This document shows, one piece after another, positions 1 through 60,647 of a DNA stretch of 60,647 nucleotides; within the stretch, counting starts at the first letter, position 1; every line of letters begins with the position of its first letter. Source of the DNA: Erysipelotrichaceae bacterium (lineage in GTDB: Bacteria; Bacillota_I; Bacilli_A; Erysipelotrichales; Erysipelotrichaceae); assembly GCA_017404205.1 (NCBI GenBank), contig JAFRCV010000011.1:1-60647 (forward strand), given 5' to 3'. The position numbers and the translations under genes were made by a program. The notes beneath the pieces are model-generated. The model had not been told where the DNA came from, made no database searches, and saw only the letters and a program-made list of their open reading frames with translations.

Positions 1-195
1 CTAAGTGCTAAAGAGTACAAGGATCCTTTTGAAAAGCCAACACAAACAAGACTCCTTTAGGAGTTAAATCCCAACAGGGGTAATACACAATAGAGCTTGA
101 ATATATAATATTTCAAGCAACGCCTTGAGACGTGGTGAAGATCAATAGCCTTATAGGCTTAGAGAAAACCACCCGTTATCACGGGTGGTAATTAT
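1..195 (+). mobile_element. Right end of an IS200/IS605-type (tnpB-like) element with omega-RNA-like folds
   Basis: This stretch has a 19-codon open frame ending in TAG at 58-60 and then a run of hairpins: 51-64 (ACTCC/GGAGT), 95-118 (GCTTGAA/TTCAAGC), 147-159 (AGCC/GGCT) and a strong 8-bp stem at 168-189 (ACCACCCG/CGGGTGGT). A protein tail running into multi-hairpin RNA and closing with a CCACCCG-type hairpin matches the tnpB 3' end and omega-RNA layout of IS605-family elements. The transposase body lies outside the window. The family call is inference from this layout. If correct, the RNA guide would begin just after about position 190, in the sequence leading into the next gene. Confidence 0.5.
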
Positions 196-229
196 TTTAT
201 TGAAAGATATAAAATAAATAAGGGAAATT

Positions 230-1255
230 ATGTTTAAAGTAAGCACAAGAATTATCCTTATAGGGTTAATAGTTATAGCGGCAATAGGCTTTTTGATATC
301 GGACTTTCATCTATTCGATAATAAAAGTAGCAGTGAGATTGTATTTAATAAATTAGATTATACACAAGAATTGCTTGCTAATATTGTGAATTGGAATGAT
401 GATAGTGTAGAAGTTATTGTAAATAATAAAGTGAATAATACCATTTTTCCAAAAGGCAGCAAATTAACAGTTTTGTTTAATGACGAAACAAGGTTCATTG
501 ATGTTGATGGAACAATCATTAATTATGATTCTAAAAGATCAATCTTTAAACCACAAATAGAAAACATTCTTAAATGGTCCGAAGGTGCTGTTATTCAAAT
601 AGAATTTGATTATTATGAAGATTATGTAGAAACTGCTAATTCTGAAAATCACGTAATAGGAAAAGTTATAGAGTATGCTGATGTGCTTGCTTATAGCCCA
701 ATAGTTGAAGGAATAGAAAACTATGATAAGTATTATTTTATTAAAATATATAAAGGCGATCTTGATTCAAATCTTTCAATATTTCCTGATAATAAAAAAA
801 TGTTGAATAGTTCAATATTCAAATCTTATCTGCAAGAAGATTTATTCAATATTTCAGGTTACATATTATTAGATGCATATTATAGCGCTGAAGAATATTC
901 AAAAGAAGTAAAGCGTTTAAAAGACATTAGTATGACTATTCATGAATCATGCAGAAATGATTCTAAAAAATATGTAAATATTATTAAATATGATGATAGT
1001 TCTTATGATTATCCATCATACATAACAATTGATGGATTTGCTGGAAAATATGAATACGCTTTACTTAATGAAAAAGAAAATAAAATTACATATTTATATT
1101 TAGCATATCCAGACATTAATAATAACAGCTATAACAAGTATTTAAAAAAAGAAAAAAATAACTACACTCAAAATGATTCATTAAAATCATTTTCTATCTA
1201 TAATCACAGTTTTGATAATGGAAAATCATTTAATGAAGTTGATGATTGTGAATAA
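230..1255 (+). CDS. Exported or membrane-anchored protein of unknown function
   Basis: A 341-aa protein with an N-terminal hydrophobic segment (about residues 7-24, IILIGLIVIAAIGFLI) after a short basic start, so it is probably anchored with the bulk outside. The rest is hydrophilic, rich in Tyr, Asn, Asp and Lys, with no motif I recognise. It starts 40 bases after the IS605-like right end and has only a weak AGGGA ribosome site. It may be cargo next to the mobile element or an ordinary envelope protein. Confidence 0.7.
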   Translation: MFKVSTRIILIGLIVIAAIGFLISDFHLFDNKSSSEIVFNKLDYTQELLANIVNWNDDSVEVIVNNKVNNTIFPKGSKLTVLFNDETRFIDVDGTIINYDSKRSIFKPQIENILKWSEGAVIQIEFDYYEDYVETANSENHVIGKVIEYADVLAYSPIVEGIENYDKYYFIKIYKGDLDSNLSIFPDNKKMLNSSIFKSYLQEDLFNISGYILLDAYYSAEEYSKEVKRLKDISMTIHESCRNDSKKYVNIIKYDDSSYDYPSYITIDGFAGKYEYALLNEKENKITYLYLAYPDINNNSYNKYLKKEKNNYTQNDSLKSFSIYNHSFDNGKSFNEVDDCE

Positions 1256-1282
1256 TATGTAGAAAATTATTATAATAATACT

Positions 1283-1750
1283 ATGTCAATTAGAAAAGCG
1301 AATATAAATGATGTAAATGGAATAAACGCCTTGTTATATCAAGTCCAAGATGTTCATGCTAATGGAAGACCCGATATATTTATTAAGGGCACAAAGAAAT
1401 TCAAAGATGAAGAATTAATTGAAATATTAAATGGCAATGATTTAATTTTCTATGTATATGAAGCAAATAAGAAAATACTTGGCTATATTTGTATTAAAAT
1501 AATTATTGAAAGTGAAAGCTTTTCTAAATATGCTAGAAAAGAATTATATATTGAAGATTTGTGTGTTGATGAAAATTATCGACACCAGGGAATAGCTAAA
1601 GAATTGTATGATTATATAATTGAATTAGCTAAAAAAGAAGGATGTTCACATATTACATTAAATGTATGGGAACTAAATAAAAATGCTAAAGAATTCTATA
1701 AGAAGATGGGCATGAACCCTTTAAAAACAATTATGGAATTTAAATTATAA
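1283..1750 (+). CDS. GNAT family N-acetyltransferase
   Basis: A 155-aa protein of normal size for a single GNAT domain. The acetyl-CoA pyrophosphate loop is visible as RHQGIAKELYDYI (about residues 100-112, Q/R-x-x-G-x-A form), preceded by the beta-strand IEDLCVDENY. The C-terminal strand NVWELNKNAKEFYKKMGM is typical of small-molecule or protein N-acetyltransferases such as the RimI-like group. The acceptor is unknown. It lies 27 bases after the exported protein and 15 bases before the aminopeptidase, so co-transcription is likely. No clear ribosome site precedes the ATG. Confidence 0.88.
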   Translation: MSIRKANINDVNGINALLYQVQDVHANGRPDIFIKGTKKFKDEELIEILNGNDLIFYVYEANKKILGYICIKIIIESESFSKYARKELYIEDLCVDENYRHQGIAKELYDYIIELAKKEGCSHITLNVWELNKNAKEFYKKMGMNPLKTIMEFKL

Positions 1751-1765
1751 AAAAAGGAGAAAAAT

Positions 1766-3136
1766 ATGGAAACAGCATGGTCAAAGTATACTGGTAGTAA
1801 AATGAAACCTTTAATGGATTTCGCTGATGATTATAAGAAATTCTTAAATGCTTCAAAATCAGAAAGAGAGGTTGTTAAAAGCTCTATTGAACTTGCGAAG
1901 AAAGCAGGTTTTAAAGATTTATCTAAAGCTACTAAATTAAAAGCTGGTGATAAAGTTTATTATAATAATCGTGGTAAATCTCTAGTATTGTTTGTAGTAG
2001 GAAAAGAGAAAATTGAAAACGGACTAAACATTCTAGGTGCACATATTGATTCGCCAAGACTTGATTTAAAACAAAATCCACTTTATGAAGATGGCGGCAT
2101 TGCTTTATTTGATACACATTATTATGGTGGCATTAAGAAATATCAATGGGTAGCTCAACCATTGTCTTTACATGGTGTTGTTTGCAAGAAAGATGGTACA
2201 AAAGTTGATATCGTCATTGGTGAAAAGGATGATGATCCAATATTTGGTATTTCTGATTTGTTGATTCATTTAGCAGCAGATCAAATGGCTAAAACTGGCG
2301 CTAAAGTTGTTGAAGGTGAAGATTTAAATGTCTTTGTTGGCTCAATTCCTGCAAAAGGGAAAGATGAAAAAGAACCTGTCAAAAAAGCTATTCTTGACTT
2401 ACTAAAGAAAGAATATGATATTGAAGAAGCAGACTTTGTAAGTGCTGAATTTGAAATGCTTCCTGCTGGTAAAGCTAGAGATTATGGTTTTGATTCTTCA
2501 ATGGTATTTGCGTATGGACAAGATGATAAGGTTTGTGCGTATACATCATTAAGAGCAATCTTAGAAATGGATAAACCAAATAGAACTAGCTGTTGCATAT
2601 TAAGCGATAAGGAAGAAGTTGGTTCACAAGGTAACACTGGTATGCAATCTAGAGCATTTGAAAATGCAATTGCTGAGTTAATGAATAAAAAAGGTGAATA
2701 TAATGAATTAGCTTTAAGACATTGCTTAACAAATTCAATGATGTTATCAAGCGATGTTAGTGCAGCTTTTGATCCAAACTATCCAAGTGCAAGTTCTCCA
2801 AATAACAATAACGCTTATTTTGGAAGAGGCATTGTCTTTAATAAATACACTGGTTCAAGAGGCAAAGGCGGATCTAATGATGCTAATCCAGAATTTATTG
2901 CTAAAATTAGAAAAGTTATGGATGATAATAAGGTTGCCTTCCAAACTAGCGAACTTGGAAGAGTTGACCAAGGTGGTGGAGGTACCATCGCCTATATCTT
3001 AGCTAATTTAGATATTGAAGTAATTGATGCTGGTATTGCTTTACATAATATGCATGCCTGCTATGAAGTGGCAAGTAAAGTAGATATCTATGAAGCTTAT
3101 AGAGCTTATGTAGCATTCTTAAAGGATATGAAATAA
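1766..3136 (+). CDS. M18 family zinc aminopeptidase
   Basis: A 456-aa cytoplasmic metallopeptidase that should remove N-terminal residues from peptides. The M18 signature is clear: GAHIDSPRLDL (about residues 91-101) carries the first metal-binding His/Asp pair, SDKEEVGSQGNTGM (about 275-288) holds the catalytic Glu-Glu region, and the C-terminal LHNMHACYE supplies the last His ligand. Length is normal for the family. A good AAGGAG ribosome site sits 6-7 bases before the ATG, and an intrinsic terminator follows directly. M18 enzymes commonly prefer acidic or hydrophobic N-termini; specificity cannot be read from sequence. Confidence 0.95.
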   Translation: METAWSKYTGSKMKPLMDFADDYKKFLNASKSEREVVKSSIELAKKAGFKDLSKATKLKAGDKVYYNNRGKSLVLFVVGKEKIENGLNILGAHIDSPRLDLKQNPLYEDGGIALFDTHYYGGIKKYQWVAQPLSLHGVVCKKDGTKVDIVIGEKDDDPIFGISDLLIHLAADQMAKTGAKVVEGEDLNVFVGSIPAKGKDEKEPVKKAILDLLKKEYDIEEADFVSAEFEMLPAGKARDYGFDSSMVFAYGQDDKVCAYTSLRAILEMDKPNRTSCCILSDKEEVGSQGNTGMQSRAFENAIAELMNKKGEYNELALRHCLTNSMMLSSDVSAAFDPNYPSASSPNNNNAYFGRGIVFNKYTGSRGKGGSNDANPEFIAKIRKVMDDNKVAFQTSELGRVDQGGGGTIAYILANLDIEVIDAGIALHNMHACYEVASKVDIYEAYRAYVAFLKDMK

Positions 3137-3137
3137 T

Positions 3138-3159
3138 AAAGGGCTAGATAGCCCTTTTT
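3138..3159 (+). terminator. Intrinsic terminator after the aminopeptidase
   Basis: An 8-bp stem AAAGGGCT/AGCCCTTT with a short loop, followed by a T run, immediately after the aminopeptidase stop codon and 15 bases before the next ATG. Confidence 0.85.
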
Positions 3160-3173
3160 GATAGAATGAAGTT

Positions 3174-4838
3174 ATGAAAAAGAAACGTAAAACATTAGTC
3201 ACAATTATCATTATTCTTTTAATTCTTATTTGTCTTGCTTTAGCTTGCTTTTTTATTATAAACAACATGAAGCCAAAGACCAACACTATGTATCTTGCGA
3301 GTAAGTCAAGCACTGTTTCTATACTAAGCAGTGAACATGAAGAAATATCTTTTGTTAGAGGAACAAAAATTGAAGTATCTGAAAGAATAAAAAAAATTGA
3401 TGATATTGAATATCTAAAAGCCTATGTAGATGATCAAGAATACTATGTATTAGCTGCCAATCTAGTTGAAAATAAAGAAGATGCTGTATTAGAAGATAAA
3501 CTATGGGTATATAGAACTTGCAGTGTATATGAAAACTTTGAGGGTAGTAAATTAAATGGACTAATCTATAAAGGCGAAGAAATTGATATCACTTCACATT
3601 CGCCACTAAAAGATGATGGAACAGTTGATCGCTATGGATTTGATGGTGGCTATATTTTAAGTAAATATTTAACTGATGATGAACAATATGCCAAAAGTTT
3701 GGACAATTCAAGCTATGCAATTAGATTACAAAGCAGTACTGTAAATCCATATGGTGCAGGTAGCGCAAGTACTTTAGACTATTATCCAAATGAAAAGCCT
3801 GTTTTTGAAGATAATAAGATGCCAGATATTTGTCAGGCTTTATATATCAATACCGAGGCTTTATATGATATAGAAGATTACATCGATTATGCTTTAAGCA
3901 CAAATGTGAATAGTTTTGTTATTGATATAAGAGATTCACATATTGTATCTTATGCTTCACCAATAATGGAAAAATATTCCCCAAGTACTTATAAAGCCGC
4001 AGCTTTCACAAAAGATGAATTTATCCAAAAAGTCAAAAAATGTAAGGATGCCGGATTATATGTAATAGCACGTATCACTGTTTTCAAAGATTCAAATTTT
4101 ATGAATGACCATCCTGAATATGCCATATTAGACAAAGATGACAACAACAATCCATTTAGATATGGAGGAGCATATTGGCCAAGCGCTTATGTTAGAGAAG
4201 TTTGGGAATATAATGTTGAGTTATCAAAAGAATGTATAAGCGATATAGGCTTTAATGAAATACAATACGACTATGTGCGTTTCCCAGAACAAATAGATTA
4301 TTTTGCAGATGTTTTAAATGCTTTAGATTTAAGAAACACTTATAATGAAACACGTGCTGAAGCGATACAAAGATTCTTAATGTATGCATGTGATGAGATA
4401 CATGCGTTACATGGATATGTTTCTGCCGATGTCTTTGGCGAAACATCAGAGGGCTATGTATGTGCTTATGGACAATTTTTGCCAGCTATTTCGAATGTTG
4501 TTGATGTCGTTTCTCCAATGCCATACCCAGATCACTTCAGCCCACATTTTTATGGTATTGAAGAAGTTGTTTGGGAAGTGCCATATAAATTACTCACAAT
4601 ATGGGGTGCGAACACTTTAAGACAACAATCTTTAATTCCTACACCTGCTAAAGTAAGAACTTATATTCAAGGCTACAACGCCATATACGAACCGTTTGTA
4701 TTCTATGATAATGAAAAAGTTGATGAACAAATAAGAGCTTTAATTGATAGTGGAATATATGATGGATATATAGTTTGGAACTCAGGCAGTTATTTAGATA
4801 CCTATCAGTTATTTAAAGAAGCCCTATCAAGTCACTAA
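3174..4838 (+). CDS. Membrane-anchored putative glycoside hydrolase (DUF4015)
   Basis: A 554-aa protein with a basic start and one membrane segment (about residues 8-29), so the rest should face outside. Residues about 40-200 form a beta-rich region that may be SH3-like. From about residue 220 onward it matches the DUF4015 TIM-barrel putative glycosyl hydrolase family: the motifs NSFVIDIRDSH, GLYVIARITVFKD, NEIQYDYVRFPE and a late SPMPYPDHF are hallmarks. Acidic residues in DIRD and QYDYVRFPE are candidate catalytic positions. Substrate is unknown; a surface polysaccharide or peptidoglycan role is plausible. It is a single-gene unit between two terminators. Confidence 0.85.
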   Translation: MKKKRKTLVTIIIILLILICLALACFFIINNMKPKTNTMYLASKSSTVSILSSEHEEISFVRGTKIEVSERIKKIDDIEYLKAYVDDQEYYVLAANLVENKEDAVLEDKLWVYRTCSVYENFEGSKLNGLIYKGEEIDITSHSPLKDDGTVDRYGFDGGYILSKYLTDDEQYAKSLDNSSYAIRLQSSTVNPYGAGSASTLDYYPNEKPVFEDNKMPDICQALYINTEALYDIEDYIDYALSTNVNSFVIDIRDSHIVSYASPIMEKYSPSTYKAAAFTKDEFIQKVKKCKDAGLYVIARITVFKDSNFMNDHPEYAILDKDDNNNPFRYGGAYWPSAYVREVWEYNVELSKECISDIGFNEIQYDYVRFPEQIDYFADVLNALDLRNTYNETRAEAIQRFLMYACDEIHALHGYVSADVFGETSEGYVCAYGQFLPAISNVVDVVSPMPYPDHFSPHFYGIEEVVWEVPYKLLTIWGANTLRQQSLIPTPAKVRTYIQGYNAIYEPFVFYDNEKVDEQIRALIDSGIYDGYIVWNSGSYLDTYQLFKEALSSH

Positions 4839-4850
4839 TTAAAATATTAA

Positions 4851-4880
4851 AAATCCTTATAAAAAAATAAGGATTTTTTT
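4851..4880 (+). terminator. Intrinsic terminator after the DUF4015 gene
   Basis: A 10-bp stem AAATCCTTAT/ATAAGGATTT with an A6 loop and a T-rich tail. It separates the glycosidase gene from the pilus-like operon that begins at 4927. Confidence 0.85.
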
Positions 4881-4926
4881 ATTATGCCAGTAATAAAGAT
4901 ATACAGGGAACTAGAAAGGAGAACAA

Positions 4927-5103
4927 ATGAAAGCGTTTTTTGAAGAATACGGATTAGCTGTAGTAGCTGCTTTTGTGATTATTTTATTACTTTCGGTATC
5001 AAAGAATTTAGGTGATGTTGTTGATGCAGATGCTTCAGGTATTATGGGTAATTTTAGTGAAAAATTAACCGATAGAATCGTTGAGTATAATTTGCAACCA
5101 TAG
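4927..5103 (+). CDS. Small pilin-like membrane protein (58 aa), first gene of the Tad-like operon
   Basis: A 58-aa protein that starts MKAFFEEYGL, continues as a single hydrophobic helix (about residues 10-23) and ends as a short polar tail. A ribosome site AAAGGAG lies a few bases upstream, and the stop is 15 bases before the ATPase gene, itself preceded by AAAGGAGG. Size and architecture resemble Flp/Tad pilins, including a Glu-Tyr pair just before the helix, but there is almost no leader peptide and no Gly at the expected cleavage point. The same start tag recurs in four other small proteins of this operon. It is the best candidate for the major subunit. Confidence 0.75.
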   Translation: MKAFFEEYGLAVVAAFVIILLLSVSKNLGDVVDADASGIMGNFSEKLTDRIVEYNLQP

Positions 5104-5118
5104 AAAGGAGGATGACGG

Positions 5119-6186
5119 ATGGCTTTAGAAATAAACGAAGAATTATTTAAAGAGTTATGGCCACTAATTCAAAACGATAACATTACCGATATTAAATGGA
5201 ATGGTTCAGCGTTATGGATTACTGATTTAAATAAAGGTCGATATATTGATGAAAATATTAAGCTTAATGAAGATTGGCTAAGAATTTTTACTAACTTAAT
5301 AGCTAATTCAGTTAATGAAAACTTTAATATATCTAAGCCTTCATTAAAAGCTGAAACTGATGAATTAAGAATTCAAGCTGTTCATAATAGTGTTTCTGGA
5401 AATAATGATATTTGTTTAGCCATCCGTAAGACCCCATCTTATTCAAGACTTTTAAAACAAGATTTAAAGAAAAACGGATATGCGAATGATTTTATTTTAA
5501 AACTATTGCCATGTTTAATGCGTTCCCATTTATCTGGCGTAATTACAGGTGATGTCGGTGCTGGCAAAACAGAATTAGAAAAATATTTATGTAGTTATAT
5601 ACCCGATAGTGATCCTATAGTGACTGTTGAAGATACTCTTGAAATGAAATTAAAAAAGCTTTATCCAAAAAAGGATATTTATTCTTTAAAAATAAATGAA
5701 ACATATTCCAATGAGCAAGCTATCAGAGATGCTTTAAGACTTAATACTAAATGGCTAATTATTTCAGAATCAAGAGGAAGAGAAATATTAAGAATTATTG
5801 AAGGTGCATCCTCTGGCTGCATAGCTCTTACTTCAATACATGCAGAAAATGTTTGGGAAGTTCCGGATCGAATTATTAATATGGCAGGTGATAATGTACG
5901 AGCAGGTTTAGAAAACGATATTTTTACTTTCTTTGATTATGCGATTAAGGTAAAAGCTGAATACTTGGAAAGTGGAATAAAAAGAAGAATAGATCAAATT
6001 TGTTTCTTTGATCGTAAGGATGGAATTAACACAACTAAAACAATAATTAAAGATGGTAAACCTTTAAGAGTAATGATTCCAGAGAGAATACTGAAGAAAT
6101 TTTATGATAATAACGAAACAGAATTCATATCAGCATATGTGAATTATTTAAAAGGTATAAAAAAGAACGTAGGTATTAGAAACTGA
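5119..6186 (+). CDS. CpaF/TadA-type secretion ATPase
   Basis: A 355-aa cytoplasmic ATPase expected to power pilus or pseudopilus assembly at the inner face of the membrane. The Walker A loop GDVGAGKT is at about residues 144-151, the Walker B-like strand WLIISESRG with catalytic Glu is at about 212-220, and the His box LTSIHAEN is near 236-244, as in the CpaF/TadA/VirB11 family. It is shorter than typical CpaF proteins, mainly at the N-terminus. It is the only motor ATPase in the cluster, so no separate retraction ATPase is seen. Its stop codon overlaps the start of the membrane-platform gene. Confidence 0.92.
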   Translation: MALEINEELFKELWPLIQNDNITDIKWNGSALWITDLNKGRYIDENIKLNEDWLRIFTNLIANSVNENFNISKPSLKAETDELRIQAVHNSVSGNNDICLAIRKTPSYSRLLKQDLKKNGYANDFILKLLPCLMRSHLSGVITGDVGAGKTELEKYLCSYIPDSDPIVTVEDTLEMKLKKLYPKKDIYSLKINETYSNEQAIRDALRLNTKWLIISESRGREILRIIEGASSGCIALTSIHAENVWEVPDRIINMAGDNVRAGLENDIFTFFDYAIKVKAEYLESGIKRRIDQICFFDRKDGINTTKTIIKDGKPLRVMIPERILKKFYDNNETEFISAYVNYLKGIKKNVGIRN

Positions 6187-7682
6187 TGAATAATATTTTA
6201 AAAAGATATAGTTTGAAAGAATTAAAAAATGACATTAGAAAATATGGTTTTAATTATGCGACAAAGGATTTTATAATAGAATCATTTTTTATAATTTTGG
6301 CAGTATTAGCGATAGCTTTCATTTCGCATCTAAGATACCAATATATTCTAATTTTAATTTCTATATCAATCTTATTGATTCCTTTTATCATTCATGCATG
6401 GTTTAAACAAAATTATAATATTAAAAATTTCTCACTTTTGTCTGACTATCTAACAAATATTATTCCCACTTTTATTCAAAAGACAAAGATACGATTTTGT
6501 CTTGGCGAATTATTTGATATTACAACCGGTAATATGAAAAACTGTATCGCAAAAGCTATAGATTATATTGATAAAACTGTAGATGACCCAGCTTTACATA
6601 AAAATGCGTTAAAGATAATAGAAGATGAATATCAAAATTCAAGAGTTATTTCTGTGCATAAATTATTGTTAAACATTGAATCTTCCAATTCAATAAACTA
6701 TGAAGATGTATGTGCGAATATGTATGAGGATATTGAAAGATGGATTAAGAGAGTTTTTTCTTTTCAAAAAGACTTAAAAAATCGTCGGAACAAACTATTA
6801 GCTTTATGCGTTATTTCCCTTTTGTTAAACAGCGCAATAAACTACATGTATATTGGTAATGATTATTTTGTTGGTTATTTAGACAGCAATATGTATCAAA
6901 TATCTACTTTATTATTTATAGTTTTCAATTTACTAATAATAACTATTATTTTGACTAAGTTACATGGAGAGTGGTTAATCAATGATACCTATTATTTAAA
7001 AGATGAAAATATAAAAAATAAATATCTTGTGTATAAAAAAGGAAAAAGCAAAAATAAAATACTAACAATTATTATTTCAAGTTTTATTCTTGCATCATCT
7101 ATTTATTTCTTTTTAAAAGGACAAATAATAATTAGTTTAATATGCATTTTCTTTTCGATAATAGTTTTAATGAATAAAAATTTACGCTATAAGAAAGCAT
7201 ATAAAACAATAAACAAAGCATTCGCAATTGAATTTCCAATTTGGTTAAGAGAAATATCATTAAATTTGAATAATTATACTGTTCTAAATGCGATAGAACA
7301 TTCTCAAAATAGCGTTTCTTATCCTTTAAGAAAAGAGCTGAGAATGTTTATTGATAAAGTTAGAAAAGACCCAACATCTGTAAAAGCTTATAATGAATTT
7401 TTAGAAGATTTTGATTTAGAAGATGCCAGATCAAGTATGAAAGTTTTATATGCATTACAAAACATCAGCAAAGATAACATTAACAAACAAACATCAAATC
7501 TTATTAGTAGAAATCAAGATATGTTAGACAAAGCAGAATCATTGAGGAACATGGACTCGATAGCTGGGATTGAAATGATTGGCTATTTGCCAATAGGATT
7601 ACTTACAATTCAAATGCTCATATCGATGTATTCAATATTTATTTACATGATGAATATGTTGAATGGTGCAATACAATTATGA
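6186..7682 (+). CDS. TadB/TadC-like inner-membrane platform protein (T2SS F-like)
   Basis: A 498-aa membrane protein with about seven hydrophobic segments (near residues 27-48, 51-73, 204-224, 239-259, 291-312, 313-329 and 464-493). The cytoplasmic part FPIWLREISLNLNNYTVLNA (about 350-370) followed by a helical region resembles the GspF/TadC helical domain. Tad systems usually have two paralogous platform proteins, TadB and TadC, each near 300 aa. Here one longer protein may do both jobs, with a helical cytoplasmic region in each half. The start overlaps the ATPase stop (TGATG), so translation is coupled. Sequence identity to known TadB/C looks low. Confidence 0.75.
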   Translation: MNNILKRYSLKELKNDIRKYGFNYATKDFIIESFFIILAVLAIAFISHLRYQYILILISISILLIPFIIHAWFKQNYNIKNFSLLSDYLTNIIPTFIQKTKIRFCLGELFDITTGNMKNCIAKAIDYIDKTVDDPALHKNALKIIEDEYQNSRVISVHKLLLNIESSNSINYEDVCANMYEDIERWIKRVFSFQKDLKNRRNKLLALCVISLLLNSAINYMYIGNDYFVGYLDSNMYQISTLLFIVFNLLIITIILTKLHGEWLINDTYYLKDENIKNKYLVYKKGKSKNKILTIIISSFILASSIYFFLKGQIIISLICIFFSIIVLMNKNLRYKKAYKTINKAFAIEFPIWLREISLNLNNYTVLNAIEHSQNSVSYPLRKELRMFIDKVRKDPTSVKAYNEFLEDFDLEDARSSMKVLYALQNISKDNINKQTSNLISRNQDMLDKAESLRNMDSIAGIEMIGYLPIGLLTIQMLISMYSIFIYMMNMLNGAIQL

Positions 7683-8089
7683 AAATTATCATTCGAATAT
7701 TTGGACTAATCGTTATTGGAATTGTTTCTACATTAATAATTATGCAAAGTTTTGAAATGAATATTTATTATGATGAATTAGTTAAAATAAGTTCTTTAGC
7801 GATGGCTAATACACAAATAGTGATGGCAGAAAATATTGAAGATAAATATCATGGAACTCAGAATTCAAGAATCTTAATTAGTAATAATGATGAATATATA
7901 AACTTATATAGAGACAATTTAAATAAATTAATTAATACCAACGCAAAATATACAATTAGCGACCATTATGCTGACTATCAAAAAGGATTGTTATATGTAA
8001 AAGTACAATGCGAATATAGGACTATTAACGGTAAGAAAAAGATGTATCAAAACAAATTATTAAACATAATTGATGTGGTAGAAGAATGA
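7679..8089 (+). CDS. Small membrane-anchored pseudopilin-like protein
   Basis: A 136-aa protein with one N-terminal membrane helix (about residues 5-24) and a polar outer domain of roughly 110 residues. Architecture is that of TadE-like or minor pseudopilin proteins, but no specific motif is seen. It starts MKIIIRIFGL, lacking the Glu-Tyr tag of the other small proteins in the operon. It overlaps both neighbours by four bases (ATGA), which argues for a fixed stoichiometric role in the same machine. Confidence 0.7.
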   Translation: MKIIIRIFGLIVIGIVSTLIIMQSFEMNIYYDELVKISSLAMANTQIVMAENIEDKYHGTQNSRILISNNDEYINLYRDNLNKLINTNAKYTISDHYADYQKGLLYVKVQCEYRTINGKKKMYQNKLLNIIDVVEE

Positions 8090-9426
8090 AAAAAATATTT
8101 ATCTATTTTTTAATAATAGCCATTATACTGGTATCAATCAATAAGAAAATATTTGCTGAAGATAATTTGCCACTTGGATTTGGTGAATGGACAACAGAGT
8201 ATAAGGAAGACAAGCATAGAATTGAGATGATTCAGTATGGAAGAAAAGTTCCTATAAAATGGTCAGACTATAGTAGTCAAATTCCTAATAATCCATACTA
8301 CAAAATAGGTGATGTAAAAATTGATTATTATGCTCATGATGGAAAGGAATATACCTGGCCCAATGCAGATGCAAAGACATTATTTATTTGGGATTTTAAA
8401 GAAAAGACCAAGTTAGTTTATTTTTATGCCGATGTAGATACTTGCGTTGACTCTAATTATTCAAATTATACAGCCCCACCATTACAACTATATTGTGATG
8501 ACAAGCTGATAGCTAGTGTTGGCTTTCATCATTATTTAAAAAACTGGGAGCCAGACATTGATTGCGATTGTTCAATATTAAAATTAGACATGTCTTATGG
8601 TGGAGGTGAAGGAAGGAATAGAACATATATAGTTTCCACAAAAGCCACAACTCAAACAGACCAATATGCTTATGTTGAAAACTGGAGCGATGGTCAAGAT
8701 TGGCGTTTTGAAAAGGAATATCCTCACCTTTATGGAGAAGAAAGCCAAATACCTGTTCAAAGAATGGTTTATTCCTATCCAGTCAAATACAGGATTGATT
8801 ATGATGCCGATGGTGGAGAAATAATTGGTGAAATTATAAGTGAATATACAATATTTGATGAAGTTCTTCTTCCAATGGCAACAAAACGCGGTTATGAATT
8901 CCTTGCTTGGACAAATCAAAATGGAATAATTTCAAAAATAGATGTTGGCAGCGTTGGTGATTTAAAGTTATTTGCTCAATATGAAAGAAGGAAACCTGAC
9001 ATTTTTGTTGCTAATAAAGCTTTTGATGAGGAAGATAGATATATTTATTTATCTGAACTTTTAGAATATGTAGAAGCTAGTGCAATTGATGAACTTGATG
9101 GAAGTATTAGTGACAAGATAGCTATTGAATATATCAAATATGAAGATAATATCTCATATAATCCAGACTATTTAGATATCAGTAAAAAACAAGTTGTCGA
9201 AATATCATTTTATGTTTATAACTCAGGTGGTAAAAAAGCTTCCATAAAAAAGAAATACTATATATTGGGAAAAGGCGAAACAATTGATAATTTAAGATAT
9301 ATAAAAATATATTCACGCTTTCTAAAAGAAGAATATAACGATTCAATAGATGATCGTTCTATATGGAAAACAGAAGATTATCAAAGCACTTTAAAAAAAG
9401 CTTATCAAAAATATAAAGGAGAATGA
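8086..9426 (+). CDS. Secreted protein with InlB B-repeat and Ig-like DUF5011-type domain
   Basis: A 446-aa protein with a cleavable-looking signal peptide (about residues 1-24, ending FAED). An N-terminal domain of about 210 residues is unrecognised. It is followed by one Listeria-Bacteroides (InlB B) repeat around residues 240-300 (YDADGGEI ... RGYEFLAWT ... LKLFAQYE), then an Ig-like stretch with EASAIDELDGSISDKI as in DUF5011-type domains. No sortase signal or C-terminal membrane segment is present. Its place inside the pilus-like operon, coupled by ATGA overlaps, suggests a tip adhesin or a secreted substrate of the machine. Confidence 0.8.
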   Translation: MKKIFIYFLIIAIILVSINKKIFAEDNLPLGFGEWTTEYKEDKHRIEMIQYGRKVPIKWSDYSSQIPNNPYYKIGDVKIDYYAHDGKEYTWPNADAKTLFIWDFKEKTKLVYFYADVDTCVDSNYSNYTAPPLQLYCDDKLIASVGFHHYLKNWEPDIDCDCSILKLDMSYGGGEGRNRTYIVSTKATTQTDQYAYVENWSDGQDWRFEKEYPHLYGEESQIPVQRMVYSYPVKYRIDYDADGGEIIGEIISEYTIFDEVLLPMATKRGYEFLAWTNQNGIISKIDVGSVGDLKLFAQYERRKPDIFVANKAFDEEDRYIYLSELLEYVEASAIDELDGSISDKIAIEYIKYEDNISYNPDYLDISKKQVVEISFYVYNSGGKKASIKKKYYILGKGETIDNLRYIKIYSRFLKEEYNDSIDDRSIWKTEDYQSTLKKAYQKYKGE

Positions 9427-9573
9427 ATGCGTAAAATATTTTCAAGTTATGGATTATTTATATTAGCTCTATTCTCGAGTGTTGTTGGAATTAATATTTT
9501 TATAAACGTTATTTTATATGGAGATTCTTCGTTATTTAGCTTGGTAAAAAATTGGATAAATAGCCTAATATGA
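9427..9573 (+). CDS. Small single-helix membrane protein (48 aa) of the Tad-like operon
   Basis: A 48-aa protein starting MRKIFSSYGL with one hydrophobic helix (about residues 9-31). The ATG follows the previous stop codon with no gap, and its own stop overlaps the next start (ATGA). The start tag closely resembles MKAFFEEYGL of the 58-aa protein, so the two are probably paralogous pilin-like subunits. No catalytic or metal site is possible at this size. Confidence 0.65.
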   Translation: MRKIFSSYGLFILALFSSVVGINIFINVILYGDSSLFSLVKNWINSLI

Positions 9574-9995
9574 AAAGCATTTTTGAAGAATACGCCGACA
9601 CACTACTATCTGTCGTTATTAGTCTAATAATCATTAGTTCCTTTGTGAGCATTTTCCTAACAATGACTTTACATTCTAGCTCAAGAATATTAGCAAAAGA
9701 AACAATACAAAAGATTTCATATTCTAATAACGCAACAATAGGAATAAGAACCTTTGAAGTAAAAGATATACTTGTTTATAAAAATGAGGATTTCAATTTT
9801 TATGAACGCATCACTGCTACTAATAATCGTGGAGATTTTGGTGGCGAAGATGAAGATATAAGGAGTTTTGTTCATATTTTTAACAATGTTGACACAACAA
9901 CACTCGGCGAAAAAGAAATAATTTATTGTCTTTCTTATAATGATGAAACAATATTTAAAAAAGCATCAGTAATAGTAGTTGATGATAAGGAGTAA
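9570..9995 (+). CDS. Membrane-anchored minor pseudopilin-like protein
   Basis: A 141-aa protein starting MKSIFEEYAD, with a membrane helix at about residues 10-32 and an outer domain of about 105 residues. The N-terminal eight residues nearly repeat those of the 58-aa protein (MK-x-[FI]-F-E-E-Y), while the outer domains differ. A larger globular domain on a shared N-terminal helix is how minor pilins relate to major ones. Function is inferred from context only. Confidence 0.7.
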   Translation: MKSIFEEYADTLLSVVISLIIISSFVSIFLTMTLHSSSRILAKETIQKISYSNNATIGIRTFEVKDILVYKNEDFNFYERITATNNRGDFGGEDEDIRSFVHIFNNVDTTTLGEKEIIYCLSYNDETIFKKASVIVVDDKE

Positions 9996-9998
9996 GTA

Positions 9999-10325
9999 AT
10001 GAAAACTTTAGTTGAACATATGACAAGCATGATAATAATGTTTATTTTAATATTTGTATTCACAATAGTAATGAGTGTTGGCTTACAAATAATGAATGCA
10101 CGCTTAATACACACTAGTGCTATTGAGAAGTTGCAATCATCATTTTATACAGTTAGCCTAGATGACATAAATACTAATTTGGATTCTAATTGGTATTTTG
10201 AAATTAATGAACTATCTTCAATTAATACGCGAAAAGATTATGAAGTTGCCTTAAATTATGAAATAAAATTGCCATTGTTTAGCAATGAAAATATAAAAGG
10301 TAGAATTGTAGGGTATGCAAGATGA
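9999..10325 (+). CDS. Membrane-anchored minor pseudopilin-like protein
   Basis: A 108-aa protein starting MKTLVEHMTS, with a membrane helix at about residues 10-30 and a polar C-terminal domain. It lies 3 bases after the previous gene and overlaps the next by four bases. The N-terminal tag is a weaker version of the operon's shared M-[KR]-x-h-h-[ES] pattern. The layout resembles TadE/TadF-type minor pilins; no family motif is recognised. Confidence 0.68.
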   Translation: MKTLVEHMTSMIIMFILIFVFTIVMSVGLQIMNARLIHTSAIEKLQSSFYTVSLDDINTNLDSNWYFEINELSSINTRKDYEVALNYEIKLPLFSNENIKGRIVGYAR

Positions 10326-10420
10326 GAGAACTGTTGAGTGAATATTTTGAATTATTATTAGAAGCCACATGTATGTTGATATTCATTACAATTGTATTTA
10401 AGATAATGGAAATGCTATGA
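10322..10420 (+). CDS. Very small membrane peptide (32 aa), last gene of the Tad-like operon
   Basis: A 32-aa peptide starting MRELLSEYFE followed by a single hydrophobic helix (about residues 11-28). Its ATG overlaps the previous stop (ATGA) exactly as elsewhere in the operon, and it carries the Glu-Tyr tag, which together make it more than a chance frame. No terminator is evident right after it; the next clear signal is the T-box leader. Confidence 0.5.
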   Translation: MRELLSEYFELLLEATCMLIFITIVFKIMEML

Positions 10421-10445
10421 ATATTTAGAATAATAATTGTATAAT

Positions 10446-10640
10446 GGTGGAGTAATGAAGGAAAGAGTAATTAACAAGAGTTAAAAGAGAGTCCTTGTAA
10501 GGTGTAAAAGGATAGCTTAAGTTAATGAACATGGTTCTGGAACATCTATTACGATATGTAGTGATAGACGCTTACTAGCGTTAAAGGTTAAAGTTAAAAA
10601 TGAAGGTGGAACCGCGCTATGCGCCCTTTGGCCACCTTTT
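10446..10640 (+). promoter_or_regulatory. T-box riboswitch leader of metG
   Basis: The conserved T-box core AAGGTGGAACCGCG lies at 10603-10616, followed by a terminator whose arms are AAGGTGG and CCACCTT (10603-10609 and 10632-10638) with a T run. An ATG triplet at 10531-10533 is a likely methionine specifier in the 3' side of Stem I, and a TATAAT at 10440-10445 could start the transcript. Uncharged tRNA-Met would stabilise the antiterminator and switch on metG. The variable base of the bulge is A (TGGA), which would pair with a U discriminator. Confidence 0.9.
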
Positions 10641-10661
10641 TTATTTGAGAGGTATTATTTT

Positions 10662-12566
10662 ATGAGCGAAAAGAAAACATATTACATTACAACGCCAATT
10701 TATTATCCAAGTGATAATTTTCATATTGGCCACTGTTATACAACAGTAACGGCAGATGCTTTAGCTAGATACAAAAAACTAAAAGGTTATGATGTCTTCT
10801 TTTTAACTGGTTCAGATGAACATGGCCAAAAGATTGAAGGACGTGCAAAAGAAAAAGGTATAACGCCAATGGAGTTTATTAATCCAATTATTGATAATGC
10901 CAAAGACCTTTGGAAAGCACTTGATGTTTCTTATGATAAATTCATTAGAACAACTGATGAAGAACATGTTAAATGTGTTCAAAAGATTTTTGAAAGATTA
11001 TATAAACAAGGCGATATCTATAAAGGAAGTTATGAGGGTTGGTATTGCACGCCATGTGAATCTTTTTGGACTGAATCGCAACTAGTTGATGGAAAATGCC
11101 CTGATTGTGGAAGAGAAGTTAAACTCACAAAAGAAGATGCATATTTCTTTAAATTAAGCAGATATCAAAAACGATTTGAAGAATATTTAAATAGTCATCG
11201 TGATTTAATGCAACCAGAGTCTCGCTACAATGAGATGTACAACAACTTCTTAAAACCAGGTTTAAAGGATTTGTGTGTTTCTAGAGCTAGTGTTAAATGG
11301 GGTATCCCTGTTACATTTGATAAAAGCCAAACAGTATATGTCTGGGTGGATGCTTTAAGTAATTATATTAGTGCTCTAGGATATGATAGTGATGATGATT
11401 CTTTATATCAAAAATTCTGGCCTGCAGATTTACATCTAGTAGGAAAAGAAATATTTAGATTCCATACTATTATTTGGCCAATAATTTTAATGGCTCTAGA
11501 TTTGCCATTGCCTAAAAAAGTATATGGACATGGTTGGCTAACTATAGGCGGGGGCAAAATCTCTAAATCAAAAGGCAACTATAAAGATCCACGAATCTTT
11601 GTGAACGATTATGGTGTAGATGCCGTTAGGTATTTCTTATTGAGTGAAGTTCCATTTGGAAGTGATGGCAATTTCTCAGAATTATTGATGGTTGAAAGAA
11701 GAAATAGCGATCTTTGCAATGTACTTGGCAATTTAGTAAACAGAACTATATCAATGGCTAATAAATATTTTGGTGGAGTGGTACATAAAAACACTAATCC
11801 AACAGATTTAGATTTAGAAGTAATCGCTCAACTGGAATCAATGGACAATGAAGTAGATGAAAAAGTAGAAGCATTAAATATTCCAAATGCACTTTCATTA
11901 ATATTCAATCGATTAGAAAGATTAAATAAATATATTGATGAAACTGAACCTTGGAAGTTGGCTAAAGATGACACAAATAAAGAAAGACTAAATAATGTCA
12001 TTTATACTATTCTTGAAGGAATAAGACTATGTGCTATTGAATTAAATGCATTTATACCAAGCAGTGCTAATAAGATTTATCAACAACTAAACATTAATAA
12101 CGCATCATTTGAAAATAATCGTTTTGGATTTATTGATGAATACCATGTAACTGATAAACCAGAAATCTTATTTGCGAGAATTGATGAAAAAGAACTTGCT
12201 GAAAGATTAGCTGCTGAGGATAATGAAGAAGAAAAGATTGAACATTTACCAGAAATTAGTATTGATGATTTTGCGAAAGTTGAACTAAGAGTAGGTGAGG
12301 TAATTGAATCAAAGAAACACGAAAAAGCCGATAAATTACTTGTATCTAAAATTGATATTGGTGGCGAAGTAAGACAAATAGTATCAGGCATTGCCAAAAT
12401 AATTAAGCCGGAAGATTTTGTAGGTAAAAAAGTTATTGTTGTAACAAATCTTAAACCTGCAACTATAAGAGGTGTTGAGTCACAAGGCATGGTGCTGTGT
12501 GGTGAAAATGGTGATGATATTGAAATTATCACTTCTACTCTTCCAAAAGGAAGCAAACTAAGATAG
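10662..12566 (+). CDS. metG: Methionyl-tRNA synthetase
   Basis: A 634-aa class I synthetase that charges tRNA-Met with methionine. HIGH is present exactly as HIGH (residues 21-24), and KMSKS appears as KISKS (residues 299-303). A zinc knuckle CTPC ... CPDC lies near residues 128-149, as in the one-knuckle bacterial type. A C-terminal tRNA-binding EMAP/Trbp111-like domain starts near residue 530 (FAKVELRVGEVIESKKHEKADKLL region). Length is normal for the tRBD-bearing form. It is controlled by the T-box just upstream and closed by a terminator at 12562. Confidence 0.98.
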   Translation: MSEKKTYYITTPIYYPSDNFHIGHCYTTVTADALARYKKLKGYDVFFLTGSDEHGQKIEGRAKEKGITPMEFINPIIDNAKDLWKALDVSYDKFIRTTDEEHVKCVQKIFERLYKQGDIYKGSYEGWYCTPCESFWTESQLVDGKCPDCGREVKLTKEDAYFFKLSRYQKRFEEYLNSHRDLMQPESRYNEMYNNFLKPGLKDLCVSRASVKWGIPVTFDKSQTVYVWVDALSNYISALGYDSDDDSLYQKFWPADLHLVGKEIFRFHTIIWPIILMALDLPLPKKVYGHGWLTIGGGKISKSKGNYKDPRIFVNDYGVDAVRYFLLSEVPFGSDGNFSELLMVERRNSDLCNVLGNLVNRTISMANKYFGGVVHKNTNPTDLDLEVIAQLESMDNEVDEKVEALNIPNALSLIFNRLERLNKYIDETEPWKLAKDDTNKERLNNVIYTILEGIRLCAIELNAFIPSSANKIYQQLNINNASFENNRFGFIDEYHVTDKPEILFARIDEKELAERLAAEDNEEEKIEHLPEISIDDFAKVELRVGEVIESKKHEKADKLLVSKIDIGGEVRQIVSGIAKIIKPEDFVGKKVIVVTNLKPATIRGVESQGMVLCGENGDDIEIITSTLPKGSKLR

Positions 12567-12588
12567 GGACAAGGCCCTATCTTTTTTT
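12562..12588 (+). terminator. Intrinsic terminator after metG
   Basis: A 7-bp stem GATAGGG/CCCTATC with a 6-base loop and seven Ts, overlapping the metG stop codon. Confidence 0.88.
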
Positions 12589-12614
12589 ACTGATTAAAAG
12601 AGTATAATTGTATT

Positions 12615-13934
12615 ATGAGAAAATTATTAGCGATTATTGTATGTAAGATTGTTAGGGTAATTGGAAAATTAGTCGGTAAAGGATCAAGTTTGCCAGGCAA
12701 AATTGCTCTTAAAATAGATCCTAATATTTTAGCTAAGATAAAATTACCTAAATATGTAATAGCTGTAACAGGCTCAAATGGAAAAACATCAACAGTTGAG
12801 ATGATTAAAGCTGTTTTAGATAATGCAGGATTAAAAGTTGCATATAACTTTGAAGGTTCAAACCAAATTGAGGGTGTAACAACATTCTTATTGGACAACG
12901 CCAATTTAAAAGGAATCGTAGATGCTGATGTTGTGTTGATGGAATCTGATGAAAGATATGCAAGATTAACATTTAAACATTTTATTCCAACCCACTATAT
13001 AATAACTAATCTATATCGTGACCAACTCACAAGAAATGGTCATCCTGAATGGATTTATAAAATCATTAAAGATAGTATTCATGTTGGTTCAAGATTAATT
13101 TTGAATGCTGATGATCCATTAGTAAATTCATATGGTGATGATAATTCAATTTATTTTGGAATTGATCGCTATAGTGATTCAAGTGATGTTAATGAAAGTG
13201 TTTACGATGATGGCAAATACTGTCCAATATGCAAAAAACCAATGAGATATAAATATTATCATTACAATCATATTGGCAATTATAAATGTGAAGCTTGTGG
13301 CTATAAAAGACATGAGCCAAAATATCGTATTAGCGATGTAAATCTAGATGAAGGTTATTTAATTATAGATGATAAGAATAGAATTAATTTAGCTTTAAAA
13401 TCTATATATAATGCCTACAATATTTTAGCTACTTATTCATTAGGAAAAGAACTTGGTGTAGATGATGAAATAATTGTTAATACACTGAATAACTATATTT
13501 TAAAAAATGGACGTGTGAGATTTTTTAAGATTGGTGATAAAAGAGGCACTTTACTAACTTCTAAACATGAAAATTCAATATCTTACAATCAATCATTAAG
13601 GGTTGCAAGTAAAGAAAAAGATGATGTCACAGTATTCATTATGGTAGATGCAATTAGTCGCAAATATTTTACAAGCGAAACATCTTGGCTATGGGATATT
13701 GATTTTGAGTTATTGAATAGTAAAAACATTAAAAAAATAGTATTAGCAGGAAAATATGCAAGTGATGTCGCTGAAAGATTGTTATACGCTAATATTGATT
13801 TTAATAAAGTACATATTGAAAAAGATATACCAACCGCAATTGAATATTTAAAACATGAAGCAATAGGTCATATTTATGCAATTACATGTTTTTCTGATCA
13901 ACATAAATTATTGAATAGGGTGGAACAAGCATAA
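12615..13934 (+). CDS. murT: Lipid II isoglutaminyl synthase, MurT subunit
   Basis: A 439-aa Mur-ligase-like subunit that, with GatD, amidates the D-Glu of lipid II to D-isoglutamine. The ATP loop VTGSNGKTST is at about residues 50-60. A Cys4 zinc ribbon CPIC ... CEAC at about 202-230 is the MurT-specific insertion, and the C-terminal DUF1727 domain follows. Length matches the family. The stop overlaps the gatD start (TAATG), giving the usual translational coupling. It shows that this organism builds amidated peptidoglycan, so it is not a wall-less mollicute. Confidence 0.95.
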   Translation: MRKLLAIIVCKIVRVIGKLVGKGSSLPGKIALKIDPNILAKIKLPKYVIAVTGSNGKTSTVEMIKAVLDNAGLKVAYNFEGSNQIEGVTTFLLDNANLKGIVDADVVLMESDERYARLTFKHFIPTHYIITNLYRDQLTRNGHPEWIYKIIKDSIHVGSRLILNADDPLVNSYGDDNSIYFGIDRYSDSSDVNESVYDDGKYCPICKKPMRYKYYHYNHIGNYKCEACGYKRHEPKYRISDVNLDEGYLIIDDKNRINLALKSIYNAYNILATYSLGKELGVDDEIIVNTLNNYILKNGRVRFFKIGDKRGTLLTSKHENSISYNQSLRVASKEKDDVTVFIMVDAISRKYFTSETSWLWDIDFELLNSKNIKKIVLAGKYASDVAERLLYANIDFNKVHIEKDIPTAIEYLKHEAIGHIYAITCFSDQHKLLNRVEQA

Positions 13935-14623
13935 TGAAGATTTTACATTTATATTATGATTTATTAAACCTTTATGGCGAATATGGCAATGTGGTTGTTT
14001 TAAAAAAACACCTTGAAGATCAAGGAATCAATGTAACAATTGAAAGAAAGACAATTAATGAAGATTTTAATTTTGATGATTATGATTTTATCTATTGTGG
14101 ATCAGGAAATGAAAGTAATGAATTGTTTGTCTTAGAAGACTTATTGAAAAGAAAAGAATCATTAATTAAAGCTATAGACAATGATAAAGTGTTCTTATTC
14201 ACTGGCTGTGCAATGGAACTCCTTGGGAAAAACATTGATGACAAAAAAGCTTTAGATATTATTCCAATAAGCTCAAAACTAACTAATAAGAGATATACGG
14301 GCGATGTTGTTGTGTGCAATAAAGAAATAGGAGAGTTGGTTGGATTTATAAACAAATGTTCAATTATTGAAGAAAATAAAGAAGATAGTCTATTTGAATA
14401 CTCATTTAAACAAAAAGAAATTGTTGACAACGACTATGAAGGCTATCGTTATAAAAATGTCTTTGGTACGCATATTATTGGACCAATACTTGTGAAAAAT
14501 CCAAACTTCATGAAGTATATTATTAAATTATTAATCAAAGATAAGGAATATAAAGAAATAAGCTATCAATATGAAGAAGATAGTTATAATGTTACATTAA
14601 ATGCTTTAAAAGAAAGAAAATAA
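13934..14623 (+). CDS. gatD: Lipid II isoglutaminyl synthase, GatD glutaminase subunit
   Basis: A 229-aa class I glutamine amidotransferase-like (CobB/CobQ-type) subunit that supplies ammonia to MurT. The nucleophile Cys is residue 92 in FTGCAMELLG, and the catalytic His is near residue 180 in THIIGP. These match the GatD pattern. The gene overlaps murT by one base and ends at a bidirectional terminator shared with the converging DUF1893 gene. Confidence 0.95.
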   Translation: MKILHLYYDLLNLYGEYGNVVVLKKHLEDQGINVTIERKTINEDFNFDDYDFIYCGSGNESNELFVLEDLLKRKESLIKAIDNDKVFLFTGCAMELLGKNIDDKKALDIIPISSKLTNKRYTGDVVVCNKEIGELVGFINKCSIIEENKEDSLFEYSFKQKEIVDNDYEGYRYKNVFGTHIIGPILVKNPNFMKYIIKLLIKDKEYKEISYQYEEDSYNVTLNALKERK

Positions 14624-14648
14624 AAATCGCTATTTCCTTAGCGATTTT
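14623..14648. terminator. Bidirectional terminator between gatD and the DUF1893 gene
   Basis: A perfect 10-bp stem AAAATCGCTA/TAGCGATTTT with a 6-base loop. A/T tracts on both sides allow it to serve both converging genes, and it overlaps the ends of both. Confidence 0.85.
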
Positions 14649-15046
14649 ATTTTGGCATCTAATAATTCATAAGCTATTTTAGGGTCATCAACATCTTGAA
14701 CAGTTTTTTCCATAGGGCAAATATCATCGCCTGTTCGATTTATAATCTTATCAACTAATGTTTTATATTCATAAGGAATATTATATTTTTCTAAAATCTC
14801 TTTTCCTTTGACACTTAAAACTTCAGTATATACTTCCTTAATGCCAGCATTTACAAATAAGAAAGCTGCAGCTTTGCCAACAATTCGATCAGCCACGCTA
14901 AAACTATTTAAATCAACTTTTTCATTTAGATAATTTAAGACAGGAGCAATACCTCTTGCCTTGCTTGTATATACGATGTCATCTTTAACTAAAACACAAG
15001 TTAAATCATCTTTTAATAATTCTTTTGCTTTTTCAATATTATTCAT
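14630..15046 (-). CDS. DUF1893 family protein
   Basis: A 138-aa soluble protein of the DUF1893 family. It is recognised by the N-terminal LKDDLTCVLVKDDIVYTSKARGIAPVLNYL region and the VADRIVGKAAAFLFVNAGIKEVYTEVLS core, which resemble a cytidine-deaminase-like fold lacking the usual zinc ligands. The C-terminal ICPMEKTVQDVDDP is also typical. Its biochemical role is not established. It converges on gatD through a shared terminator. Confidence 0.85.
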   Translation of the reverse strand: MNNIEKAKELLKDDLTCVLVKDDIVYTSKARGIAPVLNYLNEKVDLNSFSVADRIVGKAAAFLFVNAGIKEVYTEVLSVKGKEILEKYNIPYEYKTLVDKIINRTGDDICPMEKTVQDVDDPKIAYELLDAKIKSLRK

Positions 15047-15119
15047 GAATGTATTATAACACCATATTTTAAGAAGTTATTTTAGAACACTTCAATGTAA
15101 AACATTACAAAAATAAAAA

Positions 15120-15515
15120 TTATTTTCCTTTTTCTCTCTTTTGTTTCTTGGCTTTTCTTTGCTTAGGATTGTTCTTTTCTGATTCAAATAATTTAATTGC
15201 AACATCTGTTAATTCATCTGGCCACACTTTACCACTTGATATGACACTTACGAAAGGTGCAATTGTTTTATAATCATCATCAAATACAACGGTGTAAGGA
15301 GGGCCACATCTATCATTAACATTCATATATAGATGTCTGCCTTGGCTTATTATTCTAGAGGCTTCACTTTCCGACATTTTTTCATCTAGTAAATCAAATA
15401 GTTCTTTATTGATTTCGTAAATATGATAATCTTGACCACCACCATATTCAGCTGCATAATTATCACTTTCTTCATTGAAACATGCTTTCCAATAATCACC
15501 TTTTTTAAATATCAT
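15120..15515 (-). CDS. Conserved small protein of unknown function
   Basis: A 131-aa protein with the start at MIFKKGDYWK. This ATG has an AGAAGG ribosome site at the right distance. A longer frame reading upstream runs through a terminator and tRNA-Ser and is therefore excluded. The sequence is acidic with a strongly basic Lys/Arg-rich tail (KQRKAKKQKREKGK). The core (YMNVNDRCGPPYTVVFDDDYKTI) is not a family I can name. It is probably cytoplasmic, and the basic tail could bind nucleic acid. Confidence 0.7.
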   Translation of the reverse strand: MIFKKGDYWKACFNEESDNYAAEYGGGQDYHIYEINKELFDLLDEKMSESEASRIISQGRHLYMNVNDRCGPPYTVVFDDDYKTIAPFVSVISSGKVWPDELTDVAIKLFESEKNNPKQRKAKKQKREKGK

Positions 15516-15555
15516 ATTTGCCTTCTTTTCTATTAAAATTATATCAATTGGCAAT

Positions 15556-15581
15556 AAAAAAAACGCTATCAATGATAGCGT
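15556..15581 (-). terminator. Intrinsic terminator of tRNA-Ser
   Basis: On the minus strand, an 8-bp stem ACGCTATC/GATAGCGT with a 3-base loop is followed by a T7-8 run. It lies 9 bases beyond the CCA end of tRNA-Ser and isolates it from the next minus-strand gene. Confidence 0.88.
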
Positions 15582-15589
15582 AATAATCT

Positions 15590-15678
15590 TGGCGCAGTGG
15601 GTGGGATTCGAACCCACGGACCGTTTCCGATCAAACGATTTCGAATCGTTCTCGTTATGACCACTTCGATACCACTGC
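15590..15678 (-). tRNA. tRNA-Ser (anticodon CGA)
   Basis: An 89-nt minus-strand tRNA with a 7-bp acceptor stem (GCAGTGG/CCACTGC), discriminator G and encoded CCA. The anticodon loop TTCGAAA is closed by AACGA/TCGTT, giving anticodon CGA, which reads UCG. The long variable arm is typical of tRNA-Ser, and the T arm has GGTTCGAATCC. It is followed by its own terminator. Confidence 0.96.
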
Positions 15679-15685
15679 AATAATA

Positions 15686-16837
15686 TTAACTTAAAGCTTT
15701 TTTAATTCTTCTGCAAGCTTTTTTAACATTATCTAAAGATGTAGCTAGATTAAATCTTACCCATTTTTCATATCCTTTTCCATACGTATCACCAGCATTT
15801 AAATAAACATCGGCAGATTCATAAAGCTTATTAGCTGCATTTCCTTCTTTAATGCTTTTTGAAAAATCCGCAAAAGCTAAATAAGTGCCTTCAAGATCAT
15901 TTATATCACAATAATCTTTTAAACTCTTTTTAAGATATAAATAATTCTCATAAACCGTTTTCTTAAAACCATCTAGCCAATCTTCACCATATTTATATGC
16001 ATAATATGAAGATAAACCATTAAACGCATTAGGACTAGCTATATGATGCGCATTTTGATATTCATCAATTTCCTTTCGAAATTTCTTATTTGGAATAACA
16101 ATGTGACAATGATTAAACAAAGCTAAAGAAAATGTCTTTGATTCAGCATTAATGGTGATAATATCGTTTTGATACTTCTTAAACGATAGACTTGGAATAA
16201 AATGGAATCCTGGCATAATTAATTCACTGTGTACTTCATCAGAAACAACAATAACGGAATATTTATGAGTAATCGCAAAAAGCTTTTCAAGTTCTGCCTC
16301 ATTCCACACTCTTGAAACAGGATTGTGTGGTGAACACAAAATCAACATTTTGACATTATTCTTAACAATTTTATTTTCAATATCTTTAAAATCCATTTCA
16401 AAATGATAATTATTATTTATTAAATTTGATACAACAAGTTTACGCTTAGAAACTTTAATTATTTCTCTAAAAGGATTATAGACTGGCTCACATATTAATA
16501 TAGAGTCTTTTTCATGTGTCAAGGAATTAATTATTTGACAGATGCCATCAATAGCTCCCTTTGAAAAACGAATCCATTCTTTCTTATATTCAACATTTGA
16601 TATCTTTTTATTCCAAGAGATCATTACATCATAGTAGTCTCTAGGCAAAAAGCCATAACCATAAGATCCTTCTTCAAGTTTCAATTTTAATGAATCGATT
16701 ATTTTTTGTGGAGTTTTAAAATCTGTATCGGCTATCCACATTGGCAACTTGTTTTTAGCTTTATCGCTATCCCATTTATAACAATTAGTGTCATGTCGAT
16801 CTACATAATATTTTTCTTGAAAACTTTTTGAATTCAT
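15686..16837 (-). CDS. MalY/PatB-family PLP-dependent aminotransferase (probable cystathionine beta-lyase)
   Basis: A 383-aa fold-type I PLP enzyme. The PLP-binding motifs are CSPHNPVSRVW (about residues 167-177), SDEVHSELIMPG with the Asp that contacts the pyridine nitrogen, and the Schiff-base Lys in ESKTFSLALFN. The N-terminal KWDSDKAKNKLPMWIADTDF is the MalY/PatB signature. Members cleave cystathionine or cysteine-type C-S bonds and can act as aminotransferases. The ribosome site GAGG lies before the ATG at 16837. The substrate is a family-level inference. Confidence 0.92.
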   Translation of the reverse strand: MNSKSFQEKYYVDRHDTNCYKWDSDKAKNKLPMWIADTDFKTPQKIIDSLKLKLEEGSYGYGFLPRDYYDVMISWNKKISNVEYKKEWIRFSKGAIDGICQIINSLTHEKDSILICEPVYNPFREIIKVSKRKLVVSNLINNNYHFEMDFKDIENKIVKNNVKMLILCSPHNPVSRVWNEAELEKLFAITHKYSVIVVSDEVHSELIMPGFHFIPSLSFKKYQNDIITINAESKTFSLALFNHCHIVIPNKKFRKEIDEYQNAHHIASPNAFNGLSSYYAYKYGEDWLDGFKKTVYENYLYLKKSLKDYCDINDLEGTYLAFADFSKSIKEGNAANKLYESADVYLNAGDTYGKGYEKWVRFNLATSLDNVKKACRRIKKALS

Positions 16838-16883
16838 ATCTTTGACCTCAATTATATTTTAGGCTTTATAATATTTTTATACA

Positions 16884-17588
16884 ATGAATGTCACATACAA
16901 TTGTTGGCATGGCTGCCACAAAAAATCTGAAGGTTGTTTAAATTGTTATGTCTATAGAAGAGATGAATCGATAGGCAAGGATGCAAGTGTTATCTATAAG
17001 ACAAAAGCTTTTAAATTACCAATTTGTAAAAACTCTAGAGGCGAGTATAAATATCCTTCTGGGACAGTTTTCTTCATGTGCTTTTCTAGTGATTTCTTGA
17101 TTGAAGAAGCAGACGATTGGCGAAAAGAAGTATTAGATATGATAAAAGAAAGAAGTGATTGCCATTTCTTTTGTATAACTAAAAGGCCAGAAAGAATAAT
17201 GGAATGTATTCCCAATATTAGTGATTATGATAACTTAAGCATTTATTGCACAATGGAAAATCAAAGACAATTTGATTTAAGAGCAGCAATTTACCTAAAA
17301 CTTCCTCTTAAACATAAAGGAATCATGATAGAACCAATGTTAGAAAAAATCGATATGTCTAAATATTTAGATGAAACAATAGAAGAAATATCTTGCGGCG
17401 GTGAATCAGGAAGTAACGCACGTGTTTTAGATTTTAATTGGGTGAAAGACATAAGAGAACAGTGTATTAAAAAAGGCATCCGTTTTTCTTTTCATCAAAC
17501 TGGTGCCAAATTATTAGTAAATGGAAAGATATATAATATCCCTCGTCATTTTCAACATAGTCAAGCTAAAAAAGCTTTTAAAGATTAG
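16884..17588 (+). CDS. DUF5131 (phage Gp37/Gp68-like) protein
   Basis: A 234-aa protein recognised by the N-terminal cysteine pattern in NCWHGCHKKSEGCLNCYVY (residues about 6-24), followed by GTVFFMCFSSDFLIEEADDW, FFCITKRPERI and the late GGESGSNARVLDFNWVKDIREQC. This is the DUF5131/Gp37-Gp68 family, seen in phages and bacteria. The clustered cysteines suggest metal or Fe-S binding and distant radical-SAM-like ancestry, which is not proven. It converges on the DJ-1 gene with a 4-base overlap at the 3' ends. Confidence 0.88.
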   Translation: MNVTYNCWHGCHKKSEGCLNCYVYRRDESIGKDASVIYKTKAFKLPICKNSRGEYKYPSGTVFFMCFSSDFLIEEADDWRKEVLDMIKERSDCHFFCITKRPERIMECIPNISDYDNLSIYCTMENQRQFDLRAAIYLKLPLKHKGIMIEPMLEKIDMSKYLDETIEEISCGGESGSNARVLDFNWVKDIREQCIKKGIRFSFHQTGAKLLVNGKIYNIPRHFQHSQAKKAFKD

Positions 17589-18115
17589 TATTGAATATTA
17601 CTTACAACTTCTTTTGCTTTATCTTCACTAATTAGAGATTTGATAATTTCATAGCTGAATTCAAAAGCGGCTCCTAAACCTTTAGCAGTAATTATTCTAT
17701 TATCTGTATAAGCTTTTGAACTTGCAGTTTTTAAACCCTCTTCAAATCCTGGAAAACAAATAAACTTTTCTTCTTTTAACAATCCTTTATGATTCAAAAT
17801 TGACGGTGCAGCACAAATAGCGGCAATATATTTGCCATTATCGACAAAATAATCAATAATATCAGATACTTTTCTATTAGCTTCTAGATTCTTAGTTCCA
17901 GGCATACCGCCAGGTAAAATTAAACAATCATAGTTTTGATAATCAAAATCATCAATTAATATTTGTGATATAAACTCTACATTATGTGAAGATTTAATAA
18001 TCTTATCCGTTCCTATAAGCTTTACTTCAATGCCTGCTCTGTATAATAAATCGTATGTGACCAAAGCTTCGCATTCCTCTAATCCATTTGTACAAATTAT
18101 TCCAGCTTTCATCAT
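17585..18115 (-). CDS. DJ-1/PfpI family protein
   Basis: A 176-aa protein of the DJ-1/ThiJ/PfpI superfamily. The nucleophile elbow AICAAPSIL (Cys near residue 102) and the LILPGGMPGTKNL loop are clear, as are the C-terminal TAKGLGAAFEFSYEII elements. DJ-1 relatives act as glyoxalase III or deglycase-like stress proteins; the exact activity is unknown. Two adjacent ATGs occur. GGAGG is 2 bases from the first and 5 from the second, so a 175-aa product starting at 18112 is also likely. Confidence 0.93.
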   Translation of the reverse strand: MMKAGIICTNGLEECEALVTYDLLYRAGIEVKLIGTDKIIKSSHNVEFISQILIDDFDYQNYDCLILPGGMPGTKNLEANRKVSDIIDYFVDNGKYIAAICAAPSILNHKGLLKEEKFICFPGFEEGLKTASSKAYTDNRIITAKGLGAAFEFSYEIIKSLISEDKAKEVVSNIQY

Positions 18116-18162
18116 AGCCTCCTTTATTTTTATTGTAGCTAATATGTAGTAAAATATAAATT

Positions 18163-19698
18163 ATGAAACGCATTATGAAAATTTATGAAAGCTGTAAATT
18201 GCCAATTAGAATTGCCTATTTCGGTTTCATATTAATTGGCTTTGGCTTTTTAATACAAAACGAAAGTGTCAATATATTTTATACATTTAAAAATACATTC
18301 TTATTGATGTTTGCCCAAGGATGCATAATGCTTGGTCATACCATAATTGTCAATTTGCCATTAATATTTATGGTGTATATTGTCTGTAAAAAGGCAAATA
18401 GCGGTGTGCCGATTGCCTTAGCATTAATTGGCTATTTTGCATATTTGATTACTCTTACTCTATTTTCAAATCAAACATTATCTTCTTATGCTTATGCAAA
18501 TGGGCTAGGAATAAATGCAATAGTTGATATAAGTGGGTTAATAAGATATCCGCTTGAAACAGGATTAATTGGTTCTTTTATTGTTGGCTATATTACAAGA
18601 TACTCTTTTATAAGAAGTCGTCATCGTACTTCTCATAGTATCTTAGGATTTTTAAATAGGGATTCAGCAGCAATTATTTATAATGTTGCATTTTGTGTAT
18701 TGGCAGGTCTAATTGTTTCGTATATATTCCCAATCATTTATACATATTTAAGTACAACAATAACTTATATTTCAAAAGATTTATCTGATCCTTTAAGAAT
18801 TGGCATTTATGGTTTATTGGATCGTACACTTTCAATATTGGGATTAGGAAACTTTGTTCGTTATCCATTTTGGTATACAGCCCTTGGCGGTTCATATCAA
18901 ACACTATCAGGACAAGCTATTGTTGGTGATGTCAATATTTGGGCTTATACCAAGGACGCTTTAACAACATATACTGGTGCCGGAAGATTTATCACACCAT
19001 ATTATGTTATCAATATGTTTGTTTGCCCAGCTTTGTATTTAGGTCTTCTATCTTCAATGTCTGATAAACAAGAAAGAAATCATTTTATTATCTTGTTTGT
19101 TTTTGCGATTTTGTTCTCGTTTATAGTTGGCAATCCTTTGCCGTTAGAATTGTTATTGTTATTTACATCACCTGTTCTTTTACTTCTATATATATTATTA
19201 GTTGGTGGTGTCTTTGCATATATGTCATATGCAAATATTTATTTAGGTTCCAATTTATCAAGCAATTTAAATACAATTACAGCTATGCCTGGTAATTTTC
19301 CAGATTTTATCATCAATTTAAGAAGTACACTTCATTTTGAAACTTTATTAAAAATCTTCTTAGTAGGCATTGTAGCTGCTTTATTTGCTTATTTAATTGC
19401 CATTTTGTATTATCGCTATTTGACATTCAATTTAATTAATTCAAAAAAGGACCAAGCAATTGTAAATTCAACAGTTGAGGCAATAGGTGGATATGACAAC
19501 ATTGAAAGTGTTGGTTCTGGTTTATTTAGAGTTAATTTCGCATTAATCAACAACGAACTTGTTTCAATAGATAAATTACAAGATCTAGGTGTATATAGAA
19601 TTACTGAAACAAAAAACGGAATATCGATTGATTTTGGCTCTTCAAGTTATATAATTTCTCGCATGGTAAGGAATGTTTTGAAGGAATTAGGACGATAG
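18163..19698 (+). CDS. PTS EIIC-like permease with degenerate EIIB domain lacking the phosphocysteine
   Basis: A 511-aa membrane protein. Residues about 1-425 form roughly ten membrane segments resembling the glucose/maltose-family EIIC, including GAGRFITPYYVINMF and NPLPLELLLLFTSPVLLLLY. The tail (about 430-511) aligns by pattern with EIIB: VEAIGGYDNIESVGSG, then LQDLGVYRITETKNGISIDFG. The usual Cys of the C-x-T-R-L-R segment is missing (SGLFRVNF), so it cannot take phosphate there. No EIIA is nearby. It may be a sensor, a facilitator or a permease using another EIIB. No PTS regulator or sugar gene is adjacent. Confidence 0.82.
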   Translation: MKRIMKIYESCKLPIRIAYFGFILIGFGFLIQNESVNIFYTFKNTFLLMFAQGCIMLGHTIIVNLPLIFMVYIVCKKANSGVPIALALIGYFAYLITLTLFSNQTLSSYAYANGLGINAIVDISGLIRYPLETGLIGSFIVGYITRYSFIRSRHRTSHSILGFLNRDSAAIIYNVAFCVLAGLIVSYIFPIIYTYLSTTITYISKDLSDPLRIGIYGLLDRTLSILGLGNFVRYPFWYTALGGSYQTLSGQAIVGDVNIWAYTKDALTTYTGAGRFITPYYVINMFVCPALYLGLLSSMSDKQERNHFIILFVFAILFSFIVGNPLPLELLLLFTSPVLLLLYILLVGGVFAYMSYANIYLGSNLSSNLNTITAMPGNFPDFIINLRSTLHFETLLKIFLVGIVAALFAYLIAILYYRYLTFNLINSKKDQAIVNSTVEAIGGYDNIESVGSGLFRVNFALINNELVSIDKLQDLGVYRITETKNGISIDFGSSSYIISRMVRNVLKELGR

Positions 19699-19769
19699 CT
19701 TTAGGTTTGACAAAGACCGCCATTATACATAAAATAGAATAGTATTGACTAAAGAAAGGTGGCTATTGT

Positions 19770-19904
19770 ATGAAAAGAACTTATCAGCCAAGTAAAAGAA
19801 AACACGCCAATACTGCAGGCTTTAGAGCTCGCATGAAGAGTGTAGGCGGACGTAAGGTATTAGCTAGACGTAGAGCTAAAGGTAGAAAAGTTTTATCTGC
19901 TTAA
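19770..19904 (+). CDS. rpmH: 50S ribosomal protein L34
   Basis: A 44-aa, highly basic protein, [20 protein letters not shown] at the start and [18 protein letters not shown] at the end, full length for L34. AAAGGTGG lies 7-8 bases upstream. It begins the classic rpmH-rnpA-yidC-jag cluster. A hairpin follows at 19913-19928. Confidence 0.98.
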
Positions 19905-19912
19905 AAAATATG

Positions 19913-19931
19913 AGCCACAGATGTGGCTTTT
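19913..19931 (+). terminator. Hairpin between rpmH and rnpA (attenuator-like)
   Basis: A 7-bp stem AGCCACA/TGTGGCT with a 2-base loop and a short TTTTA tail. The T run is weak, so partial readthrough into rnpA is expected, which would let L34 be made in excess over RnpA. Confidence 0.55.
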
Positions 19932-19940
19932 ATTATCACT

Positions 19941-20270
19941 ATGATTAAAAAATATCGCATTAAAAAAAATGAAGAATTTTCTAAAATAATCGCTTATAAA
20001 AAATCAATTGCAAGCGATTGTTTTGTTGTTTACTGTAAACCTAAAAATGAAAATTATTCAAGAATAGGAATATCAGTATCTAAGAAATTAGGAAATGCGG
20101 TAATAAGAAATAAAATAAAAAGACAAATTAGAATGATGATAGCTAATTTTTATGATTTTGATAATAGCGATAAAGACTTTATTATCATTGCACGTAAGAA
20201 TTATCTAGATAAAAGCTTTAAAGATAATATGTGCGATTTGGAAAAGCTTATCAAAAGTTCTATAATATAA
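19941..20270 (+). CDS. rnpA: Ribonuclease P protein component
   Basis: A 109-aa basic protein that assists the RNase P RNA in 5' maturation of tRNAs. The RNR signature RIGISVSKKLGNAVIRNKIK is at about residues 44-63. I chose the start MIKKYRIKK at 19941, which aligns with family N-termini, rather than an upstream ATG inside the preceding hairpin. It lies between rpmH and yidC, the usual order. Confidence 0.95.
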   Translation: MIKKYRIKKNEEFSKIIAYKKSIASDCFVVYCKPKNENYSRIGISVSKKLGNAVIRNKIKRQIRMMIANFYDFDNSDKDFIIIARKNYLDKSFKDNMCDLEKLIKSSII

Positions 20271-20290
20271 CAGAATAGCAAGGAGTTATT

Positions 20291-21130
20291 ATGAATAAAA
20301 AACGTCTTACATTATTAGTAACAATTATAAGCTTGCTGGTAATAATGAGTGGCTGTAGCACAAGCTCTGAACTAATACATTTAGATACACCAATTAACGA
20401 TGTATTTAATGATGGAATATTTGCAGTCATCCTTACTTATCCACTTGCTCAAGCAATCAACTTTTTAAGCCAATATACTGGCGTATTCTTTGCTGTAGCA
20501 ATCGTAACAATCGCTTTGAATGCTATTATTATTGCATTGACTTTTAAATCTAATATGTCGATGCAAAGAATGCAAGAATTACAACCTGAAGTTCAAAAGA
20601 TCCAAATGAAATATGAAGGACGCAATGACCAAGCATCTCAACAAAAGATGTCATATGAACTTCAAAATCTTTATCAAAAGAACAACATTAATCCATTAGG
20701 TTCACTTGTAACAACATTCATTCAATTCCCAGTATTAATTTCAATGTATGCTGCTGTTAGAAGATCTGCTGCTGTTGCTGAAGGAACATTCCTTGGACAA
20801 TCTTTGGCACTTACACCTAGTCAAGCATTCACAGAGAAACAATGGATAATTGTTGCTATCTATGTTGTCATGATTATTATGCAGTTTATTTCTACTTCAA
20901 TTACCCGCTGGTTACAAATTTATCGTGGTAAACAAGAAGCTGAAAGAAAACATAAAGCATATGAAAAACCAAAGAATCAAAACGGCATGATGTTATATGG
21001 AATGATAGTCTTCATTGCATTCATTATGCTACAATGGCCAGCTGCATTATCACTTTACTATTGTATCTATTCATTAGTAAACATCGCAAAAGTAGTTATT
21101 ATTGATCAATTAATGCAAAAGGAAAAATAG
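20291..21130 (+). CDS. yidC: Membrane protein insertase YidC/OxaA
   Basis: A 279-aa Gram-positive-type YidC with a lipoprotein signal (lipobox LVIMSGC, Cys near residue 22) and about five membrane segments. NPLGSLVTTFIQFPVLISMY and LQWPAALSLYYCIYSLVNIAK are family motifs. The protein inserts small membrane proteins, with or without Sec. AAGGAG precedes the ATG. jag follows at 8 bases, and the two are commonly co-expressed. Confidence 0.95.
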   Translation: MNKKRLTLLVTIISLLVIMSGCSTSSELIHLDTPINDVFNDGIFAVILTYPLAQAINFLSQYTGVFFAVAIVTIALNAIIIALTFKSNMSMQRMQELQPEVQKIQMKYEGRNDQASQQKMSYELQNLYQKNNINPLGSLVTTFIQFPVLISMYAAVRRSAAVAEGTFLGQSLALTPSQAFTEKQWIIVAIYVVMIIMQFISTSITRWLQIYRGKQEAERKHKAYEKPKNQNGMMLYGMIVFIAFIMLQWPAALSLYYCIYSLVNIAKVVIIDQLMQKEK

Positions 21131-21138
21131 GAGTTATT

Positions 21139-21771
21139 ATGAAACAATATACAGGAAAAACAGTTGATGAAGTTTTAGATAATATTTCATCTGAACAAAA
21201 TTGTGCAAAAGAAGACATAGTTTATAACGTTATTGAAGAAAAGAAACATTTATTGGGAATAGGCAATACAGTAACTATTGAAGCATTTACACCAAATGAT
21301 GTAAAAGAATTCATTTTTGATTATTTAGGTGCTTATTTCACTGAATTAAATCAAGGTGTTGCAATTGAAATTATTATTGAAAAGACTAAAGATAATAATG
21401 ATAATTTATATCGTGTTATTTTAGATGCTGAAAACAATGCAATTATTATTGGAAAAAATGGTCAAACATTAAGAGCTATTTCTATTGTTTTAAAAGCAGC
21501 TGCTAATGCAACATTTAAAAAACGTATTAATATCATAATTGATGTTAATCATTATAAAGAAGATCGTTATAAAAAGGTAAAGGGCATCGCTAATCGTGTG
21601 GCAAGAGAAGTTGTAAAAACACATATCGATGCTGAACTTGATCCAATGCCAAATGATGAAAGGAAAGTCATCCACCAATATCTACAAGATTTTAAGGGTG
21701 TAAGTACTGTATCAATTGGTGAAGGTCCAAAAAGACATCTAGTAATTAAATACACAGGTAATGAAGAATAG
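21139..21771 (+). CDS. jag: RNA-binding protein Jag/KhpB
   Basis: A 210-aa protein with the three expected parts: a Jag-N domain (residues about 1-50, KQYTGKTVDEVLDNIS), a KH domain with NAIIIGKNGQTLRAI (GxxG loop, near residue 100), and a C-terminal R3H domain (NDERKVIHQYLQDFKGVSTVSIGEGPKRH). KhpB partners with KhpA to bind RNA and affects cell division and envelope growth. It ends the rpmH cluster at a strong terminator. Confidence 0.94.
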   Translation: MKQYTGKTVDEVLDNISSEQNCAKEDIVYNVIEEKKHLLGIGNTVTIEAFTPNDVKEFIFDYLGAYFTELNQGVAIEIIIEKTKDNNDNLYRVILDAENNAIIIGKNGQTLRAISIVLKAAANATFKKRINIIIDVNHYKEDRYKKVKGIANRVAREVVKTHIDAELDPMPNDERKVIHQYLQDFKGVSTVSIGEGPKRHLVIKYTGNEE

Positions 21772-21800
21772 AAGATTTGTCAATATGACAAATCTTTTTT
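21772..21800 (+). terminator. Intrinsic terminator after jag; copy A of a duplicated element
   Basis: A 10-bp stem AGATTTGTCA/TGACAAATCT with loop ATA and a T run. The same 29 bases recur at 23303-23331. The pair bounds the three-gene cassette between them. Confidence 0.88.
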
Positions 21801-21814
21801 AATAACACAACATG

Positions 21815-21849
21815 TTGACAAACTCTGTCGGGGGGGGGGGTAATATTAT
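21815..21849 (+). promoter_or_regulatory. Promoter-like element with an 11-G run in the spacer (copy 1)
   Basis: A perfect -35 TTGACA (21815-21820) is followed by AACTCTGTC, then 11 consecutive Gs (21830-21840), then TAATAT/TATTAT (from 21841). The spacer to the first hexamer is 20 bases, longer than the 17 optimum. The same TTGACAAACTCTGTC plus 11 Gs recurs at 36926. A homopolymer between -35 and -10 can change length by slippage and so alter promoter strength. GACA/TGTC also forms a small dyad that could be an operator. Confidence 0.72.
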
Positions 21850-21876
21850 CTTATATATTTAAAGGAGAGAATTTTT

Positions 21877-22134
21877 ATGGCAATAGCTTCATTAGTTTTA
21901 GGCATTTTAGCGATTATACTTTCGCTAACTGGTGCCGGTGGTATTTTTGCAGTTATTTTAGGTATTATTGGAATTATTTTAGGTGCTTTAGGAAGAAAAG
22001 ATCCCGAAAGGAAAGGTATGGCAACTGCTGGCTTGGTAATGTCAATAATCAGTGTTGTTCTTGGCGTACTTCTTTTTGTTGCTTGTGCAGGTGTGCTAGG
22101 CGCAGCAGGTGTACTTGCTTCATCTGGCTATTAA
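21877..22134 (+). CDS. Small DUF4190-type membrane protein
   Basis: An 85-aa protein with two hydrophobic helices (about residues 3-38 and 50-82) rich in Gly, Ala, Ile and Leu, and the connecting loop GRKDPERKGMATAGL. This is the DUF4190 pattern of small two-helix membrane proteins. Function is unknown. AAAGGAGA precedes the ATG. It is the first gene behind the G-run promoter and is followed after 3 bases by the Lgt-like gene, so all three genes of the cassette are probably co-transcribed. Confidence 0.85.
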   Translation: MAIASLVLGILAIILSLTGAGGIFAVILGIIGIILGALGRKDPERKGMATAGLVMSIISVVLGVLLFVACAGVLGAAGVLASSGY

Positions 22135-22137
22135 TTA

Positions 22138-22917
22138 ATGAATCCATATATCCACTTGTTCAGTATTCACATTCCTAGTTATGGCTTGCTAGCGTTAGTT
22201 TCTTTAATGGTACTATCTGCATATGGAATTATTAAAGCTAAACAAAATGATTTAAGCATTGATGATTTTCTGATATTAGAAAGTATTGCATTATTAGGAG
22301 CATTAATAGGCTCTAAATTATTGTTTGTTACTTTGAATTTTAATAAGATCCAACTAGCATTATCATCAAATCTCATTACGGTGAATGATTTACTAACAAG
22401 TGGTTTTATTTTCTATGGGGGATTGATAGGAGCGCTATTGTTCCTATATTTATTTAATAAGAAATTCCTTAAAGTTGATTTAAAAAGATACTTAAATATA
22501 GTAATTCCAATCATTCCTTTATGCCATGGCATAGCTAGGATTGGGTGCTATTTAAGTGGTTGCTGTTATGGAATTGCATATGATGGAATTGGAAGCGTTG
22601 TGTTTCCTGAAAACTCTTTAGCACCTTCTGGAATTCATCTTTTTCCAGTACAACTTCTTGAAGCGTTTTTATTGTTTGTTCTTTCAATATGCTTATTTAT
22701 ATTTGAGAAAAGAAAAAGCAATCATTTATTAACAAGCTACTTAGTTTTTTATGGAATTATGAGATTCTTTTTGGAATTCTTAAGAGGAGACAAATTAGAA
22801 AAAGTATATTTGTTCTCATTGTCCGAATCACAAATTATTTCATTAATGATAATTTTGTTTCCGGTTTTATATTTATTATTAGGGAGAAAAAATGGAAAAG
22901 GAAAAAGTTATTCATAG
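22138..22917 (+). CDS. Prolipoprotein diacylglyceryl transferase-like membrane protein (second Lgt paralogue)
   Basis: A 259-aa protein with about seven membrane segments and Lgt-family features: SYGLLALVSLM near the start, GFIFYGGLIGALLF, and a C-terminal YGIMRFFLEFLRGD. The canonical Lgt signature GR-x-GNF-x-N-x-E is replaced by ARIGCYLSGCCYG (about residues 132-144), so substrate or activity may differ from true Lgt. The bona fide Lgt of this organism is the fused gene at 32978. It belongs to the small cassette behind the G-run promoter. Confidence 0.85.
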   Translation: MNPYIHLFSIHIPSYGLLALVSLMVLSAYGIIKAKQNDLSIDDFLILESIALLGALIGSKLLFVTLNFNKIQLALSSNLITVNDLLTSGFIFYGGLIGALLFLYLFNKKFLKVDLKRYLNIVIPIIPLCHGIARIGCYLSGCCYGIAYDGIGSVVFPENSLAPSGIHLFPVQLLEAFLLFVLSICLFIFEKRKSNHLLTSYLVFYGIMRFFLEFLRGDKLEKVYLFSLSESQIISLMIILFPVLYLLLGRKNGKGKSYS

Positions 22918-23167
22918 TTTATTAGGAGAAGATGGAAAGCTTACTGATAAAGATTTTAAAGATGCGCTTGATAGAATTAAAGAATCTGAAGAAATGAAAG
23001 ATATTCTTGGCGAAGATGGAAAATTGACAGACAAAGATTTTGAAAGATTTGCTGACAAAATAAAAGAATCTGACTTTGGAAAAAAACTATTAGGTGATGA
23101 TGGAAAATTCACAGATGATGATTTAAAGCGTATTAAGGACAAAATTAAATCAGTTTTCAATAAATAG
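22892..23167 (+). CDS. Small acidic/basic repeat protein with three EF-hand-like degenerate repeats
   Basis: A 91-aa soluble protein consisting almost wholly of three repeats, each of the form L-L-G-[ED]-D-G-K-[LF]-T-D-x-D followed by a charged helix. The DGKLTDKD core resembles an EF-hand loop (D-G-x-I-x-x-x-E), but the first two acidic ligands are absent, so calcium binding is doubtful. It overlaps the Lgt-like gene by 26 bases and has its own AGGGAG site. Function is unknown; co-expression suggests work at the membrane. Confidence 0.8.
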   Translation: MEKEKVIHSLLGEDGKLTDKDFKDALDRIKESEEMKDILGEDGKLTDKDFERFADKIKESDFGKKLLGDDGKFTDDDLKRIKDKIKSVFNK

Positions 23168-23190
23168 TTTATTTTATAAAACTAAAGGGT

Positions 23191-23297
23191 CTCTAAATTC
23201 TAGCGTGTGAAAACGTGTGTTGAATTAGAGAATTGCCAAAAGCTATAAATTCTAGCGTGGGATTTATAGAAACAAACACACGCCAGAATTTATAGGG
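23191..23297 (+). repeat. Three-copy motif able to form alternative hairpins
   Basis: TAAATTCTAGCGTG occurs in direct orientation in 23191-23209 and 23243-23259, and inverted in 23277-23295. Copy 2 and the inverted copy form a 17-bp stem with one mismatch. Copy 1 could instead pair with the inverted copy, or fold on a nearer partial repeat at 23214-23230. Since the inverted copy can pair with only one at a time and a terminator follows at 23303, the region looks like a structured RNA or attenuator. Confidence 0.6.
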
Positions 23298-23302
23298 CCT
23301 AA

Positions 23303-23332
23303 AAGATTTGTCAATATGACAAATCTTTTTTT
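23303..23332 (+). terminator. Intrinsic terminator; copy B of the duplicated element
   Basis: The same 10-bp stem, ATA loop and T run as at 21772-21800. It ends the cassette that began behind copy A. Confidence 0.88.
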
Positions 23333-23589
23333 ATGGCATAACATTAATTCGTTAACTTCTAAAAGTACAATACAGCCTAGCAAAATTATTAATGAAATAT
23401 AATTTATAAATCAAAGAAGAAAGGATTTTAAGCAATAAAATCTTAAATAATTAAATAAAATTGGTTAATAGCATATGAAAATCTACTAAATCCATTAAAA
23501 ACTAAAAAAACGGACATAATGCTCGGAAAAAACATAAAAATCAGTACAAAATGTACGAAAATGATATAATTATGGTGGAGAAAGTAGAA
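23333..23589. other. AT-rich intergenic region upstream of the AAA ATPase
   Basis: No gene or RNA is recognisable in 23333-23540. Near its end, GTACAAAATGTAC (23544-23556) is a small perfect dyad. TATAAT at 23565-23570 is a good -10 without a convincing -35. A TSS near 23577 would leave a very short leader for the ATG at 23590. Confidence 0.5.
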
Positions 23590-24885
23590 ATGTATAGAAA
23601 AATATTGGAAGAATTAAATAAGTGGCTTCGAGATTATAAAAAGCCTTTAATGCTAATAGGCGCAAGACAAACTGGAAAAACATATATTCTTAATGAATTC
23701 TGTAAGAATAACTTTTCTGATTATTTTTATTTTAATTTGGAGAAAGAAACAGAAATCGCAAAAGTATTTGAAGAAACTCTTGATCCAAAAAGAATTATCG
23801 AAAGTATTGAATTAATAAAAAACATTAACATTGATTTAAACGATTCAATCATTTTCTTTGATGAAATACAAGTTAGTGAAAGAGCCATCACTTCATTAAA
23901 GTATTTTTGTGAAAGTGATGAAAAATATAAGATTATTTGTGCCGGATCTTTATTGGGCGTAAAAATAAACAGATTTAAGTCTTCTTTTCCCGTTGGCAAA
24001 GTAAATATTAAGTATTTATATCCTATGGACTTCGAAGAGTTTTTGATGGCGCTTAATGAAAACAAGCTTATAGAAGAAATAAAAAAACATTACGAAAGTA
24101 ATGAAGCGCTTCTTGATGCAATTCATAATAAAGCACTTGATTTATATAAAAAATATTTATGCTTAGGTGGGATGCCTTCTGTGATAAACGATTTCATTTC
24201 TAAAGATTATGATATTGCTCATGTTGATTTTGAAATTCAAGATCAAATTATCACCTCATATTTAGCTGATATGAACAAATACACCGTAAATAGTGAAGGA
24301 ATAAAAAATAGCAAAATCTATCACGCCATTCCAAGATCATTAGCTAGAGAGAATAATATTTTTAAGTTTTCAATTGTTGAAGAAAATGCTAGAAAAAATA
24401 GATATGAAAGCAGTTTAGATTGGTTGCTAGCAAGCAACATGATTTGTAAGTGCAATCTAGCTGATAAGAATGAATCGCCATTAAAAGCCTATGAGAATCA
24501 AGACAAATTTAAATTATATTTAAATGATGTTGGATTATTGAGGTCATTAGCGAACATCGATATTAAAGAGATATTGTTAGATAAAAATGAGATGTATAAG
24601 GGTGTATTAACAGAAAACTATGTTGCTAACGAGTTGAATATTAAATATAGAGAATTATATTTTTATTTATTTGAAAAATATGAAATAGATTTTCTTGTAA
24701 AAATTGATGGACGTATTCTTCCTGTTGAAGTTAAGAGTGGGAAAAATACTTCAAGTAAAAGTTTTAAAAAATATATCGAAAAATATAATCCAGATTACGG
24801 GATTAGAATATCAATGAAAAACTTTGGTTTTGAAAACAGAATCAAATCAGTACCTCTATATGCATTATTTTGTTTAGAAAAATAA
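23590..24885 (+). CDS. AAA_14/DUF4143 ATP-binding protein
   Basis: A 431-aa ATPase of the AAA_14-DUF4143 type. The P-loop GARQTGKT is near residues 25-32, Walker B is DSIIFFDEIQ and sensor I is IICAGSLLG. The C-terminal DUF4143 part has the nuclease-like segment EIDFLVKIDGRILPVEVKSGK, a PD-(D/E)XK-type pattern. Such proteins are widespread in gut Bacillota and may act in defence or DNA metabolism; the role is unproven. The frame opens at 23551, but GGAG 9 bases before 23590 and a -10 in between favour MYRKILEELNKW as the start. Confidence 0.9.
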   Translation: MYRKILEELNKWLRDYKKPLMLIGARQTGKTYILNEFCKNNFSDYFYFNLEKETEIAKVFEETLDPKRIIESIELIKNINIDLNDSIIFFDEIQVSERAITSLKYFCESDEKYKIICAGSLLGVKINRFKSSFPVGKVNIKYLYPMDFEEFLMALNENKLIEEIKKHYESNEALLDAIHNKALDLYKKYLCLGGMPSVINDFISKDYDIAHVDFEIQDQIITSYLADMNKYTVNSEGIKNSKIYHAIPRSLARENNIFKFSIVEENARKNRYESSLDWLLASNMICKCNLADKNESPLKAYENQDKFKLYLNDVGLLRSLANIDIKEILLDKNEMYKGVLTENYVANELNIKYRELYFYLFEKYEIDFLVKIDGRILPVEVKSGKNTSSKSFKKYIEKYNPDYGIRISMKNFGFENRIKSVPLYALFCLEK

Positions 24886-24912
24886 AGAACAAGCTCGTTT
24901 ATTAATATTTAA

Positions 24913-25701
24913 TTATTTCTCAATAAACATAATATTTAAATCAACTTCTTTTTCTATGCCTGGAACTTCCCCACTATCACTATATTGCCATATAAAGAAT
25001 GGGTATTTACAATCGGGCTTATCATAATATTGGGCGTACCATAATTTGTATTCTTTTAATAATTCCATATCATAATAGTCATTCAATAATACACCATTGG
25101 CATATAAAGCTACATCATCATATTCTTCTTTAATGGTTTTGAAAAAGGCAATAGCGTTTTTGGTGCATTGTTCCTTAGTGATTTCATCACTTCTGGCCTC
25201 ATCATGGTCTATGTTTTCAAAATCGTAAACAATTGGCAAATCAAGTTGCCTTCCATGTAGTATATTTAACAGATATTTTGCTTCTTCTATTGCTTCTTCT
25301 TCATTGATAGCTTGCGAAAATAAATATACGCCAACTAACAAGTCGTTTTCTTTGGCATTTGTATAATTGATATTGAAATAGCTATCTGTATGTAGATAAC
25401 CTTCAGAATAGCCACGCCATGCAGCACGCATATAGACAAAATCAATGCCACTTAATTTAACTGCTTTAAAATCAATAATATGATTATGCTCAGAAACGTC
25501 TATGCCAGCAATGCTTGTATAATTTTGATCTTCATATGATAAATAATCTTTTCGATGTATTAAATCATAATTATAAATATCATCACTTTCTTCAATTGTT
25601 CCATGATCAACTCTTTTAGTATTAATCACTATTAAAACAATTATTAATAAAATGATAAATGGCAAAAATAATAGATATTTAAGAAATCTTTTTTTCATCA
25701 A
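24913..25701 (-). CDS. Membrane-anchored GH25 lysozyme
   Basis: A 262-aa protein with a basic start, one membrane helix (about residues 10-27) and a GH25 muramidase domain from about residue 64. IAGIDVSEHNHIIDF carries the first catalytic Asp, and LPIVYDFENIDHDEA carries the DxE pair. WYAQYYDKPDC and FIWQYSDSGEVPGIEKEVDLN are also family motifs. It should cut the glycan backbone of peptidoglycan outside the membrane. It overlaps the end of the upstream gene by 23 bases, so the two are probably co-transcribed. Confidence 0.94.
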   Translation of the reverse strand: MMKKRFLKYLLFLPFIILLIIVLIVINTKRVDHGTIEESDDIYNYDLIHRKDYLSYEDQNYTSIAGIDVSEHNHIIDFKAVKLSGIDFVYMRAAWRGYSEGYLHTDSYFNINYTNAKENDLLVGVYLFSQAINEEEAIEEAKYLLNILHGRQLDLPIVYDFENIDHDEARSDEITKEQCTKNAIAFFKTIKEEYDDVALYANGVLLNDYYDMELLKEYKLWYAQYYDKPDCKYPFFIWQYSDSGEVPGIEKEVDLNIMFIEK

Positions 25702-26143
25702 ATTTTAATTCAATTTTATTGGCAATTTCTTCAAGCTTTACTTGTGCATCTAAATTACTTAAACGATACTCTTTATCATCATGAGTGTAAAAATCAAAGA
25801 TGACATCAGCTTCATGAGTATAATATTCCAACAACTCTTTCATATATGTTGAAGTTTGAAAATAATTCTTTGTTCCATACAATTCAAAAACAGTAATGAA
25901 TCTTTCTTGGTTGGTTTTGCTGCCATCAAAATCATAAATAACTGTTTTGTTGATGTCTTTTAAATAATCTTTTATTTCAGGATCAGAAAACAAGTAACGG
26001 ATGAAACCGTAATTATCTTCTTTAAATAAAGAAACAACTGAAACTTTAATATATAAAACGACATCTAAAGGTAAAGATGCCATATCTTCTTCATTTGGTT
26101 TAAAATCAATCATTTGTCTTAAAGACATTTCTTTATATAACAT
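25679..26143 (-). CDS. Conserved protein of unknown function
   Basis: A 154-aa soluble, acidic protein without signal peptide or membrane segment. Mixed alpha/beta composition is suggested by PLDVVLYIKVSVV and KTVIYDFDG. No family motif is recognised. It lies 7 bases downstream of feoB on the same strand, and its end overlaps the lysozyme gene. The frame is long, has sensible codon use and fits the operon, so it is likely real. Confidence 0.65.
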   Translation of the reverse strand: MLYKEMSLRQMIDFKPNEEDMASLPLDVVLYIKVSVVSLFKEDNYGFIRYLFSDPEIKDYLKDINKTVIYDFDGSKTNQERFITVFELYGTKNYFQTSTYMKELLEYYTHEADVIFDFYTHDDKEYRLSNLDAQVKLEEIANKIELKFDEKKIS

Positions 26144-26150
26144 AGAATAA

Positions 26151-28490
26151 TTATATTATAAAATTCAAAATTGAATATAATAGGAAACTGCAAATCCAAG
26201 CTACTACGCATTGTAAGATAACAACATTAATTGCCCACTTTAATCCCAATTCTCTTTTTATAGATGCTATAGCGGCAACGCAAGGTGTATATAATAAACA
26301 GAAAACTAATAATGATAATGCAGCCGATGTGTTCAGTGTAGCTTGTAGGTTTGAAATGGAACCATACAATAAGGACAATGTTGAAACAACTGATTCTTTA
26401 GCTAAGAAACCTGTTATAAGAGCTGTCACACTTTGCCAATTGCCAAAGCCACATGGTTTAAATAATGGTGCCAATATTCCAGCAATATTTGCTAGTATTG
26501 ATTCTTCAGGATTAGTCACCATTGTTAGACCAAATGAGAATCTTTGTAAGAACCATATTATGATTGTGGCAAGAAAGATAATTGTAAAGGCTCTTTGTAA
26601 GAAATCTTTAGCTTTTTCCCATAATAAGTGTCCAACATTTTTTGGATTTGGGAGTCGATAATTTGGCAATTCCATTACAAAAGGAACAGCTTCTCCTTTA
26701 AATAGTGTATTTTTAAATATTAAGGCAATTAGTATTGCCACAATTATTCCTAGAACATATAAACCAATCATAACTAGTGCTTTGTGTTTAGGGAAGAAAG
26801 CATCACAAAGGAAAGCATAGATTGGAAGTTTTGCGCTACATGACATAAAGGGTGTCAAAAGAATTGTCATTTTTCTATCTCTTTGCGATGGCATAGTTCT
26901 TGCTGACATTACAGCAGGAACACTACAGCCAAAGCCAATAAGCATTGGTACGATACTTCTACCAGATAAGCCAATCTTTCTTAATAATTTATCCATAAAG
27001 AAGGCAACTCTAGCCATATAGCCGCTATCTTCAAGTATTGATAAAAAGAAAAACAACACAACAACAATCGGAATAAAACTTAATACTGAACCTACACCGC
27101 CAAATATACCTTCGATTATTAAAGATCTTAAGACAACTGATACATTAGTCTTGATTAATAATTCTTCAGTCAATGTTCCAAGTGCTGTAATGCCTTGTTC
27201 TAATAGATCTTGTAAGAAACCACCAATTACTTCAAATGTTAAAAAGAAGACAAGACCCATAATAGCGATAAATACTGGAAGAGCTGTCCACTTGCCAGTA
27301 AGTATCTTATCTATCTTACTAGAACGTATGCTTTCTTTGCTTTCGTTTGGTTTTACTACTGTATCAATGGTAGCTTTTTTGATAAAGCTATAGCGCATAT
27401 CAGCAATCGCTGCGGCTTTATCTAATTTAGATTCATTTTCCATTTGGCTTACTAAATGTTCTAATGTTTCTTTTTCATTTTGATCTAGATCAAGTTTATC
27501 AATAATTAGCCTATCGCCTTCAGCACATTTAGTGGCACAAAAGCGAAGCGGCAAATCATATTTTTGACAATGATCTTCAATGATGGACATAATGGCATGT
27601 AAACATCTATGAATAGCACCACCTCTTTCAGAATCATTACAATAATCTTGTTTGATTGGCTTTTCTTGATATTTAGCAACATGAATGGCGTGCTCAATTA
27701 ATTCATCCACACCTTGATTCTTACTTGCGGAAATAGGTACAACCGGAATTCCTAAATATGATTCAAGACCATTGATATCAATATAACCATTATTGTTTTC
27801 AATCTCATCCATCATATTTAAAGCTAACACCATAGGAATATCCATTTCCAAAAGCTGCATTGTTAAATATAAACCTCTTTCAATTGATGTTGCGTCAATA
27901 ATATTGATTATGCCTTTTGGTTTTTCATCTAATACAAAATTTCTTGAGATTAATTCTTCATTTGTATATGGCGACATCGAATAGATTCCTGGCAAGTCAA
28001 CAACTAATGTATTTGGATGATTTTTAATAACACCATCTTTTCTATCAACAGTAACACCAGGGAAATTTCCTACATGCTGATTAGAACCTGTCAATTGATT
28101 AAATAAGGTTGTTTTGCCGGCGTTTTGTTGTCCAACAAGCGCAAATGTTAAAACAGTATCGTCACTAAGCGGCTTTTCTGTTTTCTTATCGTGAAATTTT
28201 CCATATTCGCCAAGTCCTGGGTGATCGGTATTTCTTTTTATATTTCTGTTTTCTATTTTTTCTTCATAATCTTCGATTTCAATTTGAGCGGCATCATCTT
28301 TTCTTAATGTTAAAGAATAGCCGTTGATTTGAAATTCAATTGGATCACCCATTGGAGCATATTTTATTAATTTGATATGGGCATCAGGAATAAGTCCCAT
28401 ATCTAATAAATGTTGTCTAGTTGCGCCTTCACCATTAATTTTTAAAATAGTTGCGCTTTTTGAAATTTCTAACTCATTTAATGTTTTCAT
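26151..28490 (-). CDS. feoB: FeoA-FeoB fusion, ferrous iron transporter
   Basis: A 779-aa protein. Residues about 1-75 are a FeoA SH3-like domain (LLDMGLIPDAHIKLIKYAPMG, INGYSLTLRKDDA). A G domain then has P-loop GQQNAGKTT (residues 120-128), switch region NFPGVTVDRK, DLPGIYSM and NMMD. The C-terminal half has the FeoB membrane core with GFGCSVPAVMSARTM and CSAKLPIY gates. It imports Fe2+. FeoA and FeoB are normally separate proteins, and here they are joined through a linker of about 45 residues. No FeoC or Fur box is recognised. Confidence 0.95.
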   Translation of the reverse strand: MKTLNELEISKSATILKINGEGATRQHLLDMGLIPDAHIKLIKYAPMGDPIEFQINGYSLTLRKDDAAQIEIEDYEEKIENRNIKRNTDHPGLGEYGKFHDKKTEKPLSDDTVLTFALVGQQNAGKTTLFNQLTGSNQHVGNFPGVTVDRKDGVIKNHPNTLVVDLPGIYSMSPYTNEELISRNFVLDEKPKGIINIIDATSIERGLYLTMQLLEMDIPMVLALNMMDEIENNNGYIDINGLESYLGIPVVPISASKNQGVDELIEHAIHVAKYQEKPIKQDYCNDSERGGAIHRCLHAIMSIIEDHCQKYDLPLRFCATKCAEGDRLIIDKLDLDQNEKETLEHLVSQMENESKLDKAAAIADMRYSFIKKATIDTVVKPNESKESIRSSKIDKILTGKWTALPVFIAIMGLVFFLTFEVIGGFLQDLLEQGITALGTLTEELLIKTNVSVVLRSLIIEGIFGGVGSVLSFIPIVVVLFFFLSILEDSGYMARVAFFMDKLLRKIGLSGRSIVPMLIGFGCSVPAVMSARTMPSQRDRKMTILLTPFMSCSAKLPIYAFLCDAFFPKHKALVMIGLYVLGIIVAILIALIFKNTLFKGEAVPFVMELPNYRLPNPKNVGHLLWEKAKDFLQRAFTIIFLATIIIWFLQRFSFGLTMVTNPEESILANIAGILAPLFKPCGFGNWQSVTALITGFLAKESVVSTLSLLYGSISNLQATLNTSAALSLLVFCLLYTPCVAAIASIKRELGLKWAINVVILQCVVAWICSFLLYSILNFII

Positions 28491-28498
28491 AATACCGC

Positions 28499-29173
28499 CT
28501 ATATATTTTCTATTTGCCAGTCTATTTCTTTTAGATTATTCTTTTTTAAAAAACTATTTGTCTTTGAGAATGGCTTAGAACCAAAAAAGCCATTATAAGC
28601 ACTAAGTGGTGAAGGGTGAGCTGATTCAATAATTAAATGCTTAGGATTATTTATTAGGTTTTTCTTATTTCTAGCATTTCTTCCCCATAGTATAAAGACA
28701 ACAGGAACATCTTTATTATTTAAAGACGCTATTATTTTATCAGTTAATATTTCCCAACCTTTCCCAGAATGTGAATTGGCTTTATGTTGTTCAACGGTTA
28801 AAACAGTGTTTAATAATAGGACACCTTGCGATGCCCATTTTATTAAATATCCATTATTTGGTATATAGCAATTTAAATCATTTTTTAATTCTTTATAAAT
28901 GTTTTCTAAAGATGGTGGAATTTTAACTCCTTTGTTTACAGAAAAAGATAACCCATGAGCTTGATTTTCTTCATGATAGGGGTCTTGTCCAAGTATCACA
29001 ACCTTTACATCTTTATAAGGTGTTAATCTTAGTGCACTATAAATATTTTTAGCTAAGGGATAGATGGTTTTACTTTTATATTCTTCATCTAAAAAAGATC
29101 TGAGTTTTAGGTAATAATCTTTCTCAAATTCTTTTTCTAATATTTGATCCCAATCGTTGCCAATGAGCTTCAT
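28499..29173 (-). CDS. ung: Uracil-DNA glycosylase
   Basis: A 224-aa family 1 UDG that removes uracil from DNA. The water-activating motif GQDPYH is at about residues 61-66, with LLNTVLTVE in the middle. The DNA-intercalating loop [17 protein letters not shown] is complete at about 186-202. Length is normal. It diverges from uvrA with only 39 bases between starts, so the two repair genes may share control. Confidence 0.97.
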
Positions 29174-29212
29174 AAGTATATTTTAGACTAAAAAAAGAGT
29201 AAAATAAATTAC

Positions 29213-32047
29213 ATGGAAAATAATGAAATTATTATAAAGGGAGCACGTGTCAATAATCTGAAAAATATTGACATAACTATTCCTCGCAATAAATTAGTAG
29301 TCATGACTGGATTATCTGGTTCGGGCAAGACTTCTTTGGCGTTTGATACTATCTATGCAGAAGGCCAAAGAAGATATATTGAATCTTTAAGTTCTTATGC
29401 TAGACAGTTTTTAGGTGGCATTGAAAAGCCTGATGTTGATTTAATTGAAGGATTATCACCTTCAATTGCGATAGACCAAAAAACTACCAGCAACAATCCA
29501 CGTTCTACAGTTGGTACAATAACAGAAATATATGATTATTTAAGGCTTTTATATGCCAGATGTGGAATAGCTTATTGTCCAAATCACAATGAGCCAATTG
29601 AAGCTATGACTGTACCTACAATGGTAAAAAAAGTATTGTCTTATCCTACAAATAGTCGTATAGAAATTTTAGCTAATGCAGTCATTGATAAAAAGGGCAG
29701 CTTTAAAGATTATTTTGAAAATTTAAAGAAAGATGGTTTTTTAAGATTATATGTTGATGGCGAAAATAGAACATTAGATGAAGAAATAAATCTTGATAAG
29801 AATAAAAGACATAATATTGATATTGTCATCGATAGAATAGTTGTAAAAGAAGGAATCGAAACACGTTTAACAGATTCTATTGAATTGGCTTTAAAAATGG
29901 CAGATGGAACTTGTGTAATTAAAAATGGTGAGGAAAAAGAATTGTTGTCAAGCCATTTTGCCTGTCCAAAATGTGGTTTTACAATTCCTCGTCTTGAGCC
30001 AAGACTTTTCTCATTTAATTCACCGCTTGGAGCTTGTCCAAATTGTAAAGGGTTAGGTGTAACGCTAGAGGTTGATTTAGATTATTTAATGCCTGATAAA
30101 TCACTAAGCATAAGAGATGGTGGCATTCGTTTTTATAAAAACATTGTCGATACGCCTAATATTGAATGGCAAAATTTTTCTGCTTTATTAAAACATTATA
30201 AAATTTCTATCGATAAGCCATTAAACAAGATGTCTAAAAAAGAAATGGATATTATTTTATATGGTTCAAATGAACCAATTAAATATGAAATACATTCAGC
30301 CGGTGGAACTAAATATTCTAAGAATACTTATATTGAGGGTGTAAAAACACTAATTGAAAGAAGATATGAAGAAACCACAAGCCGTCTATCTAAAGAATGG
30401 TATTACTCTTATATGAGTGAATCAGTATGCGAAAAATGTCATGGTGCCAGACTTTCTGAACAAGTTTTAGCAGTTAGAGTTGGTGGCAAAAACATTTATG
30501 AATTTACCAAGATGTCGATTGTCGAAGCATATGACTTTGTGGAGAATTTAAAGCTTACAAAGTCTCAACAAGAAATAGCTAAAATACTATTAGAAGAATT
30601 GAAATCACGATTGAAATTCTTATTGGATGTTGGTCTTGAATATTTGACACTTGATAGAATGGCAGGAAGTTTGTCTGGTGGTGAAGCTCAAAGAATTAGG
30701 TTAGCTACACAGATCGGTTCAGCTTTGACAGGAGTTTTATATGTATTAGATGAACCTTCAATAGGCTTGCATCAAAAAGATAATGCTAAATTAATCAAAA
30801 CTCTAAAAAGAATGCGTGATTTAGGCAATACAGTAATTGTTGTTGAACATGATGAAGAAACAATGATGGAAAGTGATTATATTGCCGATATTGGCCCTGG
30901 TGCTGGGAAGGATGGCGGAAATGTTGTCTTTTTTGGAACACCAGAAGAAATATTAAAATGCGATAAATCAATTACCGGTCAATATCTAAGCGGTAAGAAA
31001 GTTATACCTATCCCAAGTTCAAGAAGAAAGGGAACTGGCAAATCAATTAAAATTATTGGTGCCAAAGAACATAATTTAAAGAATATTGATGTTGAATTTC
31101 CACTAGGCAAGCTAATATGTGTAACGGGTGTTTCTGGAAGTGGCAAATCAACACTGGTCAATGACATCTTAGCTAATGGTGTAATGAAGAATTTAAATCG
31201 TGTGCGAATTAAAACTGGCAAACATGATCGCATTGTCGGTTTAAACAATATTGATAAGATTGTATCTATAGATCAAGATCCAATTGGTAGAACTCCAAGA
31301 AGTAATCCTGCTACTTATACTGGTGTTTTTGATGATATTAGAGATGTTTTTGCCAATTGTCCAGATGCTAAAGAAAGAGGCTACAATAAAAGTCGTTTCT
31401 CTTTTAATGTTCCTGGAGGAAGATGTGAAGCATGTGACGGCGATGGTGTTAAAAGAATATCAATGTTATTTGTTCCTGATGTTTATGTTGAATGTGAAGA
31501 GTGTGGTGGTAAACGCTACAATAAAGAAACACTAGAAGTCAAATATCGCGATAAAAGTATTTATGATATTTTAAAGATGAATGTCAAAGAAGCTTTGGAA
31601 TTCTTTAAGAATCACACAAAGATTAAAGATAAAATTCAAACTTTATATGATGTTGGTTTAGGTTATATTGAGCTTGGTCAAAGTGCTACAACTTTATCTG
31701 GTGGTGAAGCCCAAAGAGTAAAACTCGCAAGTGAACTTCAAAAGAAAGCTACAGGCAAAACATTATTTATTCTTGATGAACCAACAACAGGCTTGCATAG
31801 TGAAGATGTTTCTAAATTAATTAAAATACTAAATCGTATTGTCGAAAATGGCGATACTGTAGTTGTAATTGAACATAATTTAGATGTTATTAAATGTGCA
31901 GACTGGATAATTGATTTAGGACCAGATGGTGGAGAAAATGGTGGAACTATTGTTGGTGTTGGTACACCTGAAGATATAGTTAAGAATAAAGATAGTTATA
32001 CTGGACAATATTTAAAGAAGGTATTGAAGAATGTTAGAACTAAATAA
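29213..32047 (+). CDS. uvrA: Excinuclease ABC subunit A
   Basis: A 944-aa nucleotide-excision-repair damage sensor. Two ABC modules are present: Walker A GLSGSGKTS near residue 34 and GVSGSGKST near residue 643. Signature LSGGEAQR occurs twice, and Walker B LDEPS/LDEPT twice. Zinc modules CPKCGF ... CPNCKG and CEACDGDGV ... CEECGG are intact. Full length for the family. No uvrB is in the window. hprK starts inside its last codons (17-base overlap), so the two are translated together. Confidence 0.98.
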   Translation: MENNEIIIKGARVNNLKNIDITIPRNKLVVMTGLSGSGKTSLAFDTIYAEGQRRYIESLSSYARQFLGGIEKPDVDLIEGLSPSIAIDQKTTSNNPRSTVGTITEIYDYLRLLYARCGIAYCPNHNEPIEAMTVPTMVKKVLSYPTNSRIEILANAVIDKKGSFKDYFENLKKDGFLRLYVDGENRTLDEEINLDKNKRHNIDIVIDRIVVKEGIETRLTDSIELALKMADGTCVIKNGEEKELLSSHFACPKCGFTIPRLEPRLFSFNSPLGACPNCKGLGVTLEVDLDYLMPDKSLSIRDGGIRFYKNIVDTPNIEWQNFSALLKHYKISIDKPLNKMSKKEMDIILYGSNEPIKYEIHSAGGTKYSKNTYIEGVKTLIERRYEETTSRLSKEWYYSYMSESVCEKCHGARLSEQVLAVRVGGKNIYEFTKMSIVEAYDFVENLKLTKSQQEIAKILLEELKSRLKFLLDVGLEYLTLDRMAGSLSGGEAQRIRLATQIGSALTGVLYVLDEPSIGLHQKDNAKLIKTLKRMRDLGNTVIVVEHDEETMMESDYIADIGPGAGKDGGNVVFFGTPEEILKCDKSITGQYLSGKKVIPIPSSRRKGTGKSIKIIGAKEHNLKNIDVEFPLGKLICVTGVSGSGKSTLVNDILANGVMKNLNRVRIKTGKHDRIVGLNNIDKIVSIDQDPIGRTPRSNPATYTGVFDDIRDVFANCPDAKERGYNKSRFSFNVPGGRCEACDGDGVKRISMLFVPDVYVECEECGGKRYNKETLEVKYRDKSIYDILKMNVKEALEFFKNHTKIKDKIQTLYDVGLGYIELGQSATTLSGGEAQRVKLASELQKKATGKTLFILDEPTTGLHSEDVSKLIKILNRIVENGDTVVVIEHNLDVIKCADWIIDLGPDGGENGGTIVGVGTPEDIVKNKDSYTGQYLKKVLKNVRTK

Positions 32048-32972
32048 ACAAGTAAGCGTAAGAAAAATTAAAGAAGCCTTTAATCTTATACAGGTGTGTG
32101 GAGATGATTCATCTTTGGATAGATGGACTATTGCACCCGATATTAATAGGCCTGGTCTAGAACTTTCTGGCTATCGTGAAGAATCAGAATTAAAGAGAAT
32201 TGTTGTCATTGGTAAAAAGGAACATACATATTTAGATACCTTAGATTATTTTACCCAAAGAGATCGTTTTGGATTCTTAACCGATAGTTATACACCTTGT
32301 ATAATCATTACAGCTGGAAGAAAGACGCCACCTGCTTTAATGGATGTCGCAAGAGAAAAGAATTTCCCTGTATTTGAATATGAGGGAGAGACTTATCGTT
32401 TTACAAGTGATTTGACAGCTTTTTTATCTAAACATTTAGCACCAAGTGAATATGTCAATGGTGGATTAATGAGCATTTATGGCGTTGGTGTTGCCATCAT
32501 GGGAAAAAGTGGAATTGGTAAATCAGAATTACAATTAGACTTAATTAAAAGAGGACATATTTTTGTTGCTGATGACATTATTGATGTTTCTAAAATAAAT
32601 AATGAACTTTTTGGGCAAGCTCCAGATAATTTAAAAAGAATGCTTGAAGTAAGAGGACTTGGAGTAATAGATGTATGCACAATGTTTGGTGGATATTGTT
32701 ATCTTCAATCATGCCCAATTGAGATGATTGTTAAATTAATTAAATATGAAGATTATCAAAAATCTAATCCTGATCGTTTAAATCCACTAGAAAACTCAAT
32801 AGATATTCTAGGTGTTAATAAGCCAATTATTGAAATACCTATAACTGAAGGTAAATTAGTATCAACAATTATTGAAACAGCTGTATCAAAACATATTGTT
32901 TCTAAACAAGGAATCGATACTAATGAAGAATTTAAACAACGTATATACGATGAAATAAAAAATAAGAGGTAA
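32031..32972 (+). CDS. hprK: HPr kinase/phosphorylase
   Basis: A 313-aa bifunctional enzyme that phosphorylates HPr on Ser46 with ATP or PPi and removes that phosphate by phosphorolysis, giving PPi. The P-loop GKSGIGKSE is at about residues 157-165, followed by the HPrK signature segment LEVRGLGVIDV (about 203-213). It belongs to uvrA-hprK-lgt::ppaX. The PPi it generates would be removed by the phosphatase domain of the next gene. Its presence implies CcpA-type carbon control. Confidence 0.96.
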   Translation: MLELNKQVSVRKIKEAFNLIQVCGDDSSLDRWTIAPDINRPGLELSGYREESELKRIVVIGKKEHTYLDTLDYFTQRDRFGFLTDSYTPCIIITAGRKTPPALMDVAREKNFPVFEYEGETYRFTSDLTAFLSKHLAPSEYVNGGLMSIYGVGVAIMGKSGIGKSELQLDLIKRGHIFVADDIIDVSKINNELFGQAPDNLKRMLEVRGLGVIDVCTMFGGYCYLQSCPIEMIVKLIKYEDYQKSNPDRLNPLENSIDILGVNKPIIEIPITEGKLVSTIIETAVSKHIVSKQGIDTNEEFKQRIYDEIKNKR

Positions 32973-32977
32973 ACAAG

Positions 32978-34438
32978 ATGAGTTTTTTTCCAAATAGAAC
33001 AACTTTTTTACAAATCGGTCCCATATCAATACAATGGTATGCGATATTGATTATTACTGGCGCTTTTATCGCCTATTATTTCGCAAAAAGAAATCTTAAA
33101 TCATATCGTAATATTGATGTTGATGATTTCTTTGATGATTCTTTCTTATGCTTATTATGGGGAGGAATTATTGGCGCAAGATTATGGTTTTGTTTATTCT
33201 ATAATTTTGATTATTATTTTTCTCATCCAATTGACATCATTAAAATATGGGATGGTGGATTAGCTTTTCATGGTGGTGCTGTTGGTGGCGTATTAGCGAC
33301 TTTCTTTTTATGTAAAAAAAGAAATGTATCATTTATTAAATATCTAGATGCAATTGCACCAACCGTATTAATTGGTCAAGCCGTTGGCAGATGGGGCAAT
33401 TTTATCAACCAAGAATGCCATGGTAGTGCAGTTACAGCTGATTATTTCAAAGGCCCTTTAGCTTTAATTAGAGATGGCATGCTGATAAATGGCGTGTACT
33501 ACAAACCATTATTCTTTTATGAATCGATGTTGTGCTTATTAGGATTTATTTTAATAAATTTCTTAGTTAGAAAATTTCAAAGTAGAAGAGGTGAAGCGCT
33601 TGGGGCTTATTTAATATGGTATGGAATTATTAGATTCTTTATTGAAGGAGATCGTACTGATTCATTATTAATTGGCTCATTAAAGACTGCACAAGTTACT
33701 TCAATTATCTTTGTTGTCGTTGGATTATTCTTTTATTTTGCTATACAAGAAAAAATATTTAAAAAGAAATTACCAACAATTGTTTTTGATTTAGATGGCA
33801 CTTTACAAGATTCAACTGGTCCAATTATTGAAAGTTTTAAAGCTGTTTTTGAAAAATACGGCAAATTAGAAGATTTTACTGCACAAAGACAAATGGAAGT
33901 ACTTGGCCCACCTTTAAAAGACATGATGTTAAAATATTTTCCAAATGAAAATCCTGATGAGTTAATAGAATTTTATCGTCAAATAAATAATGATGAATTA
34001 AGAAGAACTTTAAAACCAATTGAACATGCAGTTGAAGTTGTAAGTGAACTTAGAAAACAAGGCTACCGTTTAGCTATTTTAACTACAAGAGCTAGACCTT
34101 CAACAATAGAGTGTTTGAAGATTTGTGGTTTTAAAGATGATGACTTTGAAGGAATAATAACTTTGGATGATGTTAAGAATACAAAACCAGATCCTGAGGG
34201 CATTTTTAAAGTTATAAAAGAACATAAGATGAATAGCGCTGATGTGATTGTTGTAGGTGATAGTATCGCTGATGTTAAGGCTGGTAAAGCTTATGGCGCA
34301 TATACAGTTGCCTATACTGTTTTAGAAGGCAAAAAAGAAGGAATCGAAAAAGAAAAGCCTAATCGTTTCATTACTGATTTAAATGAAATATTAGGTATCG
34401 TTAACGAAAAACATTATTTTACTTACAATTTGAAATAA
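32978..34438 (+). CDS. lgt: Fusion of prolipoprotein diacylglyceryl transferase (Lgt) and a PpaX-like HAD phosphatase
   Basis: A 486-aa two-part protein. Residues 1 to about 262 are a complete Lgt with about seven membrane segments, the signature GRWGNFINQE (about 137-147) and YGIIRFFIEGDRTD; it adds diacylglycerol to prolipoprotein cysteines. From about residue 268 a HAD phosphatase follows: motif I VFDLDGTLQDS (near 271), motif II ILTTRARPS, and motif III/IV VVGDSIADVKAGKAYG. The HAD part is closest to PpaX/Gph-type enzymes. In Bacillus subtilis hprK, lgt and ppaX are neighbours in this order, so this looks like a fusion within a conserved operon. Confidence 0.95.
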   Translation: MSFFPNRTTFLQIGPISIQWYAILIITGAFIAYYFAKRNLKSYRNIDVDDFFDDSFLCLLWGGIIGARLWFCLFYNFDYYFSHPIDIIKIWDGGLAFHGGAVGGVLATFFLCKKRNVSFIKYLDAIAPTVLIGQAVGRWGNFINQECHGSAVTADYFKGPLALIRDGMLINGVYYKPLFFYESMLCLLGFILINFLVRKFQSRRGEALGAYLIWYGIIRFFIEGDRTDSLLIGSLKTAQVTSIIFVVVGLFFYFAIQEKIFKKKLPTIVFDLDGTLQDSTGPIIESFKAVFEKYGKLEDFTAQRQMEVLGPPLKDMMLKYFPNENPDELIEFYRQINNDELRRTLKPIEHAVEVVSELRKQGYRLAILTTRARPSTIECLKICGFKDDDFEGIITLDDVKNTKPDPEGIFKVIKEHKMNSADVIVVGDSIADVKAGKAYGAYTVAYTVLEGKKEGIEKEKPNRFITDLNEILGIVNEKHYFTYNLK

Positions 34439-34489
34439 TGGTTTAAGAAAAAACTTTCTTAGAAAATTGTCATTAAAGTATCACAAATT

Positions 34490-34515
34490 GAATGTGCCTA
34501 AGGGCACATTCTTTT
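34490..34515 (+). terminator. Intrinsic terminator after the lgt fusion
   Basis: A 9-bp stem GAATGTGCC/GGCACATTC with a 4-base loop and TTTT. A TATAAT at 34517-34522 just after it may be the upp -10, without a clear -35. Confidence 0.82.
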
Positions 34516-34548
34516 GTATAATAAATACAGAAAATTGGAGGATAACAT

Positions 34549-35166
34549 ATGTTAACAGTATTTAATCATCCACTTATTACTCATAAGCTTGCGCTAATGA
34601 GAGATAAAAACACAAGCACAAAGGATTTTGCTCAACAACTTGATGAAATTGCCGGCTTAATGGCATTTGAAGTTTCAAGAGATTTACCTACAAAAGAAAA
34701 ACGTGTAGAGACACCTATGGGACCATGTGTTACAGAAGAATTAGCTAGTGATGTTGTATTAGTTCCAATTTTAAGAGCAGGACTTGGCATGGTTGATGGA
34801 ATCAGAGATTTGATTCCTACAGCTAAAGTTGGCTTTATTGGCATGTTTAGAAACGAAAAGACTTTGCAACCTAAAGAATATTTCGCTAAATTTCCTGATA
34901 TGTCAAACGCAACAGTAATGGTATTAGACCCAATGCTTGCAACAGGTGGATCAGCGAGTGCTGCTTTAACTAAAATAAAAGAACGAGGAGCTAAAAATAT
35001 TAAACTTGTTTGTTTAGTTGGTGTTCCAGAAGGCGTTAAAAGAATTGAAGAAGACCATCCAGATGTTGATATTTATTTGGCTGCACTAGATGAGAAATTA
35101 AATGAAATTGGTTATATCGTTCCAGGTTTAGGTGATGCTGGCGATAGAATCTTTGGCACAAAATAA
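34549..35166 (+). CDS. upp: Uracil phosphoribosyltransferase
   Basis: A 205-aa salvage enzyme that makes UMP from uracil and PRPP. The PRPP loop [15 protein letters not shown] is at about residues 127-141, and [16 protein letters not shown] and [13 protein letters not shown] at the C-terminus bind uracil. Length is typical. A GGAGG site precedes the ATG and terminators flank it on both sides, so it is a single-gene unit. Confidence 0.97.
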
Positions 35167-35169
35167 AAA

Positions 35170-35192
35170 GAGGAACATTGTTCCCTTTTTTA
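35170..35192 (+). terminator. Intrinsic terminator after upp
   Basis: A short GC-containing stem GGAAC/GTTCC with loop ATT and a T6 run. Confidence 0.7.
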
Positions 35193-35214
35193 TGTTATAG
35201 AAAGAGGAAAATAT

Positions 35215-36780
35215 ATGAATAAAAAACCGGTTGTTTTGGTAGTAATGGATGGCGTAGGTGAATCGCCAAATGAATTAGGCAATGCCGTAAAAAATGCCTA
35301 TACACCAAATTTAGATTATTTAAAAGAAAATTGTCCATGGACTACAATTAAGGCTCATGGTACAGCAGTAGGCTTACCTAGTGATGATGATATGGGAAAT
35401 TCAGAAGTTGGTCATAATGCTATTGGATGTGGCCAAGTATATTCACAAGGCGCAAAATTAGTTAATGAATCTATTAATGATGGTTCTATTTATCAAAGTG
35501 AGACTTGGAAAAAGTTAATTGAAAACGCTAAAGATCATACATTACATTTTTTAGGCTTATTATCAGATGGCAATGTTCACTCAAACATTTCTCATTTGAA
35601 AGCTATGATTAAAGAAGCTAAAAACGAGGGCATTAGGCGTTTAAGAGTCCATGTCTTAATGGATGGAAGAGATGTTCCTGAAACCTCAGGGCTTGAATAC
35701 ATCGATGATTTAGAGAATTTATTAGCTTCATTAAACGATGATAATTTTGATGGCAAGATTGCTTCTGGTGGTGGAAGAATGTATATCACTATGGATAGAT
35801 ACGAAGCAGATTGGGAAATGGTTAAAAGAGGCTGGGATTGTCATGTCGCAGGTATTGGAAGAAAGTTTAATAGTGCTAGAGAAGCTATTGAAACATATCG
35901 CAAAGAACTTGGTGTAAACGATCAAAATCTTCCTGAATTTGTTATTTGTGAAAATGAAAAACCAGTAGGTGCAATTGAGAATCATGATTCTGTAATATAC
36001 TTCAATTTCAGAGGTGATAGAGCTTTAGAAATATCAAGAGCATTTGATAATAATAACTATAAATTTGAAAAATCAAAAGAAGTAGATGTTATGTATGCTG
36101 GAATGCTTGAATATGATGGTGATTTACATATCCCAGCTAATTATTTAGTAAACCCACCAGCAATCAAAGACACAATGTCAGAATATTTTGTGAAAAATGG
36201 ATTAAAGACATATGCAATTTCAGAAACACAAAAGTTTGGCCATGTAACTTATTTCTGGAATGGCAATAGAAGTGAAAAATTTGATGATAATTTAGAAGAT
36301 TGGGTAGAAATTAAATCTGATTTATGTCCATTTGATGAGAAGCCTTGGATGAAATCAAGCGATATCACTGAACAATTAGTAGAAGCTATCGATTCAAAGA
36401 AATACACATTCTTGAGAACTAATTTCCCTAATGGCGATATGGTAGGACATACAGGAAATTATGAAGCTACTATCATTGGCGTAGAATCAGTTGATTTAAA
36501 TCTAAGAAGAATCATGGATGCATGTAAGAGAAATGACTGTATATTACTTGTAACAGCAGATCATGGAAATGCTGATGAAATGTATGAAAAGAGAAAATCT
36601 GAAGATGCTCCATTGAAACCTAAAACATCACACACATTAAACAAAGTTCCATTCATTATCTATAATGCAGATGTTGAACTAAAAGAAGGAAACTTTGGCT
36701 TAAGCAATATTGCCGCAACAGTATTTAAATTATTAGATTTAGATATTCCATCTTCTTGGGATAAAGCAATGATTAAATAG
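35215..36780 (+). CDS. gpmI: Phosphoglycerate mutase, cofactor-independent
   Basis: A 521-aa manganese enzyme of glycolysis interconverting 3- and 2-phosphoglycerate. The N-terminal metal motif VVMDGVGE is at about residues 8-15. The phosphorylated Ser lies in DMGNSEVGH near residue 63. VTADHGNADEM and SHTLNKVPF near the C-terminus complete the two-metal site. Length is normal. It is separate from the pgk-tpiA-eno operon that lies about 4 kb downstream, and it ends at its own terminator. Confidence 0.97.
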   Translation: MNKKPVVLVVMDGVGESPNELGNAVKNAYTPNLDYLKENCPWTTIKAHGTAVGLPSDDDMGNSEVGHNAIGCGQVYSQGAKLVNESINDGSIYQSETWKKLIENAKDHTLHFLGLLSDGNVHSNISHLKAMIKEAKNEGIRRLRVHVLMDGRDVPETSGLEYIDDLENLLASLNDDNFDGKIASGGGRMYITMDRYEADWEMVKRGWDCHVAGIGRKFNSAREAIETYRKELGVNDQNLPEFVICENEKPVGAIENHDSVIYFNFRGDRALEISRAFDNNNYKFEKSKEVDVMYAGMLEYDGDLHIPANYLVNPPAIKDTMSEYFVKNGLKTYAISETQKFGHVTYFWNGNRSEKFDDNLEDWVEIKSDLCPFDEKPWMKSSDITEQLVEAIDSKKYTFLRTNFPNGDMVGHTGNYEATIIGVESVDLNLRRIMDACKRNDCILLVTADHGNADEMYEKRKSEDAPLKPKTSHTLNKVPFIIYNADVELKEGNFGLSNIAATVFKLLDLDIPSSWDKAMIK

Positions 36781-36786
36781 CATAAG

Positions 36787-36810
36787 AGGTGTCAAAAGAC
36801 ACCTTTTCTT
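36787..36810 (+). terminator. Intrinsic terminator after gpmI
   Basis: A 7-bp stem AGGTGTC/GACACCT with loop AAAA and TTTTCTTT. Confidence 0.85.
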
Positions 36811-36925
36811 TATAATAATCAACAAGAATTTTTCAACTTTAAATACTTGCTATAAGAATAAAGTACGATTAAAAACAATCGATAAATAGGCACTATTTTT
36901 TGCTATGCCAAGAACATTTGGATTC

Positions 36926-36957
36926 TTGACAAACTCTGTCGGGGGGGGGGGTATTAT
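36926..36957 (+). promoter_or_regulatory. Promoter-like element with an 11-G run in the spacer (copy 2)
   Basis: TTGACA at 36926-36931, AACTCTGTC, 11 Gs at 36941-36951, then TATTAT at 36952-36957: a 20-base spacer. The -35, the nine bases after it and the G count are identical to copy 1 at 21815, while upstream and downstream sequence differ. AAAGGA and an ATG follow within 35 bases. It would respond to the same factor or slippage as copy 1. Confidence 0.72.
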
Positions 36958-36987
36958 TTTCTTATAAAACGAAAGGAAATAATAATT

Positions 36988-37377
36988 ATGGCAACAGTAT
37001 CTAGTGGCATCGTGTTAGATGCAAATTTAATGAATTTAAAAGCAATCAGTTTAAATGAAGTTAGGAGCGAAGTTCCAACATTACTAGTAAATGGAGAAGA
37101 GATAGTTCAAGCTTTTCAAACCGTTAGAGACCAAGTTATTTTTACGAACAAGAGAGTTTTTGTTGTTAATGTTCAAGGCTTAGTAGGAAAGAAAATATCT
37201 TATTTTTCATACCCTTATTCAAAAGTGCAATATTATGGAATTGAAACAGCAGGCCTGCTAGATATCGATAGCGAGTTAATTCTAGCTTTTAGCAATGGAG
37301 CAAGATTGCAATTTGATTTCAAATCTAATGTTGATATAAAACAGATCAGCTCATTAATTTCACAATACATTATCTAA
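36988..37377 (+). CDS. Bacterial PH-domain-like protein
   Basis: A 129-aa soluble protein whose core, EEIVQAFQTVRDQVIFTNKRVFVVNVQGLVGKKISYFSYPYSKVQYYGIET, has the alternating strands and FTNKR turn of bacterial pleckstrin-homology (bPH) domains. A C-terminal helix DIKQISSLISQYI follows, as in those domains. Similar proteins often associate with membrane stress responses, but the ligand is unknown. It is a one-gene unit between the G-run promoter and a terminator at 37430. Confidence 0.85.
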   Translation: MATVSSGIVLDANLMNLKAISLNEVRSEVPTLLVNGEEIVQAFQTVRDQVIFTNKRVFVVNVQGLVGKKISYFSYPYSKVQYYGIETAGLLDIDSELILAFSNGARLQFDFKSNVDIKQISSLISQYII

Positions 37378-37429
37378 TTCTAATGATGTATTAAAGATTA
37401 TTTTGTATTTTTGAACCGTTTTTATAAAA

Positions 37430-37453
37430 AAATCTAGCAGATGCTAGATTTTT
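37430..37453. terminator. Bidirectional terminator between the PH-domain gene and the minus-strand pair
   Basis: A 10-bp stem AAATCTAGCA/TGCTAGATTT with a 2-base loop, an A-run on the left and a T-run on the right, suitable for both converging transcripts. Confidence 0.85.
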
Positions 37454-37463
37454 TATTAGTATT

Positions 37464-37841
37464 CTATGATTTTCTTAATTGTTTATTCTCTCTTATTAGT
37501 GATTGATATCTATATGCTTTATTAAATGATTTTCTTATAGAACGTTTAGAATATTTAGTATCTTTATAATCCTTAAAAGCGAATCTAATAACCTCATAAT
37601 AGAAGACAAAACGCATGAAGAAAGGAATAGATACTTGTGTAGTGTTATCAATAATTGCTTTCTTATTATTGAATGCTTCAATATTTTCGTTGATATTCTT
37701 AACTCCATCGCTTATAGGTTTAATGTTTTTGGATAATAATTTTATTTTTCCTAATATTCTAATAATTATCGCCAATAAAATAACTCCTAAAATAATATAG
37801 GCAATATAAGAATAATCACTAATTAATCTCAACATATTCAT
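37464..37841 (-). CDS. Small single-pass membrane protein of unknown function
   Basis: A 125-aa protein with one hydrophobic helix (about residues 12-31) and a long basic cytoplasmic-type tail (about 80 Lys/Arg/Tyr-rich residues, ending IRENKQLRKS). No known motif. It starts 4 bases after yigZ on the same strand, so it is likely co-transcribed. A charged helix after the membrane segment may form a short coiled coil. Confidence 0.65.
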   Translation of the reverse strand: MNMLRLISDYSYIAYIILGVILLAIIIRILGKIKLLSKNIKPISDGVKNINENIEAFNNKKAIIDNTTQVSIPFFMRFVFYYEVIRFAFKDYKDTKYSKRSIRKSFNKAYRYQSLIRENKQLRKS

Positions 37842-37845
37842 ATAT

Positions 37846-38442
37846 TTATTTTATCACTTTCTGAATTATTTCTTCACCTATGAGTGTTGGCGATTTGCCT
37901 TTAGTTATTTCTTTTATTTTGTCTAATATACTTTCATTTTTTAAAACAAATGTTATTTTTACATTAACATCATAATCCTTATTTAAAAGATAAGTATTAT
38001 TCATTAATAAGTTATCTAATTTATTAGCTACTTCATAATCTGATATTAATTCATATTTAGGATAAATATAATCTTCAACAATAATAGCCTTTTTTAATGC
38101 TTCTAAAGCTGCGTTACTGTAGGCTCTTGATAAACCACCAACGCCAAGTTTAATACCGCCAAAATATCTAACTACTAAACAACAAGTATTATTTAAATTA
38201 TTCTTTTCAAGAATATTTAAAACAGGGATACCTCCTGTACCACTAGGTTCTCCATCATCGCTTGATCTTTTAATATTATTAGAAATAAAAGCTGATACAA
38301 CGTGGCTTGCATCATAATATTTTTTTCTTATCTCTTTTAGATACTCTTTATATTCATCTTCACTAAAAACAGGCTTTATATAGGCTATAAAACGGCTTTT
38401 TTCAATTATTAACGTTGATGATACTTCATCTTTAATATACAT
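37846..38442 (-). CDS. yigZ: YigZ/IMPACT family protein
   Basis: A 198-aa protein of the YigZ (UPF0029/IMPACT) family. The signature SSDDGEPSGTGGIPVLNIL (about residues 58-76) is nearly invariant, followed by CCLVVRYFGGIKLGVGGLSRAY. The C-terminal half is a DUF1949 ferredoxin-like domain. Eukaryotic IMPACT affects translation control through GCN2; the bacterial role is not settled. The ATG lies just upstream of the divergent secreted-protein gene. Confidence 0.95.
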   Translation of the reverse strand: MYIKDEVSSTLIIEKSRFIAYIKPVFSEDEYKEYLKEIRKKYYDASHVVSAFISNNIKRSSDDGEPSGTGGIPVLNILEKNNLNNTCCLVVRYFGGIKLGVGGLSRAYSNAALEALKKAIIVEDYIYPKYELISDYEVANKLDNLLMNNTYLLNKDYDVNVKITFVLKNESILDKIKEITKGKSPTLIGEEIIQKVIK

Positions 38443-38519
38443 AGAATTATTATATATTTTTTAAAGTCCTTAATAAACTTATATAGTATAATTATGTAGT
38501 ATTAATTAAGGAGTAATTT

Positions 38520-40775
38520 ATGAAAATGCTAAAGAAATTCATTCTTTCGTTAGTCATGGTTTTCATGGCTATAAGTATTTTACCTACCACTGCTCATGCT
38601 GGCTATAAAGTTGATAGAGTGGCAAAATTAAATGCAGGCGAAGGACATTATATTTGTTACTATAATGAATACGATAGCGATTTAGGCTACAATGTCCAAA
38701 AAATTGCAGAACTTTCTGAAGTTGCTTTATTTGTCATTGACGAAGGCGATGGCTATAGATATGAACTTGAAGCACCAGAAATTGATGTAATTACGATTGA
38801 TGAGATTCCAGTTAGAGAAGGCTATGAATTCTTGGGCTATAAAAAAGGTGATGATTATTACCAAAGCCTATATGGTGTCGATTTTGCTGATGGCGATACT
38901 TTTGAAGTTATTTGGGGTCAATTAATTGGTTCAGTAACTGTTGATGGCAATGGTGGCAAATTCCTTGCAGGAAAATATGATGCAGATACTGATAAAAACA
39001 TTGAAGAAAAAGTATCAGAAATTATTGTCAACTTCTATCGAGTTGGAAATGAAGTTGAATGTCGAACAGCTAAAGAAGGCTTTGAATGGGTTGACCAATT
39101 TCCTGAAAAAATAGGATCTGATTTCTTAGGCTTTTCTACTTCTGCTGATGGTAAAGAAGTATTTGCACTAGAAGATACACCAGTTAATGTTGATAAGATT
39201 TATGCTATTTATAATGAACCGCTTAGATCATTTACAGCACATGCAAATGGTGGCGAATTTGTAACACATAAATATATTCCTGAAACTGATAAAGATGAAA
39301 CAGGTTCTTTAGAAACTATTATTATTGATGTATTTGAAGATAGTGAAGGCAATAAATACAATAGAACTCGTAGAAGCGAAGAATATGATTATGTAGAAGA
39401 AGCTACAAGAGAAGGTTATCGTTTTGTAGGCTATGCTACAAAAGCAAATAGTGAAGAGGGTTCTTATAATATTGAAAGCCTTCCTGAAAGCGTAAAAGAT
39501 TTATATGCTGTTTATAAGAAAGCAACAAAGGTTACATTGAATCCAAATGGCGGTCAATTTGATTGGCAAGATATGAATGGCAGCTATACAGATCCTAGAG
39601 TTGAAGACTTGCTAGTAGGCGAAAGATTAAGCGACTATGGTGTCAATAAAGAAGGCGAATACTTTATTGGCTGGTATATAGAAGCTGATGGTGGCAGAAA
39701 GGTTAATGAAGTTCCTGAAGAAGCTATAACTTTATATGCACGTTATTCACAAGATCCAATATTTATTCTTAATTACAACTTACCTGAAGATGCAAATGTA
39801 GGTTTTGTTCCTTTTGAAAATGCTAAACTAAGCCAATTAAGAAATGGTGTACAACTTCCAACTGTAACATCTGATAAAGGCACATTTATGAATTGGTCAT
39901 ATGATGTAGAAGACTATTCATTAAGATTTTCTACAGAAAACAATGTCTTAAAGATTGAAGAGGTCGGTGACAAAATCGACAATTACGTAATTGAACTTAC
40001 TCCAAATTTCAAGAGAACTATCGAAGAAAACAATGAGAGACTTGTAGAAGAAAGTGGAGTTGTAGTTATTGATATTAAAGATAATGATGAATTAGCTGAA
40101 ACGTATGTAGAAAATAATACTGGAAAAACACTAGTATTAAGATACAAAGAAGCAATAATGATTATTCCATATGAAGAAATATCTGCTATTCCTGCTCCTA
40201 AAAAAGAAGTAGTTGAAAGTTCTATTAATGGATCAAACATCAATCTTGCTGGCAATATTAATGACTATGTTGATTATTCAGATTATGTAAATACTGGTGA
40301 TTTTGTATTATTGTTAGTAAATGCAATTGATGAAACAGCAACATATTATCTTGATGAAAATTATTTAAGTTTTATTAATAATTCAAAATTAACTGCTGGT
40401 TATAATGTTGATGATGCCAGATTCCTTAATTTATCATTAGGCTATCTAAACTTTGGAAACAGCGCTAATCAACATTTATCTATGGGCAATATAGAACTTG
40501 AAGAAGGAAAGAAATTAGCATATGAAATTAATATTGAAGGTAAATTTAAACAATTAGCTGATAACTATACAAGATCTTATAAAATGCTACATAAAAGACA
40601 TGATGGTAGTGTAGAAGAAATTACTACGACAACAAATTCTTACGGCAATTATATTAAAGTAAATGGAAATATAATTACTGTATATGTTGACGAAACTTCT
40701 CCATTCATGTTGATGTATAAAGACAGTGCTAAAACAGTTCCAGTATATTCAGTTCCTGACACTGCAACAAAATAA
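38520..40775 (+). CDS. Secreted multi-repeat protein with InlB B-repeats
   Basis: A 751-aa protein with a clear signal peptide (about residues 1-28, ending PTTAHA). Several InlB B-type (Listeria-Bacteroides) repeats follow to about residue 420, seen as Y-E-F-L-G-Y, GDGDTFEVIW, LNPNGGQFDW and YFIGWYIEADG elements. The C-terminal third (about 430-751) is beta-rich and unassigned. There is no LPXTG, lipobox or C-terminal helix, so it is either released or held by non-covalent contact. The ribosome site AAGGAG and a terminator mark it as a single-gene unit. Confidence 0.88.
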   Translation: MKMLKKFILSLVMVFMAISILPTTAHAGYKVDRVAKLNAGEGHYICYYNEYDSDLGYNVQKIAELSEVALFVIDEGDGYRYELEAPEIDVITIDEIPVREGYEFLGYKKGDDYYQSLYGVDFADGDTFEVIWGQLIGSVTVDGNGGKFLAGKYDADTDKNIEEKVSEIIVNFYRVGNEVECRTAKEGFEWVDQFPEKIGSDFLGFSTSADGKEVFALEDTPVNVDKIYAIYNEPLRSFTAHANGGEFVTHKYIPETDKDETGSLETIIIDVFEDSEGNKYNRTRRSEEYDYVEEATREGYRFVGYATKANSEEGSYNIESLPESVKDLYAVYKKATKVTLNPNGGQFDWQDMNGSYTDPRVEDLLVGERLSDYGVNKEGEYFIGWYIEADGGRKVNEVPEEAITLYARYSQDPIFILNYNLPEDANVGFVPFENAKLSQLRNGVQLPTVTSDKGTFMNWSYDVEDYSLRFSTENNVLKIEEVGDKIDNYVIELTPNFKRTIEENNERLVEESGVVVIDIKDNDELAETYVENNTGKTLVLRYKEAIMIIPYEEISAIPAPKKEVVESSINGSNINLAGNINDYVDYSDYVNTGDFVLLLVNAIDETATYYLDENYLSFINNSKLTAGYNVDDARFLNLSLGYLNFGNSANQHLSMGNIELEEGKKLAYEINIEGKFKQLADNYTRSYKMLHKRHDGSVEEITTTTNSYGNYIKVNGNIITVYVDETSPFMLMYKDSAKTVPVYSVPDTATK

Positions 40776-40785
40776 TCAATCTAAT

Positions 40786-40816
40786 AGAACTAAGGTAAAA
40801 ACCTTAGTTCTTTTTA
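40786..40816 (+). terminator. Intrinsic terminator after the secreted repeat protein
   Basis: A 10-bp stem AGAACTAAGG/CCTTAGTTCT with a 6-base loop and TTTTT. Confidence 0.88.
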
Positions 40817-40843
40817 TGTTAGAATTGATTAGGCGAGGTTTTT

Positions 40844-41017
40844 ATGAGAAATTTAGAAGATGTATTAAAGGACTTAAAAGAAGCTGAAAAAGAATTCCAA
40901 GAGAAATGTAATAAATATGGAATCGAAGAACAGCGCAAAAGAAGAAACAAAGAAGATAATAATGAAATAAAAGAAGATAGTGAAAAAGAAGTCGAAAAAT
41001 CACAAGAACAACAATAA
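40844..41017 (+). CDS. Small charged coiled-coil protein (57 aa)
   Basis: A 57-aa frame starting MRNLEDVLKDLKEAEKEF, almost entirely Glu/Lys/Arg/Asn/Gln and predicted helical or coiled coil. GGCGAGG precedes the ATG at good distance, a terminator ends just upstream, and pgk begins 63 bases later. It is not a recognised family. The opposite-strand frame over the same bases has no start signals and is taken as a shadow. Confidence 0.6.
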   Translation: MRNLEDVLKDLKEAEKEFQEKCNKYGIEEQRKRRNKEDNNEIKEDSEKEVEKSQEQQ

Positions 41018-41080
41018 TAAGCTTTTATCAATTTTAGGTTGTAAAATGCTATAATTATAACGCAAAAAAGGAGGAGAAAA

Positions 41081-42301
41081 ATGGCAAAAAAATTAGTTAC
41101 AGATTTAAATGTAACAGGTAAAAAAGTCATCGTTAGAGTTGATTTTAATGTTCCATTAAAGAATGGTGAAATTACTGATGACAATCGTATTGTTGCTGCA
41201 CTTCCAACTATTAAATATTTAGTTGAAAATGGTGCAAGAGTTATTCTTTTATCACATTTAGGTAAGATTGATTATAAGAAAACTGAAGAAGAAATTGCTG
41301 CAGCTAAAAAGAAAAATAATATGGCTCCAGTTGCAAAGAGACTTGCTGAACATTTATCAGATAGAAAAGTAGTCTTTGTTGATGCAACAAGAGGCGAAGC
41401 AGTTGAAAAAGCTGTTAATGAATTAAAAGATGGCGAAGTATTATTACTACAAAATACTCGTTATGAAAAAGGTGAATCTAAGAACGATGAAGAGCTTTCA
41501 AAATATTGGGCAAGTCTAGGCGATTTATATGTATCTGACGCTTTTGGCTCAGTTCATAGAGCTCACGCTTCTACAGTAGGTATTCCTTCTAATTTACCTA
41601 GCGCTGTTGGTTTCTTAATTGAAAAAGAATTAAAATTCTTGGGTGATGCAGTTGAAAACCCTGTAAGACCATTTGTAGGTATTTTAGGTGGTGCTAAAGT
41701 TGCTGATAAATTAGCTGTTATTTCTAACTTATTAGAGAAATGTGACACATTAATCATCGGTGGTGGAATGGCTTATACATTCTTAAAAGCTCAAGGTAAA
41801 GAAGTTGGTAAGTCATTAGTTGATGATGAAAAATTAGACTACTGTAAAGAAATGATTGAAAAGGCAGCTAAACTTGGTAAGAAACTATTATTACCAATTG
41901 ATACAGTTGTATGTTCAAGTTTCCCTGATCCAATTGATGCAGAAGTTGAAACAGAAGTAGTTCCTTCTGATCAAATTCCTTCTGATAAAGAAGGGCTTGA
42001 TATTGGTCCTAAGACTGCTGAATTATTCGCTAATGAAGTTAAAGCTGCTAAGACTGTAGTATGGAATGGACCTATGGGAGTGTTTGAAAACCCTACACTT
42101 GCTGCTGGCACAAATACTGTTGCTAAGGCATTAGCTGAATGCGAAGGCACTACAATTATTGGTGGCGGTGATAGTGCAGCTGCTATTAAGAAACTTGGTT
42201 ATGCTGATAAGGTAAGCCATGTTTCAACTGGTGGTGGTGCTTCTCTTGAATTCTTAGAAGGAAAAGGTCTACCTGGTGTAGATGTAATCGAGGATAAATA
42301 A
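41081..42301 (+). CDS. pgk: Phosphoglycerate kinase
   Basis: A 406-aa glycolytic enzyme making ATP from 1,3-bisphosphoglycerate. Motifs: [13 protein letters not shown] (about residues 13-25), [17 protein letters not shown] and the nucleotide loop [20 protein letters not shown] lies before the ATG, and a TATAAT at 41050-41055 is a likely -10. It heads the pgk-tpiA-eno operon; its stop overlaps the tpiA ATG by one base. Confidence 0.98.
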
Positions 42302-43047
42302 TGAGAAAACCTATTATTGTTGGCAACTGGAAAATGAATAAGACAGTTGCTGAAACTAAAGAATTTATAGAAGCTGTTGATCCATATGTTGCAGGAATTG
42401 ATACTTGCGAATATGGTATTGGCGCTCCTTATACAGATTTATATTGTGCTACATCTTTAGCTTCAAATTTAATCATTGGAGCTGAAAACTGTCATTTTGA
42501 AGATAATGGTGCTTATACTGGCGAAGTTTCAATTCCAATGTTAAAAGAACTTGGTGTTAAAGCTTGTATTATTGGCCATTCAGAAAGAAGACAAATGTTT
42601 GGCGAAAGTGATGAAGCTGTAAATAAAAAAGTTAAGAAATTATTAGAAAATGACATTATGCCAATTATGTGCTGTGGTGAAACAGAGGCTGAATTTGATG
42701 CTGGTAAAACAGAAGAAAGAATCAGAAGTCAAGTTTCATTAGGTCTTAAAGGCTTATGCCCAGAATGTGTTAAAAGAGTAGTTGTTGCATATGAACCAAT
42801 TTGGGCAATTGGTACTGGCAAATCAGCTGATAAAGATATCGCTGAAAAATGTTGTGCAATTGTTAGAGATGAAATCCGCAAAATGTATGGTGATGCTGCT
42901 GATGAAGTAAGAATTCAATATGGTGGCTCAGTAAAACCTAACAATATTAAAGAATACATGGCAATGGAAGATATCGATGGTGCTCTAATTGGTGGAGCTT
43001 CTCTAAAAGTTGATTCTTTCAAAGAAATTATAGACGCTACAAAATAA
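42301..43047 (+). CDS. tpiA: Triosephosphate isomerase
   Basis: A 248-aa TIM barrel that interconverts DHAP and glyceraldehyde-3-phosphate. Lys in GNWKMNK (residue 11 region), catalytic His in IIGHSERR, catalytic Glu in VAYEPIWAIGTG and the phosphate loop YGGSVKP are all intact. It overlaps pgk by one base and leads eno by 12 bases. Confidence 0.98.
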   Translation: MRKPIIVGNWKMNKTVAETKEFIEAVDPYVAGIDTCEYGIGAPYTDLYCATSLASNLIIGAENCHFEDNGAYTGEVSIPMLKELGVKACIIGHSERRQMFGESDEAVNKKVKKLLENDIMPIMCCGETEAEFDAGKTEERIRSQVSLGLKGLCPECVKRVVVAYEPIWAIGTGKSADKDIAEKCCAIVRDEIRKMYGDAADEVRIQYGGSVKPNNIKEYMAMEDIDGALIGGASLKVDSFKEIIDATK

Positions 43048-44361
<1,314 letters not shown>

Positions 44362-44376
44362 CTAAGTGTCTATTAG

Positions 44377-44404
44377 CCCTTCCCTTAGAGGAAGGGTTTT
44401 TTTA
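44377..44404 (+). terminator. Intrinsic terminator after eno
   Basis: A GC-rich 7-bp stem CCCTTCC/GGAAGGG with a 6-base loop and a T7 run. Confidence 0.9.
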
Positions 44405-44451
44405 TTTATTTTAGTGTATAATTAAGAAGTTAAATTCAAAGGGGATTTTTT

Positions 44452-45411
44452 ATGGCAAAAAGAAAAGATGCAACAAGAGTTCAAATTGATGAACCATTAC
44501 ACATGATACTTCCTTATATCATGCCTCATAAGACAGAAGCAGAAGTTTCTTCTTTTGAACATTTTGATGTAACTAACCTTGTTGATTATATTGATGCTAA
44601 AAGAGCTAAAGGCAGTGAATTAAAACTATTCCATTGCATTTGTTATGCTGTTGCTAAAACAATTTATCATCGTCCATTGTTAAACAGATTTATTGCTGGT
44701 AAATACTATTGGCAAAGAAATGATATCTCATTGTCATTCAATGTTAAACAAAAATTCCAAGATGATGCACAAGAATCGTTAATGTTCTTATATGCAAAAC
44801 CAGAAATGACACTTGATGATGTTTCTAAACTAATCTTAGGCGATGTCAAACAAATAAGACATAATGGTTCAAATGATATTGATGGTACAATGAAATTTGT
44901 TGGCAAATTGCCACGTTTTATCATCACTTTCTTAGTATGGGTTTTAAAACGTTTAGACTTCCATGGACACATGATTGAAGCATTAAGCAAAGGTGATCCT
45001 AATTTCTCAACTGTATTATTATCTAATTTAGGATCAATTGGTGCTGGTGCTCCATATCATCATTTGAATAATTATGGTACAAATTCAATCATGATTACAA
45101 TTGGCACTCTAGATAGAAATGAAAAGAAAGCAACATTAGATATGACTTTCACTCTAGATGAAAGAATAGCTGATGGCTTCTATTTTGCGAAATCATTAAG
45201 ATATATTAAATATCTATTTGAACATCCAGAAGAAATGGAAAAACCAATTTCTGCTGAAATGCCAGAAGGAATCATTGAAGCAAAACATCATCAAGCTAAA
45301 GTTGTAAAAGAAGTCAAAAAACCAGCTGTTAAAAAGGCTTCTTCAAATAAGAAAGCTACTACTAAGAAGACTACTACAGCTAAAAAAGCTACTACAAAGA
45401 AAACTAAATAA
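44452..45411 (+). CDS. 2-oxoacid dehydrogenase E2/chloramphenicol acetyltransferase-like protein with basic tail
   Basis: A 319-aa protein. Residues about 1-265 follow the E2 catalytic/CAT fold: DIDGTMKFVGKLPRF, FSTVLLSNLGSIGAGAPYHHL and the late LDERIADGFYFAKSLRYIKYLFEHPE. The catalytic HxxxDG of the family reads ERIADG, so the general-base His is absent. No lipoyl or E1-binding domain is present. The last about 35 residues are a Lys/Ala/Thr-rich, histone H1-like tail. The substrate is unknown and a non-enzymatic role is possible. Flanked by terminators. Confidence 0.82.
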   Translation: MAKRKDATRVQIDEPLHMILPYIMPHKTEAEVSSFEHFDVTNLVDYIDAKRAKGSELKLFHCICYAVAKTIYHRPLLNRFIAGKYYWQRNDISLSFNVKQKFQDDAQESLMFLYAKPEMTLDDVSKLILGDVKQIRHNGSNDIDGTMKFVGKLPRFIITFLVWVLKRLDFHGHMIEALSKGDPNFSTVLLSNLGSIGAGAPYHHLNNYGTNSIMITIGTLDRNEKKATLDMTFTLDERIADGFYFAKSLRYIKYLFEHPEEMEKPISAEMPEGIIEAKHHQAKVVKEVKKPAVKKASSNKKATTKKTTTAKKATTKKTK

Positions 45412-45413
45412 GC

Positions 45414-45435
45414 AAAGGGCTATAAAGCCCTTTTT
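45414..45435 (+). terminator. Intrinsic terminator after the E2-like gene
   Basis: An 8-bp stem AAAGGGCT/AGCCCTTT with loop ATAA and a T-run. Confidence 0.85.
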
Positions 45436-45449
45436 AAATATTAATAAAA

Positions 45450-45501
45450 GAGTGCTAATATTTAGCACTCTTATTGACTGAGTGCTATTAAGTAGTATAA
45501 T
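45450..45501 (+). promoter_or_regulatory. groESL promoter with CIRCE (HrcA) operator and an extra half-site
   Basis: TTAGCACTC (45462-45470), 9 bases and GAGTGCTAT (45480-45488) form a CIRCE element with one mismatch to the consensus. The -35 TTGACT (45474-45479) sits inside the 9-base gap, and TATAAT is at 45496-45501 with a 16-base spacer. A further GAGTGCTAA half-site at 45450-45458 faces the first arm three bases away. HrcA bound here would block the promoter until heat or unfolded protein removes it. Confidence 0.93.
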
Positions 45502-45527
45502 TGATTATGGTAAAAGGAGGTTTTAAG

Positions 45528-45812
45528 ATGATTAAACCATTATATAACAATGTTTTATTAAGAAAAGTAGAAGCTTCTAATCAAACAGCAAGCGGAATTA
45601 TTATTTCTCAAAAAGAAGAAAATGAAGACTTTGCGATTGTTGAAGCATTGAGTGGTGCAAAGGAAGTAAAAGTAAATGATCACGTATATGAAATGCCACT
45701 TAGAGAAGGTGACAAAGTAATGTACAAAAAGTATTCAGGAACTGATATAAAAGATGGCGATAAGGACTATATTTTAATTAAAGCTGAAGATATATTAGCC
45801 ATCGTTGAATAG
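45528..45812 (+). CDS. groES: Co-chaperonin GroES
   Basis: A 94-aa protein, exact family length from MIKPLYNNVLLRK. The mobile loop is within EASNQTASGIIIS, and DKVMYKKYSGTDIKDGDKDYILIKAEDILAI closes the fold. The ATG at 45528 has AAAGGAGG 7 bases upstream. An in-frame TTG at 45501 would place the start in the promoter and is rejected. GroES caps GroEL during folding. CIRCE-controlled. Confidence 0.97.
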   Translation: MIKPLYNNVLLRKVEASNQTASGIIISQKEENEDFAIVEALSGAKEVKVNDHVYEMPLREGDKVMYKKYSGTDIKDGDKDYILIKAEDILAIVE

Positions 45813-47441
<1,629 letters not shown>

Positions 47442-47540
47442 TGTAAATATTTTCATAAAAAAATGAAAAACTTTCACACAATTTTCACAATTGTGATATA
47501 TTATAAAAGTAGCTAAAGTTTTTCATTATTCTTATATTAA

Positions 47541-47568
47541 AAAAACAAGACTTATGTCTTGTTTTTTT
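47541..47568 (+). terminator. Intrinsic terminator after groEL
   Basis: An 11-base arm AAAAACAAGAC pairs with GTCTTGTTTTT around loop TTAT. It lies about 100 bases past the groEL stop. The gap includes a palindrome CACAATTGTG at 47486-47495 and no gene. Confidence 0.85.
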
Positions 47569-47588
47569 ATATAATGCTAAAGTATAAA

Positions 47589-47665
47589 CTCGACGTAGCT
47601 CAGCTGGATAGAGCGACCGCCTCCTAAGCGGTAGGTCAGCGGTTCAAATCCGCTCGTTGAGGCCA
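47589..47665 (+). tRNA. tRNA-Arg (anticodon CCT)
   Basis: A 77-nt tRNA. Acceptor CTCGACG pairs with CGTTGAG (one G-U), discriminator G, encoded CCA. The anticodon loop CTCCTAA between ACCGC and GCGGT gives CCT, reading AGG. The T arm has GGTTCAAATCC. A TATAAT 14 bases upstream (47570-47575) may be its -10. Its 3' half is repeated at 49788, marking it as an integration target. Confidence 0.96.
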
Positions 47666-47672
47666 TTAAAAG

Positions 47673-47720
47673 TAACGCTTTAAGCCCTAGGAATAAGGAC
47701 TTAGAGCGTTTTTATATTTT
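47673..47720 (+). terminator. Terminator of tRNA-Arg
   Basis: An imperfect stem of AACGCT and neighbouring bases with AGCGTT around a central AGGAATA loop, followed by a T-rich tract. A related hairpin follows the tRNA remnant at 49840, so terminator and tRNA end were duplicated together. Confidence 0.65.
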
Positions 47721-47752
47721 AAAGTCATGGAGAATCAATGACTTTGTTTTTT
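47721..47752 (+). terminator. Second inverted repeat with T-run behind tRNA-Arg
   Basis: An 8-bp inverted repeat AAAGTCAT/ATGACTTT separated by 9 bases and followed by GTTTTTT. It may be a backup terminator or the left boundary structure of the island. Confidence 0.45.
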
Positions 47753-47812
47753 ACTCTTGAAGTTCTGTAAATGGCAAAATAAAAATGTAGGAAAACCTAC
47801 AAAATTATTTAA

Positions 47813-48580
47813 TCAAAAACCGTTTTTTATTATATATGTAGCATTAAGAATTTTCTCTGCATCACTTCCATCATCAATAAACAATTCTCTTTCAAAAGAA
47901 ATGTCTTGTTTGTTAAGACACAATTCTAGAAAACACATAAATATTCCAATATCTATACGATTATAGAAAGACACTTTATCTTCTGGCATAATACCTTTTT
48001 TCCCTGGCTTTTTATATCTATAGACATTTAATTTATTTTTGTTTTCTACAAACCAAGGTTGGGTGTTACATGCTGAAGGAGTAAATCGTACGATATCAGT
48101 GACTTTGTCTATATATTCACCTTGCCATATCTCTTCCACATTTTTTCTTTTACTCCGGAACATATCTTTTCTAAATTTTGTTTCATCATCGATTTTATTA
48201 ATAGCAATCATGATGACATAGTCCAAACCATCATATGTAATCTTATCTGGTTTTCCAATACCAAACCACAATGTACCAATGTTTTTAGATACTAGATATA
48301 AATCTAGTTGTTCGCCCAAATAACCTATGTTTTGCAAGTAGCCTTCCTTTTTTTCGCTATAAAACAATACACAGTATTCTTCCCCTCTTTTACATGTAGT
48401 TTTACTAGCTTCTACTATTTGTATTGTAGTTTTGATTTCAGGATATAAAGGAGTAAATGATTCATATGCCTTTTGGATGTTCAAAAGCTCATTTTCATCT
48501 ATTTTTTCTTCACCAACGTTTCGAAATAAATGAAATGATTTTCTTTTAAATATATTTGGATACAATTCTTTATTCATCAT
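47813..48580 (-). CDS. Nitroreductase family protein (TM1586-like)
   Basis: A 255-aa FMN-type nitroreductase-like protein of the TM1586 subgroup. It is recognised by IFKRKSFHLFRNVGEEKIDENEL at the start, the central YLQNIGYLGEQLDLYLVSKNIGTLWFGIG and the late FTPSACNTQPWFV, which forms the flavin-binding SPSA-N-QPW motif. Substrate is unknown. It starts directly after the RhuM-Fic stop (TAG-ATG), and the two are co-transcribed inside the tRNA-Arg island. A short hairpin at 47786-47801 with T-rich sequence may terminate it. Confidence 0.88.
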   Translation of the reverse strand: MMNKELYPNIFKRKSFHLFRNVGEEKIDENELLNIQKAYESFTPLYPEIKTTIQIVEASKTTCKRGEEYCVLFYSEKKEGYLQNIGYLGEQLDLYLVSKNIGTLWFGIGKPDKITYDGLDYVIMIAINKIDDETKFRKDMFRSKRKNVEEIWQGEYIDKVTDIVRFTPSACNTQPWFVENKNKLNVYRYKKPGKKGIMPEDKVSFYNRIDIGIFMCFLELCLNKQDISFERELFIDDGSDAEKILNATYIIKNGF

Positions 48581-49504
48581 CTATAGCAAAAAATTCATTA
48601 CTAAAGCTACCATTAGTTCTTTTTCTTGAGGATTACTTTCTGCAATCATCAATGTAATCGCAACTAGTGCAGCATCTGATATTCTTTTATCTCCGTCTTT
48701 GTAAAGAATGTCATTTCTAGCCAAGAATTCTAAGAAAACAGATGCAGCAATTCTTTTACAACCATCCGCAAAAGGATGATCTTTAACCATAAAGTACAAA
48801 AGATTACTAGCTTTTTCTTCTAAAGATGGGTAAACTTCTTTACCAAAAACATTTTGATATACTGCAGCCAATATCCCTTCTACTTTACCAGGTTCTTTTT
48901 CTACACCAAATACAGCTGTATCAAAGCCTAAATGGTGAATAATATTTTTAACATCTTCATATGTTATCTTGTATATATCATCAGTTCCTTTAGGCTTATT
49001 TAAAGATTGATGATCATAATCATCTAACATTTCTAATGCATTTGTGTAATGATTAACTGCTTTTAATACTTCTTTATTATCTAATTCTAGAGTAGATGAA
49101 AGCATTTTACTTTGAAGTTCTATTGTCTTATTTAAAGCATTTAGCCTTTTTTGATTAACAGCATATCCCTCAAGCATATATTGTTTTAAGACATTATTGG
49201 CCCATTTCCTAAAAAAGATACCTTTTTTGGAATTCACTCTATAACCGATACTCAATATCATATCAAGATTATATATTTTCGGTTTTCTACCTCCAGAACT
49301 TTTATCGGAAAAACCGATAGAAGTTTCATCTAATTCGCCAGAAGAAAGAATATTATTGATGTGTTCGCTAATTGTCGCCTGTTTAACATCATATAAAACT
49401 CCGATTTGTTTTTGTGTTAACCAAACAGTCTCTTGCTCAGGATTAACTTGAACTTCTATTTCTTTATCGTTATCGATGAATAATACGATATCATTTTTCA
49501 TCAT
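48581..49504 (-). CDS. RhuM-family protein with C-terminal Fic/Doc-like domain
   Basis: A 307-aa protein. Residues about 1-135 are the RhuM/KilA-like DNA-binding part (VWLTQKQIGVLYDVKQATISEHI ... YNLDMILSIGYRVNSKKGIFFRKWA). Residues about 165-305 are Fic/Doc-like, with the active loop HPFADGCKRIAASVFLEFL. The canonical HxFx(D/E)GN(K/G)R Asn is Cys here. Fic/Doc enzymes modify proteins with AMP or phosphate. The ATG at 49504 has GAGG 5 bases upstream; an in-frame GTG at 49510 overlaps that site. Likely accessory, toxin or regulator-type cargo of the island. Confidence 0.88.
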   Translation of the reverse strand: MMKNDIVLFIDNDKEIEVQVNPEQETVWLTQKQIGVLYDVKQATISEHINNILSSGELDETSIGFSDKSSGGRKPKIYNLDMILSIGYRVNSKKGIFFRKWANNVLKQYMLEGYAVNQKRLNALNKTIELQSKMLSSTLELDNKEVLKAVNHYTNALEMLDDYDHQSLNKPKGTDDIYKITYEDVKNIIHHLGFDTAVFGVEKEPGKVEGILAAVYQNVFGKEVYPSLEEKASNLLYFMVKDHPFADGCKRIAASVFLEFLARNDILYKDGDKRISDAALVAITLMIAESNPQEKELMVALVMNFLL

Positions 49505-49510
49505 TTTCAC

Positions 49511-49787
49511 CTCAATTATCGTTTGATTTATGCATCTATTTTATCAAAACATATGTATGATTCGATGACAAATACATATCATTTTAATTAATAAGTACAC
49601 TGGGATGACCTCGTTGTTTAGGATGTTGGCAAAATCCTGCAAACATTTTGCCAATAAATTATTTGCTTTTTGATGATACATGAGGATGCAGATGATAGAA
49701 AAGAATCTTCTGTTTCCCCCTCAAATAGTGCATCTTAGCATATTACTATGTACCTAGATAATACTAGTGCAAACATAGCTTTTAGAA
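49511..49787. other. Non-coding stretch at the right side of the tRNA-Arg island
   Basis: No gene is recognisable. One 9-bp inverted repeat TTGGCAAAA/TTTTGCCAA (49626-49634 and 49646-49654) and GC-richer patches such as CTGTTTCCCCCTC stand out against AT-rich surroundings. It may be residue of the integrating element. Confidence 0.5.
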
Positions 49788-49832
49788 CTCCTAAGCGATA
49801 GGTCAGCAATTCAAATCCGCTCGTTGAGGCCA
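49788..49832 (+). pseudogene. tRNA-Arg 3'-half remnant (att-like repeat)
   Basis: It matches the intact tRNA-Arg from the anticodon loop to CCA with three substitutions (one G-to-A in the stem 3' side and GG-to-AA in the T arm). The 5' half is missing, so it is not a functional tRNA. A terminator-like stem AACGCTAT/ATAGCGTT follows (about 49840-49880). Confidence 0.85.
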
Positions 49833-50210
49833 TTGATAGTAACGCTATTTACCTTTAATATAAGGAAATTATAGCGTTTTATTTTTACGCGATTCTTAAT
49901 GTAACTTGAAAGATAAGTTACAATACCTATGTTTTTAAATAATAAAGACCATTTTACTAAAATAAAAAATTTTCATTTCTTTGCTTATACACATTTATTA
50001 CTATAACGAAATATTGGTTCGTTGTGCATTTTTAATTAATCTTTCTAATGCATCCGATTTATTTTAATAATATTTGAAATTAATGGCTATTGTTTAAATG
50101 TTTATTCTTCTTATACAACAATAGACATATAGAAGAATATTATATCTATAGAATTGACGTAAGATTATAAATATAAATAGAGTAATAAGTATACTAAACA
50201 TTATCTCTAT
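49833..50210. other. AT-rich intergenic region
   Basis: It contains the terminator-like stem after the tRNA remnant and a 7-bp inverted repeat GTAACTT/AAGTTAC at 49901-49921. Nothing coding is evident on either strand. Confidence 0.5.
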
Positions 50211-50247
50211 AAAAATAATAGAGGGAACACATCTGTTCCCTCTATTA
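50211..50247 (-). terminator. Terminator of the repeat lipoprotein gene
   Basis: A perfect 14-bp stem TAATAGAGGGAACA/TGTTCCCTCTATTA with a 4-base loop, T-rich in the minus direction. Confidence 0.88.
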
Positions 50248-50250
50248 CAT

Positions 50251-50967
50251 TTAAGATACATAATCTAATTCGTTGTTAATTGTATATAACTTAATATTTT
50301 TAATTGAATTATTTGAATCAATACTTATTTTAACAACACTTCCAACCTTAATAGGTAGTTTTTCATTCAATTCATCAAATGTGGTACCAACACTTTGCAA
50401 ATCGACTTTAAGAGTTTCTCCACTTGGCGTAAAAGTATAAGTCTTACTCGATTTTGAGTTATTTATACTTTGAAACATGCCACGATTTTCACCTTGAAAT
50501 TGTGGTACATCTCCATTAGGGACTGTTTCGTTACTGCTTGGCATTTCTGGTCTTTCACCATTCATTTCAGGTGGTGTACCATTTTGCTGAAATTGAGGAG
50601 CTTCGCCTTTAGGTTCTGGCAATTCTTCACCTTCAGAGAATTGAGGAGCTTCACCTTGAAATTGTGGTACATCTCCATTAGGACCTGTTTCGTTACTGCT
50701 TGGCATTTCTGGTCTTTCACCATTCATTTCAGGTGGTGTACCATTTTGTTGAAATTGAGGAGCTTCATTTTGAAGCTGTGGCACATCTCCATTTACTTGT
50801 TGTGATTGTTCATTTTCCTCTACATCGCCTAATTCAATAGTAATAGTGTTTCCATTTATTTCGCTTATTCTTCCGACAAGTGTTTGGTTACTATAGTTTG
50901 TTGATCCGCATGCGCTCAACATAGCGATAAGGGAAAGAATAAATAATAATTTGAATGTTTTTTTCAT
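50251..50967 (-). CDS. Repeat-containing lipoprotein
   Basis: A 238-aa lipoprotein with lipobox LSAC (Cys near residue 20). Residues about 23-50 form a small OB-like strand set (LVGRISEINGNTITIELG). The middle (about 55-170) is low-complexity Pro/Glu/Gln/Asn/Gly sequence with two near-identical copies of a block including QFQQNGTPPEMNGERPEMPS. The C-terminal part (YTFTPSGETLKVDLQ ... VGSVVKISIDSNNSIKNI) is beta-rich. AAAGGAGG precedes the ATG. It is anchored at the outer membrane face, with the middle likely a flexible spacer across the wall. Confidence 0.85.
   Translation of the reverse strand: MKKTFKLLFILSLIAMLSACGSTNYSNQTLVGRISEINGNTITIELGDVEENEQSQQVNGDVPQLQNEAPQFQQNGTPPEMNGERPEMPSSNETGPNGDVPQFQGEAPQFSEGEELPEPKGEAPQFQQNGTPPEMNGERPEMPSSNETVPNGDVPQFQGENRGMFQSINNSKSSKTYTFTPSGETLKVDLQSVGTTFDELNEKLPIKVGSVVKISIDSNNSIKNIKLYTINNELDYVS
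50490..50770 (-). repeat. Near-identical 120-bp repeat inside the lipoprotein gene
   Basis: About 120 bases at 50490-50610 recur at 50652-50770 (offset 162 bases, 54 codons) with only a few substitutions. The offset is a multiple of three, so loss or gain of one unit keeps the frame. Confidence 0.85.
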
Positions 50968-51311
50968 TGGATAATTCCTCCTTTATGCTTTTATCATAAA
51001 AAAGCGATGTGAAGTCTTTCTGAAGAATAAAGAAAATATAACTGAAATGTATGAAACAAGTTCTTAATTATTTTAAAAAATATTTATAACTAAGATATCG
51101 TGTTGAATATCTTTTGAACATTGTTGTTGTAAAGAATCAATAATTATGTAGTAAGTTTAGTAATTTATTGTTTGAAGCAACAATTAAAATTTAATAAAAA
51201 ATTCACAAATATTTATTTTTGCTATGTTTACTAATGATATAATCAAAATATATTTATGTAGAGAATAATGGTTTATTATGCTAAAAGTAAGAATAATAAC
51301 GGGAGGAACTT
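50968..51311. other. Divergent intergenic region between the lipoprotein and redox operon
   Basis: No coding frame is apparent. On the plus strand TATAAT at 51238-51243 is a plausible -10 for the redox operon without a convincing -35, and GGGAGG lies before the ATG at 51312. Short dyads occur (for example TTGTT/AACAA around 51170-51186). Confidence 0.5.
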
Positions 51312-52712
51312 ATGGCAAAATTGACTGATCGCGTCTGCATTATCGGTGGAGGACCAGCTGGCATTTCAGTTGCAATGTACCTTGAGAAAAAAGGATACGA
51401 GAATTATGTAATCTATGAAAGACAAAATAAAATAGGCGGTAAATGTTTTTCACCTAGAATTGAAGTTAATGGTGAAAATCGCACTTATGAAACTGGTGCT
51501 ATTATGGGTGCCATTACTTATCATGCAGTACATGAAGTTGAACAATTTGCAGGTGTTGGACATGATGATGGTCCAAATATGCGTAGAATGTATCGTGATA
51601 AGACTGGTAAAGAAATTTTCCCATTTGATCCGAAGAAAGATTTTTCTATTTCCAAAATGCTTGGTTTACTTCGTTTGAAAAGACAAATGAAGAAATTAGT
51701 AAAAATAATGGAAACTAAATATAAAGGCTATGATTGTTATGGACATAGAGGTGTAGCTAGTGGTAAATATTCAGGATTGTCAAAAGGAGTTGGTGATGCT
51801 CTTCAATTAATTGAAGGCGAAAATCCTAATCTAAAAGATTTGGCATTACCATTTGATCAATTCTGTAAATTAAATGGTGTTGAAGAAGTAATGCGTATCT
51901 GGATTGGTCCATATACTTCATTTGGATATGGTTATTTTGATGAAATTCCAGCTGCTTATGTAATGAAATACTTAGATACAACAACAGCAATCGAATTTGT
52001 CAATATGCGTCTATGGACTTGGAAAGATGGCACACAATCAATTTATGAGGCCGCAAATAAAAAATTAAAACATCCAGCACATTTAAATACTGAAGTAATT
52101 AAAGTTGAAAGACCTGAAGGCAAAGTATTAGTAACAATTAAAGATTCAGATGGTGAAAGAGTTGAAGAATTTGATCAATTAATAGTTACAACACCTCTTG
52201 ATCATTTCGTTAAATTTGCTGATGCAAGAGAAGAAGAAAAAGAATTATTTTCTAAAATTATTCATGAAAAATATGTTGACTTTATTGCTCGCTTTGATGA
52301 AAATGCAGGTCCAACAATTTCTGGCTATATCTTCGATAATATGACTGTTGATAGATTAGGACATGCAATGGTTTATTACCATAGATGGGAAGACCAAGCA
52401 GCTAATTGTCCAAGCACAGTTTATGCTTTAAGAAATCATATGGGCAGTGAAGATGTTCCATATGATAAAACTATCGATATGATGATGGAAGATATGGATA
52501 AATGTGGTTTCCCTGTTAAAGAAAGATTATATGAACAAGAAACATATTATTGTCCACATGTAAGTCCTAAAGACTATGCTGATGGCTGGTATGACAAATT
52601 AGAAGCTATGCAAGGCAAACAAAACACATGGTATGCTGGTGAAATCATAAGCTTTGGTGATATGGAAGATACATGCGCTGCTTCTAAAGACTTAGTAGAA
52701 AGATTCTTTTAA
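51312..52712 (+). CDS. FAD-dependent amine oxidase-like flavoprotein
   Basis: A 466-aa flavoprotein. The Rossmann FAD motif VCIIGGGPAGISVAMYLEKKG is at about residues 8-28, the second conserved piece IGGKCFSPRIEV is near 42-53, and a C-terminal AGEIISFGDMEDTCAASKDL binds the ribityl chain. The overall pattern is that of amine oxidase/protoporphyrinogen oxidase/phytoene desaturase relatives. Substrate is unknown. It leads a four-gene operon with hypB, hypA and a large Fe-S flavoprotein (3-base gap to hypB), which suggests a joint redox pathway. Confidence 0.88.
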   Translation: MAKLTDRVCIIGGGPAGISVAMYLEKKGYENYVIYERQNKIGGKCFSPRIEVNGENRTYETGAIMGAITYHAVHEVEQFAGVGHDDGPNMRRMYRDKTGKEIFPFDPKKDFSISKMLGLLRLKRQMKKLVKIMETKYKGYDCYGHRGVASGKYSGLSKGVGDALQLIEGENPNLKDLALPFDQFCKLNGVEEVMRIWIGPYTSFGYGYFDEIPAAYVMKYLDTTTAIEFVNMRLWTWKDGTQSIYEAANKKLKHPAHLNTEVIKVERPEGKVLVTIKDSDGERVEEFDQLIVTTPLDHFVKFADAREEEKELFSKIIHEKYVDFIARFDENAGPTISGYIFDNMTVDRLGHAMVYYHRWEDQAANCPSTVYALRNHMGSEDVPYDKTIDMMMEDMDKCGFPVKERLYEQETYYCPHVSPKDYADGWYDKLEAMQGKQNTWYAGEIISFGDMEDTCAASKDLVERFF

Positions 52713-52715
52713 AAG

Positions 52716-53372
52716 ATGAAGATTATTGAATTAAAAGAATCAATTACGGCATCAAATGATGAAGATGCTAGAGTTTTAAGAGAAGAATTAAAACAGAATC
52801 ATACATTATTAATTAATTTAATGGCTTCACCTGGTGCAGGTAAAACAACTTTCTTAGGTAAGACGATTAAAGATGTTGGCGATAAAATAAAAATTGGAAT
52901 TATTGAAGCTGATATCGATTCAGATGTCGATGCTAAAAAGTTAGCAGAACTAGGTGTCGAAGCTGTACAAGCACATACTGATGGCATGTGTCATATGGAT
53001 GCTGGCATGACAAGAAAGGCTCTAGAAGAATTAAATTATCAAAACAATGATTTGGTTTTCTTAGAGAATGTAGGCAACTTAATATGTCCTGCAGAGTTTG
53101 ATACTGGTGCAGGTAGAAACGTCATGATATTAAGTGTTCCTGAAGGTGATGATAAACCACTTAAATATCCATTGATGTTTACAAAGAGTGATGTATTAAT
53201 TATCACCAAAATTGATACGATAAGTGTATTCGACTTTGATTTTGATAAGTGTGAGCAAAGAGCCAAGAAGCTAAATCCTAATATTCAAATCTTCAAAGTT
53301 TCCGCAAAAACAGGTGAAGGAATGGAAGAATGGGAAAAATGGCTTAGCGCTCAAGTTAAACAGTGGGTATAG
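52716..53372 (+). CDS. hypB: Nickel incorporation GTPase HypB
   Basis: A 218-aa SIMIBI GTPase that delivers nickel to a metalloenzyme, classically [NiFe]-hydrogenase. P-loop SPGAGKTT near residue 37, switch EADIDSDVDAKKL, metal-site Cys-His in HTDGMCHMDAGM and Cys in GNLICPAEF are intact, as is ITKIDTI for guanine binding. The N-terminal His-rich and CxxCGC high-affinity nickel motifs of some HypB are absent. hypA follows at 3 bases. Confidence 0.95.
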   Translation: MKIIELKESITASNDEDARVLREELKQNHTLLINLMASPGAGKTTFLGKTIKDVGDKIKIGIIEADIDSDVDAKKLAELGVEAVQAHTDGMCHMDAGMTRKALEELNYQNNDLVFLENVGNLICPAEFDTGAGRNVMILSVPEGDDKPLKYPLMFTKSDVLIITKIDTISVFDFDFDKCEQRAKKLNPNIQIFKVSAKTGEGMEEWEKWLSAQVKQWV

Positions 53373-53375
53373 TTT

Positions 53376-53780
53376 ATGCATGAAATGGGAGTCGTTATTC
53401 ATTTAGCTAAAACATTAGATAAATTAGCTGAAGAGCAACATATCACAAGAATCGGTTCAGTTACTTTGTCGGTTGGTGAAGTATCAGGAATCGTCAATGA
53501 TTTGTTTGTTGACGCCTGGAATTATTTTCGAAAAAAACATCCTGTATTAAATGATGCAGAATTAAAAATGGAAACAATTCCAGCCTATACACATTGCGAT
53601 GGCTGTGGCAGTAAATATGAAACAGTTAAGCATGGAAAAATCTGTCCAAATTGTGGCAGTAAAGAAACATGGCTTATACAAGGCAATGAATGCATTATTA
53701 AAGAAATAGAGGCTGAAACAGCCGATGAAGAATTAATAAATCAAGAAGACAAAGGAGAAGAAAATGCCGGAGATTTATAG
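53376..53780 (+). CDS. hypA: Nickel metallochaperone HypA
   Basis: A 134-aa protein. The N-terminal MHE forms the nickel site, and the zinc loop CDGCGSKY ... CPNCGS (about residues 73-95) is complete. It works with HypB. The C-terminus has an acidic tail of about 20 residues. Its end overlaps the start of the 969-aa gene by 17 bases. Confidence 0.95.
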   Translation: MHEMGVVIHLAKTLDKLAEEQHITRIGSVTLSVGEVSGIVNDLFVDAWNYFRKKHPVLNDAELKMETIPAYTHCDGCGSKYETVKHGKICPNCGSKETWLIQGNECIIKEIEAETADEELINQEDKGEENAGDL

Positions 53781-56673
53781 AAATAAAAAAGAAACCATTT
53801 CCAAATATGAGGGCGAAGAAAACTTTAATAAAAAGTACGCTAAACTTGGAAGAAAAATCACTGATAATGTCAAATCTATTATTGGTGGTGTTAAGTCTAC
53901 TTCACCTGAATATTGGGGCTTAAGAGAAGTTTTAACAGAAGATGAAGTTGATGTTGGTTTAACAATGAAACTTCGTAAATTCTATACTTTTGATGAATTG
54001 TACGAAAAAAATAAAAAGCAATTCTCAAGAGAAAGATTTAAAGAAATTCTAGATTTGATGTGTGATCACGGAATTGTTGAATATGATTATGGTGATCATT
54101 ATGATGACAATGGACCTACACAAGAATTAAATCGTGATGAAATAAGATATCGTATTTCTTATTTCGTACCAGGTAGCGCAGAATTATTCAATTCATCAGT
54201 TGATAGAATTGATAAAAATCCTGCTGTTGCTTCATTCTTTGAAAGAATGACCTTCCTTCCACTTGAAGATATTACCTCAATGGTTAGACCTGGTGGTAAT
54301 GGCATTGGTATGCATGTTATACCAGTTGAAAAAGAAGTAAGCATGCATAATGAAGCATTGAATATTGAAAAGATTTCTTATTGGCTAAATAAATATGAAG
54401 GTCATATTTCTGCTGGCATTTGTTCATGTCGTTATTCACGCGCAAAACTTGGTGAAGGTTGTACTGATGATCCTAACGATTGGTGTGTTCAAGTTGGTGA
54501 TATGGCTGATTATACAGTTGAAACTGGTAGAGCACATTATATTACTAAGGAAGAAGCACTTGAAATAATGAAGAAAGCTGAAGAGAATGGCTATGTTCAT
54601 CAAACTACTAATATTGATGGTGAAGACCATATCTTCGATATTTGTAACTGTAATGTACAAATCTGTAATGCTTTAAGAACATCACAACTATATAACACAA
54701 GAAATATGTCAAAGAGTGCATATACTGCTCATGTTGATAAAGAAAAATGTGTTGCATGTAATCGTTGTGTTGAAGTTTGTCCTGCTGGCGCAATTAAACT
54801 AGGCCAAAAATTATGTGATAAACAAGGTAAAGAAATTGAATATCCTAAACAACCACTACCTGACAAGATTCGTTGGGGTAAATATGCTTGGGATGAAAAC
54901 TATCGTGACACAATTAGGGTAAATACTCATAAGACCGGTACTTCTCCTTGTAAAGCTGCATGTCCTGCTCATGTTCCTGTTCAAGGCTATTTACAAATGG
55001 CAAAAGAAGGACGTTATGAAGAAGCACTTGCACTAATTAAAAGAGAAAACCCATTCCCTGCAATTTGTGGTAGAGTTTGTAATAAACTTTGTGAAGAGGC
55101 ATGTACAAGAGGTAAAGTTGACAAAGCTGTATCTATTGATGAAGTTAAGAAATTCTTGGCTGAAAGAGACCTACATGCTGAAACACGTTATGTTCCAAAG
55201 AAAATCATTAACAACTTAACAGGAGAATGGGATCAAAAGATTGCTATCATCGGTGCTGGTCCTGCTGGATTGAGCTGTGCTTATTATTTAGCAGAAAAAG
55301 GTTATCATCCAACAGTATTTGAAAAACATTCAAAACCTGGTGGTATGATGACTTATGGAATTCCATCATATAAACTTCAAAAAGATGTTATTGAAGCTGA
55401 AATTGATGTAATTAGACAACTTGGTGTTGAGATTAAATGCAACGTTGAAGTTGGTAAAGATATCACAATCGACGAATTAAAGAAACAAGGATATAAAGCA
55501 TTCTATATTGCTATTGGTTGCCAAGGCGGTAGACTTCCTGGTATTCCAAATGAAACTGCTGAAGGAACAGACTATGCTGTTCATTTCTTAGAAGAAGCAT
55601 TAAGCAATCCTGATCAAAAATATGATGGTGATGTAGTTGTAGTTGGCGGTGGTAATGTTGCTATTGATTGCGCTAGAACTGCTCATAGATTTAAACCAGA
55701 TAGCGTTTCAATGTATTGTCTTGAATCAAGAGAAACTATGCCTGCTTCTAAACAAGAAATTGCTGAAGCCGAAGAAGAAGATGTTAAGATCAATGCTGGT
55801 TGGGGTCCTAAAGAAGTTCTTGTTGATGAAAAAGGACATGTTAATGGAATCGTCTTCAAACGTTGCTTATCAACAATTGATGAAGAAACTGGTAAGTTCT
55901 CTCCTAAATATGATGAAAATGATACAATCACTGTTAAAGCAGATAGAATTGTATTCGCAATTGGACAAGCAATTGAATGGGGTAACTTACTTGAAGGTAC
56001 TGGTGTAACATTTGCAAGAGGCAATTATCCTCAAGCTGATGGATTCACATATCAAACAGCTGACGAATCAATATTTGTTGGTGGCGATGTATTCACTGGT
56101 CCAAAATTTGTCATTAACGCAATCGGTGCTGGACATGAAGCAGCTGAATCATTAATGAGATATGTTTCTGAATACAATGTTTCACAAACTATTGGTAGAG
56201 ATAGAAGATTCTTTAAACCATTAGATAAAGACAACATCACTATTCCATCATATGATACAGCTGGTAGACAAGAACCAGAAGTTGAAAAGATTGAAGATCC
56301 AGGACATTCATTCTATGATCCTCGTAAGGTATTTACTGAAGAACAAGTTAAAACTGAATGTTCAAGATGTCTATCTTGTGGATTAAATATCGTTGATGAA
56401 AATAGATGTATTGGCTGTGGCTTATGTACAACTCGTTGTGAATTTGATGCAATTCACTTAGTACGTGACCATCCAGAAATGACTGATTACCGTAAAGCTG
56501 AAAATAAGATCACAGGCTTATTAAGCTATGCAATTCCAAGAGCTGTTAAGATTGTATTAAATAGTGGTTCTAAGGAAGCAAGAGAAATGGCTGCTAAACG
56601 TAAGGCATTTAAAGTTGATCCAAATAAACCACATACAGGTAATGCAGTAAACATTGAAGATTTAATGAAATAA
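53764..56673 (+). CDS. Large Fe-S flavoprotein, GltD-like NAD(P)H oxidoreductase with extra N-terminal Fe-S modules
   Basis: A 969-aa multidomain protein. Residues about 1-320 form a domain with cysteine patches GICSCRYSR, EGCTDDPNDWC and DICNCNVQIC. A ferredoxin-type CVACNRCVEVCP lies near 338-349. From about 395 it follows the glutamate-synthase small-chain plan: CKAACPAHVPVQGYL and CGRVCNKLCEEACTRG (Fe-S), IAIIGAGPAGLSCAYYL (FAD), VVVVGGGNVAIDCART (NAD(P)H) and GGDVFTGPKFVINAIGAGHEAA. The end carries CSRCLSCG and CIGCGLCTTRC. It should pass electrons between NAD(P)H, flavin and several [4Fe-4S] clusters. The partner enzyme is unknown. Confidence 0.9.
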   Translation: MPEIYRNKKETISKYEGEENFNKKYAKLGRKITDNVKSIIGGVKSTSPEYWGLREVLTEDEVDVGLTMKLRKFYTFDELYEKNKKQFSRERFKEILDLMCDHGIVEYDYGDHYDDNGPTQELNRDEIRYRISYFVPGSAELFNSSVDRIDKNPAVASFFERMTFLPLEDITSMVRPGGNGIGMHVIPVEKEVSMHNEALNIEKISYWLNKYEGHISAGICSCRYSRAKLGEGCTDDPNDWCVQVGDMADYTVETGRAHYITKEEALEIMKKAEENGYVHQTTNIDGEDHIFDICNCNVQICNALRTSQLYNTRNMSKSAYTAHVDKEKCVACNRCVEVCPAGAIKLGQKLCDKQGKEIEYPKQPLPDKIRWGKYAWDENYRDTIRVNTHKTGTSPCKAACPAHVPVQGYLQMAKEGRYEEALALIKRENPFPAICGRVCNKLCEEACTRGKVDKAVSIDEVKKFLAERDLHAETRYVPKKIINNLTGEWDQKIAIIGAGPAGLSCAYYLAEKGYHPTVFEKHSKPGGMMTYGIPSYKLQKDVIEAEIDVIRQLGVEIKCNVEVGKDITIDELKKQGYKAFYIAIGCQGGRLPGIPNETAEGTDYAVHFLEEALSNPDQKYDGDVVVVGGGNVAIDCARTAHRFKPDSVSMYCLESRETMPASKQEIAEAEEEDVKINAGWGPKEVLVDEKGHVNGIVFKRCLSTIDEETGKFSPKYDENDTITVKADRIVFAIGQAIEWGNLLEGTGVTFARGNYPQADGFTYQTADESIFVGGDVFTGPKFVINAIGAGHEAAESLMRYVSEYNVSQTIGRDRRFFKPLDKDNITIPSYDTAGRQEPEVEKIEDPGHSFYDPRKVFTEEQVKTECSRCLSCGLNIVDENRCIGCGLCTTRCEFDAIHLVRDHPEMTDYRKAENKITGLLSYAIPRAVKIVLNSGSKEAREMAAKRKAFKVDPNKPHTGNAVNIEDLMK

Positions 56674-56680
56674 ACATCAA

Positions 56681-56727
56681 AAAAAGGCTGTCCAAAACTT
56701 AATTGTTAGTTTAAGGACTGCCTTTTT
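56681..56727 (+). terminator. Terminator after the redox operon
   Basis: Arms AAAAAGGCTGTCC and GGACTGCCTTTTT (one mismatch in the middle) surround a 21-base loop, followed by the T run. The region 56728-56899 shows no further feature. Confidence 0.78.
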
Positions 56728-56899
56728 ATATTGATTTAGTGTTTAGATTAAATAAAGAAAAAATAACCATAAATATTTGCGAAAGTAACAATATATAATC
56801 GTCAGTGCCATTCTTATTATTCAATAAAGTTGTATTCTCTTAAAGGTAGAACTTTGTTGAATAATTATTCTTTACTTAATATTGCTATATCAAAGTAAA

Positions 56900-57787
56900 T
56901 TAATTGCCCTTGTTTAACAATGCATTAAAAACATCTTTTATATCATCATTAATAATAATTGATTTATCTTCAATACCTTCAGGAGCATATTTTTCATTTG
57001 GATTAATACATATATAAGTTGCTTTGGGCCACTTATTAGTCATGCTAATAAATGGATATTTAATAATGACTGGCGTATTGTAACCCACACCTAATTCTAA
57101 AAAGACTGTTTTTAATTCACTATGACGATTTAAGAATTGAATATAATTATCAGCTGCTTTATGCCAACCTTCATCTTCAACAAAAGCATCATCTGATCTT
57201 AGATTCATTGTCATTTGTTCACCACAAATTGGACAAACAGGTAATAACTCTTTGTCAATGTACATTTTTATATCGTTATTATTAAAAGATAATGTTTTAT
57301 CTTCGTTAATAATAAAACCTTGTGATATTAACATTTTTTCAATTATTTCTTTGTTGTCATAAGTCTTTTTATGGCAAGGCTTACTACATTGAAATAGTCC
57401 ATAATCACCTTGAGTATAGAAAAGCCTTTTGTGATCAAAGCCAGCTTTTTGGAAACAATGATCAACATTTGTGGTGATGACAAAATAGTCTTTGTCTTTT
57501 AATACTTTTAATAAGTCATCATATACTGATGATGGTATATCCATATATCGATTGATATAAATATAGCGAGACCAATAAGCCCAAAATTCTTCATTACTTT
57601 CAAAAGGAAAGAAGCCTCCACTATACATATCTTTCATATGATATTTTTGGATAAAATCAAAGAAGTATTTTTCAAATCTTTCGCCATTATATATGAAACC
57701 AGCAGCTGTGGATAATCCTGCTCCAGCGCCTACAATAATCGCATCAGCTTCATTTATTTTTTCTTTTAATTTATTTATATTAATCAT
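56900..57787 (-). CDS. SirTM-type (class M) sirtuin
   Basis: A 295-aa NAD-dependent SIR2-fold protein. GAGAGLSTAAGFIYNGERFEKYF (NAD loop) is present, with TTNVDHCFQKAGFD. FYTQGDYGLFQC carries Gln where classical sirtuins have the catalytic His, the hallmark of SirTM enzymes that ADP-ribosylate rather than deacetylate. A zinc CxxC pair (CPICGEQM) is visible. In known systems it modifies lipoylated GcvH-L and is reversed by a zinc macrodomain protein, which lies one gene away on the same strand. GGGGAG precedes the ATG. Confidence 0.92.
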   Translation of the reverse strand: MININKLKEKINEADAIIVGAGAGLSTAAGFIYNGERFEKYFFDFIQKYHMKDMYSGGFFPFESNEEFWAYWSRYIYINRYMDIPSSVYDDLLKVLKDKDYFVITTNVDHCFQKAGFDHKRLFYTQGDYGLFQCSKPCHKKTYDNKEIIEKMLISQGFIINEDKTLSFNNNDIKMYIDKELLPVCPICGEQMTMNLRSDDAFVEDEGWHKAADNYIQFLNRHSELKTVFLELGVGYNTPVIIKYPFISMTNKWPKATYICINPNEKYAPEGIEDKSIIINDDIKDVFNALLNKGN

Positions 57788-57895
57788 TCAAAATCTCCCC
57801 TTTAAATTCTTTATTAGAATAGCATTCATCAAGGATTAGAAGCAACCTTTAAGCCCTTTTTTAAGATATAATAACACTGAAAAGGAGAAACAATT

Positions 57896-58843
57896 ATGGC
57901 AGTAAATAGTAGAAAAGTTGCGATTGTTGGATGTGGCTTTGTGGGATCAGCTTCTGCTTTTGCGTTAATGGAAAGTCATTTATTTTCAGAAATGGTTTTA
58001 ATTGACGCTGATAAAGATAGAGCTGAAGGCGAAGCATTAGATATAAGCCATGGGCTTCCTTTTTCTAAGCCGATGCAGATATATGCTGGGACATATGAAG
58101 ACATAGCTGATGCTGCAGTAATTATTATTACAGCTGGTGCAAGTCAAAAACCAGGGGAAACAAGACTAGACTTAGTAAAAAAGAATGTTTCTATTTTTAA
58201 ATCAATTGTTCCCGAAATAGCAAAGCACAATACAGAAGGCATATTGCTTGTTGTTGCAAATCCTGTTGATATATTAACTTATGTGGCAAAGAAGTTAAGC
58301 GGCTTTCCTTCAAATAGGGTATTTGGATCAGGAACCGTTCTTGACACAGCAAGATTAAAATATCTATTGGGTGAACATTTAGGCGTAGATAGCCGTAGTA
58401 TTCACGCCTTTATCATTGGTGAACATGGTGATAGTGAAATAGCTGCTTGGAGCAGTGCTAATGTTTCTGGTGTGCCTCTACATAAATTCTGTGAAATGCG
58501 TGGTCATTTTCAACATCAACGTTCAACAAGAGAAATAGCTGAAAATGTTAAAAATAGCGCATACAAAATAATTGAAAAGAAAAAGGCTACTTATTATGGT
58601 ATCGCAATGTCGGTAAGAAGAATCTGTGAAGCAATTGTAAGAGATGAAAAATCAGTTCTTCCAGTATCTAGTATACAAACCAGTGAGAACATTAATGGTG
58701 TAGCACTAAGTATGCCAGTAGTTGTTGGCAAGAATGGTGTAGAATGTGTTGTGCCATTTGAATTAGACGAAAAAGAAAAGGCAGCGTTAATAGAATCTGC
58801 CAATACATTAAAAGCAGTTATTAAAGATGTATTAGATGAATAA
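57896..58843 (+). CDS. ldh: L-lactate dehydrogenase
   Basis: A 315-aa enzyme reducing pyruvate to L-lactate with NADH. VAIVGCGFVGSASAFAL binds NAD, LVVANPVDILTYVAKK and the catalytic His in IIGEHGDSEIAAWS are intact, and substrate-binding Arg lies in RGHFQHQRSTREIA. AAAGGAG precedes the ATG; TATAAT at 57867-57872 is a plausible -10. It lies between the sirtuin and macrodomain genes but on the opposite strand. Confidence 0.97.
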   Translation: MAVNSRKVAIVGCGFVGSASAFALMESHLFSEMVLIDADKDRAEGEALDISHGLPFSKPMQIYAGTYEDIADAAVIIITAGASQKPGETRLDLVKKNVSIFKSIVPEIAKHNTEGILLVVANPVDILTYVAKKLSGFPSNRVFGSGTVLDTARLKYLLGEHLGVDSRSIHAFIIGEHGDSEIAAWSSANVSGVPLHKFCEMRGHFQHQRSTREIAENVKNSAYKIIEKKKATYYGIAMSVRRICEAIVRDEKSVLPVSSIQTSENINGVALSMPVVVGKNGVECVVPFELDEKEKAALIESANTLKAVIKDVLDE

Positions 58844-58846
58844 ATA

Positions 58847-58879
58847 AAACTTGTTTGTATGCACTATACAAACAAGTTT
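58847..58879. terminator. Bidirectional terminator between ldh and the macrodomain gene
   Basis: A perfect 14-bp stem AAACTTGTTTGTAT/ATACAAACAAGTTT with a 5-base loop, overlapping the macrodomain stop codon. Confidence 0.85.
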
Positions 58880-59657
58880 ATTGTAAGAGTTTTTTATATA
58901 TTTCTAAATCATCATCTTTAAAGACATTAAAGATAACTTTTATATTACTATTTGTATTATTTTTATATTCTTTAATAGTGTTAATTGCAATCATAGCAGC
59001 TTCTTTTTGTGGAAAACCAAAAACGCCAGTAGATATACAACAAAAAGCTATACTATTCAATTTATATTCTTCTGCTTTTTTAATACAAGATAAGTAACAA
59101 GATTTTAGTAAATCTTTATGTTCTTGTTTAAGTTCTCCTTGAACAATAGGACCAACGGTATGAAGAATATATCTACATGGAAGATTATAAGCATTGGTTA
59201 TTTTACAATCACCTGTTTTTTCTTCATGTCCTTGTTTTTGCATAATCTTATAACATTCATTTCTTAGCTGTGCACCGGCATAAGTATGAATGGCGTTATC
59301 AATACATTTATGATTCGGAAGAAAACATCCAAGCATTTGGCTGTTTGCGGCATTTACTATTGCATCACATTTTAATGTTGTTATATCTCCTTGCCATAAA
59401 TAAATATCATTTTCTATAGGTGTTAAATCGTTGATATCAGTTACACCTTTTTCAATAATTCTTTGTTTTAAATATTCATCTTGAATCTTAATATAATCAT
59501 CAGATAAATCATAAGGTATTCTAACATTCATTAGTGCTCTTAAATAATTTCTTTTTTCATCTATGTCTTCAAAGTCTATATTGCTTTTAAAGATATTACT
59601 ATCTTCATTTTCTTTTAAATAATTAATTAAATAATCAATTCTATTTTCTTGATTCAT
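58878..59657 (-). CDS. Zinc-type macrodomain protein-ADP-ribose hydrolase
   Basis: A 259-aa protein with an N-terminal helical extension (about residues 1-75) and a macrodomain from about 85. DAIVNAANSQMLGCFLPNHKCIDNAIHTYAG contains the ADP-ribose loop and the Cys/His residues that bind zinc in SirTM-linked macrodomains. GDCKITNAYNLPCRYILHTVGP and STGVFGFPQKEAA finish the fold. It should remove ADP-ribose added by the SirTM sirtuin. GAGGTG precedes the ATG at 59657. Confidence 0.93.
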   Translation of the reverse strand: MNQENRIDYLINYLKENEDSNIFKSNIDFEDIDEKRNYLRALMNVRIPYDLSDDYIKIQDEYLKQRIIEKGVTDINDLTPIENDIYLWQGDITTLKCDAIVNAANSQMLGCFLPNHKCIDNAIHTYAGAQLRNECYKIMQKQGHEEKTGDCKITNAYNLPCRYILHTVGPIVQGELKQEHKDLLKSCYLSCIKKAEEYKLNSIAFCCISTGVFGFPQKEAAMIAINTIKEYKNNTNSNIKVIFNVFKDDDLEIYKKLLQ

Positions 59658-59723
59658 AAAACACCTCGCTTGCTAAGATAATTTTAACATCTGTATAATT
59701 ATTATATTTTTAATAGTCCTAAT

Positions 59724-59744
59724 AAAAAAGTGGCATTGCCACTT
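59724..59744 (-). terminator. Terminator after the HIRAN gene
   Basis: A 7-bp stem AAGTGGC/GCCACTT with loop ATT, and T-rich on the minus strand. Confidence 0.8.
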
Positions 59745-59746
59745 AA

Positions 59747-60031
59747 TTATTCTATTATTTCAACTATAGCTTTATCATCTAACACAAAGCGAACCATGCC
59801 AATACAAGTTGTATCAAAATCATTATAGATGTAGCCTGCTGAGTGAGAACCCCTTGCGACATCGTCAATAGAGTTAGCTACAATACCACAAACTTTATTA
59901 TTGTCATCTAAGGCATTGATAGCCTCATCATCATATGGATTATCATAATCTTTTTTTAGTGCTAGTTTTTGGCCTATTTTTAGTTTTCTTTCGCCCATAT
60001 AATAATCTAGGTCAGTAATAGTTACATACAT
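59747..60031 (-). CDS. Stand-alone HIRAN domain protein
   Basis: A 94-aa protein. LKIGQKLALKKDYDNPYDDEAINALDDNNKVCGIVAN has the HIRAN signature (G-x-x-L-x-L-x-x-E/D-x-x-N-x-x-D-x-x-A-I). HIRAN domains bind DNA ends or stalled forks when fused to helicases; bacterial solo forms have unknown roles. AAAGGA precedes the ATG at 60031. Confidence 0.88.
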   Translation of the reverse strand: MYVTITDLDYYMGERKLKIGQKLALKKDYDNPYDDEAINALDDNNKVCGIVANSIDDVARGSHSAGYIYNDFDTTCIGMVRFVLDDKAIVEIIE

Positions 60032-60184
60032 ATTTTTCCTTTCTAGACGTCTTCCCTGTATCTAAATTAACAAAACCAGTGAACAAAAAAAGGGCGAAGT
60101 TTAACATCTGTGTTGTTGTCCAATTATTTGGTCATTATATTCTATATATTGGTATATACTTCAAGTACACGGAGGTATACACAT

Positions 60185-60647
60185 ATGGAAATCAACCAAG
60201 AATTCATAGACACTTTAACTAAATTTGAAACCGATCTTCTAAAGGCTTTCTTAGATATTAAAGGAATTAAAAGTGCTAATATTCCTGAAATTGATCAACC
60301 TTTAGTCCAAGATGAATGTATATATTGTGGTTCTACCAACATTATAAAGAATGGTCGTAGTGTTAAAGGAAGACAAAGATATTTATGCAAAGACTGTAAA
60401 AAGACATTTACAGCTATAACTAAATCGTTCTTCAAACACACGAGATTAAGCTATACTCAATGGGTAAAATTTCTTGAATGTGAGATAGTGGGTTTAACAC
60501 TAAAAAAGACAGCTTATCAAATTGGCATATCTAAAACTTCATGTTTCTATATGCGTCATAAACTATATAAATCACTAGAAAAATTTCAAGCTAAAAAACT
60601 AAAAAGAGAAGTTCAACTAGATACGACATTCTTAGATATGGATTTAA
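60185..60647 (+). CDS. IS1595-like transposase (partial, 5' part only)
   Basis: A 154-residue start of a transposase that runs off the window. A zinc ribbon CIYCGSTNIIKNG ... CKDCKKTF (about residues 46-80) is followed by SYTQWVKFLECEIVGLTLKKTAYQIGIS (HTH) and then VQLDTTFLDMDL, which should hold the first catalytic Asp of the DDE domain. GGAGG lies 9 bases before the ATG. The order zinc ribbon, HTH, DDE fits IS1595. The left inverted repeat is not obvious in 60060-60184. Confidence 0.85.
   Translation, partial: MEINQEFIDTLTKFETDLLKAFLDIKGIKSANIPEIDQPLVQDECIYCGSTNIIKNGRSVKGRQRYLCKDCKKTFTAITKSFFKHTRLSYTQWVKFLECEIVGLTLKKTAYQIGISKTSCFYMRHKLYKSLEKFQAKKLKREVQLDTTFLDMDL

Follow-up and report, generated by a model that had tools for sequence, protein, structure and literature searches.

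A Tad-like operon of an Erysipelotrichaceae bacterium with probable natively leaderless pilins

Introduction

Can the subunits of a type IV filament be made without a leader peptide? Pilins are found in genomes by their leader motif, and the question is raised by an operon in a 60,647-nucleotide stretch of DNA from a gut-type Erysipelotrichaceae bacterium (assembly GCA_017404205.1, contig JAFRCV010000011.1, positions 1 to 60,647; hereafter the window), where five small proteins carry a common N-terminal tag with a membrane helix directly after it. Leader cleavage by a prepilin peptidase is regarded as required before any type 4 filament can be assembled (review PMC10191384). The initial annotation of this DNA had proposed that the tag is the N-terminus of a mature pilin, that translation starts there with no room for a leader, so that the prepilin peptidase is avoided, and that the presence of one tag on otherwise different outer domains points to co-assembly.

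The operon and its parts

The operon (4927-10420) comprises nine genes in the following order:

4927..5103, + strand: p1, 58 aa, likely major pilin, putatively leaderless (MKAFFEEYGLAVVAAF...; tag MKAFFEEYG), of a family found in 38 loci
5119..6186, + strand: CpaF/TadA-type assembly ATPase, 355 aa (Pfam T2SSE, 2.6e-19, over cut-off)
6186..7682, + strand: polytopic membrane protein, 498 aa, by position and size a probable fused TadB-TadC platform
7679..8089, + strand: p6, 136 aa, N-terminal-TM protein and possible minor pilin with a weaker tag (MKIIIRIFGL), of a family found in at least 28 loci
8086..9426, + strand: secreted protein, 446 aa, with an N-terminal hydrophobic signal and a List_Bact repeat, possibly a tip or surface adhesin
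9427..9573, + strand: p2, 48 aa, putatively leaderless tag protein (MRKIFSSYG), a stop codon abutting its ATG; orthologues in genus relatives
9570..9995, + strand: p3, 141 aa, putatively leaderless tag protein with an outer domain (MKSIFEEYA); p1 HMM match 1.7e-8
9999..10325, + strand: p4, 108 aa, TadE-like, putatively leaderless pseudopilin (MKTLVEHMT), of a family found in 41 loci
10322..10420, + strand: p5, 32 aa, putatively leaderless tag protein (MRELLSEYF), the upstream stop 6 codons off

All five tagged N-termini, each running directly into its membrane helix, are as originally described. Four of the five genes do lie within 9427-10420, the interval first assigned to them, but the fifth, that of the likely major pilin p1, begins at 4927.

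The ATPase also matches the NCBIfam TadA-type model TIGR03819 at 1.3e-19, which is under the curated cut-off of that model. The 498-aa membrane protein had no match in a Pfam scan; in other loci its slot is occupied by a pair of proteins (287 and 249 aa), and the T2SSF matches found in its counterparts (0.1 and 0.0033) are both sub-threshold. Of the tag, p6 has Lys2 and Phe8-Gly9-Leu10 and is without Glu6; in some loci its family cross-matches the TadE-like one, and it is a possible glutamate-lacking minor pilin. The 446-aa secreted protein matches Flg_new at 5.8e-5, under cut-off. Searches with Pfam and NCBIfam revealed no pilin family among the window proteins, and a Pfam scan of the tag-bearing p1 to p4 proteins gave no family over its cut-off. 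Directly past the operon, at window 10446-10631 and 5' of a methionyl-tRNA synthetase gene, there is a T-box leader (RF00230, 109 bits).

Gene starts and the shared tag

The claim that there is no room for a leader holds here and in dozens of relatives, from the in-frame stops and the placement of the Shine-Dalgarno sequences. Stops are found 4, 0, 2, 1 and 6 codons upstream of p1, p2, p3, p4 and p5 respectively, and between stop and start none of these five window genes has an ATG, GTG, TTG or CTG. In the p1 and p4 families an upstream in-frame stop lies no more than nine codons away in 21/38 and 37/41 genes, and relatives of p1 usually have a strong Shine-Dalgarno sequence just 5' of the start. 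The main pilin of three loci (L051, L053 and L056) has ATA at the site of the ATG, TTG or GTG start of relatives, at a comparable distance from the Shine-Dalgarno sequence; translation begins either at this ATA or at a GTG that precedes it by three codons.

Over residues 2-9 the five tags have a mean pairwise BLOSUM62 score of 12.6, where sets of five drawn at random from other N-terminal-TM proteins give -3.65 +/- 2.96, and not one of 20,000 such sets scored as high; Glu or Asp at positions 6 and 7 is found in only 2-3% of background proteins. M1, K2, E7 and Y8 are invariant in an 18-row alignment of p1, and the p4 family has E6 in 30 of its 35 distinct tags.

Relatives of the window CpaF were found in 55 of the 196 genomes of the order, and 40 loci, followed by 16 more, were read. 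The main protein is present in 38 loci as MK[AS]FFEEYG or a close variant and the TadE-like protein in 41, mostly as MKxxhE, and p5 has counterparts of 32-37 aa in relatives, Lachnospiraceae among them. A p1 search across 392 genomes of the phylum gave strong matches in the order only, the weaker ones being orphan, distant or chance-like. The same CpaF clade and the same kind of tag are found in Lachnospiraceae, among them Lactonifactor longoviformis DSM 17459, Roseburia porci and Lachnobacterium bovis DSM 14045. In the distinct EYG-type tags of Lachnospiraceae (14 main and 27 minor, chosen by eye) residue 8 is always Tyr or Phe and residue 7 always Glu or Gln. In one genome (G052) a serine-recombinase element is apparently inserted in the main pilin gene at about codons 10-12 (L044:11289-12839, L127:1500-1630), with ATTAGTGCT on both halves.

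Uncultured Bacilli have the same CpaF clade with a variant tag, MKEATGE. In one sublineage of these (L174-L227) MK[EA]A[TS]GE / M[RK][DE][AS]xG is common to the main and minor subunits, and the Gly6 of both (MKEATGE, MREAIGG) could be the end of a six-residue leader.

The tags of different subunits change jointly between lineages (p 2e-4, a value that is indicative only, coming from 15 hand-picked loci with tags partly entered by hand), which fits the proposal that subunits with one tag and different outer domains are co-assembled. As the genes are adjacent and the p1 HMM also matches p2 and p3, tandem duplication alone might be thought to explain the likeness, leaving a tag without shared function; it would seem very improbable, given that the tag is kept in all subunits over deep divergence next to wholly different outer domains, and given this same joint shift.

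Register with mature pilins

HMMs were built only from tag-bearing loci and set against canonical Flp and TadE proteins of the same order. The p1 HMM picks out canonical Flp (best E 3e-4), with E7 placed on E(+5) of GQGMVEYGLI; in each of its best matches to canonical Flp residue 7 coincides with the EYGL Glu, which brings Glu7-Tyr8-Gly-Leu of p1 into line with Glu5-Tyr6-Gly-Leu of the mature pilins. The same register was returned by hhalign of the p1 family against canonical Flp (E 2.9e-5), and the p4 HMM finds canonical TadE at an E of 8.6e-7 at best, E6 being placed on +5. Among 177,635 PDB sequences the top match was the mature PilA of Caulobacter, again in this register, with an E of 0.37 that is not significant alone. 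Flp_Fap (PF04964) is the commonest weak Pfam match, seen in 7/18 members with a best E of 0.013, below its curated cut-off.

The profile alignments therefore agree on a single register, with Glu7-Tyr8 on Glu5-Tyr6 of canonical Flp, as expected if the tag is the N-terminus of a mature pilin. With Glu7 of p1 and Glu6 of p4 on mature +5, Met1 comes to stand at -2 or -1, the place of the canonical cleavage Gly; for p4, where residue 6 is on +5, it is Met1 itself that stands in for Gly(-1). In the Tad pilus of Caulobacter, Glu19 and Tyr20 of the precursor (mature 5 and 6) form a core hydrogen-bond network (PMC11067988), and this Glu-Tyr pair is kept in the tag.

The AlphaFold2 model of p1 is one helix of residues 2-53 (pLDDT 89), and since it begins at residue 2 the tag belongs to the helix, as in mature Flp pilins. 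That of p4 (pLDDT 88) has a helix of residues 2-47 and a three-stranded antiparallel sheet. Foldseek gave no significant match for the p4 model; pseudopilins surfaced only on structural re-alignment to the nearest solved folds, where six of the seven best chains were GspI/EpsI/XcpV minor pseudopilins at a modest Z of 6.1-4.4. The single-helix p1 model had, as expected, no Foldseek matches.

These results bear on whether the proteins are pilins at all. One genome (G030; L245, L246 and L247) encodes several proteins of 223-330 aa that open with this tag and helix (MKKFFEEYGSVAIIVIV, MRKIFNEYGGWVIVV) and lie apart from any operon of this kind, and has a ComGA-type ATPase only and no such CpaF; the tag is thus not exclusive to a Tad-like machine. 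These orphans, together with scores to the Flp and TadE families that are sub-threshold, would suit a reading in which the tag with its helix is an N-terminal membrane anchor of general use, the operon encoding some other CpaF-driven secretion or signalling device. Such a reading is nonetheless rather improbable, as the register matches mature Flp and TadE, the predicted fold of p4 is pseudopilin-like, and the tagged proteins are in the constant company of CpaF, the probable platform and often RcpC/CpaB.

Leader motif and prepilin peptidase

All 17 canonical Flp/TadE proteins of the order have the class III leader motif (Gly/Ala-X4-Glu/Asp ahead of a hydrophobic stretch); the 107 proteins of the p1, p4 and p6 families all lack it, as do the six window proteins. 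The canonical flp form in the order is MKNWLLDESG/QGMVEYGLII (the slash marks cleavage), and canonical leaders there have 10 to 17 residues.

Canonical Tad loci of the order have a peptidase gene beside the flp genes, and in one of them (L104) that gene is at the distal end, on the opposite strand. A tblastn search with 13 A24 proteins found a peptidase in 10 of 11 such loci, which served as positive control, and in none of 124 tag-bearing loci. The idea that prepilin peptidase is avoided is thus largely supported by the lack of both leader motif and in-locus peptidase gene, and in the cell the tag proteins would presumably go uncut. The window genome has a single, intact-looking A24 gene elsewhere, which is accounted for by its one comG operon, the pilins of which have an ordinary KG/ cleavage site (ComGC MNKKG/FTLLEM). 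Some A24 peptidase is encoded by 181/196 genomes in one count and by 45/48 in a second, and gene content therefore cannot exclude cleavage. Genome-wide A24 absence was considered as proof of no cleavage and found unusable, nearly all genomes having one for competence or other pili; five genomes have the system and no A24 gene, two of them 80-84% complete (G150, G186) and three carrying no completeness figure (G563, G574, G584).

It has to be asked whether the tag is itself a very short leader, which a ComC-type peptidase cuts after residue 9 (EEYG/L) as in ordinary Flp prepilins. The initial annotation had seen no Gly, which is incorrect for two of the five proteins as they have Gly9; this residue aligns with the EYGL Gly of mature Flp (+7) and not with the cleavage Gly. 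All 38 of 38 p1 proteins have Gly9, as would be expected of a cleavage site too, and the A24 peptidase outside the locus could supply the activity. Against this, Gly is found at residue 9 in only 7/41 p4 proteins and is replaced by Ala, Thr and Phe in p3, p4 and p5 of the window, the would-be +5 is without Glu, the profiles set the EYG of the tag on the EYG that lies past the cleavage site, and tag length and Glu6/7 are constant across subunits where canonical leaders vary over the range given above. Cleavage after residue 9 thus seems unlikely. It is more doubtful still that another protease trims these proteins, for example a type I signal peptidase freeing their ectodomains, as such a cut would leave almost nothing of the 58-, 48- and 32-aa proteins, and no point in support of it was found.

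Comparison with known systems

With the Tad/Flp system (type IVc; PilA-CpaF of Caulobacter and the canonical loci L102-L108) the operon shares a CpaF-type ATPase, a small, likely pilin of one predicted helix with Glu-Tyr-Gly-Leu, a TadE-like subunit and probably the platform genes, to which relatives add RcpC/CpaB. Unlike it, window-type loci are without leader peptide, class III motif and TadV gene, and their CpaF forms a separate clade and has no N-terminal extension such as canonical CpaF has. In a tree sampled by similarity to the window CpaF, canonical CpaF is one clade (99/98) apart from all tag-bearing CpaF. Some genomes of the order, for example G062 and G066, hold both a canonical and a tag-bearing Tad system.

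RcpC/CpaB was over cut-off in the loci of two relatives (6.6e-8 and 3.1e-11), with none seen in the window. The large secreted protein of one relative's locus (L040:5466-7832) has the thioester domain TED_2 (3e-12), which suggests a covalent tip adhesin; RcpC/CpaB and a thioester surface protein in relatives' loci would be fitting for an adhesive pilus.

The GspI/EpsI/XcpV minor pseudopilins of type II secretion start out as prepilins that GspO/PilD cleaves. Their fold modestly resembles the one predicted for p4, a long N-terminal helix and an antiparallel sheet, but their sequence identity to it is 10-15%. The Com pilins of the window genome belong to a type IV filament in the same cell, as the tag proteins would, and differ from them in having a usual cleavage site that is served by the A24 peptidase of the genome.

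Gram-positive tad-like loci without an apparent prepilin signal are described by Imam et al. (2011, PMC3244431) for C. kluyveri, C. cellulolyticum, C. bolteae and Desulfitobacterium hafniense. Going by that description, these loci are alike in having Tad-like biosynthetic genes and no prepilin-signal protein, and unlike in keeping tadV and tadZ, and the passages of that paper which deal with them do not propose leaderless pilins. In the literature searched no report of leaderless pilins or of peptidase-free type IV pili was found.

A proposed mode of assembly

Taken together, we consider it probable that this is the operon of a Tad-like (type IVc-like) filament machine with natively leaderless pilins. 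Translation would begin one or two residues ahead of the ordinary pilin +1, so that Met1, with Lys2 in the major pilin, takes the place of the leader Gly(-1). The subunits would enter the membrane by their N-terminal helix, with the N-terminus in and the C-terminus out, from where the CpaF ATPase and the TadB/C-type platform would extract and stack them without cleavage by a prepilin peptidase. In the filament Glu7-Tyr8 of the 58-aa pilin would be the counterpart of Glu5-Tyr6 in the Tad core hydrogen-bond network, with Glu6 of the TadE-like subunit playing the part of Glu5, and the tag would provide a common packing face for co-assembly of the 58-, 48-, 141-, 108- and 32-aa subunits; the tip may be occupied by the large secreted protein.

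A system of this sort would work like a Tad pilus, and leaderless type IVc variant is the most fitting name for it. It is not filed in the Flp prepilin family because leader and in-locus peptidase were both absent on testing.

Implications

If these pilins are indeed leaderless, then leader and peptidase would be dispensable and the system would be a natural test of their purpose. It would also be explained why such widespread systems have stayed unannotated. Through the conserved Glu-Tyr of the tag, the pilus core model could be tested directly by mutation. On balance it is rather likely that a leaderless branch of type IV filaments exists in Erysipelotrichales-type bacteria and Lachnospiraceae, in which case leader cleavage and N-methylation by a prepilin peptidase would not be universal needs of these machines.

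Follow-up and report, generated by a model that had tools for sequence, protein, structure and literature searches.

The gene for a small DUF4190 membrane protein in the genome of an Erysipelotrichaceae bacterium is preceded by a promoter in which 11 consecutive guanines lie between the -35 and -10 hexamers, and we consider it very probable that this is a promoter-spacer contingency locus, at which slippage of the tract would cause phase variation. This reading is favoured because the same poly-G promoter recurs before four operons of the genome and before many surface-protein genes of related bacteria. We infer slippage in the living population, and its effect on transcription, from the architecture of the promoter, its repetition, its enrichment and the differences in tract length among copies. 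The window, that is, the whole stretch of DNA analysed (60,647 nucleotides, contig C8), is one of the 23 contigs of this 1.62-Mb genome (G000), which was searched by pattern.

Results

On the forward strand, TTGACA, nine further bases, 11 Gs and TAATAT follow one another at 21815-21846, the layout and the 20-nt spacer being those described in the first-pass annotation (Table 1). An alternative -10 hexamer, TATTAT, overlaps at 21844-21849, and TAATAT is followed by a ribosome-binding site and then by the DUF4190 gene. A promoter consensus scan restricted to spacers of 16-18 nt did not report this copy. The G run had also been called striking in AT-rich DNA, and the composition of the window bears this out: its G+C content is 30.8%, two of its G/C runs are exactly 11 long, all the remaining ones are 5 or shorter, and a first-order model predicts 0.0003 runs of at least 11 G/C per window and 0.007 per genome. 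For G8, the expectation obtained by shuffling is 0.07.

The DUF4190, Lgt-like and EF-like genes adjoin one another, and the first two encode membrane proteins. The names proposed for these two genes are upheld by their family matches, while the EF resemblance of the third product, whose degenerate repeats are spaced 28 codons apart, was seen by eye and has no EF-hand family match, nor does any other family score above its cut-off for this protein. A better LGT match sits at 33005-33739 of the window, and the switched Lgt-like gene is therefore an accessory paralogue. A search of the sister species G034 did not reveal the DUF4190 gene, and none of its close homologues turned up in the genus. 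The operon lies between two copies of a 45-nt direct repeat, which may mark its insertion, as if by terminator duplication. The region has no phage similarity, and the strict poly-G promoter pattern is absent from viral contigs. A comparison of positions 20000-38500 with Rfam gave no known RNA element; the stretch after the operon, at 23191-23295, carries direct and inverted repeats around CTCTAAATTCTAGCGTG and likewise has no Rfam match.

Table 1. Positions of the promoters, genes, repeats and G runs discussed in the text (window positions unless a contig is named).
Feature	Position	Strand	Basis or remark
45-nt direct repeat with terminator-like hairpin, left of operon	21769..21813	+	
-35 hexamer TTGACA, copy 1	21815..21820	+	sequence read directly; repeated in genome copies
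Conserved 9-nt block AACTCTGTC	21821..21829	+	RAYTCYGTC across 4 genomic copies
G11 tract in promoter spacer, proposed slippage site	21830..21840	+	
-10 hexamer TAATAT	21841..21846	+	spacer 20 nt
DUF4190 membrane protein gene, 85 aa, first of operon	21877..22134	+	PF13828, 36 bits (cut-off 35)
Second, divergent Lgt-like gene, 259 aa	22138..22917	+	PF01790, 127 bits
91-aa protein with three EF-loop-like degenerate repeats	22892..23167	+	by eye
Second copy of 45-nt repeat, right of operon	23300..23344	+	89%
Promoter copy 2, TTGACA-AACTCTGTC-G11-TATTAT	36926..36957	+	G run 36941-36951
bPH_1 gene, 129 aa, behind copy 2	36988..37377	+	PF08000, 127 bits
Third promoter, G10	C10:24117		before 319-aa protein, EcsC-like by eye
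Fourth promoter, G11	C18:16993	-	before RiPP-type operon
G9 run in ATP-grasp gene (L019)	G000:C11:70137-70145		in frame; TupA-like, PF14305; adjoins polysaccharide genes
G9 run in N6/N4 DNA methylase gene (L025)	G000:C23:25581-25589		in frame; PF01555
Exported-protein array (L152)	G574:C6:8000-27900		seven paralogues, six in a row at intervals of ~2 kb or less

The first-pass annotation had the switch acting on a single operon, a view that has to be widened: four operons of the genome carry the promoter, including one in the window that had been overlooked (copy 2). Their tracts are G11, G11, G10 and G11. When aligned, the four copies have in common TTGACARAYTCYGTC-Gn-TAWTATTWNCTTATA, about 40 bp in which the -10 hexamer reads TAWTAT and in which the nine pre-tract bases and a CTTATA 3' of the -10 are conserved. 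Searched alone with up to two mismatches, the left half of this module gave 18 further weak matches in the genome and no perfect half, the reversed control giving 15. The genes behind the other copies are varied. The bPH_1 protein looks cytoplasmic, and the 319-aa EcsC-like protein has no Pfam match; neither the PH-domain nor the EcsC-like protein is a classical surface antigen, which we count against the switch reading. The operon on C18 begins with a 39-aa Cys-containing peptide (…GCPSNYMGGTWCRQCDRAQ) without a family match, followed by a PqqD-like/radical SAM/SPASM maturase, and is a possible phase-variable RiPP candidate. Upstream of the -35, the motif RCACAACA occurs one to several times in copies 1 (21805-21817 of the window), 3 and 4 and is absent from copy 2, and copies 1 and 4 have CAACATGTTG palindromes; CACAACA was considered as a possible regulator site, and its frequency in the window is no higher than chance.

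Six G runs of at least 8 are present in the genome, four being the poly-G promoters and the other two, both G9, lying inside open reading frames. One of these genes encodes an ATP-grasp protein within a polysaccharide cluster and is a candidate for phase variation of the ORF type, and the other encodes a DNA methylase, also a candidate phase-variable gene, near a resolvase and a single-strand-binding-type protein. ATP-grasp enzymes and DNA methylases are typical functions among slippage-switched contingency genes, which suggests that this genome keeps its long G runs for contingency loci.

Beyond this genome, the pattern TTGACA-N-G7+-TANNNT was found at 28 distinct sites in 18 of 224 genomes of the family, against one site for the reversed pattern; two genomes with identical 3-kb loci (G005 and G011) were counted once. 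A sample of 394 genomes of the class, in a search that could admit only G7-G9, gave 46 sites in 22 genomes (control, 1), one of them within the family and 45 elsewhere, and a wider pattern applied to 195 genomes gave 13, including tracts of G10-G12 (control, 1). The phylum sample held the same class only, and these figures on spread apply within it. The families with the pattern are f1, f2, f8, f12, f17, f19 and f21, and the numerous small-genome members of f5 and f16 that were sampled lack it. Position 5 of the -10 hexamer, which the pattern left free, is an A in 25 of the 28 family sites and 43 of the 52 class sites, and 30 of the 52 have a perfect TATAAT. Spacers measure 13-21 nt in the family, mostly 17-20, and 15-20 nt in the class set, with a mode of 18. 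These features mark the sites as genuine promoters of the sigma-A type whose spacer holds the tract. In other genera the pre-tract bases are unrelated, and TTGACA, poly-G and a sigma-A-type -10 are kept. Of 30 G runs of at least 8 sampled from seven genomes chosen for having sites, an automatic rule placed 18 in such promoters, and several of the remaining runs resemble variants. Two loci of genome G361 (L164 and L177) show a variant layout, in which TTGACT adjoins a run of about G9, so that no bases separate the -35 from the Gs, and TAGTTATCGTATAATA comes next.

The first genes downstream include those for lipoproteins and for exported proteins that are adhesin-like or TasA/pilin-like by eye, and also LytR-CpsA-Psr, SIS-domain and ABC proteins. 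Signal-peptide-like N-termini were recognized in 26 of 40 first genes and in 5 of 28 neighbours (Fisher p = 2e-4), in a count that rests on a crude hydrophobicity rule, a small background set and paralogues that are not independent.

Tract length ranges from 7 to 12 among the sites. In the sister species, the PH-gene promoter matches over about 110 bp in everything but its tract, which is G10 instead of G11, and the 2.0-kb alignment of the locus as a whole is 90% identical. In G012, no G tract precedes the PH-domain orthologue (72% identical), which we count against the switch reading. The ABC-transporter promoters of two species from another genus share the same nine pre-tract bases, with G12 in one and G10 in the other. 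In a further genome, G574, seven tandem paralogues coding for exported proteins have near-identical poly-G promoters, in which the tract is G9 for six of the genes and G8 for the seventh; the proteins have C-termini in common (VPKTNDN, resembling a sortase motif by eye), and the array is a candidate for antigenic variation. Length differences among otherwise matching copies (G11/G10, G9/G8, G12/G10) are thus confined to the level of species and paralogues, and four of the five closest copies carry G10 or G11 only, a narrow range that we count against the switch reading. Across the family, the length of the pre-tract segment and that of the G run are not anticorrelated (r = -0.06), contrary to what a fixed total spacing would produce, and this too we count against the switch reading. 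The exact 20-mer was found in other species as the sister-species match, as a Ruminococcus site with G6 and then TATATT, and as two chance-like matches.

Discussion

In the mechanism that we favour, slipped-strand mispairing during replication would lengthen or shorten the G run. The two hexamers of a sigma-A-type promoter would thereby be moved apart or closer together, with consequences for RNA polymerase binding, so that transcription of the DUF4190/Lgt-like/EF-like operon would be reversibly raised or lowered. Since the module of about 40 bp also stands before the PH, EcsC-like and RiPP-type loci, these could flip independently and give rise to a mosaic population. The central proposal of the first-pass annotation, that a slippage-prone tract in the spacer would modulate a sigma-A-type promoter, draws strong comparative support from the recurrence of the layout in the genome and the class, from the reversed control, from the length differences between near-identical copies and from the mostly exported products of the genes behind it. 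With spacers of 19-20 nt, longer than the class mode of 18, the assembled promoters are probably weak, or perhaps OFF. Because the commonest spacers of related promoters measure 17-20 nt in the family and 18 nt elsewhere in the class, the ON spacing may be 17-19 nt, and tracts of G8 to G10 could be the ON state. The earlier estimate that three Gs would have to be lost presupposes the Escherichia coli optimum. In G-rich DNA the rise per base may be smaller, so that a different spacing could be optimal.

The conserved block and the G run could instead form a regulon operator or part of an alternative-sigma promoter, whose length would be functionally fixed and which would be bound by a dedicated sigma factor or by a regulator reading G-rich, A-form-like DNA in the style of the CsoR/RcnR-type repressors. 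The conservation of the nine pre-tract bases and CTTATA in four copies that head different operons is indeed what a regulon would look like, and some of the related genes (for example those for DUF4342 and SHOCT/PH proteins) have the look of stress genes. However, tract lengths span 7 to 12 and differ among near-identical copies, and other genera have unrelated pre-tract bases yet retain TTGACA, poly-G and a sigma-A-type -10. Operators of the CsoR/RcnR type have a G tract of fixed length near the promoter and a short dyad, of the form TACT-G6-N-AGTA, whereas the tract here is variable and no dyad lies beside it. We regard an operator as unlikely.

A passive role is also conceivable, in which the G run would be a structural or weakening element that keeps promoter strength constantly low by making the spacer stiffer or longer, and the differences in length between species would be neutral drift. 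Most copies near the window are G10-G11, as such a role would predict, and long homopolymers mutate anyway. But a weak promoter requires no mutable tract, and the tracts recur before exported proteins, with further G runs in the methylase and ATP-grasp genes. Moreover, G/C homopolymers longer than 5 are otherwise absent from the window, so the tracts must be kept by selection, and a passive element seems to us quite improbable. Although some sequencers are known to produce spurious poly-G calls, and the consensus length may be off by one or so, a false call from sequencing or assembly is refuted by the four copies in the genome and by the recurrence of the tract at the same position, with intact flanks, in assemblies of many other species, which leaves to it the exact length alone and next to no likelihood as an explanation.

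Promoter-tract phase variation, the reading that we prefer, is a mechanism of a known kind; the literature searched did not mention its spread through this lineage, and no report on poly-G promoters in Erysipelotrichaceae or on phase variation in Solobacterium was found in open-licence publications. On balance, we lean towards a lineage-wide, undescribed contingency system in Erysipelotrichaceae-like bacteria and several mostly uncultured families of the same class, in which exported-protein arrays, secreted peptides and envelope enzymes would be switched at random by a module that has been copied to unrelated operons, and which would rank among the main sources of surface diversity in gut bacteria that are not known to vary by phase. 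If so, multi-locus phase variation would extend to lineages known largely from metagenomes. The length of the G run in existing metagenomic reads would report the ON or OFF state, making it a countable switch for exported proteins, a possible secreted modified peptide and envelope enzymes of mostly uncultured bacteria. According to a 2025 review, multi-locus phase variation may seem restricted to pathogens in part because of bias in the databases (PMC11868660).

Among known systems, the poly-G contingency genes of Campylobacter and Neisseria, whose tracts lie in open reading frames, resemble the G runs in the ATP-grasp and DNA methylase genes of this genome; the promoter tract, in contrast, would act on transcription and not via frameshift. 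Closer in architecture are porA, fetA and opc of Neisseria meningitidis, where an unstable homopolymer separates the -10 from the -35 and is believed to affect how the sigma factor binds (PMC2791445), and here too a homopolymer lies between what can be recognized as a -35 and a -10. Those are, however, single genes in another phylum; the module described here, about 40 bp long and near-identical in its copies, stands before four operons that are unrelated to one another. Surface lipoproteins are switched by promoter slippage in Mycoplasma hyorhinis (vlp, poly-A) and M. mycoides (vmm, a dinucleotide repeat in the spacer) (PMC10502178). The seven-gene array of G574 resembles the vlp family in its layout, while poly-G is the tract here, the genera have larger genomes and the targets in the window are not a paralogous antigen family. 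The two architectural traits of promoters of the porA, fetA and vlp type, a tract between the hexamers and a length that differs among copies, are both present in the promoters described here.
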